Part shown: one piece after another, positions 1 through 64,000 of the stretch
Layout of the letters: every line of letters starts with the position of its first letter
Numbering within the stretch: the first letter of the stretch is position 1
Assembly (NCBI GenBank): GCA_014904845.1
Contig: MU119277.1
Coordinates: forward strand, 62,001 to 126,000
Length of the DNA stretch: 64,000 nt
Reading direction: 5' to 3'
Origin: Acephala macrosclerotiorum
Lineage: Eukaryota; Ascomycota; Leotiomycetes; Helotiales; Mollisiaceae
Translations under genes and position numbers: made by a program
The notes under the pieces: model-generated
The model's database searches: none
What the model was told of the DNA's origin: nothing
Seen by the model: only the letters and a program-made list of their open reading frames with translations

Positions 1-2
1 GA

Positions 3-629
3 AACAACACTTTGCAAACCTCTGGTTACAGCACTCTCAACACTTATGCCGAGAATTACAACATCCCCATTTTCTTCTCCGAGACCGGTTGCAATACTGT
101 CCCACCTCGCGATTTCGCAGATCAAAGCGCCATCTTTGGCTCCTCGATGAACGACATCTGGTCCGGAGCCATTATTTACGAGTGGATTGAAGAGACAAAC
201 AACTACGGTCTTATATCATATGGTCCCATGGTTTCTGCCACCGCCACTGCGGCCGGTGTTGTAGCTGGAATCTCCCGAACTGGAACTCCCACACCAGTAG
301 CGCCAGATTTCACCAACCTCCAGAACCAGTGGAAGACCTTGACCCCTACCGGTGTTGCGAGCTCTGCTTATAGCCCTTCCTTGACTCCTCCTGCATGCCC
401 TAGCTCCACAGCTGGAGGCTGGCTCGTGGATGGTGATGTCAAGCTCCCGAGTATTGGTCAGACGTTGGCTACAGGCACGTCTCCGGTGGCAACCTCAACA
501 GGAACTGCTACCGGAAGTGCGGCTTCTGCCACGGCGACCAAGAAGAGCAGCGCTAATGGCGGCAAGGAGATTGCTGGCATGAGCGCAGGCTTGTTGACAG
601 TGATGCTTGGATTCATGTACTGGCTATAA
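3..629 (+). CDS. GH72 beta-1,3-glucanosyltransferase, GPI-anchored (3' end only)
   Basis: This is the C-terminal part of a cell-wall glucan-remodelling enzyme of the Gas/Gel/Phr family. The family cleaves beta-1,3-glucan chains and joins the new end to another chain at the outer face of the plasma membrane. The reading frame is open from base 3, so the gene starts upstream of the window. The motif FFSETGCN carries the glutamate known as the catalytic nucleophile in GH72, and DIWSGAIIYEW follows as in family members. The acid/base glutamate must lie upstream. After the catalytic domain comes a Ser/Thr/Ala-rich stretch (about residues 150-185 of the visible part). A final hydrophobic tail, GLLTVMLGFMYWL, is a typical GPI-attachment signal, with a likely omega site in SSANGG. 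No cysteine-rich CBM43 module is present between them, so it belongs to the shorter subtype. Stop is TAA. Confidence 0.93.
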   Translation, partial: NNTLQTSGYSTLNTYAENYNIPIFFSETGCNTVPPRDFADQSAIFGSSMNDIWSGAIIYEWIEETNNYGLISYGPMVSATATAAGVVAGISRTGTPTPVAPDFTNLQNQWKTLTPTGVASSAYSPSLTPPACPSSTAGGWLVDGDVKLPSIGQTLATGTSPVATSTGTATGSAASATATKKSSANGGKEIAGMSAGLLTVMLGFMYWL

Positions 630-2710
630 TGCTAGTCTTTGAACTTCCAGCAAAAAACGATTGTTCTTTCTGCATTGTAATTGTACATACTGCATGTCGA
701 GGACTTGGCATTTTCACCTTTGATGAATGAGTGGCGGATAGAGAAAGTCTTTGACTGTATTGCATGGCATGAATGAGCGCATGATAGACGAAGCGCGGCG
801 TTTATTGGCGTTTTTCCCCCTCTTGAATTGTCTTCTCTCTTTCGGCATAAAAATGAGGCATCTGAAAGAAGGCATTGTCCCTGCCCTTAGTGGCGGAGAA
901 GGAGATTAATGATAATACCTAGATAGAGCTGAGGATTGTCAGCAATTGAAGATCTTCTTAACAGGCAGCCCATGTGTGATGAGTATGGCATCTGAGCAAG
1001 TGCGAGGCAAGTGAAGCTCTACATTGAATACATGATCAAATGCGCAGAGCAAGTACCATAAGCCTTGGTTTACGCTATGCCCAAGCTTGTTGCACTTTAA
1101 ATGCTGTACTGAGAAGTGTCGGCAAGCAGTCCTTTAACTGAATTTGAAATGTCATGTGCTGTTCTTATTGAAACAAACACAGACAGCGTAAGAATATCCT
1201 TATCCAGCCTCACATGTTGAGATTACGCATTTTCCGCTTCCAGTCTTCCCCAATGAAGAACGACTCGATAAAACCAATCACGTTAGCTCTTGCACAGTGC
1301 AATGTCCCTCCGAGGCTCAGTGACTAGAGGATGAACGAGCTTCTGCCCCAGCTGCTGCAACACTTGCCAATGCGGGTCTTTCTGCAGTCAGGTCAGCAGA
1401 GGGCCACTGCGAGAGGCCGGGGGCAGACTCGATGGAAACCCTAATGCCATTACATCAACGGAGTCCATCATAAGCACAATTCTAGTCAGCAGACAAAAGT
1501 AAGTTATACACTACAGACGATATTCGCTAACGCATTCCAGATGGAATTCCTCGAAAGGGGTATCACGTGAGTTGAATGTCCGCAACGGCCTTGGACTTTC
1601 AGCGATATGTGAGGTGAGTCTATTTGCTTGTATCCTAACTGTACTTCAGTTGACCTAAAAATTGAAATGATCTATGAATGTTGAGTGTCGTCATGTAAAG
1701 AACAACAACCTCCAGAAGTCTATCACGTGTTCGCTTCGGCCCCTGAATTTCACCTTCAACACCTCAACCAACGACCAATTGTACTTGCCCTCAGAATCTT
1801 CCGGAACACTCCCTTGATCCCTTTTTCGCAACTTAACAAATCGCAGATCTTGCACGGAAAGAATGACTATCCGAAAAGGAAAATGACGCCTCAAAGATGA
1901 GGGACTAGTATAACTTCACTCCTTCGGCCTCTTCCGTGACGAAAGCGAAAGAGAAGAGCTTACGCTAGCTTGCTCGCTACACGAATAAAACCTCTTACCT
2001 TCTCCGAAACTTCTACAAAATCTTCTCAACTCTTCAACTCTTTCTCAACTCAACACGCTTCGATCTGCTTGGGCTTTGGGCTTGAGCTACAACGACTTGA
2101 GCAGAGAGAGGATATCTTCTTGTGACTTCGAGATCTTGCTTGCGAGAGCTGCGAGCTTGAAGAGCTTTGCTACGCGTAAGGCCTCTGCTCAGCTTCGCTT
2201 TCGCGTCAAGCTTCTTCTGGGAGGCTTCTTCAACCTCTAAGAACTGAGAGAACGGTCTTCAAACGCTCTTGTTCCTTCGATCTACCAACGCAAGCCTTTA
2301 CAATCCCCTCTTCGCAAAGACAAGCTCTCGAGAAAAATTCGGCTGCTATTCACTTGCGAACAAATTCACTTCGACACCAACCGCAGCTCCGAGAGTAGGA
2401 GCTTCGATATTGCACACGACAAAAGCTTCTAGCAGCACCTTCAACCTTCGAACTTCGTTCCGACAGACGGCACTTTACGATCTTCACTTCTGGAAGAGCA
2501 CTCTCTTACCTTTTGCCTACGGTTCTTCTCTTGCAGACAACCCGACCTTCTCTTCCAGCCACGACTACGAAACCAACCTTCACGCCCCTATTTTACGCGT
2601 CACCTCTTCACGACACAACCAACCTCGAACCCCACCTCCCCCCACTACACCGCAACAACACTCTTACTCTATCAACACAAACCAATGAACACTACGAACA
2701 ACACAACAAA
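630..2710. other. Intergenic region with pyrimidine-rich leader
   Basis: I see no convincing gene in these 2.1 kb. Short ORFs at 1685-1900 and 1691-1894 overlap each other on opposite strands and have no recognisable motif. From about 1975 to 2700 the + strand is rich in C and T and rises towards the next gene. That is usual for promoters and long 5' leaders of filamentous ascomycetes. An ORF at 2269-2688 in this leader is low-complexity and probably only an upstream ORF at best. Confidence 0.5.
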
Positions 2711-5700
2711 ATGGCAAACCTAAACCCAAGTCCCAATCCCCAATACTCCTCTTCCACCTCCTCCGCATCCAACAACAGCACGTCCCCCTCACCATTCACC
2801 TACGACAACGCCTCTTATCAAAGACTCCTTAACCAACGACCTAAATCCCCGAGTCCATTCCATTACGATCGTCCTAGTATCCAACGGAGACTTGCCCAGG
2901 CACGCGGTGCTCCTGCTATTTCGGCGTCCGAAGGTGATATGGGTTCGGGTTTGAAGGGTGGGAATTCGTTCGGTACGGGCCAGAATGAAGGTTATGGAGG
3001 AATGGGAATGAATGGTATGAAGGGAGGTATGGGAGATAATGGGAAGGGTAACGGGGGAGATGAGAGAAAGGGAGAGAAGGAAGAACATTTCCCATTCGAA
3101 GAACCAGACCGCACGATGACAATCCGACTCGCACCCCTCCGACCAGCACTCGAGGCCTTAGACAGAGAGTACGAGAAAAAGGATCATCCTATCTTAGACG
3201 GAAACCGGATGGTGGGCATGGGTATCGTTGAGGCCGAGGTTGGGAAGGAGGAACTTCGGTAAATCTATCCATCCCCTTCTTTTCTAAGTGAACGTTGAAA
3301 ATGCTAATGATGAAAAAGGTTTCAGGAGGCGAACGATATGCTGAGAGATCATTGCAAAGCCCGATTACCATATGTCCAATTGGCGAGCAATAGGCTACAG
3401 GCTATCATGGGAGAGAAGAACGAACTGGTTTTTGGTAGGTAAAAATCTCCGAATTTCAGTACTTTTGAGACTCAAAAGTTCTATCCCGGATTCGGGACTT
3501 TGCCTTTTCAGAGCGTCACTTTTAGATAGCGTTTCGTCCGAGGGTTGTTTTTGCGTTAATTTTAGTTGAGGTCTTGTCTTTTTCGCTTTTCGCGCAGCTA
3601 TCGGACGATTGTGGTCGGAATTTTGTCGTCGCGAGATCATGGATGTCGAGGTTTTCGCTGATATTTTGCATGCGGACGGTGGATGGTGGGATATTGAGAC
3701 GACATGATACGACAAAGGCTGACTTTGATTGTGCAGATTTACCGTTGATTGAAAAGTCGCTTCCGAGTCCGCAGTTTAAGTCGGTGTTTGACTCTCAGGC
3801 TGGGATTGGACCTGGTCTTGGTCCGGGTCTTGATGCTGCGAGGAATATCATCAAGCCGGATCGCAAGGATACTGGTGTTGATTTTAATGGTGGTGGTGGT
3901 GGTGGTGCGATGATGAGTACTGGAGAGAAGCTGGTTGAGGAGTTGAAGGCTATTACTAAGTCTAAGTTCACCAAGAGCAACTGGAAGCTTGTTGATGACA
4001 AGGACCAATCTTTCGATAAGGCCAAGATCTTCGACAAGGGCAAGGGACTCGACGATAATATACCTGGCAACTCGAAGTCCGTGGGCGGCTCTAAGCCGCT
4101 GGACACCTACATGTCTGTCTACAACACTACCTCTGGCGGCTCCCAGCCTGTTGGCAACTCCAGCCCGATCGACAATACCAGCTCCGCCAGCAATTCCAAA
4201 TCATTCGACAACAATCTTCAAAGTCCACCTTCCCAATCCGGCTTCTTCCAAGTCGATCCAGAAACAGGAAAGGGCTTGAGAGAATGGCTTCTCAGAGTCG
4301 GCAAGGAGAATGGTACTTTGAAGAAGAGAGCTTGCAAGAGCATTTCTTTCCATGACTTCACGGCCGACATGAAGACTGGTGCATTCAGCAATGTGTTGGT
4401 TTCACATTATAATGACGAGGGGCCGAGACAGAGAGTTGATGCTTATGAGGTTGATCTGTAAGTTCTCGTTCCCCTTGACCAAAAAGAGTAGATCTAACGT
4501 ACGTCCAGACCAACACCCTACATCAACCGAGACACCGGCCATCAAACCGTCACCATGCAAACCTGGATCTGGTTCTTCATCTCCCGTCCCATCCTATCAT
4601 TCAACCCCTCAGCAAGACCCCCGGTAGCCAAACCAGAGTCCGACCCGAGAAATTGGTGCGACTCTCCAGAGGTCTTTTACACACCCTACTCTAACGCTCG
4701 CGATCTCCCTCACTCACCACCAGAAATTAAGCCTCCGCCCAACTTTCCAGACCCAATCGTTGTGAGTTGGATGGTATTCGCTTGCCCCTTGGCAAACGTC
4801 ACGGTATATCCCGAGCAGATCGAGAAATCCCTCCCCTCCTCCGATCCATCCCAATCAGCACCTCCCTCTTCACTCTCCGACCCAATATTAAGAAGGCCAA
4901 GTCCCGCCCATCCTCCAGCAAAGAGAAGCAACCCATTTACCAACAGCGGCAAAGGAACGGAAGTACACAAACGACTCGACTACGATATCTCCCACCAAGG
5001 CCTCCCCCTCTTCGAATTCTCAAACTCCTCGGCTGATCTCTTCCCTTTCAACCCTCTATTCGCTAACTCGTACAAAAACGGGCAATATCTGTCAGTTGAG
5101 AACATGCCTCCTTTCTCCCTCTCTCCATCGCAACCTCTCTCAGCTGGAGCAATTGCCAACCCCTTCTCCGAGCTGGATCCTCATGGAAAAGGAGTAGATT
5201 TCGAGTTAAAATCCAAAAACGATTTTCGTCTCGATGTCGATTTCTGGGAACATAGAGGTAGAGGAGCTGCTGTACCGGGATTAGGCCCAACAGACGAGGA
5301 ACTCAAGAGTGACGAGGTTGATTGTCGACAACGACAGGAGGAGTTTCCATGTCCATTTTGGGGGGAGTGGTGGGGTGAATTTTACGCCAAGATCTATGAA
5401 GATGAAGCTAGATGGCGACGAATCAAGAAGGCGATGGGGAGGGGGAAATGCAGAGTGGTGATTAGGTGGGTTGAGTGGGATGGCGAGGACAAGGGAGAGG
5501 GCAGTAAGGAGAAGAAGGGTTTCGTTCCGAGGGGATTATTGGGTAGGGGTGCGAGTTTTGGTGGTAGTAGTGGTTTGCAGGGACGGATGAGAACGGTGGC
5601 ACATAAGAGGAGTAGGAGTGCGTTGAGTGTTATGGTTCCGCCGACGACGAGCACGAGCCATGCGATTGGAGTTGGGCGTCCGGTCAATGCGATCAGTGAT

Positions 5701-5772
5701 GGACAGGGAACTTGTGCAGCGATAACTCAGGAGGAGCATGATGATGATGAGAAGAACTATTGGGATGATTGA
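2711..5772 (+). CDS. Uncharacterised 882-aa protein, four exons
   Basis: I do not recognise a family. Exons are 2711-3258, 3319-3434, 3737-4457 and 4509-5772. All junctions are GT-AG and keep phase, giving 882 residues ending in an acidic, Asp-rich tail (DDDEKNYWDD). The first intron has a clear branch site (TGCTAATGA). The second is unusually long at 302 nt. The N-terminal third is disordered, with Ser/Pro-rich then Gly/Met/Asn-rich stretches, and contains a duplicated motif: SPSPFTYDNASYQRLLNQ followed by SPSPFHYDRPSIQRRLAQ. Residues about 185-220 (RFQEANDMLRDHCKARL, then LASNRLQAIMGEKNELVF) look helical and could form a coiled coil. The middle has Ser/Asn/Lys-rich repeats. The C-terminal half has a charged globular-looking region (WGEWWGEFYAKIYEDEARW) followed by basic Ser-rich sequence. 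No signal peptide or membrane segment is evident, so an intracellular, possibly nuclear, role is only a guess. Confidence 0.8.
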
Positions 5773-7004
5773 TGGGGAGACATGGTGAATGAGAGATGTT
5801 TTGTAAGATAGTGAGTGGTTCGTACTTTAGGGGTTTTTTAACAAAAATTGGAGTCTGACGTCGAATGCACTGGGGATGAAGGGGATGCATAGCTGGAGGC
5901 GCAACTACATAGGATCGATAGAGAATACAATCAAAAGTTTGCTTCTTTCAGCCGCTGGCCTCCGAATGTCCAGCTCGAGGTCACGACTTTTCGGATTCGA
6001 AAGTACCAATCCAGATACCGACAATTAAAACATTGACGACTGCGAGACTTGAGGAAGTAACAAGTGAGCCGCTGGCCTTCCGTTTTCCACCTCTAGATTG
6101 CGACTTTGCAGATCCAAAAGCACTGTCCTAGTTACGGACAATTATATCAAGTTGAATAATATATTCGATGATTTTAATAAGCTGGTTAATTAATCAAAGT
6201 AATGAGATCTAAGTGCGGGGACATTAAATATCTATTGCAGTGCTTACTCAGCACTCAAACCACTGGAAAGTCTAACAAATTGAAACATCTCCGACTGCGA
6301 GATTTAAGGAAGTCACGAGCCAGCGGCTGGCCTTCGATTATCCAGCTCTAAGTTACGACTTTTCAGACTCAAAATTCCTGGTTCAGTCACGAAAAATCCA
6401 GGAGCATTGAAGAAAAGCAAGGGTGAAAGAACAAATCGAAGATGCATTATCAGGGTCCTGTGAAAGAAGGTGCGTCTTGCTAAAGCAAGCGTCGCGTTTA
6501 GTATTGTTTCCTTTCTTGTTCTGAAGTTGGCTGACGAGCTTTTGCACTTGAAGTAAGCTCAGGATGTTTTGAGGAGGAATGTCCTCGACCAGCGCGACTA
6601 TAATGCCTTGAGATTTCTTTGGAAAATACAGCGTCTCGGGTATAACACTCTTCCTATTCGTTAGGAATCTGCCAAGATTTGATTATTTATCAGCAATTTT
6701 CCGAGCTCCCAACTCCGGCAGTCTATGGGGTTCTCCGTAAGCTCCGCTCCGGGCACCTCGCATCCGAATCCAATTGAACTCCCCCAGGACATGCTTCGCA
6801 AAATGTCTACCTGTTTCATCGAGTCTGACAGCAGGACAGGCCTTCGGGCATTCAACCCGGACTTTAATTATGAACTCCCCTGCCGGTCTTACATGCGTCT
6901 CGGCGATTACTAACCCAATGGGTTGATAAAAGAAGGGACATCTTCGAATTTATCGGAGCTCACACGAACCAAACTTTGTACCTCAGTCGATCAATTGAAT
7001 TGAA
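5773..7004. other. Intergenic region containing diverged repeats
   Basis: No gene is supported here. The stretch from 5951 to about 6395 holds three diverged copies of a roughly 117-bp unit, listed separately. The remainder is non-coding; overlapping short ORFs at 6661-6913 on both strands show no motif. The last 150 bases serve as promoter and leader of the dehydrogenase gene at 7005. Confidence 0.5.
5951..6395. repeat. Three diverged copies of a ~117-bp repeat
   Basis: The unit begins GCCGCTGGCC and later reads TACGACTTTTCAGA(C/T)TC or a variant. A segment like CGACTGCGAGACTTGAGGAA closes it. Copies start near 5951 and 6068 (period 117). A third part-copy is split around 6283-6395, where the closing segment comes first. 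Copies are only partly similar, so the array is old. No ORF runs through it. Confidence 0.6.
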
Positions 7005-8011
7005 ATGTCTTCATTGAATGCTGGAACGTTGTTTGGAGTGAAGGGGCTAGTGGTCGTGATCACTGGTGGCGGAACTGGCAAGTGATTTGACTTTCTTTCG
7101 AACAATGTCAACTAATATTTGAACAGGAATTGGGTTTATGATGGCAAAAGCATTGGAAGAGAATGGAGCAAAGGTTTACATCATTGGCCGCAGAAAGGAG
7201 AGTCTTGAGAATGCTGCGAAGCAAGCTGTAGGATCCCTTGAGAGCCCAAGCGATATGAAGCCAACTTTCCACTTAGAAACATGGCAATATCATTCCCATG
7301 CAGGGAGACGTGACCAAAAAGGAAGATCTCAATCGAATCGTCGACTCCATTACGAAAACTGATGGCTTCATCAACGTTTTGATAGCCAATTCAGGAGTTT
7401 CCGGCCCGACCCTGTTTGACAAAATGCCACCAAGCCCAACGCTGTCTCAATATAGAGAGGTCTTGTACAATATGGATACCGATGAATTTACCAACACGTT
7501 CCGCGTCAACGTGGGAGCTGTATTCTTCAGCGTTGCTGCTTTCTTGGAGCTGCTGGATGCTGGAAACAAGAAAGGAAATGTGGAGCAGAAGAGTCAAGTG
7601 ATTGCAACTTCCAGCATTGGCGGATTTGTTCGCCACGCATTGTCAGGGTATGCGTATACATCATCCAAGGCCGCTGCTACTCATATGATGAAGCAGCTGT
7701 CTACTGGGTTGGTCCCGTATGGAATCCGAAGTAATGTTATTGCTCCTGGTCGTATGTACCTTTCCTCCCTCTATTCGACCCCTTGCTGACCTCCATCAGT
7801 CTATCCGTCTGAGATGGCTGACCCCTTTATCGACAAATTCAATGGAAGCGGTGGTTTTAAGAAGGATTTCGTCCCAGAGGAGCGGCCAGGCGCGATTGAG
7901 GACATGGCGGGAAACATCCTGTTCTTGACTTCGAAGGCAGGAGCATACCTGAATGGGAATGTGCTCGTCACTGATGGTGGTCGACTGGCAGTGATTCCTA
8001 GCAGCTATTAG
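7005..8011 (+). CDS. Short-chain dehydrogenase/reductase, 286 aa
   Basis: This is an NAD(P)-dependent classical SDR that would oxidise or reduce a hydroxyl/keto group on an unidentified small substrate in the cytosol. Exons are 7005-7077, 7127-7227, 7277-7751 and 7800-8011, giving 286 residues. The cofactor motif TGGGTGIG spans the first intron. Next come the GDVT motif, the ANSG motif (NAG in many SDRs), the catalytic serine in IATSSIGG, and the YTSSK catalytic Tyr/Lys pair. The SNVIAPG motif and the C-terminal VTDGGRLAV follow. The second splice site was chosen because it restores KHGNIIPMQGDV, a standard segment. The first intron uses a GC donor (G|GCAAGT...CAG), the only way I found to join the two halves of the glycine motif in frame. 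It is a stand-alone gene with no pathway neighbours. Confidence 0.92.
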
Positions 8012-9773
8012 CAGAGTCCAAAGTGAAAGAGGAACACTCGATACTTGTTCGAAGACTCTCAGTAGAGAAAGAAGGAATTCTTCCTTGTTGTCCGTGCAAG
8101 ATTGTGCGCATCTGGCAACGACCAGCGAAACATGGTATGGACTGTTCCAGACATGCAATTGGGAATTAGCCGTAGTAGCAAATTGCAGCCCTACAATTTG
8201 CAATCTGCTTCTAGACCTGATGTGTCTCTGAATCTGTTCAATTTGCTCCCAGAACTTTAAGTGGAGTCCTTTTCAATCTATGCTTCCACTTCTGTCTGTC
8301 GATTCTTCCTTTCATCAGCATCTTCTCAGATTGAAGAATCATCTTGCATACCTTGAGTTTCGAACGCAATTTATCCGCGGAGAAATTTCCCTTGATGACA
8401 TGAAGTCCTGCCGTCTTGAAAGCTTGAATTTGTCAGATTTATCTGATCAGATATCATATCCACGGCTCTGGATCGCACGAGAACAAAGTTTGTCTGCGAG
8501 GATTTGAAGCATGTGCATAGACAAACTGAATGTAAGCTTAAAATCAGTTTGGTGTGATCTGCTGATTCAGATCTCGCTATTATTAGGAACACTCAACTCC
8601 TCGAACCGAGCTTTATGGCTTTGCAACTCGCTTCAAAGGTAGGTTTCCATGATCGACCGAAATGCTTCAGTTGCACTTGCCAAGAAGACGACAATTGACC
8701 ACTGAGAATGTCTTACTCATAAACTCGAGGTTCGCGAAGGGGATTCACCGGAACGTTGAGCACGAAACCTCGAGCGCCCTCCAAGGGTGCACTCCGGTAT
8801 CTGCCATCGAGTGCTTCAGGAGGTACGACACGTGACCCTCGTCTCTAAAAATATGCTCATTGGGAGTAACGAATGAGAGTTCATGTACCAGGGGGTTATA
8901 GCCTCACGGATTCTTTCGAACCGTTCGTCTTCCCTAAAAGCGTCTCCTCCGTCAATGCGGACTAAAACATTGACAAACGGCTTCGGGTTAAGGTTGTCCG
9001 CCCCTGCCGGCATCCAGCTTCTCCGCTTTACCTTGACAACTCTGCACGACCATCATCCGTACTTTCCAAGTCTCCACGGCCTAGATTCTATCATTCCAAA
9101 CCAATGATAGAGCCCAAAAAGTCCTCCGTGCGGATAATATCCATGTTGACACGTCGATCAGGCGTCTCGCTTAAGTCTACCCCTGATTCCCGGGCAAAGC
9201 TTAACACTAAAGCTTGATGCGCATTATCGAACCAATCCCATCTTGGCTAAAATAGCAAGCCGAGCATGACAAACCTGTCTGAGCACCCGGATGAAATGAT
9301 CTGATAAGTTGATTAGATACGGTGACGGGCGGCTCAGCGCTGTATCCTAGGAGCCGCAGGGCTAGGCAAGGCGTTTGACGTTGGTCGGATACTCGTCTCG
9401 TTCGTCTCATGGGACTTCCCGCTGATACCGGATGAATGCTTGGACATTAGAGTTAAAGTTGTGCTAGCATGGGGCGTGGGGAATAGGGATGATGGGCAAG
9501 GGGACAATTAAGGTTAGAGGATGGATCAGATGATGGAAGAGAGAGGTTCCGGAACCGGTGCCAAGGCTGGACAAATGAGCAGGTAGTATAAGGAGTGATG
9601 CGTCCCTGGTGGATGCCTCTTTTTTCTTTCCTCCATCATCCATAGTCATTCTCTAAGCAGCTCCGCTTCGCTTCATACATCTCTTCAGCTGGTCTGTCGC
9701 TTTTAAGTTCTACTTTAGTACTTTTAATACCGTTCATAATCTGCTTTCAGTAACCACTCTCTCTACTATCAAC
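8012..9773. other. Intergenic region, promoter of small secreted protein at right end
   Basis: No gene is supported. Several ORFs of 60-135 codons occur on both strands, overlap one another and show no family motif. A TATA-like element (TAGTATAAGG) near 9585-9594 and a CT-rich stretch leading to 9773 fit a promoter for the secreted-protein gene at 9774. Confidence 0.45.
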
Positions 9774-10347
9774 ATGCGTTTCACCACCTCATTAATCTCG
9801 GCCGCTGTTGCCGCTCTTGCCATCGCTGCTCCATTGTAAGTTCTTTAGCTCACTCGGGCTTGACCTCAACTAACGGCTTCGCAGGAAGGACAAGCGACGA
9901 GATGTCTCTTCTCTCTTGGAAAGCGGCAACTTCAACAGCAACAGCCTCGACAGCTTGTTCAGCTCCAACTCCCTGTCGGTCAACGACATCGCCGAACTCC
10001 TCAGCGGCTTCGACCTCAACTCCTTTAACAGCCAATTCTCTGCCAGCTTCAACCAGAACAGCATTGAGCAGCTCCTGATCGTGCTTGAGGGCAACAGCTT
10101 TGGCAACTCCAACTTGAACAACATCAACGATCTCAGCCAGTTCAACCTCAACGCCTTCGCTTCCAGCTTCAACTCCAACTTCGATGCTAGCTGGAACTCT
10201 CAGGAGATCGTGCAGCTGTTGCTTGAGCTTGGACTTGTCAACTCCAATAGCTTGAACGATAACTCTTTCTTCAGCAACAGCGAATTCTCCAACTCCAATG
10301 ATTTGAGCAGTATCGAGTCTGAGATAATCTCCACCATTGTTGCATAG
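9774..10347 (+). CDS. Small secreted cysteine-free Asn/Ser-rich protein, 174 aa
   Basis: Exons 9774-9835 and 9885-10347 (intron GTAAGT...GCAG) encode 174 residues. The first 19 or so form a clear signal peptide ending in IAAP. A basic site, KDKRR, follows directly and could be cut by a Kex2-type protease. The mature part has no cysteine and is dominated by Asn, Ser, Leu and Phe. It contains two related blocks of about 45 residues. One begins VNDIAELLSGFDLNSF and ends in QNSIEQLLIVLEGNSF; the other begins NINDLSQFNLNAF and ends in NSQEIVQLLLELGL. Codons for Asn are almost all AAC, suggesting strong expression. I do not recognise a family. A structural cell-surface protein or a plant- or microbe-facing secreted protein are both possible. 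Confidence 0.85.
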
Positions 10348-11783
10348 AGGGTCTGAGTTGAGGGTGATGGGTGGATATATGGGGATAGTGGGTGGTGCTT
10401 GGATGGGGGATTGCGTGGTCGGTATTAAAGAGAATAGATTGCGAGATGAGATGAAAAGAGAGGAAGGGAGGAGTTGCTGGGTGCCTGCAGATAACTTCAA
10501 TAATGAAATTTTATTTCTCATGCTACCATTTTCAGCCAGATCAGATGTAGACTTTCGAACGATTACCGGTTTATCTCGTGACCATCGGATTGTCGCTTGA
10601 GGATGAATTGTCTGAAGCCGGCAATATTCAAGGTGGTTGTCCTGGACACAGATTCAGGCCTTGGACTTTGATTGCAAATACGAAGGTGACGATCTGCGCT
10701 AGCTTACCTATGTCCTGCGAAACCCGGAAGTGGCCACACGCAATAGAATCTACTGACCCTGAGTTTGCCTGTCGTCACTTTGAATCGGTCCCGGCCGCGG
10801 TCCGGGCCATGCGATATACAATGAACACGCTCTTGCGTTTTCTGTATTTCGATAGAGACAGCAACGGTCCGGACATTGACTTCAAAAATGAACAACTGTT
10901 TTGCCGCGCATTGATGTTACTGAGATCTCTTGGGACATTGAGCTATACAAAGTCCCAGCCGCTTGTTTTCAAGGTGGAGCAGTTCAAAGTGCTTAGTAAA
11001 GTTGGAACAATGAGAGCGAAAGATGTCAAGTGCAATAAATATCACGATATTGATACGGGAGATCGCGAGTTCAACCTTAAAAGTTCTTCATGGTCGAAAC
11101 TCGGCTCTCCCAGAGTGGCTGGAGGAAAAGCCCTTCTACGACATACAGAATGTATAACGATACGGACGCCAAAATAACGGGTTGCTACCGTGGTCGGCAC
11201 CGAGCCGTTCTTGCTTCAACGAATTAATACATTAGAGAATGCCTTAAACGCAATTCGAAAATTCTAAAGTGCTTCCCGACTGTGCATCTAGCAATGCTGC
11301 CGAAGCTAGCTGGAAAGAACTAAGACGGGGTGGTACACCGTCAAAATTTGAAGATAGAAGAACGCCGACGTTGATTGGTAGAAAGTACAATGCTCCTGAC
11401 TTGAGCAGTGATAATAGATAGAAATTAAAGATGCAGTACCACATGGCATCAACGTAAAATTAGAATGGGCTGACAATCCAGAATCCTAGATGTATCTCGT
11501 GTGTTCCTCCGTACTGCCGCCGAAGAATCAGCAAAGTGGCTGTAATTCAACGTTTTCTCCCAAAGCTCTAGCCCACTGACCTCGATCGGCACTACAAGTT
11601 ATCAGGCATTGAATCTGCTTTCATCGTTTAGTGTGCTTCTGCTGCGAATGTGTTCAGCAAGATGTTCTCCCCGTCAACCAATGTGTGGTACCTACTGTAC
11701 AACTACACCAGCCCCCAACGCCTTCCTCTCACTGGCGGAAAATTTCCTGCAAATGAACACAGCCCAATCTCCTATTTGTGTCG
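10348..11783. other. Intergenic region without supported gene
   Basis: Only one long ORF (10578-11177, +, 199 codons) lies here. It has no recognisable domain, starts inside the 3' flank of the upstream gene, and its composition resembles random sequence. I leave it uncalled. I see no RNA gene or repeat. Confidence 0.4.
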
Positions 11784-12275
11784 TCATTTCTGATGATATG
11801 GAAGGGCGCTGAAATCGATATATTGCGGTAGGTCTAGAGAGTTCCAATCTCGTATGCGCGGAGTTGCGGCATTATTCAACTCGATCAAGCACTCCAATTG
11901 CTCCTGTAACTGTTCGGTCGACCAATCTCGCCGGGCGTTCCTAGGATCAAAGGACCGTCGCACGTATTCGTACAAGTCCGGCGTCCACTCTTGGGGGAAT
12001 TTGCTCGCGTGGTCGACGGTCCAGCATGTCTTTCTAAAGTGTATATCGCGATCAGCCACCGAATTGAACGCCTCCCTACAGTAATCACAGCAGACCGTGA
12101 CCATGGCCTCTTCTGCAGCTTTGGCTGCCCTGTATTCTGCCTCGGTTAGGTCGAGAGCAACCTTCGCCCTGCGTGTTCGAGCCTTAGCTTGCTCCAATGT
12201 TGCTTGCTGCTGATCTCCTGGAGGGACTGCAGCAGGTATAATTCTGAAGGATGATTCCATGTTTCGAGCTTTCAA
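11784..12275 (-). CDS. Small C2HC zinc-finger-like protein, 163 aa
   Basis: This is a single-exon minus-strand ORF of 163 codons. The start could also be the second Met, at 12257. Residues about 20-55 are Ala/Lys/Glu/Arg-rich (QATLEQAKARTRRAKVALDL, then TEAEYRAAKAAEEA) and likely a helix or coiled coil. A compact zinc-binding candidate follows, CDYCREAFNSVADRDIHF then RKTC: Cys-x2-Cys-x12-His-x4-Cys. The C-terminal half is Trp- and charge-rich (YVRRSFDPRNARRDWS). I do not recognise a named family. The well-formed zinc ligands and ordered helix make a chance ORF unlikely. No operon-like partner is present. Confidence 0.6.
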   Translation of the reverse strand: MKARNMESSFRIIPAAVPPGDQQQATLEQAKARTRRAKVALDLTEAEYRAAKAAEEAMVTVCCDYCREAFNSVADRDIHFRKTCWTVDHASKFPQEWTPDLYEYVRRSFDPRNARRDWSTEQLQEQLECLIELNNAATPRIRDWNSLDLPQYIDFSALPYHQK

Positions 12276-12924
12276 TGTTCCCGCCTCTCTCTAGAGTGTC
12301 GTGGAATCGCGGCTCGTGGAGCTCTCGATGTAGGGTATTAGAGAAAGGAATCCTGCATTGTTGTCGAAGAGGATGGCTGCTATGGATGTGGTCTGATAAA
12401 GTCGTCAGTCAGGGGCTTTTCGTAGGGGTGGTGGGCATACCAGTATCGGTTCGGACGGGGTACTGTAATAGCGACAATTCGCTCTCCTTTCCGGGGCTCG
12501 CTTCGGGGCTTCTCAATTGATCATTAAACCTTTCCTTTGTGGCGTTAGAGGTAAATTTTAGAGAGCATTGGTGAGGTTGAGGAGAATGTAGAACAAAATT
12601 GCGATGTATGTTTAAAACAAAAGGGGGTATGATTAGTAAAATGCGGGGTTGAAGACGCATTCAAAGCTCGAAGTCTTCGTAGGACTTGACTTGAAAATTT
12701 TATATATCGAGTCTAGGACCTTTGAAGATGATGCCCCCTCTTCTCGTTTCTCGATATGATACTGTCTGAGTATTGCAAGATCTGCTTGTAGCCAAAGTCC
12801 TTCAACCGAAGGGAGATGCTCACCAGTTTTATATAACTCGCGAAGCAAAAACGTCCTTTCCCTAACCATCTCGCCGGCCATGTCCCTTCCCTTTCTGTCT
12901 CCCTGAGATGCAAAGAGCCTTCCG

Positions 12925-12936
12925 TATATATTTAAA
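12925..12936 (+). promoter_or_regulatory. TATA element upstream of the tRNA gene
   Basis: The sequence TATATATTTAAA lies about 31-42 bases before the first mature tRNA base. That position suits the upstream TATA element that assists TFIIIB at many fungal tRNA genes. Confidence 0.5.
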
Positions 12937-12972
12937 GAAGCACTCTGGCTTCCGACAATTCAAAAAGGCACT

Positions 12973-13019
12973 GTAAGTTCAACAATTTAACATACAAGTG
13001 CCTCGCTAACAATTCTCAG
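12973..13019 (+). other. Intron 1 of tRNA-Ser (47 nt, GTAAGT...GCTAAC...CAG)
   Basis: The donor is GTAAGT, the branch site CGCTAAC (13004-13010) and the acceptor TCTCAG. This is a textbook ascomycete mRNA intron of usual length. It falls between tRNA positions 6 and 7. It lacks the bulge-helix-bulge context expected by the tRNA endonuclease. Confidence 0.75.
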
Positions 13020-13070
13020 TTGGCGGAGTGGTTAACGCGACAGCCTGCTAAGCTGTTTCCTTCGGGAGCG

Positions 13071-13121
13071 GTTAGTACTCCCCATTCTCAATATTGGTAA
13101 TCACAGCTAACCAATCTACAG
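13071..13121 (+). other. Intron 2 of tRNA-Ser (51 nt, GTTAGT...GCTAAC...ACAG)
   Basis: The donor is GTTAGT, the branch site AGCTAAC (13105-13111) and the acceptor CTACAG. It interrupts the T stem after position 49. Removal rebuilds the stem base by base. Confidence 0.75.
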
Positions 13122-13153
13122 TGTGTTCGAATCACACAGGTGTCGATTACTTC

Positions 13154-13172
13154 TTTTTTTTTGGTTTTTTTT
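13154..13172 (+). terminator. RNA polymerase III terminator (T9 GG T8)
   Basis: Nine T residues, two G and eight more T begin nine bases after the discriminator base of the tRNA. This is a strong Pol III stop on the coding strand. Confidence 0.75.
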
Positions 13173-13565
13173 GAATGCACTTTTTGCGTTTGCTTCCAAG
13201 ACTCTTCTTTGCCCCAGCTGGTTCTTCCCAAAGTAGGGTTAACAGAACGGTTCAACATTGAATTACTTTGCCACTCTTCATTGCACTACACTCAACCACT
13301 AATCTCTTTATGGTGGTTCTTGTGATCCCGGAGGTGATTTATTTATTTATTTAAACTCGACCGATTGCCGACCTGAAATCGGATATTGGAAGGGGGTATT
13401 TCTTCCTCGGGGTAGGTCACTTGCCGGGTGTTCATTTATGAGACTGTTATACTTTTGTCAATCGTCAAGATCTCAAGCCGTTTACCCAAACAGTCTTCTC
13501 ATCTTCCCCGGCACGCACCGGCTTCCCCACTCGTCACCAAGCGAAAGATTCAGCAAAAGAGTCCC

Positions 13566-13599
<34 letters not shown>

Positions 13600-15714
13600 A
13601 CAATAGTAGGTATTCGCTAATAGTCACTCACCCAACCACTAATCTGCCGACCCGAGGCTTGTATATGGCAGAGCGGACGGGATGCCCAATTCCCCACCCT
13701 CTGCCAGTACATTGGCTTTGAATCGTTGATGCTGTTATTGGGTATCGGGATCTCGGAACTCGAATTGTACTTGCTGCTTTTTGAGATCTACGAACCAAGA
13801 TCCTTCCAGGCAGCAGCATGCCAGCGGCTCTTATCAATTCGCGATTTCTGGTTCGTGGATTCTAGTGTTGTGACTTATTGAACAATCGGATAGGCCTGGC
13901 GCAGCCATGGTGCCCCGCGCCCCGCGATCTGGTGTGGGTAAGTACTCAGGGACCCGCACCTCACCACCAACCCGCAGGTGGGTGGTTGCTCAACCGACTG
14001 ACAAACTCCTGATATTGGAGGAACGTCCTGACTATTGGTTCGAAAGGATGCAGCTTCGGAAACGTTTATTACGGCTGGAAACACAAATTCACGGAGCGAT
14101 GATGGGACACAAGTCTACAATCAAACCCCTTTCGAAGAATTATCCATGGCTAACTGGCTACTACAGTCACGAATGTAGGCGAATATATTTCAAATACGAA
14201 GTGCGGAGTGCAGGTTTGGTGATGCAGACAGAGGAGAAAGAGATGCGAGAAGAGGAATCCGGGGGGGGGGGTTATACTAACGCTAGTCTTTCTTAGGAAG
14301 GGGTTATTCCCCTTCTTGTCCCTCTTCCCAAACATCTCTGCGAGAGCGATTCATATGTTGGATGCAGCAGTGAGCATAAATGGTTCTGAATAGTTATAGA
14401 GGTTTCTGCTCCAGACAAGAATGGGCCAATTGCTAGGCCTAAGTCTAGTAGATCCAGACATTATCATGCCGAGGAAAAAAAATAAGAGATATTGGGAAAG
14501 AAGTCGGGCACGGAGGCTCGGTTCTGACTGTTTGAGAAGGTCAATTGAACTGCAGAGGTCGAAGATTGCATCGGGACGACGGTCGGGAACTCGGTCGGCT
14601 GCAGACACGGACGGTCCTGGGGAGAAGCGATCATTTCGTCGTTGAACCACAGCGAGCACAGCGAGTCCATGTCTGGGGACATGGGAGACAATAATCGATG
14701 TCACGTTCCTATCTTAGAATGTTCGAATCCTGAGATGCAAGAATGAAAAGCCCCATGCAGAGCATGTGTGATGCGATATCTGGATCTGCAATGCGAGGCC
14801 CTGCACGGCACCGAGGGCATTTATCCGGTATCTGACGGATCTTGAAGAGAAGCTTCCATCACTTACTTGACAAGGAAGCTTAATTCGACGAAGCTTAAAT
14901 TAATGCTTGAGTGCAGTAAGCTTTAGTTTGCGCTGAATGGGGATAATTGTAGCTCCGGCCTTCCTCAAAGGGTTAGGCTGGTATCATGCCAAGAGCTAAC
15001 GGCCCCCTTGATCTCGCGTATTCTATATCAGCACGAGTAACAGTACTTGAGTAAGACTCGCCATTGCGGTCGCTGATATCCATTACATTCATTGGCGCGC
15101 CGTACCGTACCATTCCGAAGTGCCAAGAAGCAGGTACACACTCACTCGCAAGTGCCGTCTATCACAGGTGGGGTTTACATGAACCTTGGACACTCTCACT
15201 TTACAGCTGCCTCATTTGCACCCTCCTCCGCAAATGAGCTGACTGATGAGCAATCCCCGGAGTGATTGTCTGAGATGAGAAGTTGAAATTAGTTTCTGGC
15301 TAGCACTTCTCGGAGCTAGGGGAATCAGAATCATGTTCTAGCAGATAACACAGAATACTACTCCTTCCTTTCCAAGCAACGCTACAGACGTGTCCTGAAT
15401 CGTGCGAAATGCCGTTCAAACCCATGGTACTCTCTTATCATGATGATCAGGTCTCGCTACAGATCTCATTCTGTCCTGCCAAAACCGTTGCACTGCAGGT
15501 TGCGGTATGCTGTACTTGCACTAGCATGAAGTAGCAATGCTTGTTTCCCAGTATTGGCGGCTAAAGATAGGTTCAACTGTTCTCTTGATTAGCAAGATGC
15601 TTCTCCATAAGTACTTGAGATCCTCCCCTTCTGTTTCTCGACGCATCAGCACCTTCGTTCAATTTACCTTACTTGCACTTGCAACTGCTGCTCTTCTATC
15701 TTCCTAACTCTACC
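13173..15714. other. Intergenic region without supported gene
   Basis: No gene is supported in these 2.5 kb. There is a run of 29 A at 13566-13594 and a run of ten G near 14263. Short ORFs at 13907-14296 and 14351-14704 have no motif and overlap on opposite strands. The last 150 bases are CT-rich and form the promoter of the protease gene at 15715. Confidence 0.45.
13566..13594. repeat. Poly(A) tract of 29 bases
   Basis: An uninterrupted A run lies in intergenic DNA. No retroposed gene or target duplication is evident next to it. Confidence 0.8.
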
Positions 15715-16679
15715 ATGAAGTTCGTCACTTTAGCAAGCTCGCTCCTCCTTGCAGGTAGCTCCATGGCTGCGCCGGGAAGTGCGATGCGTAAAGCGCGTGC
15801 TGCTCAGCGATCCAGTACGTTGAACTCCGTCCTTGAAGCATGATCCTGTCGGAAGCCGAGCTCTTCAGCTTCCAGAAAATCCATCAAAGCATTTACTGAC
15901 TCCTGAGCAGGCCGTAAATCTCTCCCACCACAGAGACTCGAAGCCGCATTGCTGAAGTTGAACAATATCACCAATGTCGAGTATGACAGCAATTGGGCTG
16001 GCTCGGTCATTACAACCACTGGTGTCAAGGAGGTGACTGGCACTTTCACCGTGCCGACTCCCAGTTCCGAAGGAAGTGGCTCTGCTTGGGTAGGCATCGA
16101 TGGCGACAGCTGTCAGACAGCCATTCTTCAGACTGGTATAGACTGGACCAATTCTGGGAGCGACATTACTTATGACGCTTGGTATGAGTGGTAAGTGACA
16201 TCTATTTCGTGTCTCCTTCTCGAAGGCTTGACTCACCCAAATTTTCATTTCATGAGAGAGAATGCTGATCTCCCATCAGGTACCCAGACTATGCCTACGA
16301 TTTCTCGAGCTCTGACATCTCCTTGAGCGCCGGTGACTCCATCACGGTCACTGTAAAGGCAACTTCGGAGACTGGTGGTACTGCTGTCATTGAGAATACT
16401 ACCACTGGCGAAACTGTGAAGCACACATTCAGCGGCGAGGGTAGCGAGGGTGATCTCTGCGAGTACGATGCTGAGTGGATTATTGAGGATTTTGAGTCAG
16501 GAGACAGCCTTGTCAGCTTCGCTGACTTCGGAACCGTCGAGTTTACCGGAGCTACCGCTACTACTTCGTCTGGCACCGTTGAGGCGGGCGATGGCAGCAT
16601 CCTCGACATTGAGCAGAGTAGTGAGATCTTGACGAAGTGCTCTGCTTCCGGCACCACTATGACCTGCAAATACGTCTAA
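15715..16679 (+). CDS. Eqolisin (peptidase G1) acid protease, 259 aa
   Basis: This is a secreted glutamic protease of the aspergillopepsin II/scytalidoglutamic peptidase family, active at acid pH outside the cell. Exons are 15715-15814, 15911-16190 and 16280-16679. The product is a prepro-enzyme: a signal peptide of about 18 residues (MKFVTLASSLLLAGSSMA), a basic pro-segment with RKARAAQR, then the catalytic beta-sandwich. Family landmarks in order are NWAGS, SAWVGIDGDSCQTAILQTG with the catalytic glutamine, YDAWYEWYPD across the second splice, LCEYDAEWIIEDF with the catalytic glutamate, and FADFGTVEF. Length matches the family. No neighbouring gene suggests a cluster. A TF-specific pH signal was not identified. 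Confidence 0.95.
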
Positions 16680-17820
16680 GAAAGTCAATCCGCCCCAGTG
16701 AATTGAGATGGAAGGCATGACTATCGTTGCATTTAGAGAAGCAGAGGAAGTGCATAGTTAAGGTGATGAGGTCGGCAGTGGTTCAATTCTTGAGAGATGA
16801 TTACAGGCGTGCGTGAGCTTGGCTTTGTTTGGTACTTTATTTATACATAGGCTCAAAACCTTCTATCATGCAATGCCCCAGTTATTGAGGTGCCACTTCC
16901 CTTTGTCAGATTTACTGGCAAAGCTCAGCATCCGAACCACACTTCTATTGGGATCGACTTACAACCCGCATCCCCATGCACGCGCCGTAGGCCAGGTTTC
17001 AGACCAGTCTAAGAACAAACCGGGAGATCACTTGATCTCAACTTCCTGCGAATAAAGGGATGTCATTCCAAATGCGTTGCCCGAATGAAGCGCGGCGTGG
17101 GGAACTAAGTCAAGACTGCAATCGTGCGCGCAGATGGAAGAACGGAGAGTCAGAGCAAGAAAGCAGTGAGCTTATATTATACCGTAGGACAAAGAGCAAG
17201 GATGTCAAGGCATACGTCCAGATTTGAACAGAGGCAGATGTCCCCCAAAGATATTTACAAAGGGGACCTAGAACGCTCAAAATACTGCAAGTTCAGATTG
17301 ATATAGAAGAATTATCAGAGTTTTCGCTTGAGGCAGGTTTGGAAGACCTTTCAACGATGTTAGCCTGTCCAGGTTGACGGAATTGAAGATGTCCAGATCT
17401 CAAACCAACATCCGCGATTTTCAAAGCTTGTCAAATACAGCCCAGGGCCAATATGGAGCTTAAACATTCTTTGCTCGATGTGCATTTCTCAGCAACACCA
17501 TCCATGGTGCATATTATCGACATGTGGTAGCTGCATTAGTTGCTGAGGCCGCTACTCTAGCTTTCTACATCGACGGAATTGAATTTCTCGTGCCCCCAGG
17601 CCCCTCTGCAAATGACCACCCGACTCTCTACAAATCAAATTCTTCCAACAGCCATCGAAGCTCTCCCTCTCCTTCTCCTCTGGATTTTTTATGCCGCACA
17701 CACAAGAGTCTACAATGATCCAGAAGACCTGGCATTATAGGGGTGTGACGGGACGTCTACGAACACCGGGAGGTTTGGAACCCGCCGATGCGGCTAAAAT
17801 AAGGCGCACTAGGAGGTGTT
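16680..17820. other. Intergenic region without supported gene
   Basis: No gene is supported. Short ORFs at 16813, 17124 and 17524 have no recognisable motif. Base composition is normal until about 17820, where it changes abruptly to AT-rich. Confidence 0.45.
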
Positions 17821-18690
17821 AGAATTCTGTCCGCACCTTTAAAAATTTAGTAAAAACATAATAAAATTCTTCGACTTTGAAAACCCGTAGTTTTAAATAT
17901 TTATATTATAAGTATATTTAATAATAAATATAAAAATTATTTTGAATTATTAAAATATATAAAAATCGTTAATAAATTTTAATAAAAAAAATAAATTAAT
18001 TTTTATTTATATTAAATAAAAGTTTTAATTATTATTTTAATTAATTCGATTTATAATAATTAATAATTCGAAATTAAATTATTAATTATAAAGTTTTTTA
18101 TTAAATTTAATATAAAAAATATTAATTATTTATATTACGAGAAATTCTCTACATTTACGTACTACGCATGTGACCTCTATTGTCTATATATAGTCGAGCT
18201 CTCTATCTATAGATCATCATCTCAATATCTATATTATATACACTTACTTACTTTCGTGATAATTTATTTAATTTAAAAATTATTATTTTATAATAATAAT
18301 TAAAATTTAAAAAAATAATTAATTTTTAAAAATATAAATATTATTAAATTATATATTATTTATATAATATAATTTTTTTTAATTTTTTTTTATATTTTTA
18401 ATAAATACATTATTAAAATAATTTATTTTATATTATATTAATAAAATCGTAATAATATTTTTAAAATTAAAAAAAAAAATATATTTAATTTTATTTTAAT
18501 ATTAAATTTTATTAAATAATAATTATTTTATATAAATTTTATAAATTTATAATTGTAATATTATAAATTTTATTATTAAAAAAATAGTTTTAAAAATAAT
18601 TTTATATGTAATCGTAAAATAATATTAATAAAATAAAATTTATAAATTTTTTTTTTTTAAAAAGTCTTTTTAAAGCTTATTGACTTTACG
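17821..18690. repeat. AT-rich RIP-like block
   Basis: Composition switches sharply to nearly pure A/T, with most remaining cytosines in CpG. No ORF survives. Such blocks are the usual result of RIP on repeated DNA in Pezizomycotina. The segment 18135-18262 is less degraded and matches, in inverted orientation, a segment at 36493-36617. Confidence 0.75.
18135..18262 (+). repeat. Left copy of an inverted dispersed repeat
   Basis: Landmarks in order are TCTCTACATTTACGTACTAC, TGTCTATATATAGTCGAGCT and CTTACTTTCGTGATA. The reverse complement of 36493-36617 carries the same landmarks in the same order with several C/T and G/A differences. This copy is the more T-rich of the two. Confidence 0.7.
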
Positions 18691-19184
18691 AGCTAGTTCT
18701 ATAGTCTGCCGGCCGCCACAGACAATAAAATCTCGAGCAAGCAAACACCAAATTTAACCGAGGTGCTCAAATGCAGCGATTTGATTGGTTCACTTAAGAA
18801 TTCGGCGATCTCGTGACTTCGGAATAATATGTAGCCGCTCCGGCAAAAAGCACCAAAATCTCACGATTGCAACTATTTTACAACTTTCATTTATTAATTA
18901 ATCCAAATTATATAAGACTTATAAATAAGTTAAAACTCAATTAAATACCGCCAGATTCCAAGTTTCAAGCGACTCTATTAATCCGTTGTTGCGCAAGTCA
19001 ATAGAATATAGTCAAAATCGCGACCGCAAAACTATCAAGTACGTTTCTGCCTTAGGCATTAAGGCACTTAAGTGCTGGAACAGCCAGGTGGCAGCAGTGA
19101 TAAAGATTTGCTCATTGGCAACAGCGAGCATCCTCTGCCAGAATGGCCGTGTTAGACGGAAGAAGCTTACACTAGGATTTTTCC
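18691..19184. other. Unassigned island DNA
   Basis: This is moderately AT-rich sequence between the RIP-like block and the condensin fragment. One ORF of 87 codons (18986-19249, +) overlaps the fragment in antisense and has no motif. Confidence 0.35.
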
Positions 19185-19470
19185 TACAGGCCGCTCATCG
19201 TCCATCTCCTTATGTGCAAGTCCACTTCGAAGTCTTCCCGTTTCCGTAGCCGCACTATGAACTGTGTTGGTGTATATCTTCACGTATCCATCGAGTGCAC
19301 AGCCAGCCTTTCGAAAGTTGATCTGTCCCTATCTCGTAGGAGAAACATGTCGTAGTAATAGTCGATAAGCGCAAAGTTCCACGACTTTGCAGCGTTGATT
19401 TTGTTGTCCAAAGATATTTTCATCCATGCCTCAAAATTTGCTGGCATTGGCAGGCATGCGGATCCGGATA
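19185..19470 (-). pseudogene. Fragment of condensin complex subunit 2 (CAP-H/Brn1)
   Basis: The minus strand encodes a short piece resembling the kleisin subunit of condensin, a conserved gene normally present once. Visible matches are ANFEAWMKISLDNKINAAKS, directly followed by WNFALIDYYYDMFLL. In a different frame come LDGYVKIYTNTVHSAATETG and RLRSGL. One frameshift therefore separates two matching stretches. No coding potential continues on either side. I infer a duplicated, truncated gene copy, with the functional gene expected elsewhere in the genome. Confidence 0.7.
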
Positions 19471-19825
19471 CATTATTGTACTCTTCAAATGGTTGAAAAG
19501 ATACTGGATGTTGTAGAGATGTTGATGTTGAGCTACTTCAATACATTCGAGTCACTCTAGCCACAAAAGCAAAATCCACCTCGAGGATGAAATATCGAGT
19601 TCTTCATAGAAAAGGGCGATCGAGATCTGAAATCCAAGCTCCTCATTCTTGAATATGGCTTCAATTAATTCTCATATCGCAAAATCCTCCTTCACGACCT
19701 CTAAAGAATCTCTTAACCTGAATTTAGTTCCAAGCTCGAAGGTTTTGTTTGTACTAGACTATCATTCATGTGCAACAATATCGTCATTTTTAAGCAAAAA
19801 TGGGAATTTTTAGACTGGCACGTTC
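19471..19825. other. Spacer between condensin fragment and OPT pseudogene
   Basis: I see no further recognisable coding segment here. It may contain unrecognised remnants of the same duplicated gene. Confidence 0.3.
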
Positions 19826-21862
19826 TCAAAAATGCGGAACTCGAAATGCTGCTAGTGCCAGAGTGAAGATACTCATGACCCCCTCACCAAGAATCATTCC
19901 ACTCGCTAGTATCAAAGGTTGAGATTCGTTGATACGAAAATGCGTAGTAAAGTACCATCGAGCAACACCTCCGATAGCTCGGGTCAATGTGAATGCTGGA
20001 ATATTGTACATACCTTGTGTTCATTATTGATTAGCCTGAAGACCTTGCACCTGGAGAAGCCATACGTACCCATAGCAAATGCAACACCACCCGGAATGAT
20101 ATTGGCCCACCAAGTTTGCGCATATCTGATCTTGATCACTGCTATGACAACGAATGCCACGAAAGTGACAACTGAAAATTCCCAGCATAGGGTGGCATCC
20201 CTGTGCCCGTGACAAGTCTCGCAGCCATGACCCAGAGAAAAGCCGTGGATACCTGAAACAGATCCCCTGGTATTGTGTAGACTGATGTGTACAACCTGTA
20301 GAAGCCAATCGTCATGAACACCCCGGCTGTACCACCAATCAATGAGCCATACAGCTGTGCTTGCGGCCAAGCCCCAATGATAGAAGCAGCTTTGAGGCTG
20401 TAGATGAGTTCCCCGGCCTGGATTGCTCCCTCCTCGGCGATACCACCTTCTAGTAAATTGATGAGGACCCCATTAGGGTTTGACTTTGGAATGATTAGGG
20501 CAAAGATCAACTGCGTCAATTTTCCTAGATGGCATATTAGAACGCCGTACTTCAATCTGATTTGTTACTCACCAATTCCGCTAGCAGGATTAACATCACT
20601 CTCCAAGCGATTGAATGCTCATGATGCTGAAATACAAGGATAGAATGACAGCTATACCCGCTGCCATAAATGGCATAAACTCATGAAATGCGATCTTGAC
20701 GGAAACGGCACAAAACAGAACTGACAAAGAAAGCAGGAGCGAAGAGTCATAGGACTTTATCGTCTGAAAAACGGTGTTTTGTGTCGCTGGTGTCCGGTTT
20801 CCAGATAGACTAGAATTATCCAAAGTTTCTGCTTCATCTCTAGCATCGGACCTTGAGCTGTCGAAGCTCTGAGCGACTATCGAGTTCGACTTTCTCACCC
20901 AAAATCTCAAGCCATCGATGTTCCGGAAATGGCCCTTCGTGGTGCTCAAAATCAACCACAAGAACTTTGTAATACAATCAGCAAGCATGGCAGCAAGGCT
21001 GACCCACATAATCCATCCTCTACTTCCAGTATCCCAGTGCGCTACAGGGCCAGGTGCCCATCCACAATTCTTCGCAATCGGCGACAGGATTCCCCAGCCA
21101 ATCAGTGCGCCAGCTAGCATGTGGAGGGGGACGATAGGGCCTATGATAACTCCTTGGGCGAAGAATCCAGGTGACAAATTCAGAGTCCAAAGCCAGTCAC
21201 GGGCGGCTGGTATACCAAATACGGGGAGGTTCCGCAAGACGGGCAAAAAATACGCCAATAAAGTCTATTTCATAGTCAGCAATTCAAATTCAATTACTTT
21301 CAAGGGTATGTTGCACAAATGTTCCGGAGCCTCGAGAGGCAAGCAATATGCGACCTGACATGACCTTCCATCCATGCTTGACTTGACCGTGGGTATTTGG
21401 ATCATCATCGTTATGTCGCGATTGAGCATCTGAGAGGAGAAGTGGCTGTTCTTCTGGGATCGAACCTCGGGCGGCGAGAGACTCCTCATCTTGAGCGCGG
21501 AGGAACTTAATTATGACAGCGGTGGCAGTAGCACTGGGGAATGGCAAATTCTCTTGTCGAGAAATATTTTCAAACAGGCCGAGAACGGAAAAGATAATTG
21601 GTTTGCCTACACTTTGAAGAATATGAAGCTGAGTAACGAAGAGGGCATTGCCATCGAATTGCTGTATCCAGTCTGCAATCCGAAATAGACATTTGAAAGA
21701 CATCACGGCGCCAATGCCAAGTCCCACCAGGACAGACCGGATCGTGAAGCTGCGGATGCTGCCGCTTTTCGGGCGTGATAGTTCCTCGACTGGGACGACA
21801 CCGGCCCCGTCACCATGTACAGCCGTGTCATCGTGGGTCATTTCTCCAGGTGTTCTGTACAC
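19826..21862 (-). pseudogene. OPT-family transporter (YGL114W-like), three frameshifts
   Basis: The minus strand encodes most of a polytopic oligopeptide-transporter-superfamily protein. Family landmarks in order are RSVLVGLGIGAVMSF, VYFGLQTGYSNSMAMPSSLL, LPFPSATATAV, AYFLPVLRNLPVFG, LSPGFFAQGVIIGP, HWDTGSRGWIMWVSLAAMLA, GELIYSLKAASIIGAWPQAQ, FYRLYTSVYTIPGDLFQV, WWANIIPGGVAFAMG, and finally YNIPAFTLTRAIGG with SGMILGEGVMSI. Introns remain recognisable, for example 21265-21316, the one opening GTGAGT near 20575, and the one before GMYNIPAF. The frame breaks near 21693, 20600 and 20184. About 60 residues expected between the FFKV and ENLPFPS segments are missing. No nonsense codons of the C-to-T kind are seen, so decay is by indels. 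Misassembly is an alternative explanation. Confidence 0.75.
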
Positions 21863-22479
21863 GGAGGATGGTGCCGCGGAGAATAGAGTGTGTTACTGTG
21901 TGTAGTGAATGAGTGTTCGCGTTTGAGGGAATGGAAACACGATGCACGATGTCCCTGCTCGCTGGATATTCGTGCACAGATACTTGGCCTAAGGTTAATC
22001 AGTAATCAGCCACCACACCAAGCTCATCAAGAGGTAACACACACGATCAACACGATTTGGCGGTAGTCAGGGTTGGTGTAGGTTTGAAATTATGAGAGAA
22101 TAAAGTACTTCCGTCAATGGATATTATATATGCGTAGATAGAAGCCAGACCACGCGCAGGAAGAGGGTCAGTCGTCATGCTGAGACATGGTGATGCGCCG
22201 CATGAGTTTAACACACCTCGGTGGTTTACAGTAGCTACAAATCCACAACTGCCGTCACACAAAATCAATCCGTGAAGACGTTCTCTTCGTTTGCGTATGA
22301 CCATATTGTCCCGCTTGGTCCGAAAGCGGCACGTCGCAGGGTAACCGAATTCCCGTTAGCGAGCACTACCCGGTCAAAAGTACCCCCATTTATCAAACTA
22401 CCACCATACTTCAAAATTTCGTAAAACCACAACCATTTTATCAATTGACTTAAAACTTGAAACAAAGAATCATTATTCA
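21863..22479. other. Intergenic region upstream of OPT pseudogene
   Basis: Normal composition with no supported gene. It probably contains the former promoter of the OPT gene. Short ORFs at 22047-22304 and 22221-22480 overlap in opposite directions. Confidence 0.4.
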
Positions 22480-24470
22480 TCTAAATACAATCGCGCAAAG
22501 TTATTTTTCATATTCGAATCTTTTTAGCAGTCTGATTGTGCGCTTACTGCATTTTACCTGTTTCGACCCTGAATCCGACACAACCACTTTTAATGTGATT
22601 ACTAAACTCTGAATAACTTCTTACTATTGTTTCTGAGAGCTAGAAAAAGCATACTAGTTTCTGGGGCCTTTAAAACAAGTGTCTAAAGTTTAATCGTCTT
22701 TTTTTTAGACTCAACGAAAACTTTTTATAACGAGATAAATAGAATAAAAACAGTTTTTATCAATTCTTTCTACAATTGCTTCGTTGTTTGACGAGCGATT
22801 TGCTTATTCTTCTTTTGATCGTTTTCTACTTTCTTAATTGCTTTTACAATCTTTTTAGTTTTTTTAACTTCTTAATCCAATTGAACTTTGATTTTTAACT
22901 CGGTCTAGTAAATTATTGTTTTAACTACTTTCAATGAAAACTATACTTTTATTTCATTATTTTTTTCATTTTTCAAATCCAGTTTTTTACTCTTTTTACG
23001 CTTTTTCTACTTTATAATAATAATATTACAAAGATTTCGATTTTTATATTTTAAAATAAAAATCTTAAAAAAGTTTTTTAATATAATATTAAATATATTA
23101 TTTATTATTTTCTTTTTTTCGATATTAGATTTTTTATTATATTCGGTTTTTATATAGCGAATATTTTTAGTATTTTTAGAAAATCGTAAGAAATCAATTG
23201 ATACACTAAAATAAATCGTAGATTTAGTAATTTGAAAAATAATATTAAAATAATCGATAAATTAAATTTTAAATTTTTCGAATATACGTTGAATATTTTA
23301 ACGTGTAAAAAACGTTTTTTAAATACTTTTAAAAAATAAATAAAAAAAACGTTTAAATATAGTAATTAAATCTTTATTATTCGATATAAATTTTTTCAGT
23401 TTTTAAAAATATATTGTAAAAAGTAATTAAAATAAATTTATATTTAAAAATTGAAATCTATAGATTGTATAAAATAATAAAACTAGAAATATAATTCTAT
23501 AAAAATTACATTAATTAATAAATTTTATATTAACGTAAAAAGAATATTTATTAATTAAAAAAAATCGTTTTATTTTCGAATTAATAAATTGAGTAAAACG
23601 TTTAAAAACTCGCTATAATCAGATTAATTTAAGTCTATTATTATTTTATTTATTGTTCGAAGTAATAAAAAATATTTTATTATTTAAATTTACATTTTGC
23701 ATTTAAATATTCTATAAATCACTTGATTTGCTTTAGTATATAAAAAGTAGAAATATTACTCGATTAATAACAAATACGTAAACGAGTAAAAATATGAATT
23801 TTTTATTTCTATTTTACTTGTTTTTAGTAATACGATCAGATTTATATACTTTTAAAATTATAATTTTTTTTATTGTACGTACTATACCAATAAAGAATCT
23901 TTTTTCGTCGAAATTATAAAAATTCTTCGTCGTAATATAGTATTTTTCGATGATTTGAACTAATTAAATATTTTAATTACGTCAATTATTGAAATACTAA
24001 ATAAATCAAAACAAGTATAAATAAAGACTTTACTAGTGTAAAGAACATTATAAATATCTTCGTTTACTCTATAAAAAAACGCAAATTGTTAATATTTCGT
24101 AAATAAATACTTTTAAATTTAAATTTGTAACGTTAAATAAATTGATCGATTCAATTCTTTTCAATTACTACTTTTTTAATTTCTTCTACAAAGTTTTTAA
24201 TCATTTGATTAATAAAAAACATTCCTCGGTCTATAAACTTATTAATTTGAGTAATTAAAAGTTTTTTTTGCTCGTTAGTAAAAGTTTGATAGTAGAATGA
24301 TTGAACTTCTCGTTTAATTTTAGTGATATTTTTCAATCTTCTAATAATAATCGTATAATGAACTTTAAACTCTTTGTCTGTTTCTTTAGTATAACTAAGC
24401 TTTCCGCTTTTGATTGCTTCTACTGCGGAGGTTACAAGTGCTGATTTATCGACTCTACTTATGGTTGAAG
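22480..24470 (-). mobile_element. RIP-degraded pogo/Fot1-like DNA transposon
   Basis: This AT-rich block encodes, at its right end on the minus strand (about 24151-24470), a recognisable N-terminus of a pogo-type transposase. It carries an HTH segment, AIKSGKLSYTKETDKEFKV, and a CENP-B-like segment, EQKKLLITQINKFIDRGMFF, followed by QMIKNFVEEIKK. Downstream (lower coordinates) the frame is destroyed by stops and the sequence is mostly A/T. I did not find clear terminal inverted repeats by eye. Confidence 0.6.
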
Positions 24471-24636
24471 TGATAATAGTGGGGTAAATTTACGCATTTT
24501 TTTTTGGTGCTTTTGCTAGGGTGGTGCACTGTCACGGGATCTCGGTTATGCAATTTGTAAAACTGGAATACCGACATGGTATTCGCACCAAACGCCCAGC
24601 AGACAATCAAGTACAGCATTGACAGCCTTATAACTC

Positions 24637-24643
24637 TATATAA
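24637..24643 (+). promoter_or_regulatory. TATA box of amidase gene
   Basis: TATATAA lies 31 bases before the first in-frame ATG (24674). If transcription starts about 30 bases downstream of the box, the ATGs at 24704 or 24752 may be the used start. Confidence 0.45.
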
Positions 24644-24673
24644 CAACAGCTCACCTCAAATCCAAATTCTGCC

Positions 24674-27160
24674 ATGCAACTAAATTTGTGCGAAGGCGCG
24701 ACAATGCAGCTTCGCATTGAAACTTGGTCCCCTGGAGAGCTCAATATTGGCATGCCACCCTCGAAGGATGAAATTCATTCTGTTGCGGTACATATTACCC
24801 AGGATCACCTGAGCTTCACCATTGACACTCACTCATACTATGCGCTTCCAGTTTTGAGAGTATGTAGAGCTCATCCCTAGGACTTAGCATGGCATTGGAT
24901 CATTGACCGCGCACAGCTTCCTGGCACAGGCATCTCGACGGACCCCGCACTGGTCAGCGTGGTTCCCGTTAGCAACGGAGACATTTTGAACGGAGAATGG
25001 CTGGCGACTTATATCAATCGAGCACTTTACATTGATGATGTTACTCGCCCGGAATTCTTCAGTGGTCTCTTGTTTAGTGGAGCTCAAAAGTCGATGGTGA
25101 CTTCGACAGCTCTCCCTCGTCCGTGGGGAACAAGTGGCAATCACTTCCTTTCCGAATGTTCTCTGTCCACTGCTGCTCTGGCTAGTCTGACCCCGGGTCC
25201 TTATATCGTTGCGCACGATACTCTGTGGCGAGCCTATAGGCTTTTCGATGACTCGAATGGTGCGTTCATGGTCTCGTGTAAACCAAATATGGTGCCATTG
25301 AAACAGTCAGTTTGATCGTATCATCTTAGAATTTTGAATACAGCTAATCCAAGAAAACCTTTCCAGAACTTACGAATTGGTGGGGACGCCTACCAAACTA
25401 CCAGTGTGGCTGTAGCATCAAGATTGTCTGCTTCTGTTAGCCGTCTTTGTTCAAAGTATGCACTTTATGGGAAAAGAATTGCCGTCAAAGACATTTACCA
25501 GTTGGACGGACTCAGAACTTCCCTATGCAACAAGGCATATTATGATCTGAGCCTCCCTGCCTCGTCCACAGCACCCACAATACAGCGATTGATAGATGCA
25601 GGTGCTCAAATTGTCGGCAAGACGAAACTCAGCTCCCTCATATCCAGAGAAGAACCAACAGAAGCAGTGGACTATCAAACTCCCTTCAATCCACGTGGCG
25701 AAGGATACCAGTCTCCAGCTGGAAGCAGCAGTGGTAGTGCAGCGGCTATTGCTGCTTATGAGTGGCTTGATTTTGCAATTGGATCCGACAGTAAGTCTTC
25801 CTTCCCCATTTTCACTCATTCATACTTACGAAAAGAAGCCACTGGCAGCGGCCGAAGACCAGCTCTAGTGAATGGAAGCTTCATGCTTCGCCCATCTCAT
25901 AGCATTCTTCCACTTGATGGAATCGTTCTAACTTTCTTGTAAGCCCTCGCAATCCCTCGCATCTCACGAACCATTGAGAGGTCACTGAATCAAATAGAGC
26001 TTTTGATACCCCTTGCTTTTTTAGTCGTAATATCAAGTCGTTCGCTCATTTCGCAAAAATATGGTTTAGAAAAGATTATCTTGAGAAACCTCTGGCTGTA
26101 AGTTGGTCCCCAATTTATGGTGATAGGTTCCCTTTCTAACGCCACAATCAAGCTTCCTCCCCTTCTTATTTACTCAACAGATTACCTGCCTGTCCCCAAT
26201 GACTCACAAATGCAACTGCTGGACATATTCGTCGAAGACATGGAGGGTTTCCTGGATACAAAAATCACTAAGTTATCGATTTCCGCATTGTGGGACAAGT
26301 CAACTCCGAAAGAAGCTCAAGACGTCAGTGTTCATGAATATCTCAAGGATGTGAGTCAACTTCCATCAAAATTTTATGCGAGATATTAATAAATGCAGGC
26401 TGGAACAAACTCATTCATATACGAGTTTTACCACAGCACTGACCAATTCAGGGCTGAGTATCAAGAAAAGTATCACAAGTCGCCCTTCGTCAATCCTTTT
26501 GTGCAGTGGAGATGGTGAGTCTACCCTTCCCCTTTCAGATAGTGACATGAAGTTGACCAAATCGCCTAGGGACCTGGGTAAAAGCATCACCAAAGCGCAG
26601 AGAGACGAAGAAATTCAGAGGCTGGAGGTATACAAGACTTGGTTCTTACAGCATGTGCTCCAAGTCGGGGCTAGGGGCGCCATAATCGTCTTACCAATCG
26701 CTAATGTTGAACCAAATTATCGTGACAAAACGCCGGGGTAAGAATTCATGTCTCTGTTACTAAATAACTCTCTTCGTACTGACTCAAAACAGAGCTCCCT
26801 TTTCACAAAGCGGGTTCGACCCTCTCTTCCTATCTCCAATTCTTGGCGCTCCAGAAATTGTTGTCCCGAGTAAGCTGAATGAAATAGTCCCCACACAATT
26901 TTAACACGAAAATTGACCTGTCATAGTTGGTCAATTGCCTTACCAATCACGCATCAGTCACCGAGAGGAACAGCTACCTGTAGCGGTATCAATCCTCAGC
27001 GCACCTGGTAAGCAGATACGGAGCCCCAGTGAACTGATCTGATGTAATTTTAGGAACCGATTTGTGGTTAATCGAGACTGCAAGAATGTGCCTAGAAAAC
27101 TCCGGACGCTCAACCACGATGATGACGGGAAGCAATATGTTTTTGAAAAAAGGCAAGTAG
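24674..27160 (+). CDS. Amidase-signature enzyme, 646 aa, 11 exons
   Basis: This is a serine amidase with the Ser-cisSer-Lys triad; the substrate is unknown. Exons are 24674-24859, 24917-25277, 25344-25790, 25839-25938, 25998-26097, 26153-26350, 26399-26514, 26570-26737, 26793-26869, 26927-27007 and 27054-27160. All junctions are GT-AG and in phase. Residues 1-180 form the N-terminal domain found in many fungal amidases annotated with scytalone-dehydratase-like Arp1. The catalytic lysine is in GKRIAVKDIYQLDG. The cis-serine is in GYQSPAGSSSGSAAA. The nucleophile is in GSDTTGSGRRPA, which is split by an intron and restored by the AAGAAG acceptor. The C-terminal SPILGAPEIVVPIGQLPY and SILSAPGTDLWLIETA match the fold. 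The gene is complete although RIP-like blocks and pseudogenes surround it. The start codon is uncertain. Confidence 0.9.
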
Positions 27161-27499
27161 GTGAAATCAAAGATCATCGAGGATCTACACATCTTCATCG
27201 GGTAGTCTGAATTTTGTTTTCCAAGGAAGACGTGTTGATTTAAATTGCCTAATCGCGTGTCCAAGTTGCACTTGCCTTCATTCCTCGAAATTATGACTAC
27301 GGGCCAGGAGAGAATAATCACAGCATCACAACATATAGGAGTCTTCAGCAAGCAAACATGTTACTTCAGAATTTCAAATACGCCGAATGGTTTTACGCAA
27401 ACTAAAGTTTCAGTCTTCTTTACCAAGCACTAACTGTCTGGAATTTTGCTATTGTTACAAAGATCAAGCTTCGAATTGCGAGATGCAACAATCGAGTTC

Positions 27500-28406
27500 T
27501 CATTTTATGTGACCCTGGAACAATTTTCCGGTGGGAGCAAGCGGCGCTCCATCCACATTGCTGTAGAACACAAACGCTCTGCAATCGATACTTTCCCTTG
27601 GAGGCTCCCTCGAATCTATGACTTTGGGGTTGTAGAACCCAGCGTGTGGACATGCTACTAGCGTCAGCTAAGACTTGCATCTCCACTAAAAAGTGTTTCG
27701 TATCGCCTCGAGCAAGTGCAGAATCAGCGCTTTTAAAAAGCAGTATCTCTGACGGATCATGGTCGGCCAGATAGTACCAAGAATGGTGCTCATTGTATTG
27801 CACTTGCATGTTCTCTGTTACCCAGTCTGGATAAACGATATCCCCCGCCATAGTATCGTCTTCGAAACCCACCGTTCTAGAATCGCAGAGGCCGAGTGGC
27901 GTCGCCGAACCTGTGAAGCACCAGTTCAGTTACACTTTTTTCCACTTCTTCTTTCTTGGCATCTTCAACACATACAGCAAAGTCCATTATATAAACCCAC
28001 GAAGCGCCCATCTGGGATCTGAGGCCTCCTGCCACCTCCTTCAAATAAACTGAGGCGACTTTCGATGGGTCGGCGAAGTCGTCATAGGTCATCTTGGAAG
28101 GAAAATTCCACAGGCCAAAGCCGCAGTCCTCGAACGATGGGAGTGTTGCGCAAGACCTCATATTCTTAATACGCATACGTCGTTTATCGCGCTTGATGTT
28201 TGATTGAGGCAGGCCCCTGAGCGGCGGATAGCGCATACTGTAGGGCTTGACGGAGGAGAAAACCGGGTCGCGAGCAAGGAAATACATGTCTGTTTGCACT
28301 GCATCTCGATAGTCTGAATGGGAAATGCAGAGAATTATAAGCTTCCTCAAGTAATGAATGCGCCCAGCAGAAGACATCAAGCTTTCTTACCATCTCGTTG
28401 TGCCAT
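27500..28406 (-). pseudogene. CmcJ/NvfI/EfuI-like oxygenase, internal deletion
   Basis: The minus strand carries a gene of the family containing the cephamycin protein CmcJ and the fungal 2-oxoglutarate-dependent enzyme NvfI. Exon 1 is 28391-28406 (MAQRD), and exon 2 starts at 28313. Matches in order are MYFLARDPVFSSVKPYSMRY, GLRSQMGASWVYIMDFA, then VRRRHSA after an intron, followed abruptly and out of frame by PLGLCDSRTVGFEDDTMAGD. Then come TENMQVQYNEHHSWYYLADH, CPHAGFYNPKVIDSREPPRE and AFVFYSN. About 70 family residues, including the histidine/aspartate iron-binding segment, are absent at the junction near 27890-27903. The stop is at 27500-27502. An intron before CPHAGF appears to need a non-GT donor (GAG|GC). 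The gene is almost certainly non-functional. Confidence 0.75.
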
Positions 28407-28631
28407 GTTTCTTGATCGACTGTAGCCGTTTGGAATCCTTTCTCGAAGTTGAACAAGAGTAGAGGGATTGAAATTCTCCACCACAAGTAATGTTCTTGAC
28501 CACATGCAAGCACTACCTTTGCACAAAAGAGGATATTACTTGAAAGTATGTAAATGGTCTTATCGATCATCGAACCACGGTACGCAAGAGTCGGCCCTTG
28601 ACTCTCGTGGTGCTTTGAGCCGCAGATAACA

Positions 28632-28655
28632 GATGCCGATGCCGATGCCGATGCC
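28632..28655. repeat. Microsatellite (GATGCC)4
   Basis: Four perfect copies of the hexamer GATGCC lie in non-coding DNA upstream of the oxygenase pseudogene. Confidence 0.9.
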
Positions 28656-30184
28656 GCCTCCGGAAAGCTGCTTTACACACGAGGAGGATGCAAGCGGCCT
28701 ATGACAACACTTGGAAAGGAGTATCGTATTGCTTCTAACCTAATCGAGGACAGTCAGCGAACACTACCTCTCACCACTCTCAACACGACTGAAATTCTCG
28801 ACTACTAAACTTATAGATAAACAAAGAGGAGGACTTGGGAATAAGTAATACTATTGGTGTAATCTGAGGCTTTTTATGAATTCTTTTCAATAGAAATCTA
28901 GAGAGTTCTTCGATTAGACTGCTCGCAAAAAAACCATAGAATGTAAAGCTCTATTTTTAGTCTTTTATTTATAGAGTTTTATAGAACTCCATTTAAAAAT
29001 AGAATATTTATAAAATATAATATTATTATTTTAAATTAAAATTAATTTAATTATGTAATCAAATCAAAAATATATTAAATAATTTAATATTTTGAGTTTT
29101 TTAAATAAAATTTTATGTAATTTATAAATACGTAAAATAATTTTAAATTTATTATAATATTTATTAATTTAATTAATAAAATAATTAATAAAATAAAATA
29201 AAATACGATTTAAATTAAAGTTTTAAAATTATTTAAATTTTAAATTTTAAATTAAATCGCATATAAATATTTTTTTTTTAATTTTTTTTTTAATTTTTTA
29301 TTATAATTATTTTTTAATTTGCGAATCGATTTTTTCGATTTTTAATATATGAATATATAAATATAAAGTCTTTAAAAGATTTAATTAAATTTGGAATTAA
29401 TTAAACGATTATCGAATAAACGAGTAAATTGTAAAAATAATAAAAATAAAAATAAATTAACTTTTTATTATATTATTTTTTAATTTGTAAATCGATTTTT
29501 TCGATTTTTTAAATATAAATATATAAATACAAAGTTTTTAAAACAGTTTAATCGAATTTAAAATCGATTAAACGATTATTAAATAAATAAACAAATCGCG
29601 AAAATATTAAAAATAAAACGTTTAAAAGTTTAACGCTTGAAAATTTAATAATTAAAAACTCGATACTGTAATAAAATAGTATTATCGATTCGTATTGAAT
29701 TAGTTTAATACGTGATCCGTTTCTGGATATAAGAAATCTAATATTTTGTAATTCTAGAAAACAATCGAATATTTTTTACTTTTTTACAATACTCGATTCA
29801 ATATTCGATATTATTTAATTCGAAATAAATATTATAAAAAAATAAATTTGAAATTATATAAAATTTTATTTAAAAAACTAAAATGCAAAATATCGAATTA
29901 TTTAATATATTCTTAATTTAATTACGTAATTAAATTAATTTTAATTCGAAATAATAATATTAATTTAATTTTATATTATTATAATAAATTATATTTAAAA
30001 TTTTTAATTATAATTATATTTATTATTTTATTATTTTTTTTATTAATTTTTTTAAATTAAATTTTAATAAATATATTTATATTTTTATATAATTTATACA
30101 TTTTTTATAAGTCTTTTATAAAACTTATAAAAAACTTATAAATAAAAAAAAAATTTTAAAACTTTATTTTATGAGTTTTTTATA

Positions 30185-30393
30185 TGTAAATATAATATTA
30201 GTGCAATAGTCACGTGCAATACTAGGCTGCATTGGGACTAGTCCAACTGCGCTAAAATTGAAATTATATTATTCAATTTTTGTGCAATTTTTAAAGAACG
30301 AATTACTTTATACGCATATTAAAAACTAAAAATTTTATATACGTTTTTTGTTTTTTTTTATTCGAATAAATATTTTTTAGTAAATTAATACTA
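30185..30393 (+). repeat. Left LTR-like direct repeat
   Basis: This is the more degraded 209-bp copy. Differences from the right copy are mostly C-to-T or G-to-A, as expected for RIP. Confidence 0.65.
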
Positions 30394-30789
30394 ATTAATA
30401 ATTATTCAATTAATTAAAAAATAGTAAAAATCATTTTTAAAAAAAATTGAATTACGAGAAAATATTATATTTATTTTTGTAAATATTAAATTTACATTAA
30501 AAACAATATTTATTTATAATTCGATATTGATATTTTTTTTTTCTATAATTTCGAATTAAATTACAGTGATTTTTTTATTGAATTATCGTTTATTTCGATT
30601 AAATTTATCGACGTAAAACAAATATCTTTCGAATATTCTACGAAAATTCAATTTATAAAATATTTTTTAAGTATTCTACGAAAACTCGATTTACAAAGTA
30701 TTTTTCGAGTATTCTATAAAAACTCGCATTTTATTTACAATTATACTTTGTTTACAAAAAATTCAATTATAAAAAAATATTGTATTTAC

Positions 30790-31044
30790 TGTAGAAGGGC
30801 AATGGAGCACAAAGCAAAAAGGCCCAACCGTAGGTCAGTTCGTCTTAGCCAGTGGGCTAGACTCATCCGAAGTAATCCGTAATCCGTAAATCAATCAATC
30901 AATCAGTCAGAGTAGAAGTAGAAAGGGTTGTTGATTAGTCTATAGTGAGCGAAAGCTCCTTATGTACTAGAAGACACGTGACCAGCACTGCCCTCGAAAC
31001 TAGCTATTTACAAGGATTTTGAAGGGAGAGCATATAGCCCCACC
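30790..31044. mobile_element. Unmutated ~255-bp insertion with target duplication
   Basis: A segment of normal base composition sits inside the RIP-like block. It is flanked by TATTTAC on both sides (30783-30789 and 31045-31051). It starts TGTAGAAGGGC, contains (AATC)3-4 near 30891-30910, and ends AGCCCCACC. It has no ORF. A solo LTR or a short non-autonomous element fits best. Confidence 0.6.
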
Positions 31045-33461
31045 TATTTACTTTTATAAAACTACGAGAAAATATTATATTTATTTTTATAATCGTCGAA
31101 TTTATAATTAATAACGATATTTTATTTCGATAAATTTTTTTTACAATTACAAATCAATCGATTTATAATACGCGTAAAAAATACTATTTTACGATTCATT
31201 TAATAAAACGTCGTTTACGATTCATAAATTTTTTATCGATTTATAAATTACTCGTAAAATTCTAATAATCTCAATATTAATTCAATTAATTTTATATATT
31301 CAATAAATAATTAAACTTCGAATCAAATTCTTAAAATCGATTTTATAATTATATATAAAAATACTCGATCGTAAAATTATTAAACATTTTATTTTTTCAA
31401 TTTAACAAAGAAAATATTATTTGATTTCAACGCGTAATAATAATTTTTTTACGTTTTTATAACAATACTCGAATTATTATAATTCGAAATAAAATAAAAC
31501 GTATTATTATTAAAATTGAAAAATATAAAAAAATTTGTAATCGATATTTAATTTTATCGAAAAATAATAATAATTATAATTTAAATAATATTTAATAATT
31601 GAATAATAATAAATAATTCAAAGTATAATACGAAAAAAACTTTAAATACTTTATAGAGTTTATATTATTCGCAATAAAAATCGTAAAAAAAATATTAAAT
31701 TTAAAAAATATTATTAATATTTTTCGAATTTTATAATTTCGAAATAAATTTAATTTAACAAAGAAAAAAAATTATACAAAAAAAAAAAATAAAAAAATAT
31801 ATTATATATTATTTCGAATATTATAAAAAAAAAATATATTAAAACTATGTACTATAAAAATATTTTAAAAATGATTTTAAGAATTGAATAATTGAAATTT
31901 TTATTTTAAATTCGAAAAATTTAATTAAAAATTTGTAAAATTATTTTCGATTATATAATTGTTAAATATTTATCGATAAAAAATTGATTTTTGTAAATTT
32001 GTAAAAAATTATAAATAAAGAAAAATATTACGAATAAATAAAAAAAAAAATTAAAAATTAAACGAAATATGAAAAACTATATTCGCAATAAAATTTTACA
32101 AATAAAAAAAATAAAAAATTACTAGAAAAATCGATTAAAAAATCGATTAAAGAATTAATTAAATCTCGATTTCAAAATACGATATTTTTAATATTTCAAA
32201 TATTTGTTTTTAGATTTTAAAATACGATATTTTAAATACGTATTTTTAAAAAATAATTTGTTTAATATATTTAATTTGTTTTATTTCAAAAAAAAATAAT
32301 ATTAAAATTAATAATTGAAAAACGTTTTTATTAATAAAAATATAAATAATAATATTATTAATAATTTTAAATTTAATTCATTGAAAATAATTATCGATTT
32401 AATATAATTATACAATAAAAACTTAAAATATAATAAAATATTATATAATATTATTAATAACAAATTACGAATTTTTACGATTATTATTAAAAAATTAATT
32501 TAATAAAAAAATATTACAATTAAATATTTTTTATTATATTAAAAAATCGAATTAAATTTTTTTATTATAACAATATTATAAAAAGAAATTACGATTTTAG
32601 TATTATAATCGATATAATAAGAATTTATTTCGAGATTAAAAAAAATTACTAATTGTATATATTTAAATAAAAAAAAACTATTTTTCAAAAAATTATTACA
32701 ATTAATCAAAAAAAGTTTTATTTCGAATATTTATAAATTTTTTTTGATCGATTCGAAAAAATCTAATAAAAATTATTATTTAAATATTAAATAAAATATA
32801 ATTTCAAAGATTAAATTATTAGTATTTATAAAAATATTAAAAAATATAATTTGATTTTTTATAATTTGATTTTTACATACGAAAATATATATATATAATT
32901 GAAATTTACAATCGATATAAAAATGCGAACTCGAAAATTTAACGCTTATAATATGCGAATTTAATTCGATATCGATTACGATTATTACGACGACGACGAC
33001 AATAATAAAAACAATATACGTATTTTATAATTATATTAAAATTCGAATAATTATATATATAAAAAAACTACTAAAAATAATAAACGTAAATAAAATAAAA
33101 AAAAATACAAATAATAATAAAAAAAATATATATATATATTTATTAAAAAAAAAAAAAAATTTTTTTTTTTTTATATTATATTTTAACGTTATATTTTTAA
33201 TATTATAAATATTTGATTTATAAAATAAAAAAAAAAAAAAATTACTTTAATTTTAATATTTATAATTTTCAATGAACTTCGAAAACAGTACTAGTTTATT
33301 AGCGTTATTTTCAAAGTTTAATCACATAATTTTTATATGATTTTTGCATTAGAATATTAGTAAGTTTTACGTATCAACGAATTACGATAAAAGAAAAAAA
33401 CAAAAGTATTTAATTGGTTGAATTGAACTAGTTGCATTTGGTAGAAAGAAAAAACTGTTAG

Positions 33462-33670
33462 TGTAAGTATAATATTAGTGCAATAATCACGTGCAGCACT
33501 AGGCTGCATTGGGACTAGTCCAACTGCGCTAGAGTTGAGATTATATTATTCAATTTTTGCGCAACTTCTAAAGAACGAACCACTTTATACGCATACTAAG
33601 AACTAAGAGTTTTACGTGCGTTTTTTGTTTTTCTTTATTCGAATAAGCATCCCCTGGTGAACCAATACTA
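33462..33670 (+). repeat. Right LTR-like direct repeat
   Basis: This is the better-preserved 209-bp copy, at the edge of the AT-rich block. The sequence returns to normal composition just after it. Confidence 0.65.
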
Positions 33671-33871
33671 TAAGCAGTCTATTTTCGACGACATGGGAAA
33701 TTATTTAATAAGATCTTGAAAACAGTAAATCATTATTTGCTTGGATTAAAAAGCTTGAGTGGAGAATTTGCAACTATTACGCTTGTATAAGAGTAGTTTC
33801 TACGTTTGCATAAATGATTGTCTAAAACTATCTTTCGTTCGAAACCACAAAGCCATCGTCGTTTGGATCCC

Positions 33872-34240
33872 TTAAACCATAATCACTAGTATCGATCCAA
33901 TCGTTCGTATTCTCTTTACTTTCATGCTTCCAATTAAGGAGGAATTTCCTCGTTTTTTTCTCAAAGCATTTTCATCGTGCTCCTGTGTAAAGGACTTCAA
34001 ACCGGGCTTCACGTCTTTACCCTTACGCAAGCCATAACTTCGAGTGAAGCCTTTTAACTTGAGATTATGAATATCGGAAAGCACTTCGAAGTAGTTGGGA
34101 AACATGTCGTCTGTGCATAATGGAACGGGACACTCCATTGGATCACGTTAGCGATAAACCTTCTCGTGAGTCTCTATATGCCGGTTGAATGTCCCTCTGT
34201 TCGCGAATTTGGTAAAGCGTTTCGAGCATTTCGTTTTATT
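33872..34240 (-). pseudogene. Fragment of a C2H2 zinc-finger protein
   Basis: The minus strand reads KCSKRFTKFANRGTFNRHIE then THEKVYR, a C2H2-type finger half, then an in-frame TAA. The frame stays open through MECPVPLCTDDMF, LSDIHNLKLKGFTRSYGLRK to the stop at 33872. The second part has a Cys-x4-Cys and a spaced His that may be another finger. Nothing readable precedes or follows, so this is a truncated gene remnant. Confidence 0.5.
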
Positions 34241-34340
34241 ATTGAAACAAGATCTTAGATCTCAGATCTTAGTTCCTATTGTTCGTCTATAGAGTCAGCT
34301 TAGAGATCTCAGATCTCACTCTTCAGATTCTCTCAGCTTT

Positions 34341-34406
34341 TGATGCTAGAGTAACTCGAGATTATTGAGATAGCTCAATTCTCCTCAGTCTATGGTCGTA
34401 TGTGAC
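34341..34406 (+). repeat. Direct repeat, copy 1 (66 bp)
   Basis: It begins TGATGCTAGAGTAACTCGAG and ends TATGGTCGTATGTGAC. It matches 35899-35964 with about eight differences. Confidence 0.75.
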
Positions 34407-34688
34407 AGAAATGTTATTAAAACAAATATTTACTTCAGAAGCTTGAATAGTTATACCCAAATTCTCCTCGCTCTCTGGTGAGGCAGACCCAAATCCGAGA
34501 TCTTGTAATTGGTTACTTTGACCTTGAAACTAGCTTCTCATTGCCGCTTTTTTACAACTTTTAGCCAAATCCTAGGACGTGGGTCCGCAAATGCTACTGC
34601 CTAAACTGTCAGCGGCATATGAAATCTCGGCGCTCGAGACGTAGATCCTGTAGTCAAACAGAAGGGGCCGCCTATTCTAGTGTCAACT

Positions 34689-34805
34689 TTAGGCATGACG
34701 CAGTTGGGGCAACCCACAAACTTTAGCAATCTCAATATTCTCAAACTTACTAATGATCATATCACGAATCATTCCGTGTGGTGACTCCGGAAGATTTGGA
34801 GCCAT
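34689..34805 (-). mobile_element. N-terminal fragment of a Tc1/mariner-type transposase
   Basis: A 38-codon stretch reads MAPNLPESPHGMIRDMI and then IEIAKVCG. It resembles the start and helix-turn-helix of fungal mariner-like transposases (MxxNLxxSxHxxIRDMI...). It stops at 34689, and no catalytic DDE domain is seen nearby. Confidence 0.5.
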
Positions 34806-35129
34806 CCTAGGGAGCTGCTTTTGCGCGATAAAGTGCAGCTTCTTGGGTGCTCTCGTCAACACTTTGCGATGCCCAGGAACTGTAGGTCTCGTGATCATGA
34901 TTTGTCCTACCTACGAGCGCCATTGGTGAGACTGTCTCAATTGTCTTCTCTTCCGGAGTATCATTACTTTCACTATGGTCTAATATCAGTTGGATAGTAG
35001 TAGCAGGTCGAAATGGTAGGGAAACTCTTATTCCCTCTTTCCCTGACATCGGTTTTGATGAACCAGAAGTGGTAGCTTTTAACAGGAATAGCAATATTAT
35101 ATACTTACGCAGAGTACATCAGTTCCCAC

Positions 35130-35549
35130 TGTGGCGGAATGGCGTTATCAATGGCTCTAAAGTCTATGGATCGAAAACAGTACCATTTGTGCTTTAGTGT
35201 CTTCAGTATAATGCGCTCTATAAGCAAACCAAACGACGATTCAAATATCCACTCCATGAGATTTTTCAATCGGCCCGAAGAAGGGATGCCTTCCTTCCAC
35301 GCTAGGCAAGGCAGATCATCGTGAATATATTGAAGAAACCTATGATACCGTGAGCGATCACAAAATATCTAAACAGCTGAGCTCCTTACTCCTTCCACAG
35401 ACCCTAGAGTCGGAGGTAATGCTTGCTCGTTGGCTTCACGACGGGCTGATCATGCTTCGCTCTTGTGTATGCTGCTTCTTTGTTTTATGCTTCTTCACGT
35501 GTGATGGGAGCGGGCTGGATGTTGAATTGTCGATGGATGTAGACTCCAT
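35130..35549 (-). other. Possible remnant of a minus-strand gene
   Basis: An ATG at 35549 opens a Ser/Lys-rich N-terminus (MESTSIDNSTSSPLPSHVKK). After a possible intron ending CATAG near 35342, an open frame reads LPCLAWKEGIPSSGRLKNLM, WYCFRSIDFRAIDNAIPPQW and ELMYSA, followed by a GTAAGT donor-like site. I recognise no family and could not build a complete gene. It may be captured host sequence within the repeat-bounded segment 34341-35964. Confidence 0.25.
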
Positions 35550-35898
35550 TGCCAGAGGTGATTACAAAAGTTGAAAAAGTTGGAGGAATGGTTTTGAATC
35601 TGGAGAAATGATAGACTAGAGGAAATAGACGGAAGAAATAAGGAGAAGGTATTGGAGAAAGGAGAGATATTAGTGGCACAGTCGATGGCCCAAAAAGACT
35701 CGTAATCACTCATTCTCAAAAAGCAGCATCGTTGTATCGAAGTATTGGAAATCATGTCACAGAATTAAATGAGGCAGAATAAAATAAAGTTTTCAATGAG
35801 TGCTCTTCTTGAGATCTACGATACTATTTCTCAAATCTTGATTTTTTTTGGAAGAACAAAAAACATTGAACTCAGATTTTATGTTCACTCTCTAGATA

Positions 35899-35964
35899 TG
35901 ATGCTAGAGTAGCTCGAGACTATTGAGTTAACCCAATTTTCCTCAGTCTGTGGTCGTATGTGAC
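35899..35964 (+). repeat. Direct repeat, copy 2 (66 bp)
   Basis: It begins TGATGCTAGAGTAGCTCGAG and ends TGTGGTCGTATGTGAC. With copy 1 it bounds a 1.5-kb segment holding the transposase fragment and the unassigned minus-strand coding remnant. Confidence 0.75.
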
Positions 35965-36399
35965 AAGTGATGAGGTTATTTATTTATATATTGACTTGCT
36001 CAGCTGGCAGCGAACTAGAGGTGAACTTGGGGGAGGACACTTCAAAAGAGCGAGTGAGGGAGACCTTTTTAAATGAAGAAGGCATCTTTGAGGCGAGAAC
36101 ATGGATGATAACGTGCTGTTATCGTATTGGTTGTGGAAAGAAGATAGGAGGTGTAACACGTGATTCAAAGTCCGAGCTAGTGTTCGTGCTAATTCACGGA
36201 CAGGATATCAGACCATCAGATAAACACACAAATATATTTTGATGAGAAGAAGCCTAAATACACAGTTGCAAGGAAATTGAGAGGACCATGTGGTACAACA
36301 GGAGAAAGACGCTTTACTTTCTCGTTCAATCAACAAAAAAAGAATTGAAGTTAAGCGGAATGTTTGAAGACAGTGGCGGCAGCAGAATCCACTTAATCT

Positions 36400-37130
36400 C
36401 GATTTTAATATAGTAAAATGTACTTTTTAAAGCACAAATAAAATATAATCTTCGTAAAAAAAAATTATAATTTTAATAATTCAAATAATACCTATCACGT
36501 AAGTGAGTGGGTGTGTGTAATATAAATGAAGATTCTCATCCATTAGATGGAGAGCTCGACTATATATAGACAGGAGGTCACGTGCGTAGCACGTGGATGT
36601 AGAGAGTTTCCCGTAATAATACTTTAAAAATTAAGTTTTTTGCTTTAGATAATAATACTTTTAACGATAATTAAAAGTATTTTATTAAAAAAAAAAAAGA
36701 GTTTATACAAAGTTTACGTAATAATACGTAATATTTTTAAAAAATTTAAATTACGTTTTTATATTAAAAAACGTTAAAATATATCGCTTTTAATATTTAG
36801 TTCTTTCGTAAAACTTTTTATAAAACAGTTTTAGTCTTATATAAAAAGAATTGTAAAAAGAAAACGTTTTTACTCGCGTTAACGAAATTAATACAAATAA
36901 AAGTTTTATATTATTTTAAAGTTTAAATCGTCAAAAGTAAAACATAATATAAAATACGAAAAATATTTTATTATAAAGCTTATTACGTGCTCTTTTAAAC
37001 TTTTTAAATTCTAAATTGAAAAATTAAAATCTTTTTATATTTATTTTAATTCTTTTTTTGGTAAAAAATCTCTTCGCATTTTCGATATTTTATACACGTA
37101 TCAACTTTATCCGTTTAATGTTTCAATCTT
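36400..37130. repeat. AT-rich RIP-like block (right end of mosaic)
   Basis: This is an A/T-dominated block with no ORF. It includes the right copy of the inverted repeat (36493-36617). Normal composition resumes near 37130 and continues into the metabolite region. Confidence 0.65.
36493..36617 (-). repeat. Right copy of the inverted dispersed repeat
   Basis: On the + strand it contains TATCACGTAAGTGAGTGG, AGCTCGACTATATATAGACA, GGTCACGTGCGTAGCACGTG and GAGTTTCCCGTAAT. It is the inverted counterpart of 18135-18262, with fewer A/T changes. Confidence 0.7.
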
Positions 37131-39026
37131 TAACCTCTAAGGCATTTCAAGGCCGCCTAGCCTCAACGTGATAAGAAGGAAAGAATGCGATACGTGACGG
37201 AAATGGGTTTCACTTCTCATTCTGCGAGACGCGATATGGCTTCCAACCAAACTCACAACCACACGTCCTGAGTGCCTTATCAAGTCTTTATAACAGGAAA
37301 CTTGAAAAGAGAATCCATGATATGGTACAGACAGTTTCTCGCTTGAATGCTTGCGGATGACGAGAACCTTGAGCTGCGGGTGGAACAAAGTTTGACCAGC
37401 TCTGAATCACTGACATTGACGGCGTCTTCTTCAGTATCTCCGGGAATTAACCTACTACTCCGAAGCAGTCGTAACGAAAGTAGTCCCCTTCATTGGAAGT
37501 CCTTACTCCAATAAAGCTCTCCTCACTTTTGTCTTCATGAATGCAGGCTCGCTAGTCAAATCAGTGGCAAGCACCAGTCTGCAAATGGTCCCTTGTGCTA
37601 TATACAGTTTCGTTGAACCCGAAAAGTTCCAAGCTAGAGAACCTCATTTTCTAGAGGGTACTGATCATGATTCGAGTTCGTTTCCTTCAAGTGCTATACG
37701 TATGCTTTATAACCTTCTATCCTCTCGTTCACAGGCCTCGCTGCCGCTTCTCCGACCCCACAAGACATGTTAGGCCGTGCTTCCAAAGATAGAATTTAAC
37801 CCGTCGTAAATAACCTCTAATTAGCCTTCGTCTTCTTTGCTGCCCTTTCAGGACATGATTTTGCATGTACAAGTCTTAAGATCACGTGAGTGTCACTGGT
37901 TGACCACAATCTTATTATAAGAGTATAATCCTTAAGGGATCATACTCTTAAATCTCTGGTGTGGGCGGCAAACTGCATGGGGGGTTCACCGCTTCCCAAT
38001 ACGGCATTCTGCCGCGCCGCTGCCGCAGTCAAACTACGATCGCACTTCTAATTGCAACTACAAAAGCAAATATTAAGCAAATTACATGATTTTCAATAAT
38101 ATAACAGAATTAATTAAGCTTTATCTTTGCATCCACTTTTTAAGTAATTTAGCTTAATAAATGCTGCGCAATTAATTGATATATTTAGTCGCCAATTTTG
38201 ATGTTCTTACGCCAAGAAATACTAAACCCAATCGGAATTGTTTAAGTTGATCATTTCCTAATTAGGATTTATTCTATCACGGGGGGGGAGGGGGGGCCAC
38301 ACCATATAGGTAGGGCCCCACGAATAATTGAATACTCCTTACTAGATTGGATTGACCACGGATAAATACTCCTCCATAGTATTCCAGAAACACCAGTTTG
38401 GATTCTCTCTCTAATCACAATGCCGGGTTTGCGCATCATGCGCGTTGCGAGAAAACGAAAGCGAGAATTGGCTACCGTCATTTTTAATTAAGATCGTATG
38501 CATAGATGGCATGGTCATGCCAGCAAGTTCCGGAGCAGATGCCCCGAAAGGAATGCACAAGCCAGCACTTTCAGCTCCTACTCAAGTATACAATTCCTGA
38601 GTTGCTGTCACCGCGGCGATTTCAAGCCCTCCAGCATGCAGAGAGACTGATTCCGAGTACCAACAATGCATGTATTGCAACATTTTCGCCGTCGGACAGC
38701 TCTCATTGGCTCTAAATGCCGGAAGGGTTCCTGGAGGCGGCTTCAAACTTTAGTAACCAATATACCCCGCAGGTCAAATGCAACCCTCGTGCAGTAGGGC
38801 GTCCGCTCACAAGGTTTGTCAGTATTACGACCTGCAGGTACGAGAAGAGTACCGAGGCCTGCTCGAAGCTTAAGGACATCTTAATTTTAGCTTTAAGAGG
38901 GGAGATCTGAACGTTGTGTACAAAAGCTCTCATTCCCACTGGACAAGAACCACTAGCGGCCAGCGACTTCACAAACTCTGAGTCGTCATATCTAAGGAAT
39001 CTTCACTCTGCATCTAGGTTTTCAAG
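37131..39026. other. Intergenic region without supported gene
   Basis: ORFs of 64-86 codons occur on both strands with no motif. A near-perfect hairpin lies at 37919-37949 and a G-rich run (8 G, A, 7 G) at 38281-38296. The segment next to 39027 is the promoter of the oxidoreductase gene. Confidence 0.4.
37919..37949. repeat. Short inverted repeat (13-bp arms)
   Basis: The arms AAGAGTATAATCC and GGATCATACTCTT pair at 12 of 13 positions around a 5-base loop. It could be a small hairpin element end or just a chance palindrome. Confidence 0.5.
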
Positions 39027-41089
39027 ATGACAAGACCATGGTACTCAATTTTCCTCGCCCTTGCGCTCGTCCTCTTCGCAACAGCATCGATTGCCAACAA
39101 CAACACCTATGACTATATCGTCGTTGGCTCTGGGCCCGGTGGCGGTACACTTGCCGCCAATCTCGCTAAGGCCGGGGAATCCGTTCTGCTGATTGAAGCA
39201 GGTGATGACCAAGGAGCAAATCTCGACGAAAAGATCGCAGGTTGGTTCTTCCTAGCAAACAACGACCCTGTCATGAGATGGGATTTCTTCGTCAAGTATC
39301 ACTCGAATGAGACTCTTAACGACGAATTCGATCGTTTGACTTGGAGGACGAAGGAGGGGTTGTTTTACGTTGGCTTGGATCCTCCTGCAGGAGCGACGAA
39401 GCTTGGTGTCTAGTAAGTCTCTTCAGTCTCCTCAGGGCCGTCCGATTGCTGCACACAGAGACTGACTCTGTTTTAGCTACCCACGAGCAGGAACTTTAGG
39501 TGGCTGCTCTACCCACAATGCTTTGGTCGCTGCTCTTCCTAGCAACAGCGATTGGCAAAACGTTGTGGATCTGACTGGTGATCAGTCCTGGACGTATGTT
39601 AACAACCTTTCCAATTTGGCTAGGAGAAGTGATTGACGAGCCCAGTGCAGAAAACATGCGCCAGTATTTTATCAAACTAGAGAATGATCACGTTGTTCTC
39701 AACGGCACCCCGGGACATGGATTCAATGGCTTCCTCGATCTTTCTGTGACGACGGACTTGACGAACAATACTCACGCCACCGAGGTCTTTCAAGCTACCG
39801 CCAGACTATTCGGACAGGATTCCACAAACATAATCGGACTCCTGATAAACGATACTGATCTCAATAATGACGACCCGGACCGTGATCAACAAGTCGGACT
39901 TTTCGGACTCCCGCGACATAGCGACCTTCTAGGCAGACGTGTCAGTGCCCGAAATGCAGTTGTTAATGTCTGGAATGCTACAAATCCCAACGGTTCCAAG
40001 AAATACCCACTTACAGTCAGCCTACACTCCTTCGCAACGAAAATCCTCTTCGACCAATCTGGAGACACTCCGAGATCCACGGGCGTTGAATACGTATTAG
40101 GTGAAAGCTTTTATAGTGCTGATCCACGCCACAATGCCAGCATTACAGGTATTACCAAACAGGCATTTGCCCGCAAAGAAGTAATCGTTTCTGGAGGCGC
40201 GTTCAACAGCCCACAGCTACTCATGCTTTCCGGCATAGGCCCAAAGGCCGAGCTCCAAAATCTGAGCATTAAAGTCATTGTAGATCTACCCGGAGTTGGT
40301 TCAAATCTACAAGACAATACCGAGTATGGAGTCTCAGCCCAATCCCTTACTACAAATTTCACTGGAGTCGAGCCAACCTGCACCTACGGCGCGCCAGGTG
40401 ATCCCTGTCTCCCACTCTGGTACGAAGGGAAAGGCCCATACGCAATCCTCGGCTCCGCCGCACTCATGTACAAAACTAGCGCGGCAGCGCTCGACGAGCG
40501 AGATCTCTTCATGTTCCCGGTCTACCCCGGAGCATTCCGCGGCTATTGGCCATCCGATACCGTGAACGTCGTACCCAGCGAGCCTCAGTCCGAATTTGAC
40601 TTCTCGATGGTGAAAATGCATACCCAGAGCCGACTCGGGACGTTGAAGCTCACATCCAACGACCCCCGCGATGTTCCTTCCATCAATTTCAGATTCTTCG
40701 AAGGTGAAGGAGCAGACGCAGATTTACAAGCTTTTGCTGAGGGGATAGATCTCGGACGTAAGATCTTCGATTCTTTGACGGAGGCGGGGAGTGAGGTTGC
40801 GCCATTCTCTGAGCTTTTGCCTTGTAATGGAACGAGGAACTGTGATGTTAAGGAGGTTGTTAAGGCACAGGCGTGGTCGCACCATGCTACAAGTACGTGT
40901 GCTATTGGGAGTGATGATGATCCTCTAGCTGTGTTGGACTCCAGCTTTAGGGTGAGGGGGACGAAGGGGCTGAGGGTTGTGGATGCGAGTGCGTTTCCTA
41001 GGACTCCGGGCGGGTTCCCTGTCATACCAACGTTTATGCTTGGGATGAAGGCTAGTGATGTGATTTTGCAAGATACCAACAGCTGGTGA
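39027..41089 (+). CDS. Secreted GMC-family FAD oxidoreductase, 648 aa
   Basis: This is a glucose-methanol-choline-type flavoprotein, probably secreted, which would oxidise an alcohol or sugar. Exons are 39027-39412, 39477-39593 and 39646-41089. A signal peptide (WYSIFLALALVLFATASIA) is followed directly by the ADP-binding fold YDYIVVGSGPGGGTLAANLA, then the LLIEAG motif. The GMC signature PRAGTLGGCSTHNA is built across the first splice. GGAFNSPQLLMLSGIGP is the second PROSITE signature. The C-terminus has the catalytic histidine in WSHHATSTCAIG and the FAD-contacting GLRVVDASAFPR. The usual second active-site His/Asn after this is replaced by a GGFPVIPTFM segment, as in several fungal paralogues. 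Whether the gene belongs to the nearby metabolite cluster is uncertain. Confidence 0.92.
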
Positions 41090-41673
41090 TAAGGCGTTGC
41101 TTTTTGACAGTTCTTGATTGTTAAAACTGAGCTTTGGTTACAGTCAACAAGCCTCCTGAGCTTCCTTCTCAACTCGCAAATGCTTGAGGCCTTAGTTCTC
41201 GTCATCGACGTTGTGAAAGGGAATATGCCCTAACATCGCTAAGCGAGGTGCACGATGAACTCTCCCCTAGTTGCTATCTCGACTTCCATTCCTTCTTGGA
41301 AAGTGATTTCGGGACTTGATATCGGACCAGTCTTCGTATTCTATAGCCGAAGTGACATAAATAAAGAGCTGCTAGTGACCTTTCTCTCTCGTCACCTTTC
41401 TTCGACTTATCTCGGAGCCTTACGTTAGCGCACGCGTATTTGGAGGATTCGACAGCAAGCCAAATAATGCCGCCTCACTCAAGAGGTACCGGCAGTAGTG
41501 GGTTTTACCCGCTGCCACTCATTCTGATCAGGCCGTACTAAAAGATCTCCGATTAGCCCTCCCATAATACTTCTACATGAGATATATCAACTCTGCGCTG
41601 CGCACACCTTGATAAAAGCCTCTTAAATATGGGATCGAATCCACAATAGAAAAAAATTCGCGGGTCTGTAGTA
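41090..41673. other. Intergenic region between GMC gene and DOMON pseudogene
   Basis: No gene is supported. It contains the 3' flank of the oxidoreductase and the presumed former promoter of the DOMON gene. Confidence 0.4.
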
Positions 41674-42650
41674 ATGTCGTTTATTTCTTCTCCATTTTCT
41701 GACATGATTTGGTACACTTTCTTGACACTATCGCTGATACTCTGTAAGTGCTTGCATGTTATATCCTCACAAAATACCTTAATTAGCGACTAACTGAACT
41801 TGTAGCGTGTTTTCCCTTTACTCGGAGGGCTGATCCTGCAGCTTCGACGCTATATACTGACGAAGCTCGGGCGACTTCCTCCATAAACCTCCCACAGAAT
41901 TCAAGCGATGTATACCTCTACTTCTTGCCTCCTTCGTACTCCTGGGCAGTCATCGGAACCGGTTCTGTCATGGAGAAATCTTTGATGTTGCTAATGTATT
42001 CTGCTGCAGGTGATCAGCGTAAGCCATCAGCAGCGCTCTATGCATGTGGGTCTTGTTTGACGAGAGTATAAATAGATGCCACAATCAGTCCGCGGATTGC
42101 CACGTAAGGCGCTTACAGTATTCTCGAAAGTGTTGTCACGGATAGCATGCAAACGGGTAAATCTGAGCCATCATTCACAACAGGGGTCCAGATTGGGGCT
42201 CTCGGTAGCTCAACAATCGACGATGATATGATAGTGCTGAACGGGCTCTGTCGTGGCTGCAGATCCTTGAATGTATTCCATTCAATGGAAGCTCTCTCAA
42301 TGTCAACTCTACGATATAGCCTTCCATTTATGCTCTTGGGCCGAAATACGTGCTGTTATCGTCAGACTCCAAAAGTATAGGGTTACGCCGACATTACTCG
42401 TTTGGTAGGTTTGACAATCAATCCAGGTGAACTGTTACTGACTTGGACAGGCCATTTCACAATGGACTTGAAAAAGGCAACTGGCATTGGAGGAGTTCCC
42501 ATAGCCCCAAATATCTCAAGCGGTGCTGCAATGGCCGGATCACCTGTCCAAGATAGAGACAAAGCATCCAAAGCACACGACGTGGTGATGGTGTTTGTGA
42601 CGTTGATCATGATCCCGCTCAACGTCATCATTGTCGGACTGTTCAGGTAG
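41674..42650 (+). pseudogene. DOMON/cytochrome b561-type haemoprotein, decayed
   Basis: The family consists of secretory cytochrome domains like that of cellobiose dehydrogenase, fused to a b561 membrane part in fungal iron-reductase-like proteins. Matches in order are a signal-like start (MIWYTFLTLSLIL), NSSDVYLYFLAPSYSWAVIG, TGSVMEKSLMLLMYSAA, TISPRIAT, SEPSFTTGVQIGALGSS, SIYALGPKYVLLSSDSKSIG, YSFGHFTMDLKKATG and AHDVVMVFVTLIMIPLNVII. Introns with standard borders remain: the first opens GTAAGT near 41742, another ends at 42470. In the coding segment for the CRS...SIYALGP region there is a 14-nt insertion near 42274 and a TAG at 42317-42319. A further TAG at 42648 ends the frame inside the first b561 helix. 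A splice of 42273-42319 could bypass the first two lesions. Confidence 0.65.
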
Positions 42651-42913
42651 AAAAGGCTGCATATATTCATGTCGAGCCTACAAATTCATCGAGGCTCACT
42701 TTTCTGAGCTAATCACTGAACTCACCGTGCTTCCATCGAATCACATCGCTTTCGAACACTTCCGGACGATATTTCCTTCCAATGCCTTGACTTACCCTCG
42801 CGATCCTCTTGGGAACCACCAGGTCTGTTGGTTGAGAAGATCTGGTTACAAACCGCTGCTAAACGGCTCTAAAAGGTTTATCATAACAGAAAAATTAAAA
42901 TCAATTATCGGAA

Positions 42914-42945
<32 letters not shown>

Positions 42946-43471
42946 CTTATAGAACCTTAAAAAAATACAAACACTTACGATAGATCAACTCGCGTTTTTT
43001 TTAAAGTTACCATATTACCTAAAAAAAAAAAAAAAAGTTGATTAGAATTGAGGATGAAGAAGCGTCTCGCTTCTGCCAAAAAGGGGGTTCTTTAACCGAA
43101 GTTAACCCGACTCCGAACCCCACATTTCTCTCGATTTGAATGTTCAAAGCTTACAAACTCCTCGCGTTTAAAACTCGGTATTTGAGAGCATTTCAAACTA
43201 CCTTCCAACTGCCGCATCGGAATGGCTTCCCCACATGCCGGTATTTGGAAAGAAAGCTCATCTCCGAGTCCGAATGTCCGGATTTGGACTAGTGGCTCCG
43301 ACTCCGAATGCTGCATTTTCGGAATCGTGCAACCAAACAACAACATCTCTTCTTTGTAATCTATCTTGGTTGACATTTTAACTCATGGCTCCTTGATAAG
43401 ATGACAAGCCACAGATTTCGTGCTTGAGCCAATTCGATTTAGACTCTACCCTACTTTTTACCTTCGTAACC
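42651..43471. other. Intergenic region and MFS promoter
   Basis: It contains a run of about 30 T near 42909-42941 and a run of A near 43019-43036, then the CCGAA-rich promoter of the transporter. No gene is supported. Remnants of the b561 part of the upstream pseudogene may extend a little past 42650. Confidence 0.45.
43096..43322. promoter_or_regulatory. Cluster of CCGAA/TTCGG motifs upstream of MFS gene
   Basis: CCGAA occurs at 43096, 43113, 43270 and 43304, and TTCGG at 43318. Three lie in the longer context CGA(C/G)TCCGAA. This is well above the roughly 0.5 expected by chance in 227 bp on both strands. Zn2Cys6 regulators bind CGG/CCG half-sites, so these are candidate sites for the regulator at 60686. 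The binding itself is inference. Confidence 0.45.
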
Positions 43472-45380
43472 ATGGCTACAAACACAATTGAATCTACTAG
43501 CACCCCCACAAACGCGGAGCCGCAACCCGTCCCAGAGTCCTCCGAAAGTGATAACAGTGGTGAGGCAACGAATGCTACTGAGAAAGAAGAGGAGGCGAAG
43601 GAAGAGAAGACTACTTACAGCTGGCGATTCTGGATCATCTTCCCTGCACTCTGTATCACTGCTTTCCTTTCTTCGTTAGAAGGGACAATTGTCACGACTG
43701 CTCTACCATCTATCAATCAGGAATTGAATACTGGGGAGAACTATGTTTGGGTCATCAATGCTTTCTTTCTTACGAGGTGAGTCTGCTTTGGTCGTGGTGA
43801 TGACTTCCAATTGTCCTGACTTCGCAAATACAGTGCGGCATTTCAGCCCCTTTATGGACAGCTAGCAGACATATTTGGTCGAAGATGGGTTATGGCAACT
43901 GCAGTTTCGATATTCATACTTGGTAGTGGGATTGGTGGTGGTGCTACGAGCACCGGAATGTTGATTGCGGGACGTTCTGTACAAGGTGCTGGCAGTGGTG
44001 GGATGGTGATGATGGTGAGTCTGCTGCCTCTAGATTTATACTTTCCTCTCACGTAGATACTGACTCCGGTAGCTTGACCTCATTGTATCCGACCTCGTGC
44101 CAGTACAAAAGCGTGGCAGCTTCATGGGAATCATCTTTGCTGCGGTCAATGTCGGTACAGCTTTAGGACCTTTCGTGGGAGGAATCATCGTTCAAACCAT
44201 TTCCTGGCGCTGGGCATTCTACCTTAACCTTCCTATCGGTGGTCTCTGCCTACTCGTCATTCTCTTGGTGCTCAACACAAGTTATCGCAAAGACCTTGTA
44301 AAGCAGCGCCTCCTTCAAATTGACGTTGTCGGAAACATCATACTCGTGGCCGCTACAGTCTCCATCCTCTTCGCACTGACATATGGGGGGGCACGCTATT
44401 CTTGGTCTTCATGGCATGTCCTGGTTCCACTTCTCCTGGGATTCGCTGGCTACGGACTTTTCATCCTTTTTGAAGCCTCCAAATATCCAAGCCGCCCAGT
44501 CGTCCCTCTTCGTCTGTTCAGCCACCGCACCTCCGCTACTGCCTACTTCATTACCTTCATCTGGTCCATCCTCAGCATGTGGCGGATCTACTTCCTATCC
44601 GTCTACTTTCAGGGTGTCAAAGGCTCCTCTCCAGCTCGAGCAGGTGTGCAAATCCTGCCTTCCGTCCTCGTGCTCCTCCCGGCCGTCACTATCTCCGGCG
44701 CATTCATGAAGAAGACAGGCAAATTCCTCCCAATACACTACGCCAGCTTCAGTATGCTCACCGTAGGCCAAGGTCTCTACACCATCCTGGGACCTCATTC
44801 TTCAACCGCAACTTGGGTCATCCTGCAACTCTTCCTAGGATTTTTCGCCAATCTCGTGCTCCCCTGCCTCCTACCGGCCATCCAAGCAGGTTTGTCAGAG
44901 ACAGACACCGCAGCAGCAACAGCATTCTTCGGCTTCATTCGCAGTTTTGGAATCATCTGGGGTGTCACAATCCCAGCGGCGATATTTAACAATCGCTTTG
45001 ATGCACTGGCTGGCCGGATTCAAGATGCTGATGTTCGTGCGGAACTTACGCACGGAAAAGCGTATGAGCATGCATCGAAACAATTCCTTAACACGCTGTC
45101 GGCGCAGACGAGAACACAAGTCGTGAGTGTGTATTCGGATGCGTTGAAGAGAGCGTGGCAGGTTTCGATTGTGTTTGCTGGTGTGGCTTTCTTGGCTGTG
45201 TTTTTGGAGAGGCAAGTTAAGATGAGAACTACGCTGGAAACGGAATATGGGTTGAAGAAGAAGGAAAAGAAGGATTCCGATGGTGTATTGGAGGCTGGAG
45301 AGAATACAGCTGCTGGGGAGAACGGTGAAGTGAAGGGGAGTGAGTCGGCGCTTGCGTCTGGTGGGAAGATCGCTCCTTGA
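43472..45380 (+). CDS. MFS multidrug/toxin exporter of the 14-TMS type, 597 aa
   Basis: This is a proton-driven drug:H+ antiporter of the DHA2-like class, probably exporting the cluster metabolite across the plasma membrane. Exons are 43472-43776, 43834-44014 and 44073-45380. The N-terminus is a long acidic cytosolic tail (Ser/Glu-rich, about 50 residues) before the first helix (FWIIFPALCITAFLSSLEG). Motif D1-like TTALPSINQEL, motif A GQLADIFGRRW, and motif C ALGPFVGGIIVQTISWRWAF with YLNLPIGG are present. Twelve or more further hydrophobic segments follow. The C-terminal tail is Lys/Glu-rich. ATG at 43472 was chosen because the frame upstream begins with a non-ATG codon. It converges on the PKS-NRPS, 880 bp away. 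Confidence 0.93.
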
Positions 45381-46259
45381 TGGCTACTCACAATGAGTAA
45401 CATAAATCATGTGCGGAAGGGAAGGAAGTAATGTTAGTGCTCAAGTAATTGAAGAGAAGATAATGGTATCATGTGAGTGGACTCGAACAGCAGCTTGGGT
45501 ACCGATCAGTGTCCGACTTGGAGGGGTTCAAATCAAACGGCGTCTCGAATGGAATTTATCACTCAATAAAAGTACGAGCCTTGCGCTTCATGGCAAATAT
45601 TGCTTCGCATCAGCGACCGTGACTAGGCGTCTGCGATGCTGCAATTCTGGTATCTTGGTGCAGTAAACTCGCTTGGGGATGGCGACCAGGAAGCCTGGGA
45701 TTTGGCGATGGAAGGCTCTGAAGCTGGTCGCTCCTCACTGAGGTATACAGTGATAAAAGCCTGGAAGGGTCTCGCACGGTAGCAGCACATCCCTGAGAGG
45801 CCAATAATGTTAGAACTGCAGCTAGGGCATTAGGAAAGAGCGCTGATGTTTTAGGCGCTATAACTTGAATTTTAGCCACCTCGCTAGAACACAATTGCTG
45901 CCCCCGAAGATACAGTGATCAAAGCCTAGAGAAAATGCAGATTTGACGTGCAGACCGCGGTATTCCAATGAAGTCTAACACCACTCCAGAAGGTTGAGGA
46001 CATTCAACAGAGCTTAATCGACTTAGAGACTTAAAGTCACGAACATAAGAGCCAAGACCCTCCCAACCCCCATCGGATGCGGCTCGAGCATCAGTTCCAA
46101 GATCATTTTCAAAATACCTACAATGCCAGGACACTGCTCTGAAACAACCAAAGAAAAATGCACGCAGAGATACAGTTTTATATGATTTCAATATTCTATG
46201 AGCATAGTCTAATCAAACAAATGAAAATTTCAAAAACAAATGTTGCAAATGACAAGACT
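45381..46259. other. Intergenic region between convergent MFS and PKS-NRPS genes
   Basis: This is the shared 3' flank of two convergent genes. ORFs of 70-94 codons on both strands have no motif. I see no RNA gene or repeat. Confidence 0.45.
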
Positions 46260-49200
46260 TCATTTTCTGCCGTCCTTGATGATTCGTGGCAAGAAGACTG
46301 GCACGCTTCCAGCTTCCAACGAATCCAAATACGCAGCTACCATCTCATTCAGCCCAGCTGCCTTGGCTTCCGCTAACCAAGTGTGCAAAGACCTGCTTTG
46401 AATCTTCCTGCCAGTTTCCTTCTCCAAAATCCTCCTCATCTTCGCAATCGGCATATCAGCCTTGCCTGCATGATGTAAGAACACCAACGGCGGGGTTCCT
46501 ACCCGTCCAGGACTCAGCACCTCCTGAACAAGGTCGAGAGCAACATCATGCACAGGCACGAAGTTGAGATAGCCCTGCACGGCTTTGAGTTTGGGAACGA
46601 TGGCGATTTTGCGGGAGAACGTGAGGAGGTTGGTCATTATGTCGAGGTCCGGTGCACCTTCGCCGGTGATATTGGAAGGGCGATGGATCCAGACAGGGAG
46701 GTTGTACTCCTTGCTTGCCTTCTCCAGGAGTTGTTCACTGACCCATTTGGAGGAGATGTAGCCTGCCATACCATTCACTGGTGGGGAATACTCGCGCATT
46801 GAATGCTCTTGGAAGGTTTCTTGGCCTGAGAGTTGGCCCACACCGGCACTGGAGACGTAGTGGAAGGGTATTCTGTGTTGTAGACTGAGTTTCAGAAGAA
46901 ACTTGGTGGCTTCGACGTTTGTCACTTTCAATGACTGGTAGGTCTTGAGGAATGACACGTCGGCGCCGTTGTGGATGATGGTATCCGCTTCGCTGAAGAC
47001 TCTGTCGATCGTTGCTTCGTCAATTGCAAGATTAGGGAGCGATAAATCGCCAGAGTGAACTTCGACTTTCCACGACTTGTTGAGGAGAGAGTTCCTGCTT
47101 TGAGAGCTGCGCACAGCGATGCAGTAGACTTTCTCCACGTTGCGGTCTTCCAGAAGCTCGGCAAGGATTGCTTGCCCGAGGAAGCCAGTGGCCCCTGTCA
47201 AAATGACTACCCTCACAGGGTTGCTGGACTGACTAATGACACTGTTGCCTCTCGCAAGGGAAGCGAATTCCAACGGTAGTGTGGTCTCCAGCTCCCAGTT
47301 GACGACCGGATCTTCAAGCGCTGCGCCTCCAGGCAGACTCTCAATTTTCCCTGCCATCCCACCCAGAGTACTGTGTTCAAATAGTGAAGCCAGAGGGATC
47401 TCGACACCAGTTTCGTCCTTGATCTGCTTTTGCAACTGGACTAGCATGAGAGAGTTCCCACCAACGTGGAAAAAGTCTGTCGCAGTAGTTATCGAGAACT
47501 GATTTCCAGTCCCAGCGGGAAGCACTTGTTCCCATATCTTCTTGGTGCGAATCTCGGGTTCAGTGAGTTGTGCTGATTTGGTAATTGACCTAGGAAGTGG
47601 AAGCTCGCCAACGCTTCGCCGAGATACTTTGCCGGAAGGTGCTACGGGAAGTTGATCGATAGGGACGATCTGAGCTGGTATCATGGATTGTGGTAACTCG
47701 AGCTTGGTACGCAACTTATTCAAGAACTCTTCCCGATTGCTCGTACTCCCGTCGTTGAAGACAACATGAGCGGCGAGAAACTCTGAGCCCACACCAAAAT
47801 TTCGGACCGAAACGATGACATCTTGGAGAACCCCGGAAGATGATCTGATGATTGTCTCCTCGATGTCCTGAAGGTCGATTCGAATGCCCCGCAATTTGAT
47901 TTGGGTATCTCCGTCAATTCGGCCCTCAACGATGAGTGCTCCGTCAGGAAGAAGACGGCCTCTGTCTCCCGTGCGATGCGCTTTGATCCAGCCCAGCTTA
48001 ATGTGTTCTGGCGATGTATAGTTATCTCTGAAAAATCGCTCCGTCGTCAACGCCTCATTGTCCAAATAGCCTGGGGACACACCAGAGCCGCCTAGAATGA
48101 TCTCGCCAGGAACACCAGCTGGGACGGGCCGCGAATCTCTATCGACGATATAGACTGAATGTGCTGGAAAGGTTTTGCCTACGGGAATGACTCGCTCCTC
48201 GGTTTCGGAACTCGGTATTGTGTAGTTCAATTCTGATGCATGGGATGCGATAGTGATTTCTGAAGGGCCATAGGCATTGAACAACTTCAGATCCGTCTTG
48301 TTGATATCGTGGAAGGTTTCGAGCAGAATTTTCTTCACCTGTTCACCTCCTGCAATCACGGCCCTCAACTTGGAAGTTCGAAGCCGATTCAAAGTATCAA
48401 TTCGATGCAAGCTGATGAGCTCAGATGGGGTAGCGGTAACGAGTGAAATAGCCTCATTCGCAATCAGATCTAGTATGGCACCAGAATCACCACGAGCGTC
48501 CTTTGGAGCTATGACGAGCTTTCCTCCATTACCAAGTGCCCAAAACACTTGCCATATGTGCATATCGAAGCTGTAAGCTGTCTGTTGGAGAATAGTCTCT
48601 GCACCTATGTTGAAGATCTGCGTGGAGATCTCAATCTGGTGAACAAGACCGGCGTTTGTTAGGCTGATACCCTTCGGAATTCCAGTAGTACCGCTTGTGA
48701 AGATATGTACAGCGATTGACTCTGGCTTGGCGTAGTTGTTGATCCTCCTGGACGTTGACAGCGAAAGGCTCGAAATGTTGATAACGTGTGTAGAAGATTC
48801 AACTTGAAGGCCGACCACCAGAGGAATTGTCTGCTGATGGGCAAGAATTACTTTCGGCTTAGAATCTCTGACAATGAGAGCCAGTCGCCCGATGGGGGTC
48901 CGGAGATCTAGAGGAACATACACTGCACCAATTCGGAGCACAGCCAAGAACGAGGCTGCCCAGTCAGAAGTCGGATCTTGGAAAACCCCAACGGTTGACC
49001 CGACTATAGCACCAGAATCCAGGAGGGCGACAGCAATAGCGTCGGCTCTTTGAGACAACTGCTTATATGACCATTTGTTCCCCAGGTCATCCGATATGGC
49101 AGGCCGATTGGCATGTGTGCTCGCTATTCTATCCACTTGGTGTGATAATGTTGGAGCCCACGTGAAATTTATGGTAGGCCCTGGTGTCATGTTAGCAACA

Positions 49201-52200
49201 TGCCTAGAAGTGCATTTTGAGAACTTGCCTCTGCCCAAGTGGAGAGCATTCTGGATCTCATCTTGACCATATAATGGCGCCCTCGCCACCTCTTGAGCTG
49301 GATTCCGAGAGAAGTTGTCCAACAGGTTCACGAAACTTCGTTGCAATAACTCCCCGTCACGCTCTGTGTATAGACTCTGCTGTACGTTGAATGCAAGCAA
49401 AGGAGCACCCCCAATATTGTCGACAACATCGAGGGTGATGTCATATGCGGTGCGACCACTCTCAAATTGGAGCCCATCGGTTTCGCAACCACAGAATGGT
49501 CGATTCTCTTCAACGCCTTGTCGGTAATTGAGGAAGACTTGAAACAGAGGAGCGTAAGTCGCTGATCTTGGGACATTGAGTTCCGAGAGTAGTATGTCGA
49601 AGGGGACACGTGCATTGGCAAGGGCCGCGTATGATTTGTTCTTGGCTTCCTTCAAAGCATCGCTGAATAGTTGCTTTTCTGACCGCCGGAAGCGTAGCGG
49701 AAGCAGATTCAAATAGAAGCCAATACTGTTTAGAGTATCGCTGTCATATCTGTTCCCGTCTGCGATACCAATTGAAAGATCGTCAATGTCTAGCTGGCGA
49801 AAGAGGAATATCCTCAAGACGGCAAGGTAGAAATGGAACGAAGTCGTCTTGAACTTACGGGCTGTCGCCTCAATTCGTTTCCCCAGTCCTTCAGGGATAT
49901 TGAAATCAATGCGATGAGATGCATATCTTGTTAAGCGTTCGCGCGAAGTCTTCCTTGAGACTGGTAAGATGGGAAGAGCTGGTGGGAGATCTGCGAACTC
50001 CTTTCTCCAGAATGACAATTCGCTCGAGAACTTCCCTGCCTCGTAGTCGTGAAGTTGTCGTAGAGTGAAGTCATCGTATTGCAGAACACGGTCTTTCAAG
50101 GCATCTCCGTCGTATGCTCGCTGGAGATCGGACAGTAATATCTCCAGGCTGATGCCATCCATGTTAATATGATGATATCCGATAATAATCTGATGAGAAT
50201 CTTCCGACAGAGAGAGAAGTCTAATCCTCATCAATTCGCCTCGCTCCAATGCGAATACATGCTCCTTCATTCTTTGGAACTCTGACACAATCTCGCTATC
50301 GTTTTGTATGTCGCGCTGCTCCAATTGAAGAATGGGTGACGAGAGAATGCCTTGTTTTGGTTGCTGGTTTTGGTCGAGGTAGAATGCCGTTCTTAATGCT
50401 CCGTGCCGCGCACCAACTCTCTTGACGGCCTGTTCAAGGGCAGATACATTGAGTTTCCCTTTCAGCCTGATTGAACAACTGATGTTAAACGTTGTTTGAT
50501 CTTCGAGGTACTGTCTGAGGAACCAAAATCGAGACTGACCGAATGACATGACTAAGGTGCGCTGGACAGGGTTGTCAGCAGACTCGATAGAGCTGTTCAA
50601 GTCTGAATCTGACAGCGCATCCCAAGACCCGATAGACCCTTCTGACCTCTCTAGTGAAGGAATGTCCCTCTGAGATACATTCTCCGAAGATGGAGTACTG
50701 GCAACTTCGTTGTTCTGCAATGGAGGAACGCTCGGCAGTGCTTGGTCAGGACTCTTGACTCGTTCATGCACGACTTGCTCATTTGGGCTTGAATGTTCTG
50801 TCGAAAATTCCGCGATCTTAGCTGACCCCTTTGACTGTGTTGCCGGCGGTTTTTGAAGTTGCGCAGTGGCAGCAGTAGCGTCAATGTTCCCACCATTGTT
50901 GGGAATGAGGTCGCTGGGAATTTTCTCCAGTGCAAAAGAGAGCAATTCTCCTACAGTAGTGCCACCTAGGATCTTGAGAACAGGCATGTCCACTTGAAGT
51001 TCCTTTATGAACCACGTCCGAATCTCGACGGCGATGAGCGAATCGATACCAAGCTCGTCTACACCAGAATCCAAGTTGGCAAATCGTTGCTCCGCTTCTT
51101 CGGGGCTCATCTGAAGAACCGCTTTCAATTTAGCGATGAACGATGCTAATGCAGTTAGAAGCCGCGAGTTTCCAGGTTCAGAAGTCAACTTACATCTTAA
51201 TATGTCAACAACTTGCTGCTGATCAATTGCTCCAAGCAACTGTACCTTCACAGGAGCACCAGCACTTGTTGTTGATGTCCCAGCTGCAGCGCCTTCTTGG
51301 TGAATAATGAAGTGGCTGAATCTTTGATTGTCAATCCACGTTGGGCGATCGTCTCCATTAGCATCGATGAGGCGAAGGCCAGTCATGAACTCATGACTTT
51401 GACCAGATCCCGGGCTGCTGCAAACAACGGCTTCGGCAAATATCTGATGGAAATCCTGTTCCGACATCCACACGTTGCCGTAACTTCGAAGTGCGTTTTG
51501 CTGAGCTTGCGTCAACTCTCTTGTGATATATCCATTCCCAATAATAGCACCAATATGTATCACGGACGCTGCTAAGCCGCGCTTCCTACGCTGAGCAGCC
51601 AGACCAACCATAAACCTGTTCGTCAAGATCTCGAAGTTAGTTTACTGTTTTTGGAATATTTGGGGATTGTAGATGCATGTCTTAGGAGTGCGTCCGGAGC
51701 ACAGCTGGAGTGCATAAAGAGTGAACACTCCGAGATAGCACGAAAAGGGAAATAGTTCTCCGAGAAATTGACACTTACATATTTGCCGCAGCGTAATGAG
51801 ATTGTCCTCCATTGCCGGTCACGGATGCTACAGATGAGAAGAAGACAAAGAAGTCGAGGACCTTGTCGCCAATAACTTCTTGCAGATAAATACTGCCATC
51901 GACTTTGGGCTTCAGCACTTTCTGGACCTTTTCCAAATCTAGGTCTAGAAAGAGTGCATCGTGAAGGACCATGGCACCTTGAGCAATGCCTGCAAGGGGA
52001 GGGAGAGTAGCTGTGATCTCGTCGTAAGCCAGTCGGACCGACTCCTTGTTCGTGATATCGCTGGATGTCGAAGTTAGCACACCACAAAGCAAATTGGTTG
52101 AGAGCATACTTCGCAAGTATTCTGATGGTTGCCCCAAGCGCAGACAAATCCTCCAGCCACCTGTCATCGACTTTGGGGTTGCGACTTGAAAGAACAACGT

Positions 52201-55200
52201 ATCGAGCACCGTGTTGGACCATCCATGTGCACAAGGATTGGCCCAATCCACCCGTCAAACCTACAAGCCAATATGTCTTTTCTTTCGAAAAGAGGGTTGT
52301 AGAATCGATAGGCTCGATCCGGACATCAATTTCTTGAGTTCGGCTCCAGTCCAGGATTGTGAGTCCGAGGTTCTCTGAGGTTTTCTTTCCGACGTCAGTC
52401 ATTTGCAAAACCCCAAAGTCTACTGCATGTGACGCCGGCAATTCTGAAAGCACATTTTCTAAAGCTTTCGCAAGAAATGCTCCAGCAGGCTTTTTTGGAA
52501 ATTGCAAGGCTAAATGTGAAGTCTTGCTAAGTAGCGTCTCGAGGGATTGAACTTTGGAGTAGGGCGGAAGATTATCGATGATGCGGCCGGCAAAAACTGA
52601 ATCTTCCGAGAAATTGACAAAAAGCGTCAAATCTTGGGGCAGTAGTGCCTTGATGGTGCGATGCGGTGCCTGGGGGTGAACGTGTGACCATGAAGACTTA
52701 TCGGAAGCCGGGGAGGTCGTGAGAAACTGAACTCTAACTCCAATCTCAGCTGCGAGTTGAGAAAGAACAATGCCAAAGTATTCGTTCGGATCAAGAACCA
52801 CGATAACGCCGCCGTTAGAGACTTCTACAAGGATTCTTGCCGCCAAGATATGGTGAAGCAGTCTTCCAACAACCTGCAGTTCGTTCAGTGTGGGCGAGAT
52901 TGGTACAAGGTCGTTCTTGGGCACCCGCAATTTGGATTGGAGATTTGGTGACAGAGCAACGAATGATTCTCCAAGGCTGTTGTTGCCGAAAATAAGAAAC
53001 AAGTGACTCCCTTGGGGGGTGCTAACAGCCTGGATAGAGGAGAAAGTCACGTCGAGATCGACATAGACATCTTGGACATTGCCGATAGATATCCATTCTG
53101 GCAATGCGCGGATGACATATGCCGATCTTTGCCACGAGACTGTCAAAACAGATTTGGAAGTCTGAACTCGTGCGGAGATAGGACGTTTCGCGGAATTATA
53201 CCGGGCATTTCGAGATGGATCGAGCTTCAAACGAGGAACCAATTGAAGACCATTGTCTAAGGCGAGTTCGGGCTCCAAGGGCCAAAGTGCGTCAAGTTCT
53301 CGTCCACCTAGCTGCCATGCACCAACTGCCTCAGAGCGTAAGAATGTTTCCACAATACCACGAGCATCAACTTTGTTGGGAGAGCCCAGATCCAGAAACT
53401 GGAGTCTTAGATGAGGCAATTCGAGAAGCAAGGTCCTTCCAAACCCAATGGTCATGCTTGAAAATGGGCTGTCACTTCTGGCTCCCCTTGTGACCCAGAG
53501 AACAGATTTCGATTGCTCAAACACCATTTTCACAGCTTCCAGTTTCACAGCCGAGATGGATTTGAAAATCGGCTCATCCAAATCGATCAAGCTGATAACA
53601 GAGCCTTGCCGTGGCAGCTCAAAATGAGCGACTGTGTCCAGAGTATCGATGCGGTGGATATTACCAACAAAGTGACTTGTGAGACCGATGATCTCTCCGA
53701 GTAACTGCAGCGAAGATGAAGTAACCCCACCAAGGAGTGTCAGATGCGGAATTTCAAAGTCGAGCTTCCCCGATAATAACGGTTGACGAAGGAACGTGAC
53801 TCGATCATCAATTGCCTGAGCAGCAATTACCGACAAAGGGTAAGGTAGGGGGTCCAAGTCGGGAGTAATCGTCTCGATGCCAGCAAATCCAGTTTTTCGA
53901 AGGAGTGCATCCCACTCCGGTGCGGTGATACAAGGAGACAAGATACGCCCATCGTCTCGTCCAAGCCACCACCCAGGAAGCCCGCCAAAGACAAACCCGA
54001 GTCGAGCCTGACCATTGTTCGTAATCTCCAACATGATTAGGTGACCTCCGGGCTTCAGCAGACGACGAGCATTTTTCAGCGTCTCCTCGAGATCAACCGT
54101 CGCATGGAGGACTAGAGATGCTATGATCAAGTCAAACGAACCCTCTTCGAAATTTTGCAATGTGGGGTCGTTCTCAATGTTCAATGTTTTGAAGGCAATT
54201 TTCGATGCAAAGCTTTGGAATACAATCTGGGCGTTTTCGAAGAATCCGCTTGATATATCCGTAAAGACATAATTAGCGAAAGTCTGGCCCAGCTCTCTGA
54301 GGATCGATTTGGTAGCTCCTCCAGTGCCAGCACCTACTACATGTTAGACCCGAGACCCATACGGGATAGGGCGCCATACCAATTTCTAGGATTTTCAGGT
54401 CGGGTTTAGAGTGAGCGATTTGGCCAACCATTCGGGCGAGATATTCTGTGTACTCATGGAAGCCAAGAGCATTGATGTAGTAGTCATTCAACATATTGTC
54501 TTGTAGCATATGCTCCAGAATGGTGGTTTCACCACGAACAACTGCCGGGAGATGCTCACCCACCGTGTGCATGATACGCAAATCTATGCTCTCAGGGTGA
54601 CTGAATTATGTTAACATACAATCTGAATGCTGTAACGAACTGCTTACCTCTCAATCAGTGCCAAAATTTCTGCATGTGAATCTGAAGCCCATTGCTTTTT
54701 AATGTATTGGTGCTTACCACTGGCCACTGTTGACAAGACGTAGTCTACAAAAGTGAAGAGACTTTTGTGATGCGCCTGAAAGTTTACCCGTAGATCATCG
54801 GAGATCGCTTGATCCAGCGTACGGAGATAGTAGTAGGCAACGCGCTCAAAAATGTATGCCAATTCATAGTGGTCTGTTGTCGCTCTTCCGTCCCATGCAA
54901 CGGCATCCCCATCGGGAGAAGCTCTATCCCAAATCATCTGGGAGAAGAGGTGGAAGTCATTGGCAGCGGTGGCCTCTGAAAAGGGTTTAGCTTGCATGCC
55001 TTCGAGCTGAAGCATTGTGTGTACTCCGTCAGATGTGAAAATGTCAACATCCCCATCAATCACTGCTTGATCGTTGCTGTCAATCGTCGCATCGAATTGA
55101 AGATACTCTTCAGCACTAGGAGCTTTCAGCCAAAGTGCAGGATTGACTCGAACACGTCTGATGTTGGTTGGTACATGGATAGACCAAAGTCTTCCATCTC

Positions 55201-58200
55201 CTGGCCAGCAGAAGGCAAGGATGATTGACTGAATCGCTGCGTCTAAGGTTGCGGGGTGTACCAAGAGCTCAGTACTTGGGTTATTGCTGGCCTTGCATAT
55301 CTCACCAGTCGCAGCACCTAACTTTCTCTTCAGAGAAGAAAGAGCTTTGAATTTTCCAGAGTATTGGTACCCGACGTCGTCCAGCGACGAGTAGAATCGG
55401 TCAGGAGGAACATCGGTGAGATTGAAAGCTCTTTCAGAAGACCTCGGGGGAAGGGCGTCTGTCGTTGCATCGCCTAAATCGTATCGTAATCTACCACTGC
55501 AGTTCAGAGATAGGTTCTGAGAGTCGTGACCTGTGTGTGAGTGGAACGAGAATGCCGCGGATACACTGTCCTTATTTCGGACAATGCCGGTAAGTGAGAA
55601 AAGCGTTTCCACGCTTGACTCCTCCTCATTGAACGCTATTGCTTGACCAATATCGATATCTTCAAGCTCGATCAGCTTGATTTCATTGGTCCCTTCAATG
55701 GCGCGTATTGATTCGAGGGCAGCTGCAATATAACCTGCACCTGGAAACACCATTTGACCCTGAATTCGATGTCCAGATATCCAAGGAATCTCTTTAGGGC
55801 GTAGGACATTGTGCCATTGTACTTGATTTTCGGCACCATCTACCGAACGAGTGCCGAGAATCTCGTTGATTCCTTCTTTTCGTGTGCGATATGCTTTAGA
55901 GACTCGGGATTCATGCCAAAAGACACGATCATGATCCCACGAGTATATTGGCAGATTCTTCAAGAGCTTGCGACTCCCGTAAGCAGAAACGAGGTCATCG
56001 TAATCAGAGAACGACACAACAGATTCTCCAAATAGCTTCCACAGAGACCCCAAGGAGTTGGCAAGCGCATGGATATCATTTAACCCACGCTGTAATGTAC
56101 CAGTATATGCAAGGGCATCCCCAGAAATAGCCTCGATGGTTTGCTTGACAGGTCCTTGTAATGCAGGATGCGGCCCAACTTCAATCGCGACATCAAAGGG
56201 TCCCAGCTCAGTCACAGCTAATTCAACAGCCTGCGAGAACAAAACAGGATTGACCATGTTGTCATTCCAATAAGTATCGGAAAGATGTTTTGAGCCGCGA
56301 ATTTCTTGCACCGTCACACTGGAAAACCATGAGCACCGAGGATCTGGCGAACTGAATGGCTGGATACCACTGCTTCGGAGCGACGCCAAATACGCATCAG
56401 AGGCCCGTAGCATGTGGTGCGAGTGGTAGGCCTTATCGATTCGCAGACGTCTAACGAATTTTCTCTCCTCTTCTAGGATTTCGAGTGCCTCTTGGATGGC
56501 ATCCTCATCTCCAGATAGAGTCACACTTGCTAGCGAGTTACTGGCAGCCACCGTGATTCGTCCCTCAAAAGCTGGCAGGGATACCAATTCCTGGGCATCC
56601 TCCAGGGAAGTCCCTACAGCAATCATGGCACCTTGTTGTCCAGCAGGGCCTGATGCCAACTTGGAATGGAAGCCTCTGTAGTAAGCAATGACTATAGCGT
56701 CTTCAGGGGTTGCAATGAGTCCAGCTGCATACGCAGCGGCAATCTCTCCCGAGGAATGACCAACAACTGCCTTGAACTTGATTCCCGCACCACGAAGGAG
56801 TTCCACGAGCAGAACTTGTATTGCGGTGCATAATGGCTGCGAGATCGCTGCTTCGCCTACACGTGATATCGACCCCTCGGCTTGCAACTCTTTGAGGAGT
56901 GACCACGAAGGTCGATCCCCAGAGGGAAGTCGAGCAAGTCTCTGTTCCAGGCGGTTTATGAGTTTCCTGGCGAATTCTGATCCTAGGACTAGAGCTTTCC
57001 CCATGGTCGCCCACTTAAGATTCCGGTTAGAATACTGCTTCCAGATAAAGAAATGTGTGAAGAATGAATGCCTCAAGATTGGCGAGAAATTTGAGACTAA
57101 CCTGGGCTCCCTGTCCGGTAAATATTCCAATAATTTTTGGATTCGCACTAGCTGAGTACCGCGCGGTATGCTCATCGATAAGCTTGCCGGAGTTCGACTT
57201 GGCAGCTTTCAAAGTATCGCTTATTTGAGTCACAAGTCCATCGACTGAAGAGGCAGCGAAAATTATCCTTGATGGCAACGCTGATCTTCTGGAGCTCAAA
57301 GTCCAGCTGAGGTCCCGGAGGTTAACATTTTGATTGGCCTTCAAATAGGCGGCGTAGGCGGCCAGGTTTGCTGCAAGAGAGCGCTCTGTAGTGGCCGAAA
57401 AGGCGAATGGGGTGAAGATCCGAGTATCATGGTTGAGTCGTTTCTGCAGAGTCGTTTCTTGAGGCTCATATCGCTCGAGGATTGCATGGCCGTTAGCGCC
57501 TCCAAAGCCGAAGCTGTTTACACTGACGCGACGCGGTCCGCCGTGAGTGTCGGGCCAATGTTGAGCTTTTGTGGGTATGTGAAGATTCTCATAGAAAGGT
57601 GCTACGGCAGGATTGAGATTCTCGAAGAGCAAGTTGGGCGGCACAATACCATGTTGCAAGGCTAGCGAGGCCTTGATAACAGCTGCAAGTCCAGCAGTAC
57701 CTTCCGTATGACCAACAATTGTCTTGATAGAGCCTGTTGATCGAGATCTCGGAGTCAGTTTATCGCTTTTGTATATCTTGGTAGCAGGGATGCATGTATT
57801 AAGAGTGGGCTTGGACTAAGGAACCTAGAGGTAGCATGAGGGTGCAAAAGTTCTCCAAGAAATTGATACCTACCAACGTACAGAGTTTGGTGACCGTCCT
57901 TTCCATCCCCGAAGAATGCCGTGCTAATAGCCTCGGCCTCGATTGGATCTCCCTAGATAGCGGGGCCAGTCAGCAAGTTCTCCAAACCGATTGATCTGGG
58001 AGACTTTGGGCATCTCCTCCTTGAAAAATCACAAGGCCTTTTGAAATAGGAAATAAATTCTCCCCAACACTTACAGCAGGTGTACCTGTGCCGTGGGCTT
58101 CAAAAAATTGAGGCCGGTCGCAAGGTTTGCTAAGGTCCAGGTTTGCCTTGGCATAGGTTTCTCTGATCAAGGCGGCCTGGGCGATGGGACTGGGCATCGT

Positions 58201-59440
58201 AATGCCCTTAGTACGACCATCTTGGTTGATGCCAGTCTCTCGAATCACGCATTCGATGACATCGTTCGCCGCTAACGCCTCACTCAAAGTTTTGAGAACG
58301 ACGCTCGCGACTCCGTCGCCTCTGGCATATCCATCGGCATCTCGGTCCCACACTTCAACATATTAGCACGAATTATCCTGCAAGTAAGATATCTGAGCAA
58401 AAATACATGTTTTCAGAGCTCGAAAACAGCACAGCGAATAAAGGGGGTAAAAAGATGGTTTAATTACTGCGCGAGCGGCCATTTGGGGACAGCATCTTCA
58501 GTTTACTCTCGGCAATATACTGCTCCGGTCCGAGGATCAAGTTTGTACCGGCAGCAATGGCTACCTTGCAATCACCAGCACGGAGTGCTTGGACTGCTTG
58601 ATGTAGAGCAACAATGCTTGAGGAGCAGGCAGTATCGATGGTCATTGAAGGCCCATGCCAATCGAAGAAGTACGAGACTCGATTCTATGCGACGAGGTCA
58701 GTGATAAGGTCATCATATTGTAGATCGCCAATGCATGAGAGTGCTTTTTTTCAGGAACAACGTCTGGTTCTTGAGAGTGGAGTCATGGATGTAGCTCTCT
58801 CGGGAATTTGAAAATCCCAGGCCACGTGAGACGGAAAATGAATCTTGAATGAATTTCAACTGAAGAATCAGAAGAATGTTTCGGGAATCTGCGAGGCTCC
58901 CCTTGGAAGGCAACACTGAATATGGAAGGCAATACAATGTAGGAGCAGGGGATGACGAACCGAGAGGATGCTACGCGCGGTGCCAGTAGCGAAATAGGTG
59001 GGAAATGCATTTGAATCTCGATTGAGCAAGTCTGCATAATCGCCGGACATCAATCCCACATATACAGCAGTATTGGAGCCTTGTAGTCCTGCAATACTGA
59101 GACCTGCGGATTCGATGCTCTCATACACGGTCTCCAGCAGTAGGCGCTGTTGAGGGTCGATGGAGTTAGCCTCAACGGGCTTGATGCCGAAGAACTGAGC
59201 ATCAAAGCGACGATGGTCTTCTGACAGGAGATAAGAGTGTTTGACGTTGCTGGTTCCATGATGCAGGCCGTCTGGGTGATAGAAGCTCGTCGGGTCGAAT
59301 CTGGATTCCGGGATGGTGGTGAGAAGGTCGCGAGGTTCACGAAGAAGTTCCCATAACGAGCTCGCGTCGTTAGCGCCTCCTGGAAAGCGGAGCCCAGTTC
59401 CAACGATTGCAATTGGCTCACGGTTGGGTGAGGAAGACAT
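46260..59440 (-). CDS. Hybrid highly reducing PKS-NRPS, 4044 aa, 10 exons
   Basis: This is the core enzyme of the cluster. It builds a reduced, methylated polyketide and joins it to one amino acid. Exons (descending) are 59440-58961, 58684-58468, 58352-58075, 57952-57874, 57733-57102, 57013-54648, 54600-54380, 54333-52110, 52060-51779 and 51615-46260; all are in phase. Domains are: KS (Cys180 in DTACSSS, His319, His360); AT (GHSSGE, Ser649); DH (His977, Asp1153); MT (LEIGAGTGG, about 1425); an ER-like region without a GGVG nucleotide motif; KR (GLTGGLG at 2116, Tyr2255); ACP (GIDSL, Ser2452); C (HHINMDG, His2742); A (about 3070-3600, [10 protein letters not shown]); T (GGNSL, Ser3648); and R (TGATGFLG at 3733, YISSK at 3879). 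The dead ER implies a separate trans-ER, not in the window. By eye the A-domain code is D-M-W-T-V-A-A-I-A-K, near Phe-type codes; the substrate remains a guess. Confidence 0.96.
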
Positions 59441-60685
59441 CTTGATATCAAAAAGGCACGTTAAGCAGGTAAAGTTGCCTCCTTGGTGACAGCGCCTGTT
59501 GACGGCGACAACGATTTATTATGGCAAAAGTCTTCAGTTCTTGATGTTGAATGCGATGACTGATACCATCCATTTCCCATTTCAACTTTGCTATATCAAT
59601 CAAGCACTGTCTTGCACTTTCCGAACCAGACCTGAGTCGGGTCGGGGGACGATATCGCCATGCCCGATTTCCGACTATATTAGGATGGCCGAAGTGCGAA
59701 GTCGAGGGTTCAAATTGTGGAGTAGTTGTTTGAGTTCCTTTCACAACCTCACGTGCGTTGCAATGATCGCATTAGTATCGCAGTGTAACCTTACCTGCTT
59801 GGAACTAGGAAACAATAAGCTCTACCATGTCACTCCATGCATAGTATTACTTTCCAGCTTTACCTATTATTCTCAACCTCGAGTGTGCCTGCTTATCTCT
59901 TCTGAACCGAGTTCGCATGTCTTCGGGGTCTCCGAATTTCGGGCTGCAAGCACATGCAGTCAAGCCAAACGAAGCGCTCCGAATACTGTCAGTCCGGAGA
60001 TCTAATCAAGCCAGTTGCGTCCGTATCTAAACCCCAAAGGTTTAAACGACTTTAAATGGTGTTGCGCAATCGCATCCTTCGGGTGCTCATTCCAGCAATT
60101 TACCCGTGGTGGTGGTGGGGTTGAGGTCTCACTAGTACAGCGGAAGGTCGCTGGAGAACCCCCGTGCAAAATGCAGGGCTTTAAGAGGGTAGTTCGTGGA
60201 GGAATCTCCGAGAAGAGAGATCTCCCATTGTACTCCTTCTCCATTTGACTGAAAATACTCTATCGGCATTCTTTACCTCTTCTCACGGACGTGCAACACG
60301 ACCTTAATGGCGAGCGACCAAACTCTAAATTGCGCCTCGTCCAGCGTGCCTGCGGGTGCTTCCATGCTAATGCGCTGCACAGGGCCGCCAGAGGTGCATA
60401 AGTGGCGTGGACGTGGAGGTTTGTGTGCTTGAAAGCACTACCACCACCATGTGAGGGACCTTACATATAGTTTGGTACTACTTGTCCATGAATCGTTCGG
60501 GTTCTTCCCACTGCAGCAGGTACAGAAAACCAATATCTTTGGGTTGTCACACGCTGAGCTATCCGCTGCGAATCAAGTGGCCCCGAAAACCCGCAGGCTG
60601 CCTAAGTCGAACTGCATCTGCGGCGAACCCTTCAAGGAATCACCCCTCCTACCTGGCACAATTACAGAGCACCTCGAACTAGAAG
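59441..60685. promoter_or_regulatory. Bidirectional promoter between PKS-NRPS and regulator
   Basis: The two start codons are 1245 bp apart, pointing away from each other. CCGAA occurs at 59621, 59689, 59932 and 59979, and TTCGG at 59922, 60078 and 60496, about three times chance. The best candidate site is the palindrome at 59922. Short ORFs in this region show no motif. Confidence 0.5.
59922..59936. promoter_or_regulatory. Palindromic site TTCGG-N5-CCGAA
   Basis: The sequence is TTCGGGGTCTCCGAA. It is an inverted CGG/CCG pair with fixed spacing, the usual form of a binding site for a dimeric Zn2Cys6 factor. It is 486 bp from the PKS-NRPS start and 749 bp from the regulator start. Confidence 0.5.
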
Positions 60686-62235
60686 ATGGAAGAGCAGTCG
60701 CGCCGCTTTGCTTGTGACCGATGTCGTGGTCAGAAGGTAAATCAACGGCATAACTCAGCAGTATGAGATCTAACTTCTTCTAGTTACGATGTGAGCGTAC
60801 TCAGGGTGACACCGGAACATGCAAACGATGTATGCGGGCGCGAGTCGAGTGTGTAGCTAGTCCCTCTGGCCACCGTCCCCCTACGAGCGATAAAAGAGAT
60901 CTCGAAAAGCGCCGTCGATCAAGGGGTGGAGCGTCATCACAAGCATCATTCATCATAGCCAACGCAGGCACAATCGAGAAATCTCCAAGATCAAGCTATC
61001 CGTCAATTGTGACCTCGGACTTCAGTGCAGACAATGGCGAATATATGCAAGCTGGGCCTGATAGTGCTGTGACGCTTGACTTTCAAAATTCGCTGGACGG
61101 ACAACACCAAGCACTCCTCAATCGATGGCGAAATATGAGCGCAGTTCCAACCCTCCCACCTGTATCATTTCCTCTTGAAAATGGCGGCAACAGTACAGCT
61201 GCGACCAGCTATCAAGATCCTGATGGAACTCCTCTTACTAGTGGCTCACATATCAACGTTTTCGAGTTCGATCCGTTCTTTGCGAATCAAGACAGCAGTG
61301 GATCTGGTGGTCTTACGGAGGCGATGACATCTGAAGATTCTATGGACTTTACTGTTAATTCATATGAACCTGCTCCTCGGAACTTGAACGAAGAATGCCT
61401 GCAAAACCTTTCGGATCTCAGTGCCAACTTACTTCAGGACCTAAAACGAATTCGTGCTGATGATGCAAGGGCCTCAACTCAAAATCCTATCTCTTCTGGG
61501 ATACCTCAGTCTCCAGTCAGTAGCGCGGGGCATAATGTGGGACGAATGCTTGAACATTCAGAGCGGTTTCTGGGCATCTTACGGCACATAGGAGGATCTG
61601 CATCAGCAGAGATTGATGCGTCGAACCCAAGTCCAGCCGCATCAAGCGTTCGATACTTCGACTTGAATGCCGACGATGCCCACCAGACATTCGGGACAAC
61701 TTCTAGAACAACATTGTCTCAACTGCTTGGGGATGGAATGGCATCGCCACCGGGCATTCAAGCTATTCCAGTTCCAGGTCCGAAGGTCAACGAACTCATC
61801 AAGCCCGACATACCAACCATGCTCGCAGTTCTCACTTGCTACACATGCCTCATCCGCATTTACGACGCCGTCTTCTCTCATATCCATAAGTCATTGACGG
61901 CTGACCCGGCTGCGCGTCGTAAGCTCTTACCACCACTGCCAGGCCTCCATCTCTGTGGCTTCAAACTTGAACAGCATCATAACCTCCAGTTGGAGATTTT
62001 GGCAAGGGTCAGCCTACATATGCTGAGCCGCTTTGAAAGGGTCCTAGATGAGATTCGCAGCAGTTGTATCAATAGTAATGTCCTTGAAGAATCCATGGCC
62101 GCTAACCTGTTGACAACGATAGTCAAGCAAGGTCTTGATGCCGGCGAAGGTGGGCAAAGCAGCGAAGAGGGACTGTTGAGAGATATCACGAAGAGTATTC
62201 GGCAGCTACTGGATTTCAAGCTAGCCGCAGCTTGA
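60686..62235 (+). CDS. Zn2Cys6 transcription factor, 500 aa (cluster regulator)
   Basis: This is a fungal binuclear zinc-cluster activator, probably specific to this pathway because it shares a promoter with the synthase. Exons are 60686-60736 and 60784-62235; the intron splits the zinc cluster after Lys17. The DNA-binding domain is at the extreme N-terminus: CDRCRGQKLRC, then CKRCMRARVEC, giving Cys10, 13, 20, 30, 33 and 40. A basic linker (RDLEKRRRSRGG) follows. The middle is Ser/Asn/Asp-rich and disordered. The C-terminal part is helical, with SHIHKSLTADPAARRKLL and LQLEILARVSLHMLSRFERV, a layout shared by AflR-type regulators. Autoregulation through the 59922 site is plausible. Confidence 0.93.
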
Positions 62236-62636
62236 TCGATATCTGAGCATCAAAGCGGCATCGCATGTGTTGGTCCGCAAAAGATAGAGAATCAATATAC
62301 CGGTATGCCTTATGACCTACTTAAGATTCGGAAATGATGATTCTTTGTCTAAAGTTGGGGGATTGGTAGGATCTTTGGGTACTCGCTTTGATCAAGTCAT
62401 TAAATGGCAGGCATCTGCCTGCAATGCTACTCTCACAACTGTTGAACAGAAGACTCAACAAGTGGTCTATGTATTCTGTTCAAAGACTTTGTGAAGGTGA
62501 GATCATGAATGACTCTTACCTTCAAAATGAATAGAAAATCTCTCTTCAATCTGTCCCAAATTGTTCTTTCCACCATGGACTTCGTCTCTCAGGCCCCTCC
62601 CTGCTTTACTATCCCCAAAGTAACCTCTCCTCAGCT
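62236..62636. other. Intergenic region between convergent regulator and P450
   Basis: These 400 bp between two convergent 3' ends hold no supported gene. The only ORF (62312-62494) is 60 codons without motif. Confidence 0.5.
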
Positions 62637-64000
62637 TCACACCTTCGCACTTCCATTCACAGTCCCATTATGCTTCCCATGAACAGGTTTGAAACTCACC
62701 CAAACCTCTGGCAATGTCAAGAACCCTTCCAACTTGATGTCTCTATACCAATCAATATCCTTCCCATTTTTCAGTTCCCAATCAAATGTGTACACCAGCT
62801 TCGCAAGTATGATCCTCGCTTCCACATATGCCAATCGCATACCCAAGCACGATCTGGAACCAAGAGAGAACGGTCGCGCGGCATTGCGATTGTCGTTTGA
62901 GAAACGCGGGTTGTAGTATGCGTGGCTTTTGGGGAGCCAGCGCTCGGGATGGAAAGCCTGGGCGTCAGCGAAGAATTTCTCTGAGTGAGACGTTGTCCAG
63001 TTTGCTGTCGATACTACAGTCTATTATAGAAAGCATTAGCACTCATTCAGCCCGAGTTGCATATCCTCCTTGTCAGTTGCATTCTCAAGGTGATACAAAG
63101 CGGCGCGAGATGAGATGAGAGAGAAGCATACTCCCTTCGGAATGAACTGTCCATCTACAACCGCACCAGGACTAACCCTTGTCAAGCCAAGAGGAATACT
63201 AGGAAGGAGCCTGAGCCCCTCCTCAATGACCGCAGCCAGATACTTCAATTCCAGCGTAGCAGTATTATCAATCTCCTTCCCATCATGAAAAGCTCCCCTC
63301 ACCTCCTCCTGTAGCCTCTTTAAGCTCTCAGGATTGGTGAGCAGAAAGTACGTCACGCCAGTCAAGAACAACGATGTTGTATCAGACCCGCCGATGACCA
63401 GGAGTGTTGCTTGCGCGAGCATGAATTTCTCAGACTGGTCCCGGGATTTCTCACTGAGAAGATTCGTGAAGAAATCTACATGCTTGATCTCGTTTCGGCG
63501 CGCGATACGGGAACGGACTTTTTCGCGAGTAAGAGCTTGGTGCTTCTCAAATGCTGTTCGGAGGTCTCGAGGCGCGACGAGGAAGAGGAGAGGCCAGAGG
63601 ACAGGATAGCGCCGGAAGATAGCTGAGATCGCCCAGATGTGACCGGTATCATGGATCAAGCTTATCCAGAAGTGGTTTTTAGCTGACATTTGTCAGTATT
63701 CTGAAAGCGCGGTCGGAGGAGAGAGTTTTATACCAGCATTTAGAGCACCAAAAGGTTCGCCGAAAGTCAATTCTCCAGAAATGTCGAAAGTCAGGTATTT
63801 ATACCACTTATTCCTTGATTAGTATAGCTCTCGACTGGAAGTGAAGAAGGAACTTACTTCTTTTACGTCAACAGGTTCTTTGACCGCCAGCTTAGAAAGT
63901 TGCGAAATGAAGAGATCCACGTATTCATGGATGATCCCTTCTTGACGTGCCAGGGCTGCTGTTGTAAAGCCTGGTGCTAGAATGCGGCGGATCTCCTTGT
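62637..64000 (-). CDS. Cytochrome P450 monooxygenase, 3' part
   Basis: This is a microsomal P450 likely to oxidise the PKS-NRPS product. It runs off the right edge, so the N-terminal membrane anchor is outside. Visible exons (descending) are >64000-63858, 63806-63734, 63682-63132 and 63020-62637, about 382 residues in all. The C-helix segment (EIRRILAPGFTTAALARQEG) comes first. The I-helix oxygen-binding motif is VIGGSDTTS, the K-helix ExxR is EEGLRL, the PERF-type motif is FHPERWL, and the haem-binding loop is FSLGSRSCLG with the cysteine ligand. The exon joins at PKG|TVVSTANW and at KE|WYKYL restore standard P450 text. It is convergent with the regulator. Confidence 0.93.

Follow-up and report, generated by a model that had tools for sequence, protein, structure and literature searches.

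Spliceosomal introns have their normal place in Pol II transcripts, and some of the introns in the nuclear rDNA of lichen-forming fungi are spliceosomal. Canzler et al. in 2016 reportedly described spliceosomal introns of fungal U6 snRNA. According to PMC5832005, no small structured RNAs other than U3 and U6 are known to have an intron often, and fungal U3 snoRNA genes have normal spliceosomal introns whose presence may differ between paralogues within a species. Introns in the nuclear rDNA of lichen fungi are described in PMC8527467. In PMC4090602 and PMC13149111, the introns that the tRNA-splicing endonuclease removes from nuclear tRNA genes are placed one base beyond the anticodon and depend on tRNA structure. 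PMC4090602 also states that the non-canonical tRNA introns of archaea and of the red alga Cyanidioschyzon rest on BHB-type motifs, that those of a nucleomorph are 3–24 nt long with a removal route that is not known, and that eukaryotic tRNA genes with D- or T-arm insertions are supposed to be mostly pseudogenes, nucleomorphs and the red alga excepted.

We found no nuclear tRNA with spliceosomal introns among the papers listed in searches of open-licence literature. The original prediction for the present locus had named fungal U6 as the precedent and had known of no established case in a nuclear tRNA. The mechanism has a precedent in the spliceosomal intron of the Pol III RNA U6, and the class of nuclear tRNA intron described here appears to be without one in that literature. 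The DNA analysed is a stretch of 64,000 nt from Acephala macrosclerotiorum (the window), lying in the contig labelled C76 of a 69.66-Mb assembly of 778 contigs. We read window positions 12967–13145, at a probability of about 0.87, as a nuclear gene for tRNA-Ser(GCU) that carries two spliceosomal introns of the U2 type, and as one of at least 21 such tRNA genes in this genome. Intron anatomy, an intact product, the presence and absence of introns between paralogues, and constraint on exons and not on introns are observed in the DNA itself.

The split tRNA-Ser(GCU) gene

ARAGORN reports zero tRNAs in the raw, unspliced window, and the locus still receives no call when anticodon-loop introns of up to 150 nt are allowed. 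Rfam sees a partial tRNA only in the unspliced gene (model positions 7–64, 31.3 bits). After removal of 12973–13019 and 13071–13121, and only then, ARAGORN folds a full cloverleaf, an 81-nt tRNA-Ser(GCU) with a serine anticodon and a long variable arm; the proposed dependence of the cloverleaf on these two removals is exact to the base. All stems pair in the ARAGORN drawing as had been claimed, with 7/7 pairs in the acceptor stem (two of them G-U), 5/5 in the T stem and a complete anticodon stem.

On the forward strand, exon 1 (12967–12972, GGCACT) forms positions 1–6 of the acceptor stem, by sequence and ARAGORN fold. Intron 1 (12973–13019, 47 nt) follows tRNA position 6, runs from GTAAGT to GCTAACAATTCTCAG and contains GCTAAC; the same site is interrupted in paralogues on contigs C89 and C183. 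Exon 2 (13020–13070) reaches from acceptor position 7 to the first base of the T stem and includes the A box, the D arm, the anticodon GCU (13047–13049 in the ARAGORN fold) and a variable arm with UUCG. Intron 2 (13071–13121, 51 nt) follows tRNA position 49, runs from GTTAGT to GCTAACCAATCTACAG, again with GCTAAC, and is found in the C89 paralogue and not in the C183 paralogue. Exon 3 (13122–13145), placed in the same way as exon 1, supplies the remaining T arm, the acceptor 3' strand and the discriminator G, and contains the B box GTTCGAATC (13125–13133). Both introns show the GT donor, branch site, AG acceptor and intron-like length that had been attributed to them, the branch-site A lying 10 nt (intron 1) and 11 nt (intron 2) before the intron end. 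The ARAGORN fold also agrees that they interrupt the acceptor stem and the T stem, outside the anticodon loop; neither is at position 37/38, as endonuclease introns are. For this gene our splice pipeline (see below) accepted two double-splice solutions that differ in the 5' site of intron 2, and GTTAGT was taken as the donor because it is the sole choice yielding the sequence read in the paralogue that lacks intron 2.

Upstream by 25–42 nt is a TATA-like Pol III element, TATATATTTAAAGAAGCA (12925–12942), with one mismatch to the genome consensus TATADATTTAAATAAGNA. A T9 run, a probable Pol III terminator, starts 9 nt past the gene (13154–13162). The A and B boxes, upstream element and T9 run of the original prediction are all present in the sequence. 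As a separate observation, exon 1 is complementary to AGTGCC within intron 1 (window 12967–13006), and the unspliced 5' end can fold onto the intron; AGTGCC is absent from intron 1 of the C89 copy.

Paralogues, the genome-wide set and intact isoacceptors

We then investigated the whole assembly with a Ser(GCU) pattern of 26 fixed bases. At up to three mismatches, the window gene and two further genes alone match. The second gene (C89:100485–100685) is interrupted at both of these sites (GTAAGT.., 51 nt; GTAAGC.., 49 nt) and also has a 20-nt anticodon-loop intron. The third (C183:107960–108109, minus strand), which a DNA similarity search of the genome missed, carries a 50-nt intron 1 and a further intron of 19 nt in the anticodon loop, and is without intron 2. 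A looser pattern returned the three genes at zero mismatches and 14 further matches at two, with 4 for the reversed-pattern control. Two of the 14 were inspected: the match on C259 (L160) proved to be no tRNA, and that at C17:233469 belongs to a known Ser(ACU) gene. A pattern for the 3' end added a fourth match with two mismatches (L165, C88:149770–149850), in which the region from the anticodon stem to the 3' end is present with an anticodon-loop insert and without intron 2. No D arm, 5' acceptor strand or candidate intron is seen in the 321 bases examined there, and this copy is taken for a 3'-half Ser(GCU) fragment. Several normal tRNA-Ser(GCU) genes, together with no spliced RNA from the locus, would have spoken against it according to the original prediction; the genome-wide patterns give three close genes, all split, and the fragment on C88.

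Exons 1 and 3 of the window and C89 genes are identical, exon 2 differs by two compensated anticodon-stem pairs and the anticodon-loop intron, and both introns are only 65% identical. Over all paralogues, introns are 57–66% identical, against an average of 57% for randomly paired, unrelated introns of the set. Among the four Lys(CUU) genes, identity is 93–98% in the joined exons and 60–66% in the introns. The anticodon stems of the three Ser(GCU) genes compensate (ACAGC/GCTGT, ATGGC/GCCAT and ATGCC/GGCAT). We aligned the three spliced Ser(GCU) genes with one gene each for Ser(ACU), Ser(UGA) and Ser(AGA), leaving out the Ser(ACU) gene on C30, which is one base longer. Here all 144 cells pair, 13 of the 24 pairs show a change in both partners, and neither value was reached in 500 shuffles; the measure 'further pair types' was reached by 34 of 500. 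In these comparisons the exons behave as sequences under constraint and the introns do not.

Some introns can be compared directly with an uninterrupted copy. Removal of GTATGT..TAG from an interrupted Trp gene (L050) gives the sequence of an intact Trp gene (L028), letter for letter, over 24 nt around the junction, and removal of intron 2 from the two Ser(GCU) genes gives the unbroken C183 sequence in the same manner, also over 24 nt. For the other introns, no uninterrupted junction of 16 to 24 nt was found among 164 loci, except in a 3'-half Leu fragment inside L077. Four U6 genes were found (L152, L162, L163, L164). The one on C261 (L152, C261:61639 onward), with a UUCG 5' hairpin, has a 52-nt spliceosomal-type intron between GGAT and GACACGC; a copy on C37 reads CTAAGGATGACACGC across the intron site without an intron, and two more copies lack GGAT at this site. 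The 3'-half fragments without spliceosomal introns, namely Ser(GCU) L165, the Leu fragment in L077 (near position 2943) and a Glu fragment in the 3' flank of L051, could be truncated copies or be derived from spliced RNA. Intron presence and absence between near-identical paralogues makes gain or loss traceable, and the correct product is known to the base.

The catalogue comprises 30 GT-AG introns of 47–59 nt in 21 tRNA genes, with sites in the acceptor stem, D arm, variable region and T arm. Ser(GCU) is represented by three genes, Lys(CUU) by four and Gln(UUG) by two. One gene each was found for Lys(UUU), Glu(UUC), Glu(CUC), Trp, Arg(UCG), Arg(CCU), Leu(UAA), Leu(CAG), Met and Cys(GCA), as well as for Arg(CCG), with three introns, and Ala(AGC), with two. 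A genome search with Rfam RF00005, which scored 63 of 2302 candidates and missed at least 7 intact genes seen later, gave at least 48 matches, 37 of them over the cut-off. Judged by ARAGORN and by alignment to the Rfam model, 33 of these carry no interruption or an anticodon-loop intron alone; of the others, C276:28356 is degenerate, and a Trp (C108), a Lys (C151) and a Glu (C96) gene are interrupted outside the anticodon loop. All 11 matches under the cut-off were inspected, and ten are interrupted genes (the other is L045). The tally of 21 split and about 40 intact genes (the 33 and 7 more, L148 excluded) is no census, because genes were found partly through intron signals.

Our splice pipeline removed one or two segments of 38–75 nt that fit GT[ATG]N[GT]..YTRAY..[CTA]AG, and submitted the remainder to ARAGORN with anticodon-loop introns of up to 40 nt. 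The input was 113 segments, made up of 96 loci with the upstream Pol III element, 15 interrupted- or weak-looking Rfam loci, the window gene and the C89 copy. A junction-spanning tRNA appeared only after removal in 17 of them (11 with one intron, 6 with two). Zero tRNAs resulted from the reversed segments (297 + 251 removals), from the reverse complements (157 + 98), from 339 dinucleotide shuffles (756 + 663) and from 630 tiles covering both strands of the rest of the window (926 removals of one GT..AG segment and 460 of two). With all four control sets at zero, a chance origin of the split tRNAs was ruled out.

Four genes were added outside the standard run: Lys(CUU) L056, Leu(CAG) L077 and Cys(GCA) L115 were solved by hand, and Ala(AGC) L122 with wider ARAGORN settings. 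Isotype names were assigned partly by hand; ARAGORN labels L054, L055, L057, L142 (at two introns) and L049 differently, in our reading because of anticodon-loop or further introns. Two or three single-splice solutions each were accepted for L047, L048 and L049, and with anticodon-loop introns of up to 150 nt ARAGORN calls L047, L049 and L050 unspliced as other, unlikely tRNAs. Anticodon-stem mismatches remain after splicing in Lys(CUU) (T-T) and Ala(AGC) (C-T), and the boundary of Ala(AGC) intron 2 is shifted by one base in the intron statistics. L148 entered the pipeline as a shorter segment only and so is missing from its output. Two candidates were kept out of the 21 as not clean enough, namely L118, to which ARAGORN assigns Ile-UAU with two introns and whose proposed exon strings were not matched, and the initiator-Met-like L045. 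L091, L135 and L147 are tRNA-like by eye and without a solution; in Rfam, L147 reaches 28.0 bits (under the cut-off) and the other two give no match.

Among the isotypes with split genes, intact genes exist for Trp (two), Arg(UCG) and Arg(CCG). Two intact Ser(ACU) genes (L010/L040, C30:193023–193104, and L035, C17:233425–233505, both on the minus strand) are near the split Ser(GCU) genes in sequence. They might read AGU/AGC, and the need for the split Ser(GCU) genes is therefore unproven. An A34 in the AGY box is unusual; if turned into inosine, that of Ser(ACU) might also read the Arg codon AGA. With patterns that see close copies only (up to three mismatches, whole genome), Lys(CUU) is found in four split genes only, Lys(UUU) in one, Gln(UUG) in two and the 3' half of Cys(GCA) in one. 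A divergent locus on C249 (L148:347–423, minus strand) is called Lys(CUU) by ARAGORN, with a 4-nt loop insert, all stems paired and three G-U pairs in the acceptor stem; its Rfam score of 34.3 bits exceeds the cut-off. Possibly this is a Lys(CUU) gene that is intact though diverged, or else a related gene whose anticodon has changed.

These intact genes bear on the idea that intron-like insertions have struck the split genes, leaving them as dead copies, with the tRNAs supplied by other, intact genes. The intact Trp, Arg(UCG), Arg(CCG) and Ser(ACU) genes and perhaps the Lys(CUU) locus on C249 would suit it, as would the 3'-half fragments of Ser (C88) and Leu (L077), and further intact genes may be missed given the share of candidates scored with RF00005 and the intact genes it passed over. 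Dead copies, however, should not keep near-identical exons and compensated stems while their introns drift, and the close-copy patterns find Lys(CUU), Lys(UUU), Gln(UUG), Cys(GCA) and full-length Ser(GCU) in split genes only. We consider dead copies very unlikely, and prefer to read the loci as tRNA genes with spliceosomal introns.

Intron signals and the proposed transcription and order of processing

All 30 tRNA introns begin with GT and end with AG, with a median length of 53 nt. In the donor, position +3 is A in 25 of them, position +5 is G in 28 and position +6 is T in 21. A YTRAY branch site with its A 9–16 nt from the intron end is present in 26/30 (mean 3.3 and maximum 9 in 1000 shuffle rounds), a count favoured by the less strict branch-site filter used to select the pipeline genes; those that Rfam had found first (L043–L057), chosen without an intron signal, show the same signals. 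By eye, the remaining four introns have CTAAA, CTAAG, CTCAT and CTAAT, with the A 7–12 nt from the end. The window also contains a GMC oxidoreductase gene, whose closest named proteins are from Rhexocercosporidium (83%), Mollisiaceae sp. DMI_Dod_QoI (75%) and Mollisia scopiformis (73%). Its introns, placed by means of a relative (P0002), read GTAAGT..TTTTAG (64 nt) and GTATGT..CCCAG (52 nt), and seven further strict-consensus candidates of 48–62 nt were recognized in the window by signals only. The window tRNA introns resemble these protein-gene introns in signals and length. The spliceosomal reading proposed at the outset gains support from this likeness, from the U2-type signals and from the set of 30 introns in 21 genes, and we regard removal of these introns by the spliceosome as strongly supported at the level of sequence.

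Other classes of intron were considered. No group I or group II intron family has an Rfam match in the window, where RF00005 alone reaches its gathering score, and self-splicing introns were ruled out by this lack of a match; 47–59 nt is far too short for group I or II self-splicing introns. The tRNA-splicing endonuclease might instead cut the inserts as ectopic introns, as in red algae, nucleomorphs and archaea. The genome encodes the endonuclease (two PF01974 loci), and among named proteins its subunit, compared over 435 residues, is closest to those of Mollisiaceae sp. DMI_Dod_QoI (72% overall) and Mollisia scopiformis (75% over 91%); like the GMC oxidoreductase, it points to a helotialean fungus. 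Several split genes also carry ordinary anticodon-loop introns, and PMC4090602 reports ectopic introns in tRNA genes of other eukaryotes. A strict 4-bp BHB central helix, however, occurs in 0 of 30 junction pairs, which is absence and not depletion, as about 0.8 of 30 is expected by chance from cross-pairing. GT, AG, the G at +5 and a branch site at a fixed distance play no role in the endonuclease pathway, and removal by this enzyme is judged highly improbable for the GT-AG introns.

We then investigated signals for transcription. The consensus TATADATTTAAATAAGNA was read by eye from 30 tRNA loci and has 493 genome matches at up to one mismatch, compared with 224 for the reversed control. The exact matches listed were taken as L064–L159 (96 loci) or fell on loci already in the set, and many are Pol III genes other than tRNA. 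Most split loci carry this element, common to U6 and intact tRNA genes, and are followed by T runs. Within the introns, T runs of at least 4 occur in 1/30 (dinucleotide-shuffle mean 6.9; as low in 1 of 1000 rounds) and runs of at least 5 in 0/30 (mean 2.2; as low in 50 of 1000 rounds). This rarity is compatible with Pol III and not specific to it, because protein-gene intron candidates of the window are also without runs over 4 (none in nine strict candidates, intron 1 of the window gene included). In the Lys(CUU) genes the B box is split (GGGTT and CGAGCC, or CGAACC in one copy), and an exon of 9 nt lies between two introns. Directly 3' of all four tRNAs (L054–L057) is a conserved CAATTCCCGA(A/G)TTCATGAT, and the tRNA end together with this stretch reads GGCTCAATTCC, which is B-box-like. 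A downstream, external B box is thus possible for these genes; yeast SNR6 has a downstream B box.

Excision of the tRNAs from Pol II transcripts would place mRNA-type introns where such introns normally occur. The upstream element shared with intact tRNA genes and U6, the T runs behind most split loci, and the A and B boxes of the window gene argue against this origin, which appears exceedingly improbable. In the preferred reading, Pol III would transcribe the window gene from the upstream TATA-like element and the A and B boxes and would stop at the T run, as these signals suggest. The spliceosome would then remove the 47- and 51-nt introns from the nuclear precursor, as for fungal U6; splice signals, conservation and precedent point to this step. 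RNase P and tRNase Z would act after the spliceosome, as would the tRNA-splicing endonuclease on paralogues with an anticodon-loop intron, because the acceptor stem, D arm or T arm forms only after splicing. Since the endonuclease is present, both splicing systems would serve the same precursors. The cell must probably send many split tRNAs through the mRNA-splicing machinery.

The element also precedes loci of other kinds. Nineteen of them, linked by shared 16-mers, look like one RNA family (L064, L070, L071, L078, L081, L088, L092, L094, L096, L097, L100, L116, L126, L130–L132, L136, L151 and L154); a search with L064 from this family gave no Rfam match at E 0.01. Smaller groups of 2–5 loci also exist. 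In one non-tRNA family (L072, the overlapping L089/L090, L113 and L114), a B-box-like GGGTTCAAATCCC is accompanied by an apparent intron of the family's own, GTAAG(C/T)..CTAACA..CAG, at a single site; for L072, L089, L113 and L114, Rfam gives no match at the same threshold. Elsewhere in the window, 28001–36000 is AT-rich (GC 0.23–0.30, flanking regions 0.42–0.50), and 46260–59515 contains long minus-strand ORFs that by eye are hybrid PKS-NRPS-like.

Relation to known systems

The boldest reading, to which we give even odds, is that in a fungal lineage the spliceosome has come to mature a large share of the nuclear tRNAs. Isoacceptors that are essential, such as Cys(GCA), Lys(UUU) and Gln(UUG), would then be encoded only by split genes, and genes with two or three such introns and an endonuclease intron would need two splicing machines in a fixed order, making translation directly dependent on the spliceosome. 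The possible intact Lys(CUU) locus on C249 weakens this reading. Such genes would escape annotation tools, and this may account in part for the low tRNA counts of some Helotiales; PMC11678538 reports Helotiales genomes with only 50–52 tRNA genes by tRNAscan-SE. ARAGORN misses the window gene even with long anticodon-loop introns allowed, an example of how tRNA finders under-report. Many nuclear tRNA genes with spliceosomal introns would link tRNA supply to splicing, and they provide a natural setting in which to study spliceosomal handling of a Pol III RNA whose exon pieces measure 6 to 9 nt.

Endonuclease introns likewise occur in nuclear tRNA genes, and some genes here carry one as well; in contrast to them, the introns described here are GT-AG introns with branch sites at other positions. 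The nucleomorph, Cyanidioschyzon and archaeal introns (PMC4090602) resemble the present ones in lying in D and T arms and in occurring several per gene, but the latter have no BHB helix, are 47–59 nt long and bear spliceosomal signals. The lichen rDNA introns (PMC8527467) also interrupt a non-mRNA nuclear RNA, although that RNA is a Pol I transcript and not a tRNA. Fungal U3 is similar in having normal spliceosomal introns in a structured RNA, with paralogues that may differ in intron presence; its introns are almost all in one 5' hairpin according to PMC5832005, unlike the tRNA introns here. Fungal U6 snRNA, represented in this genome by the gene on C261, is likewise a small Pol III RNA with a short GT-AG intron. 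U6 is no tRNA, however, whereas here such introns are found in many tRNA isotypes, at many sites and with up to three in a gene.
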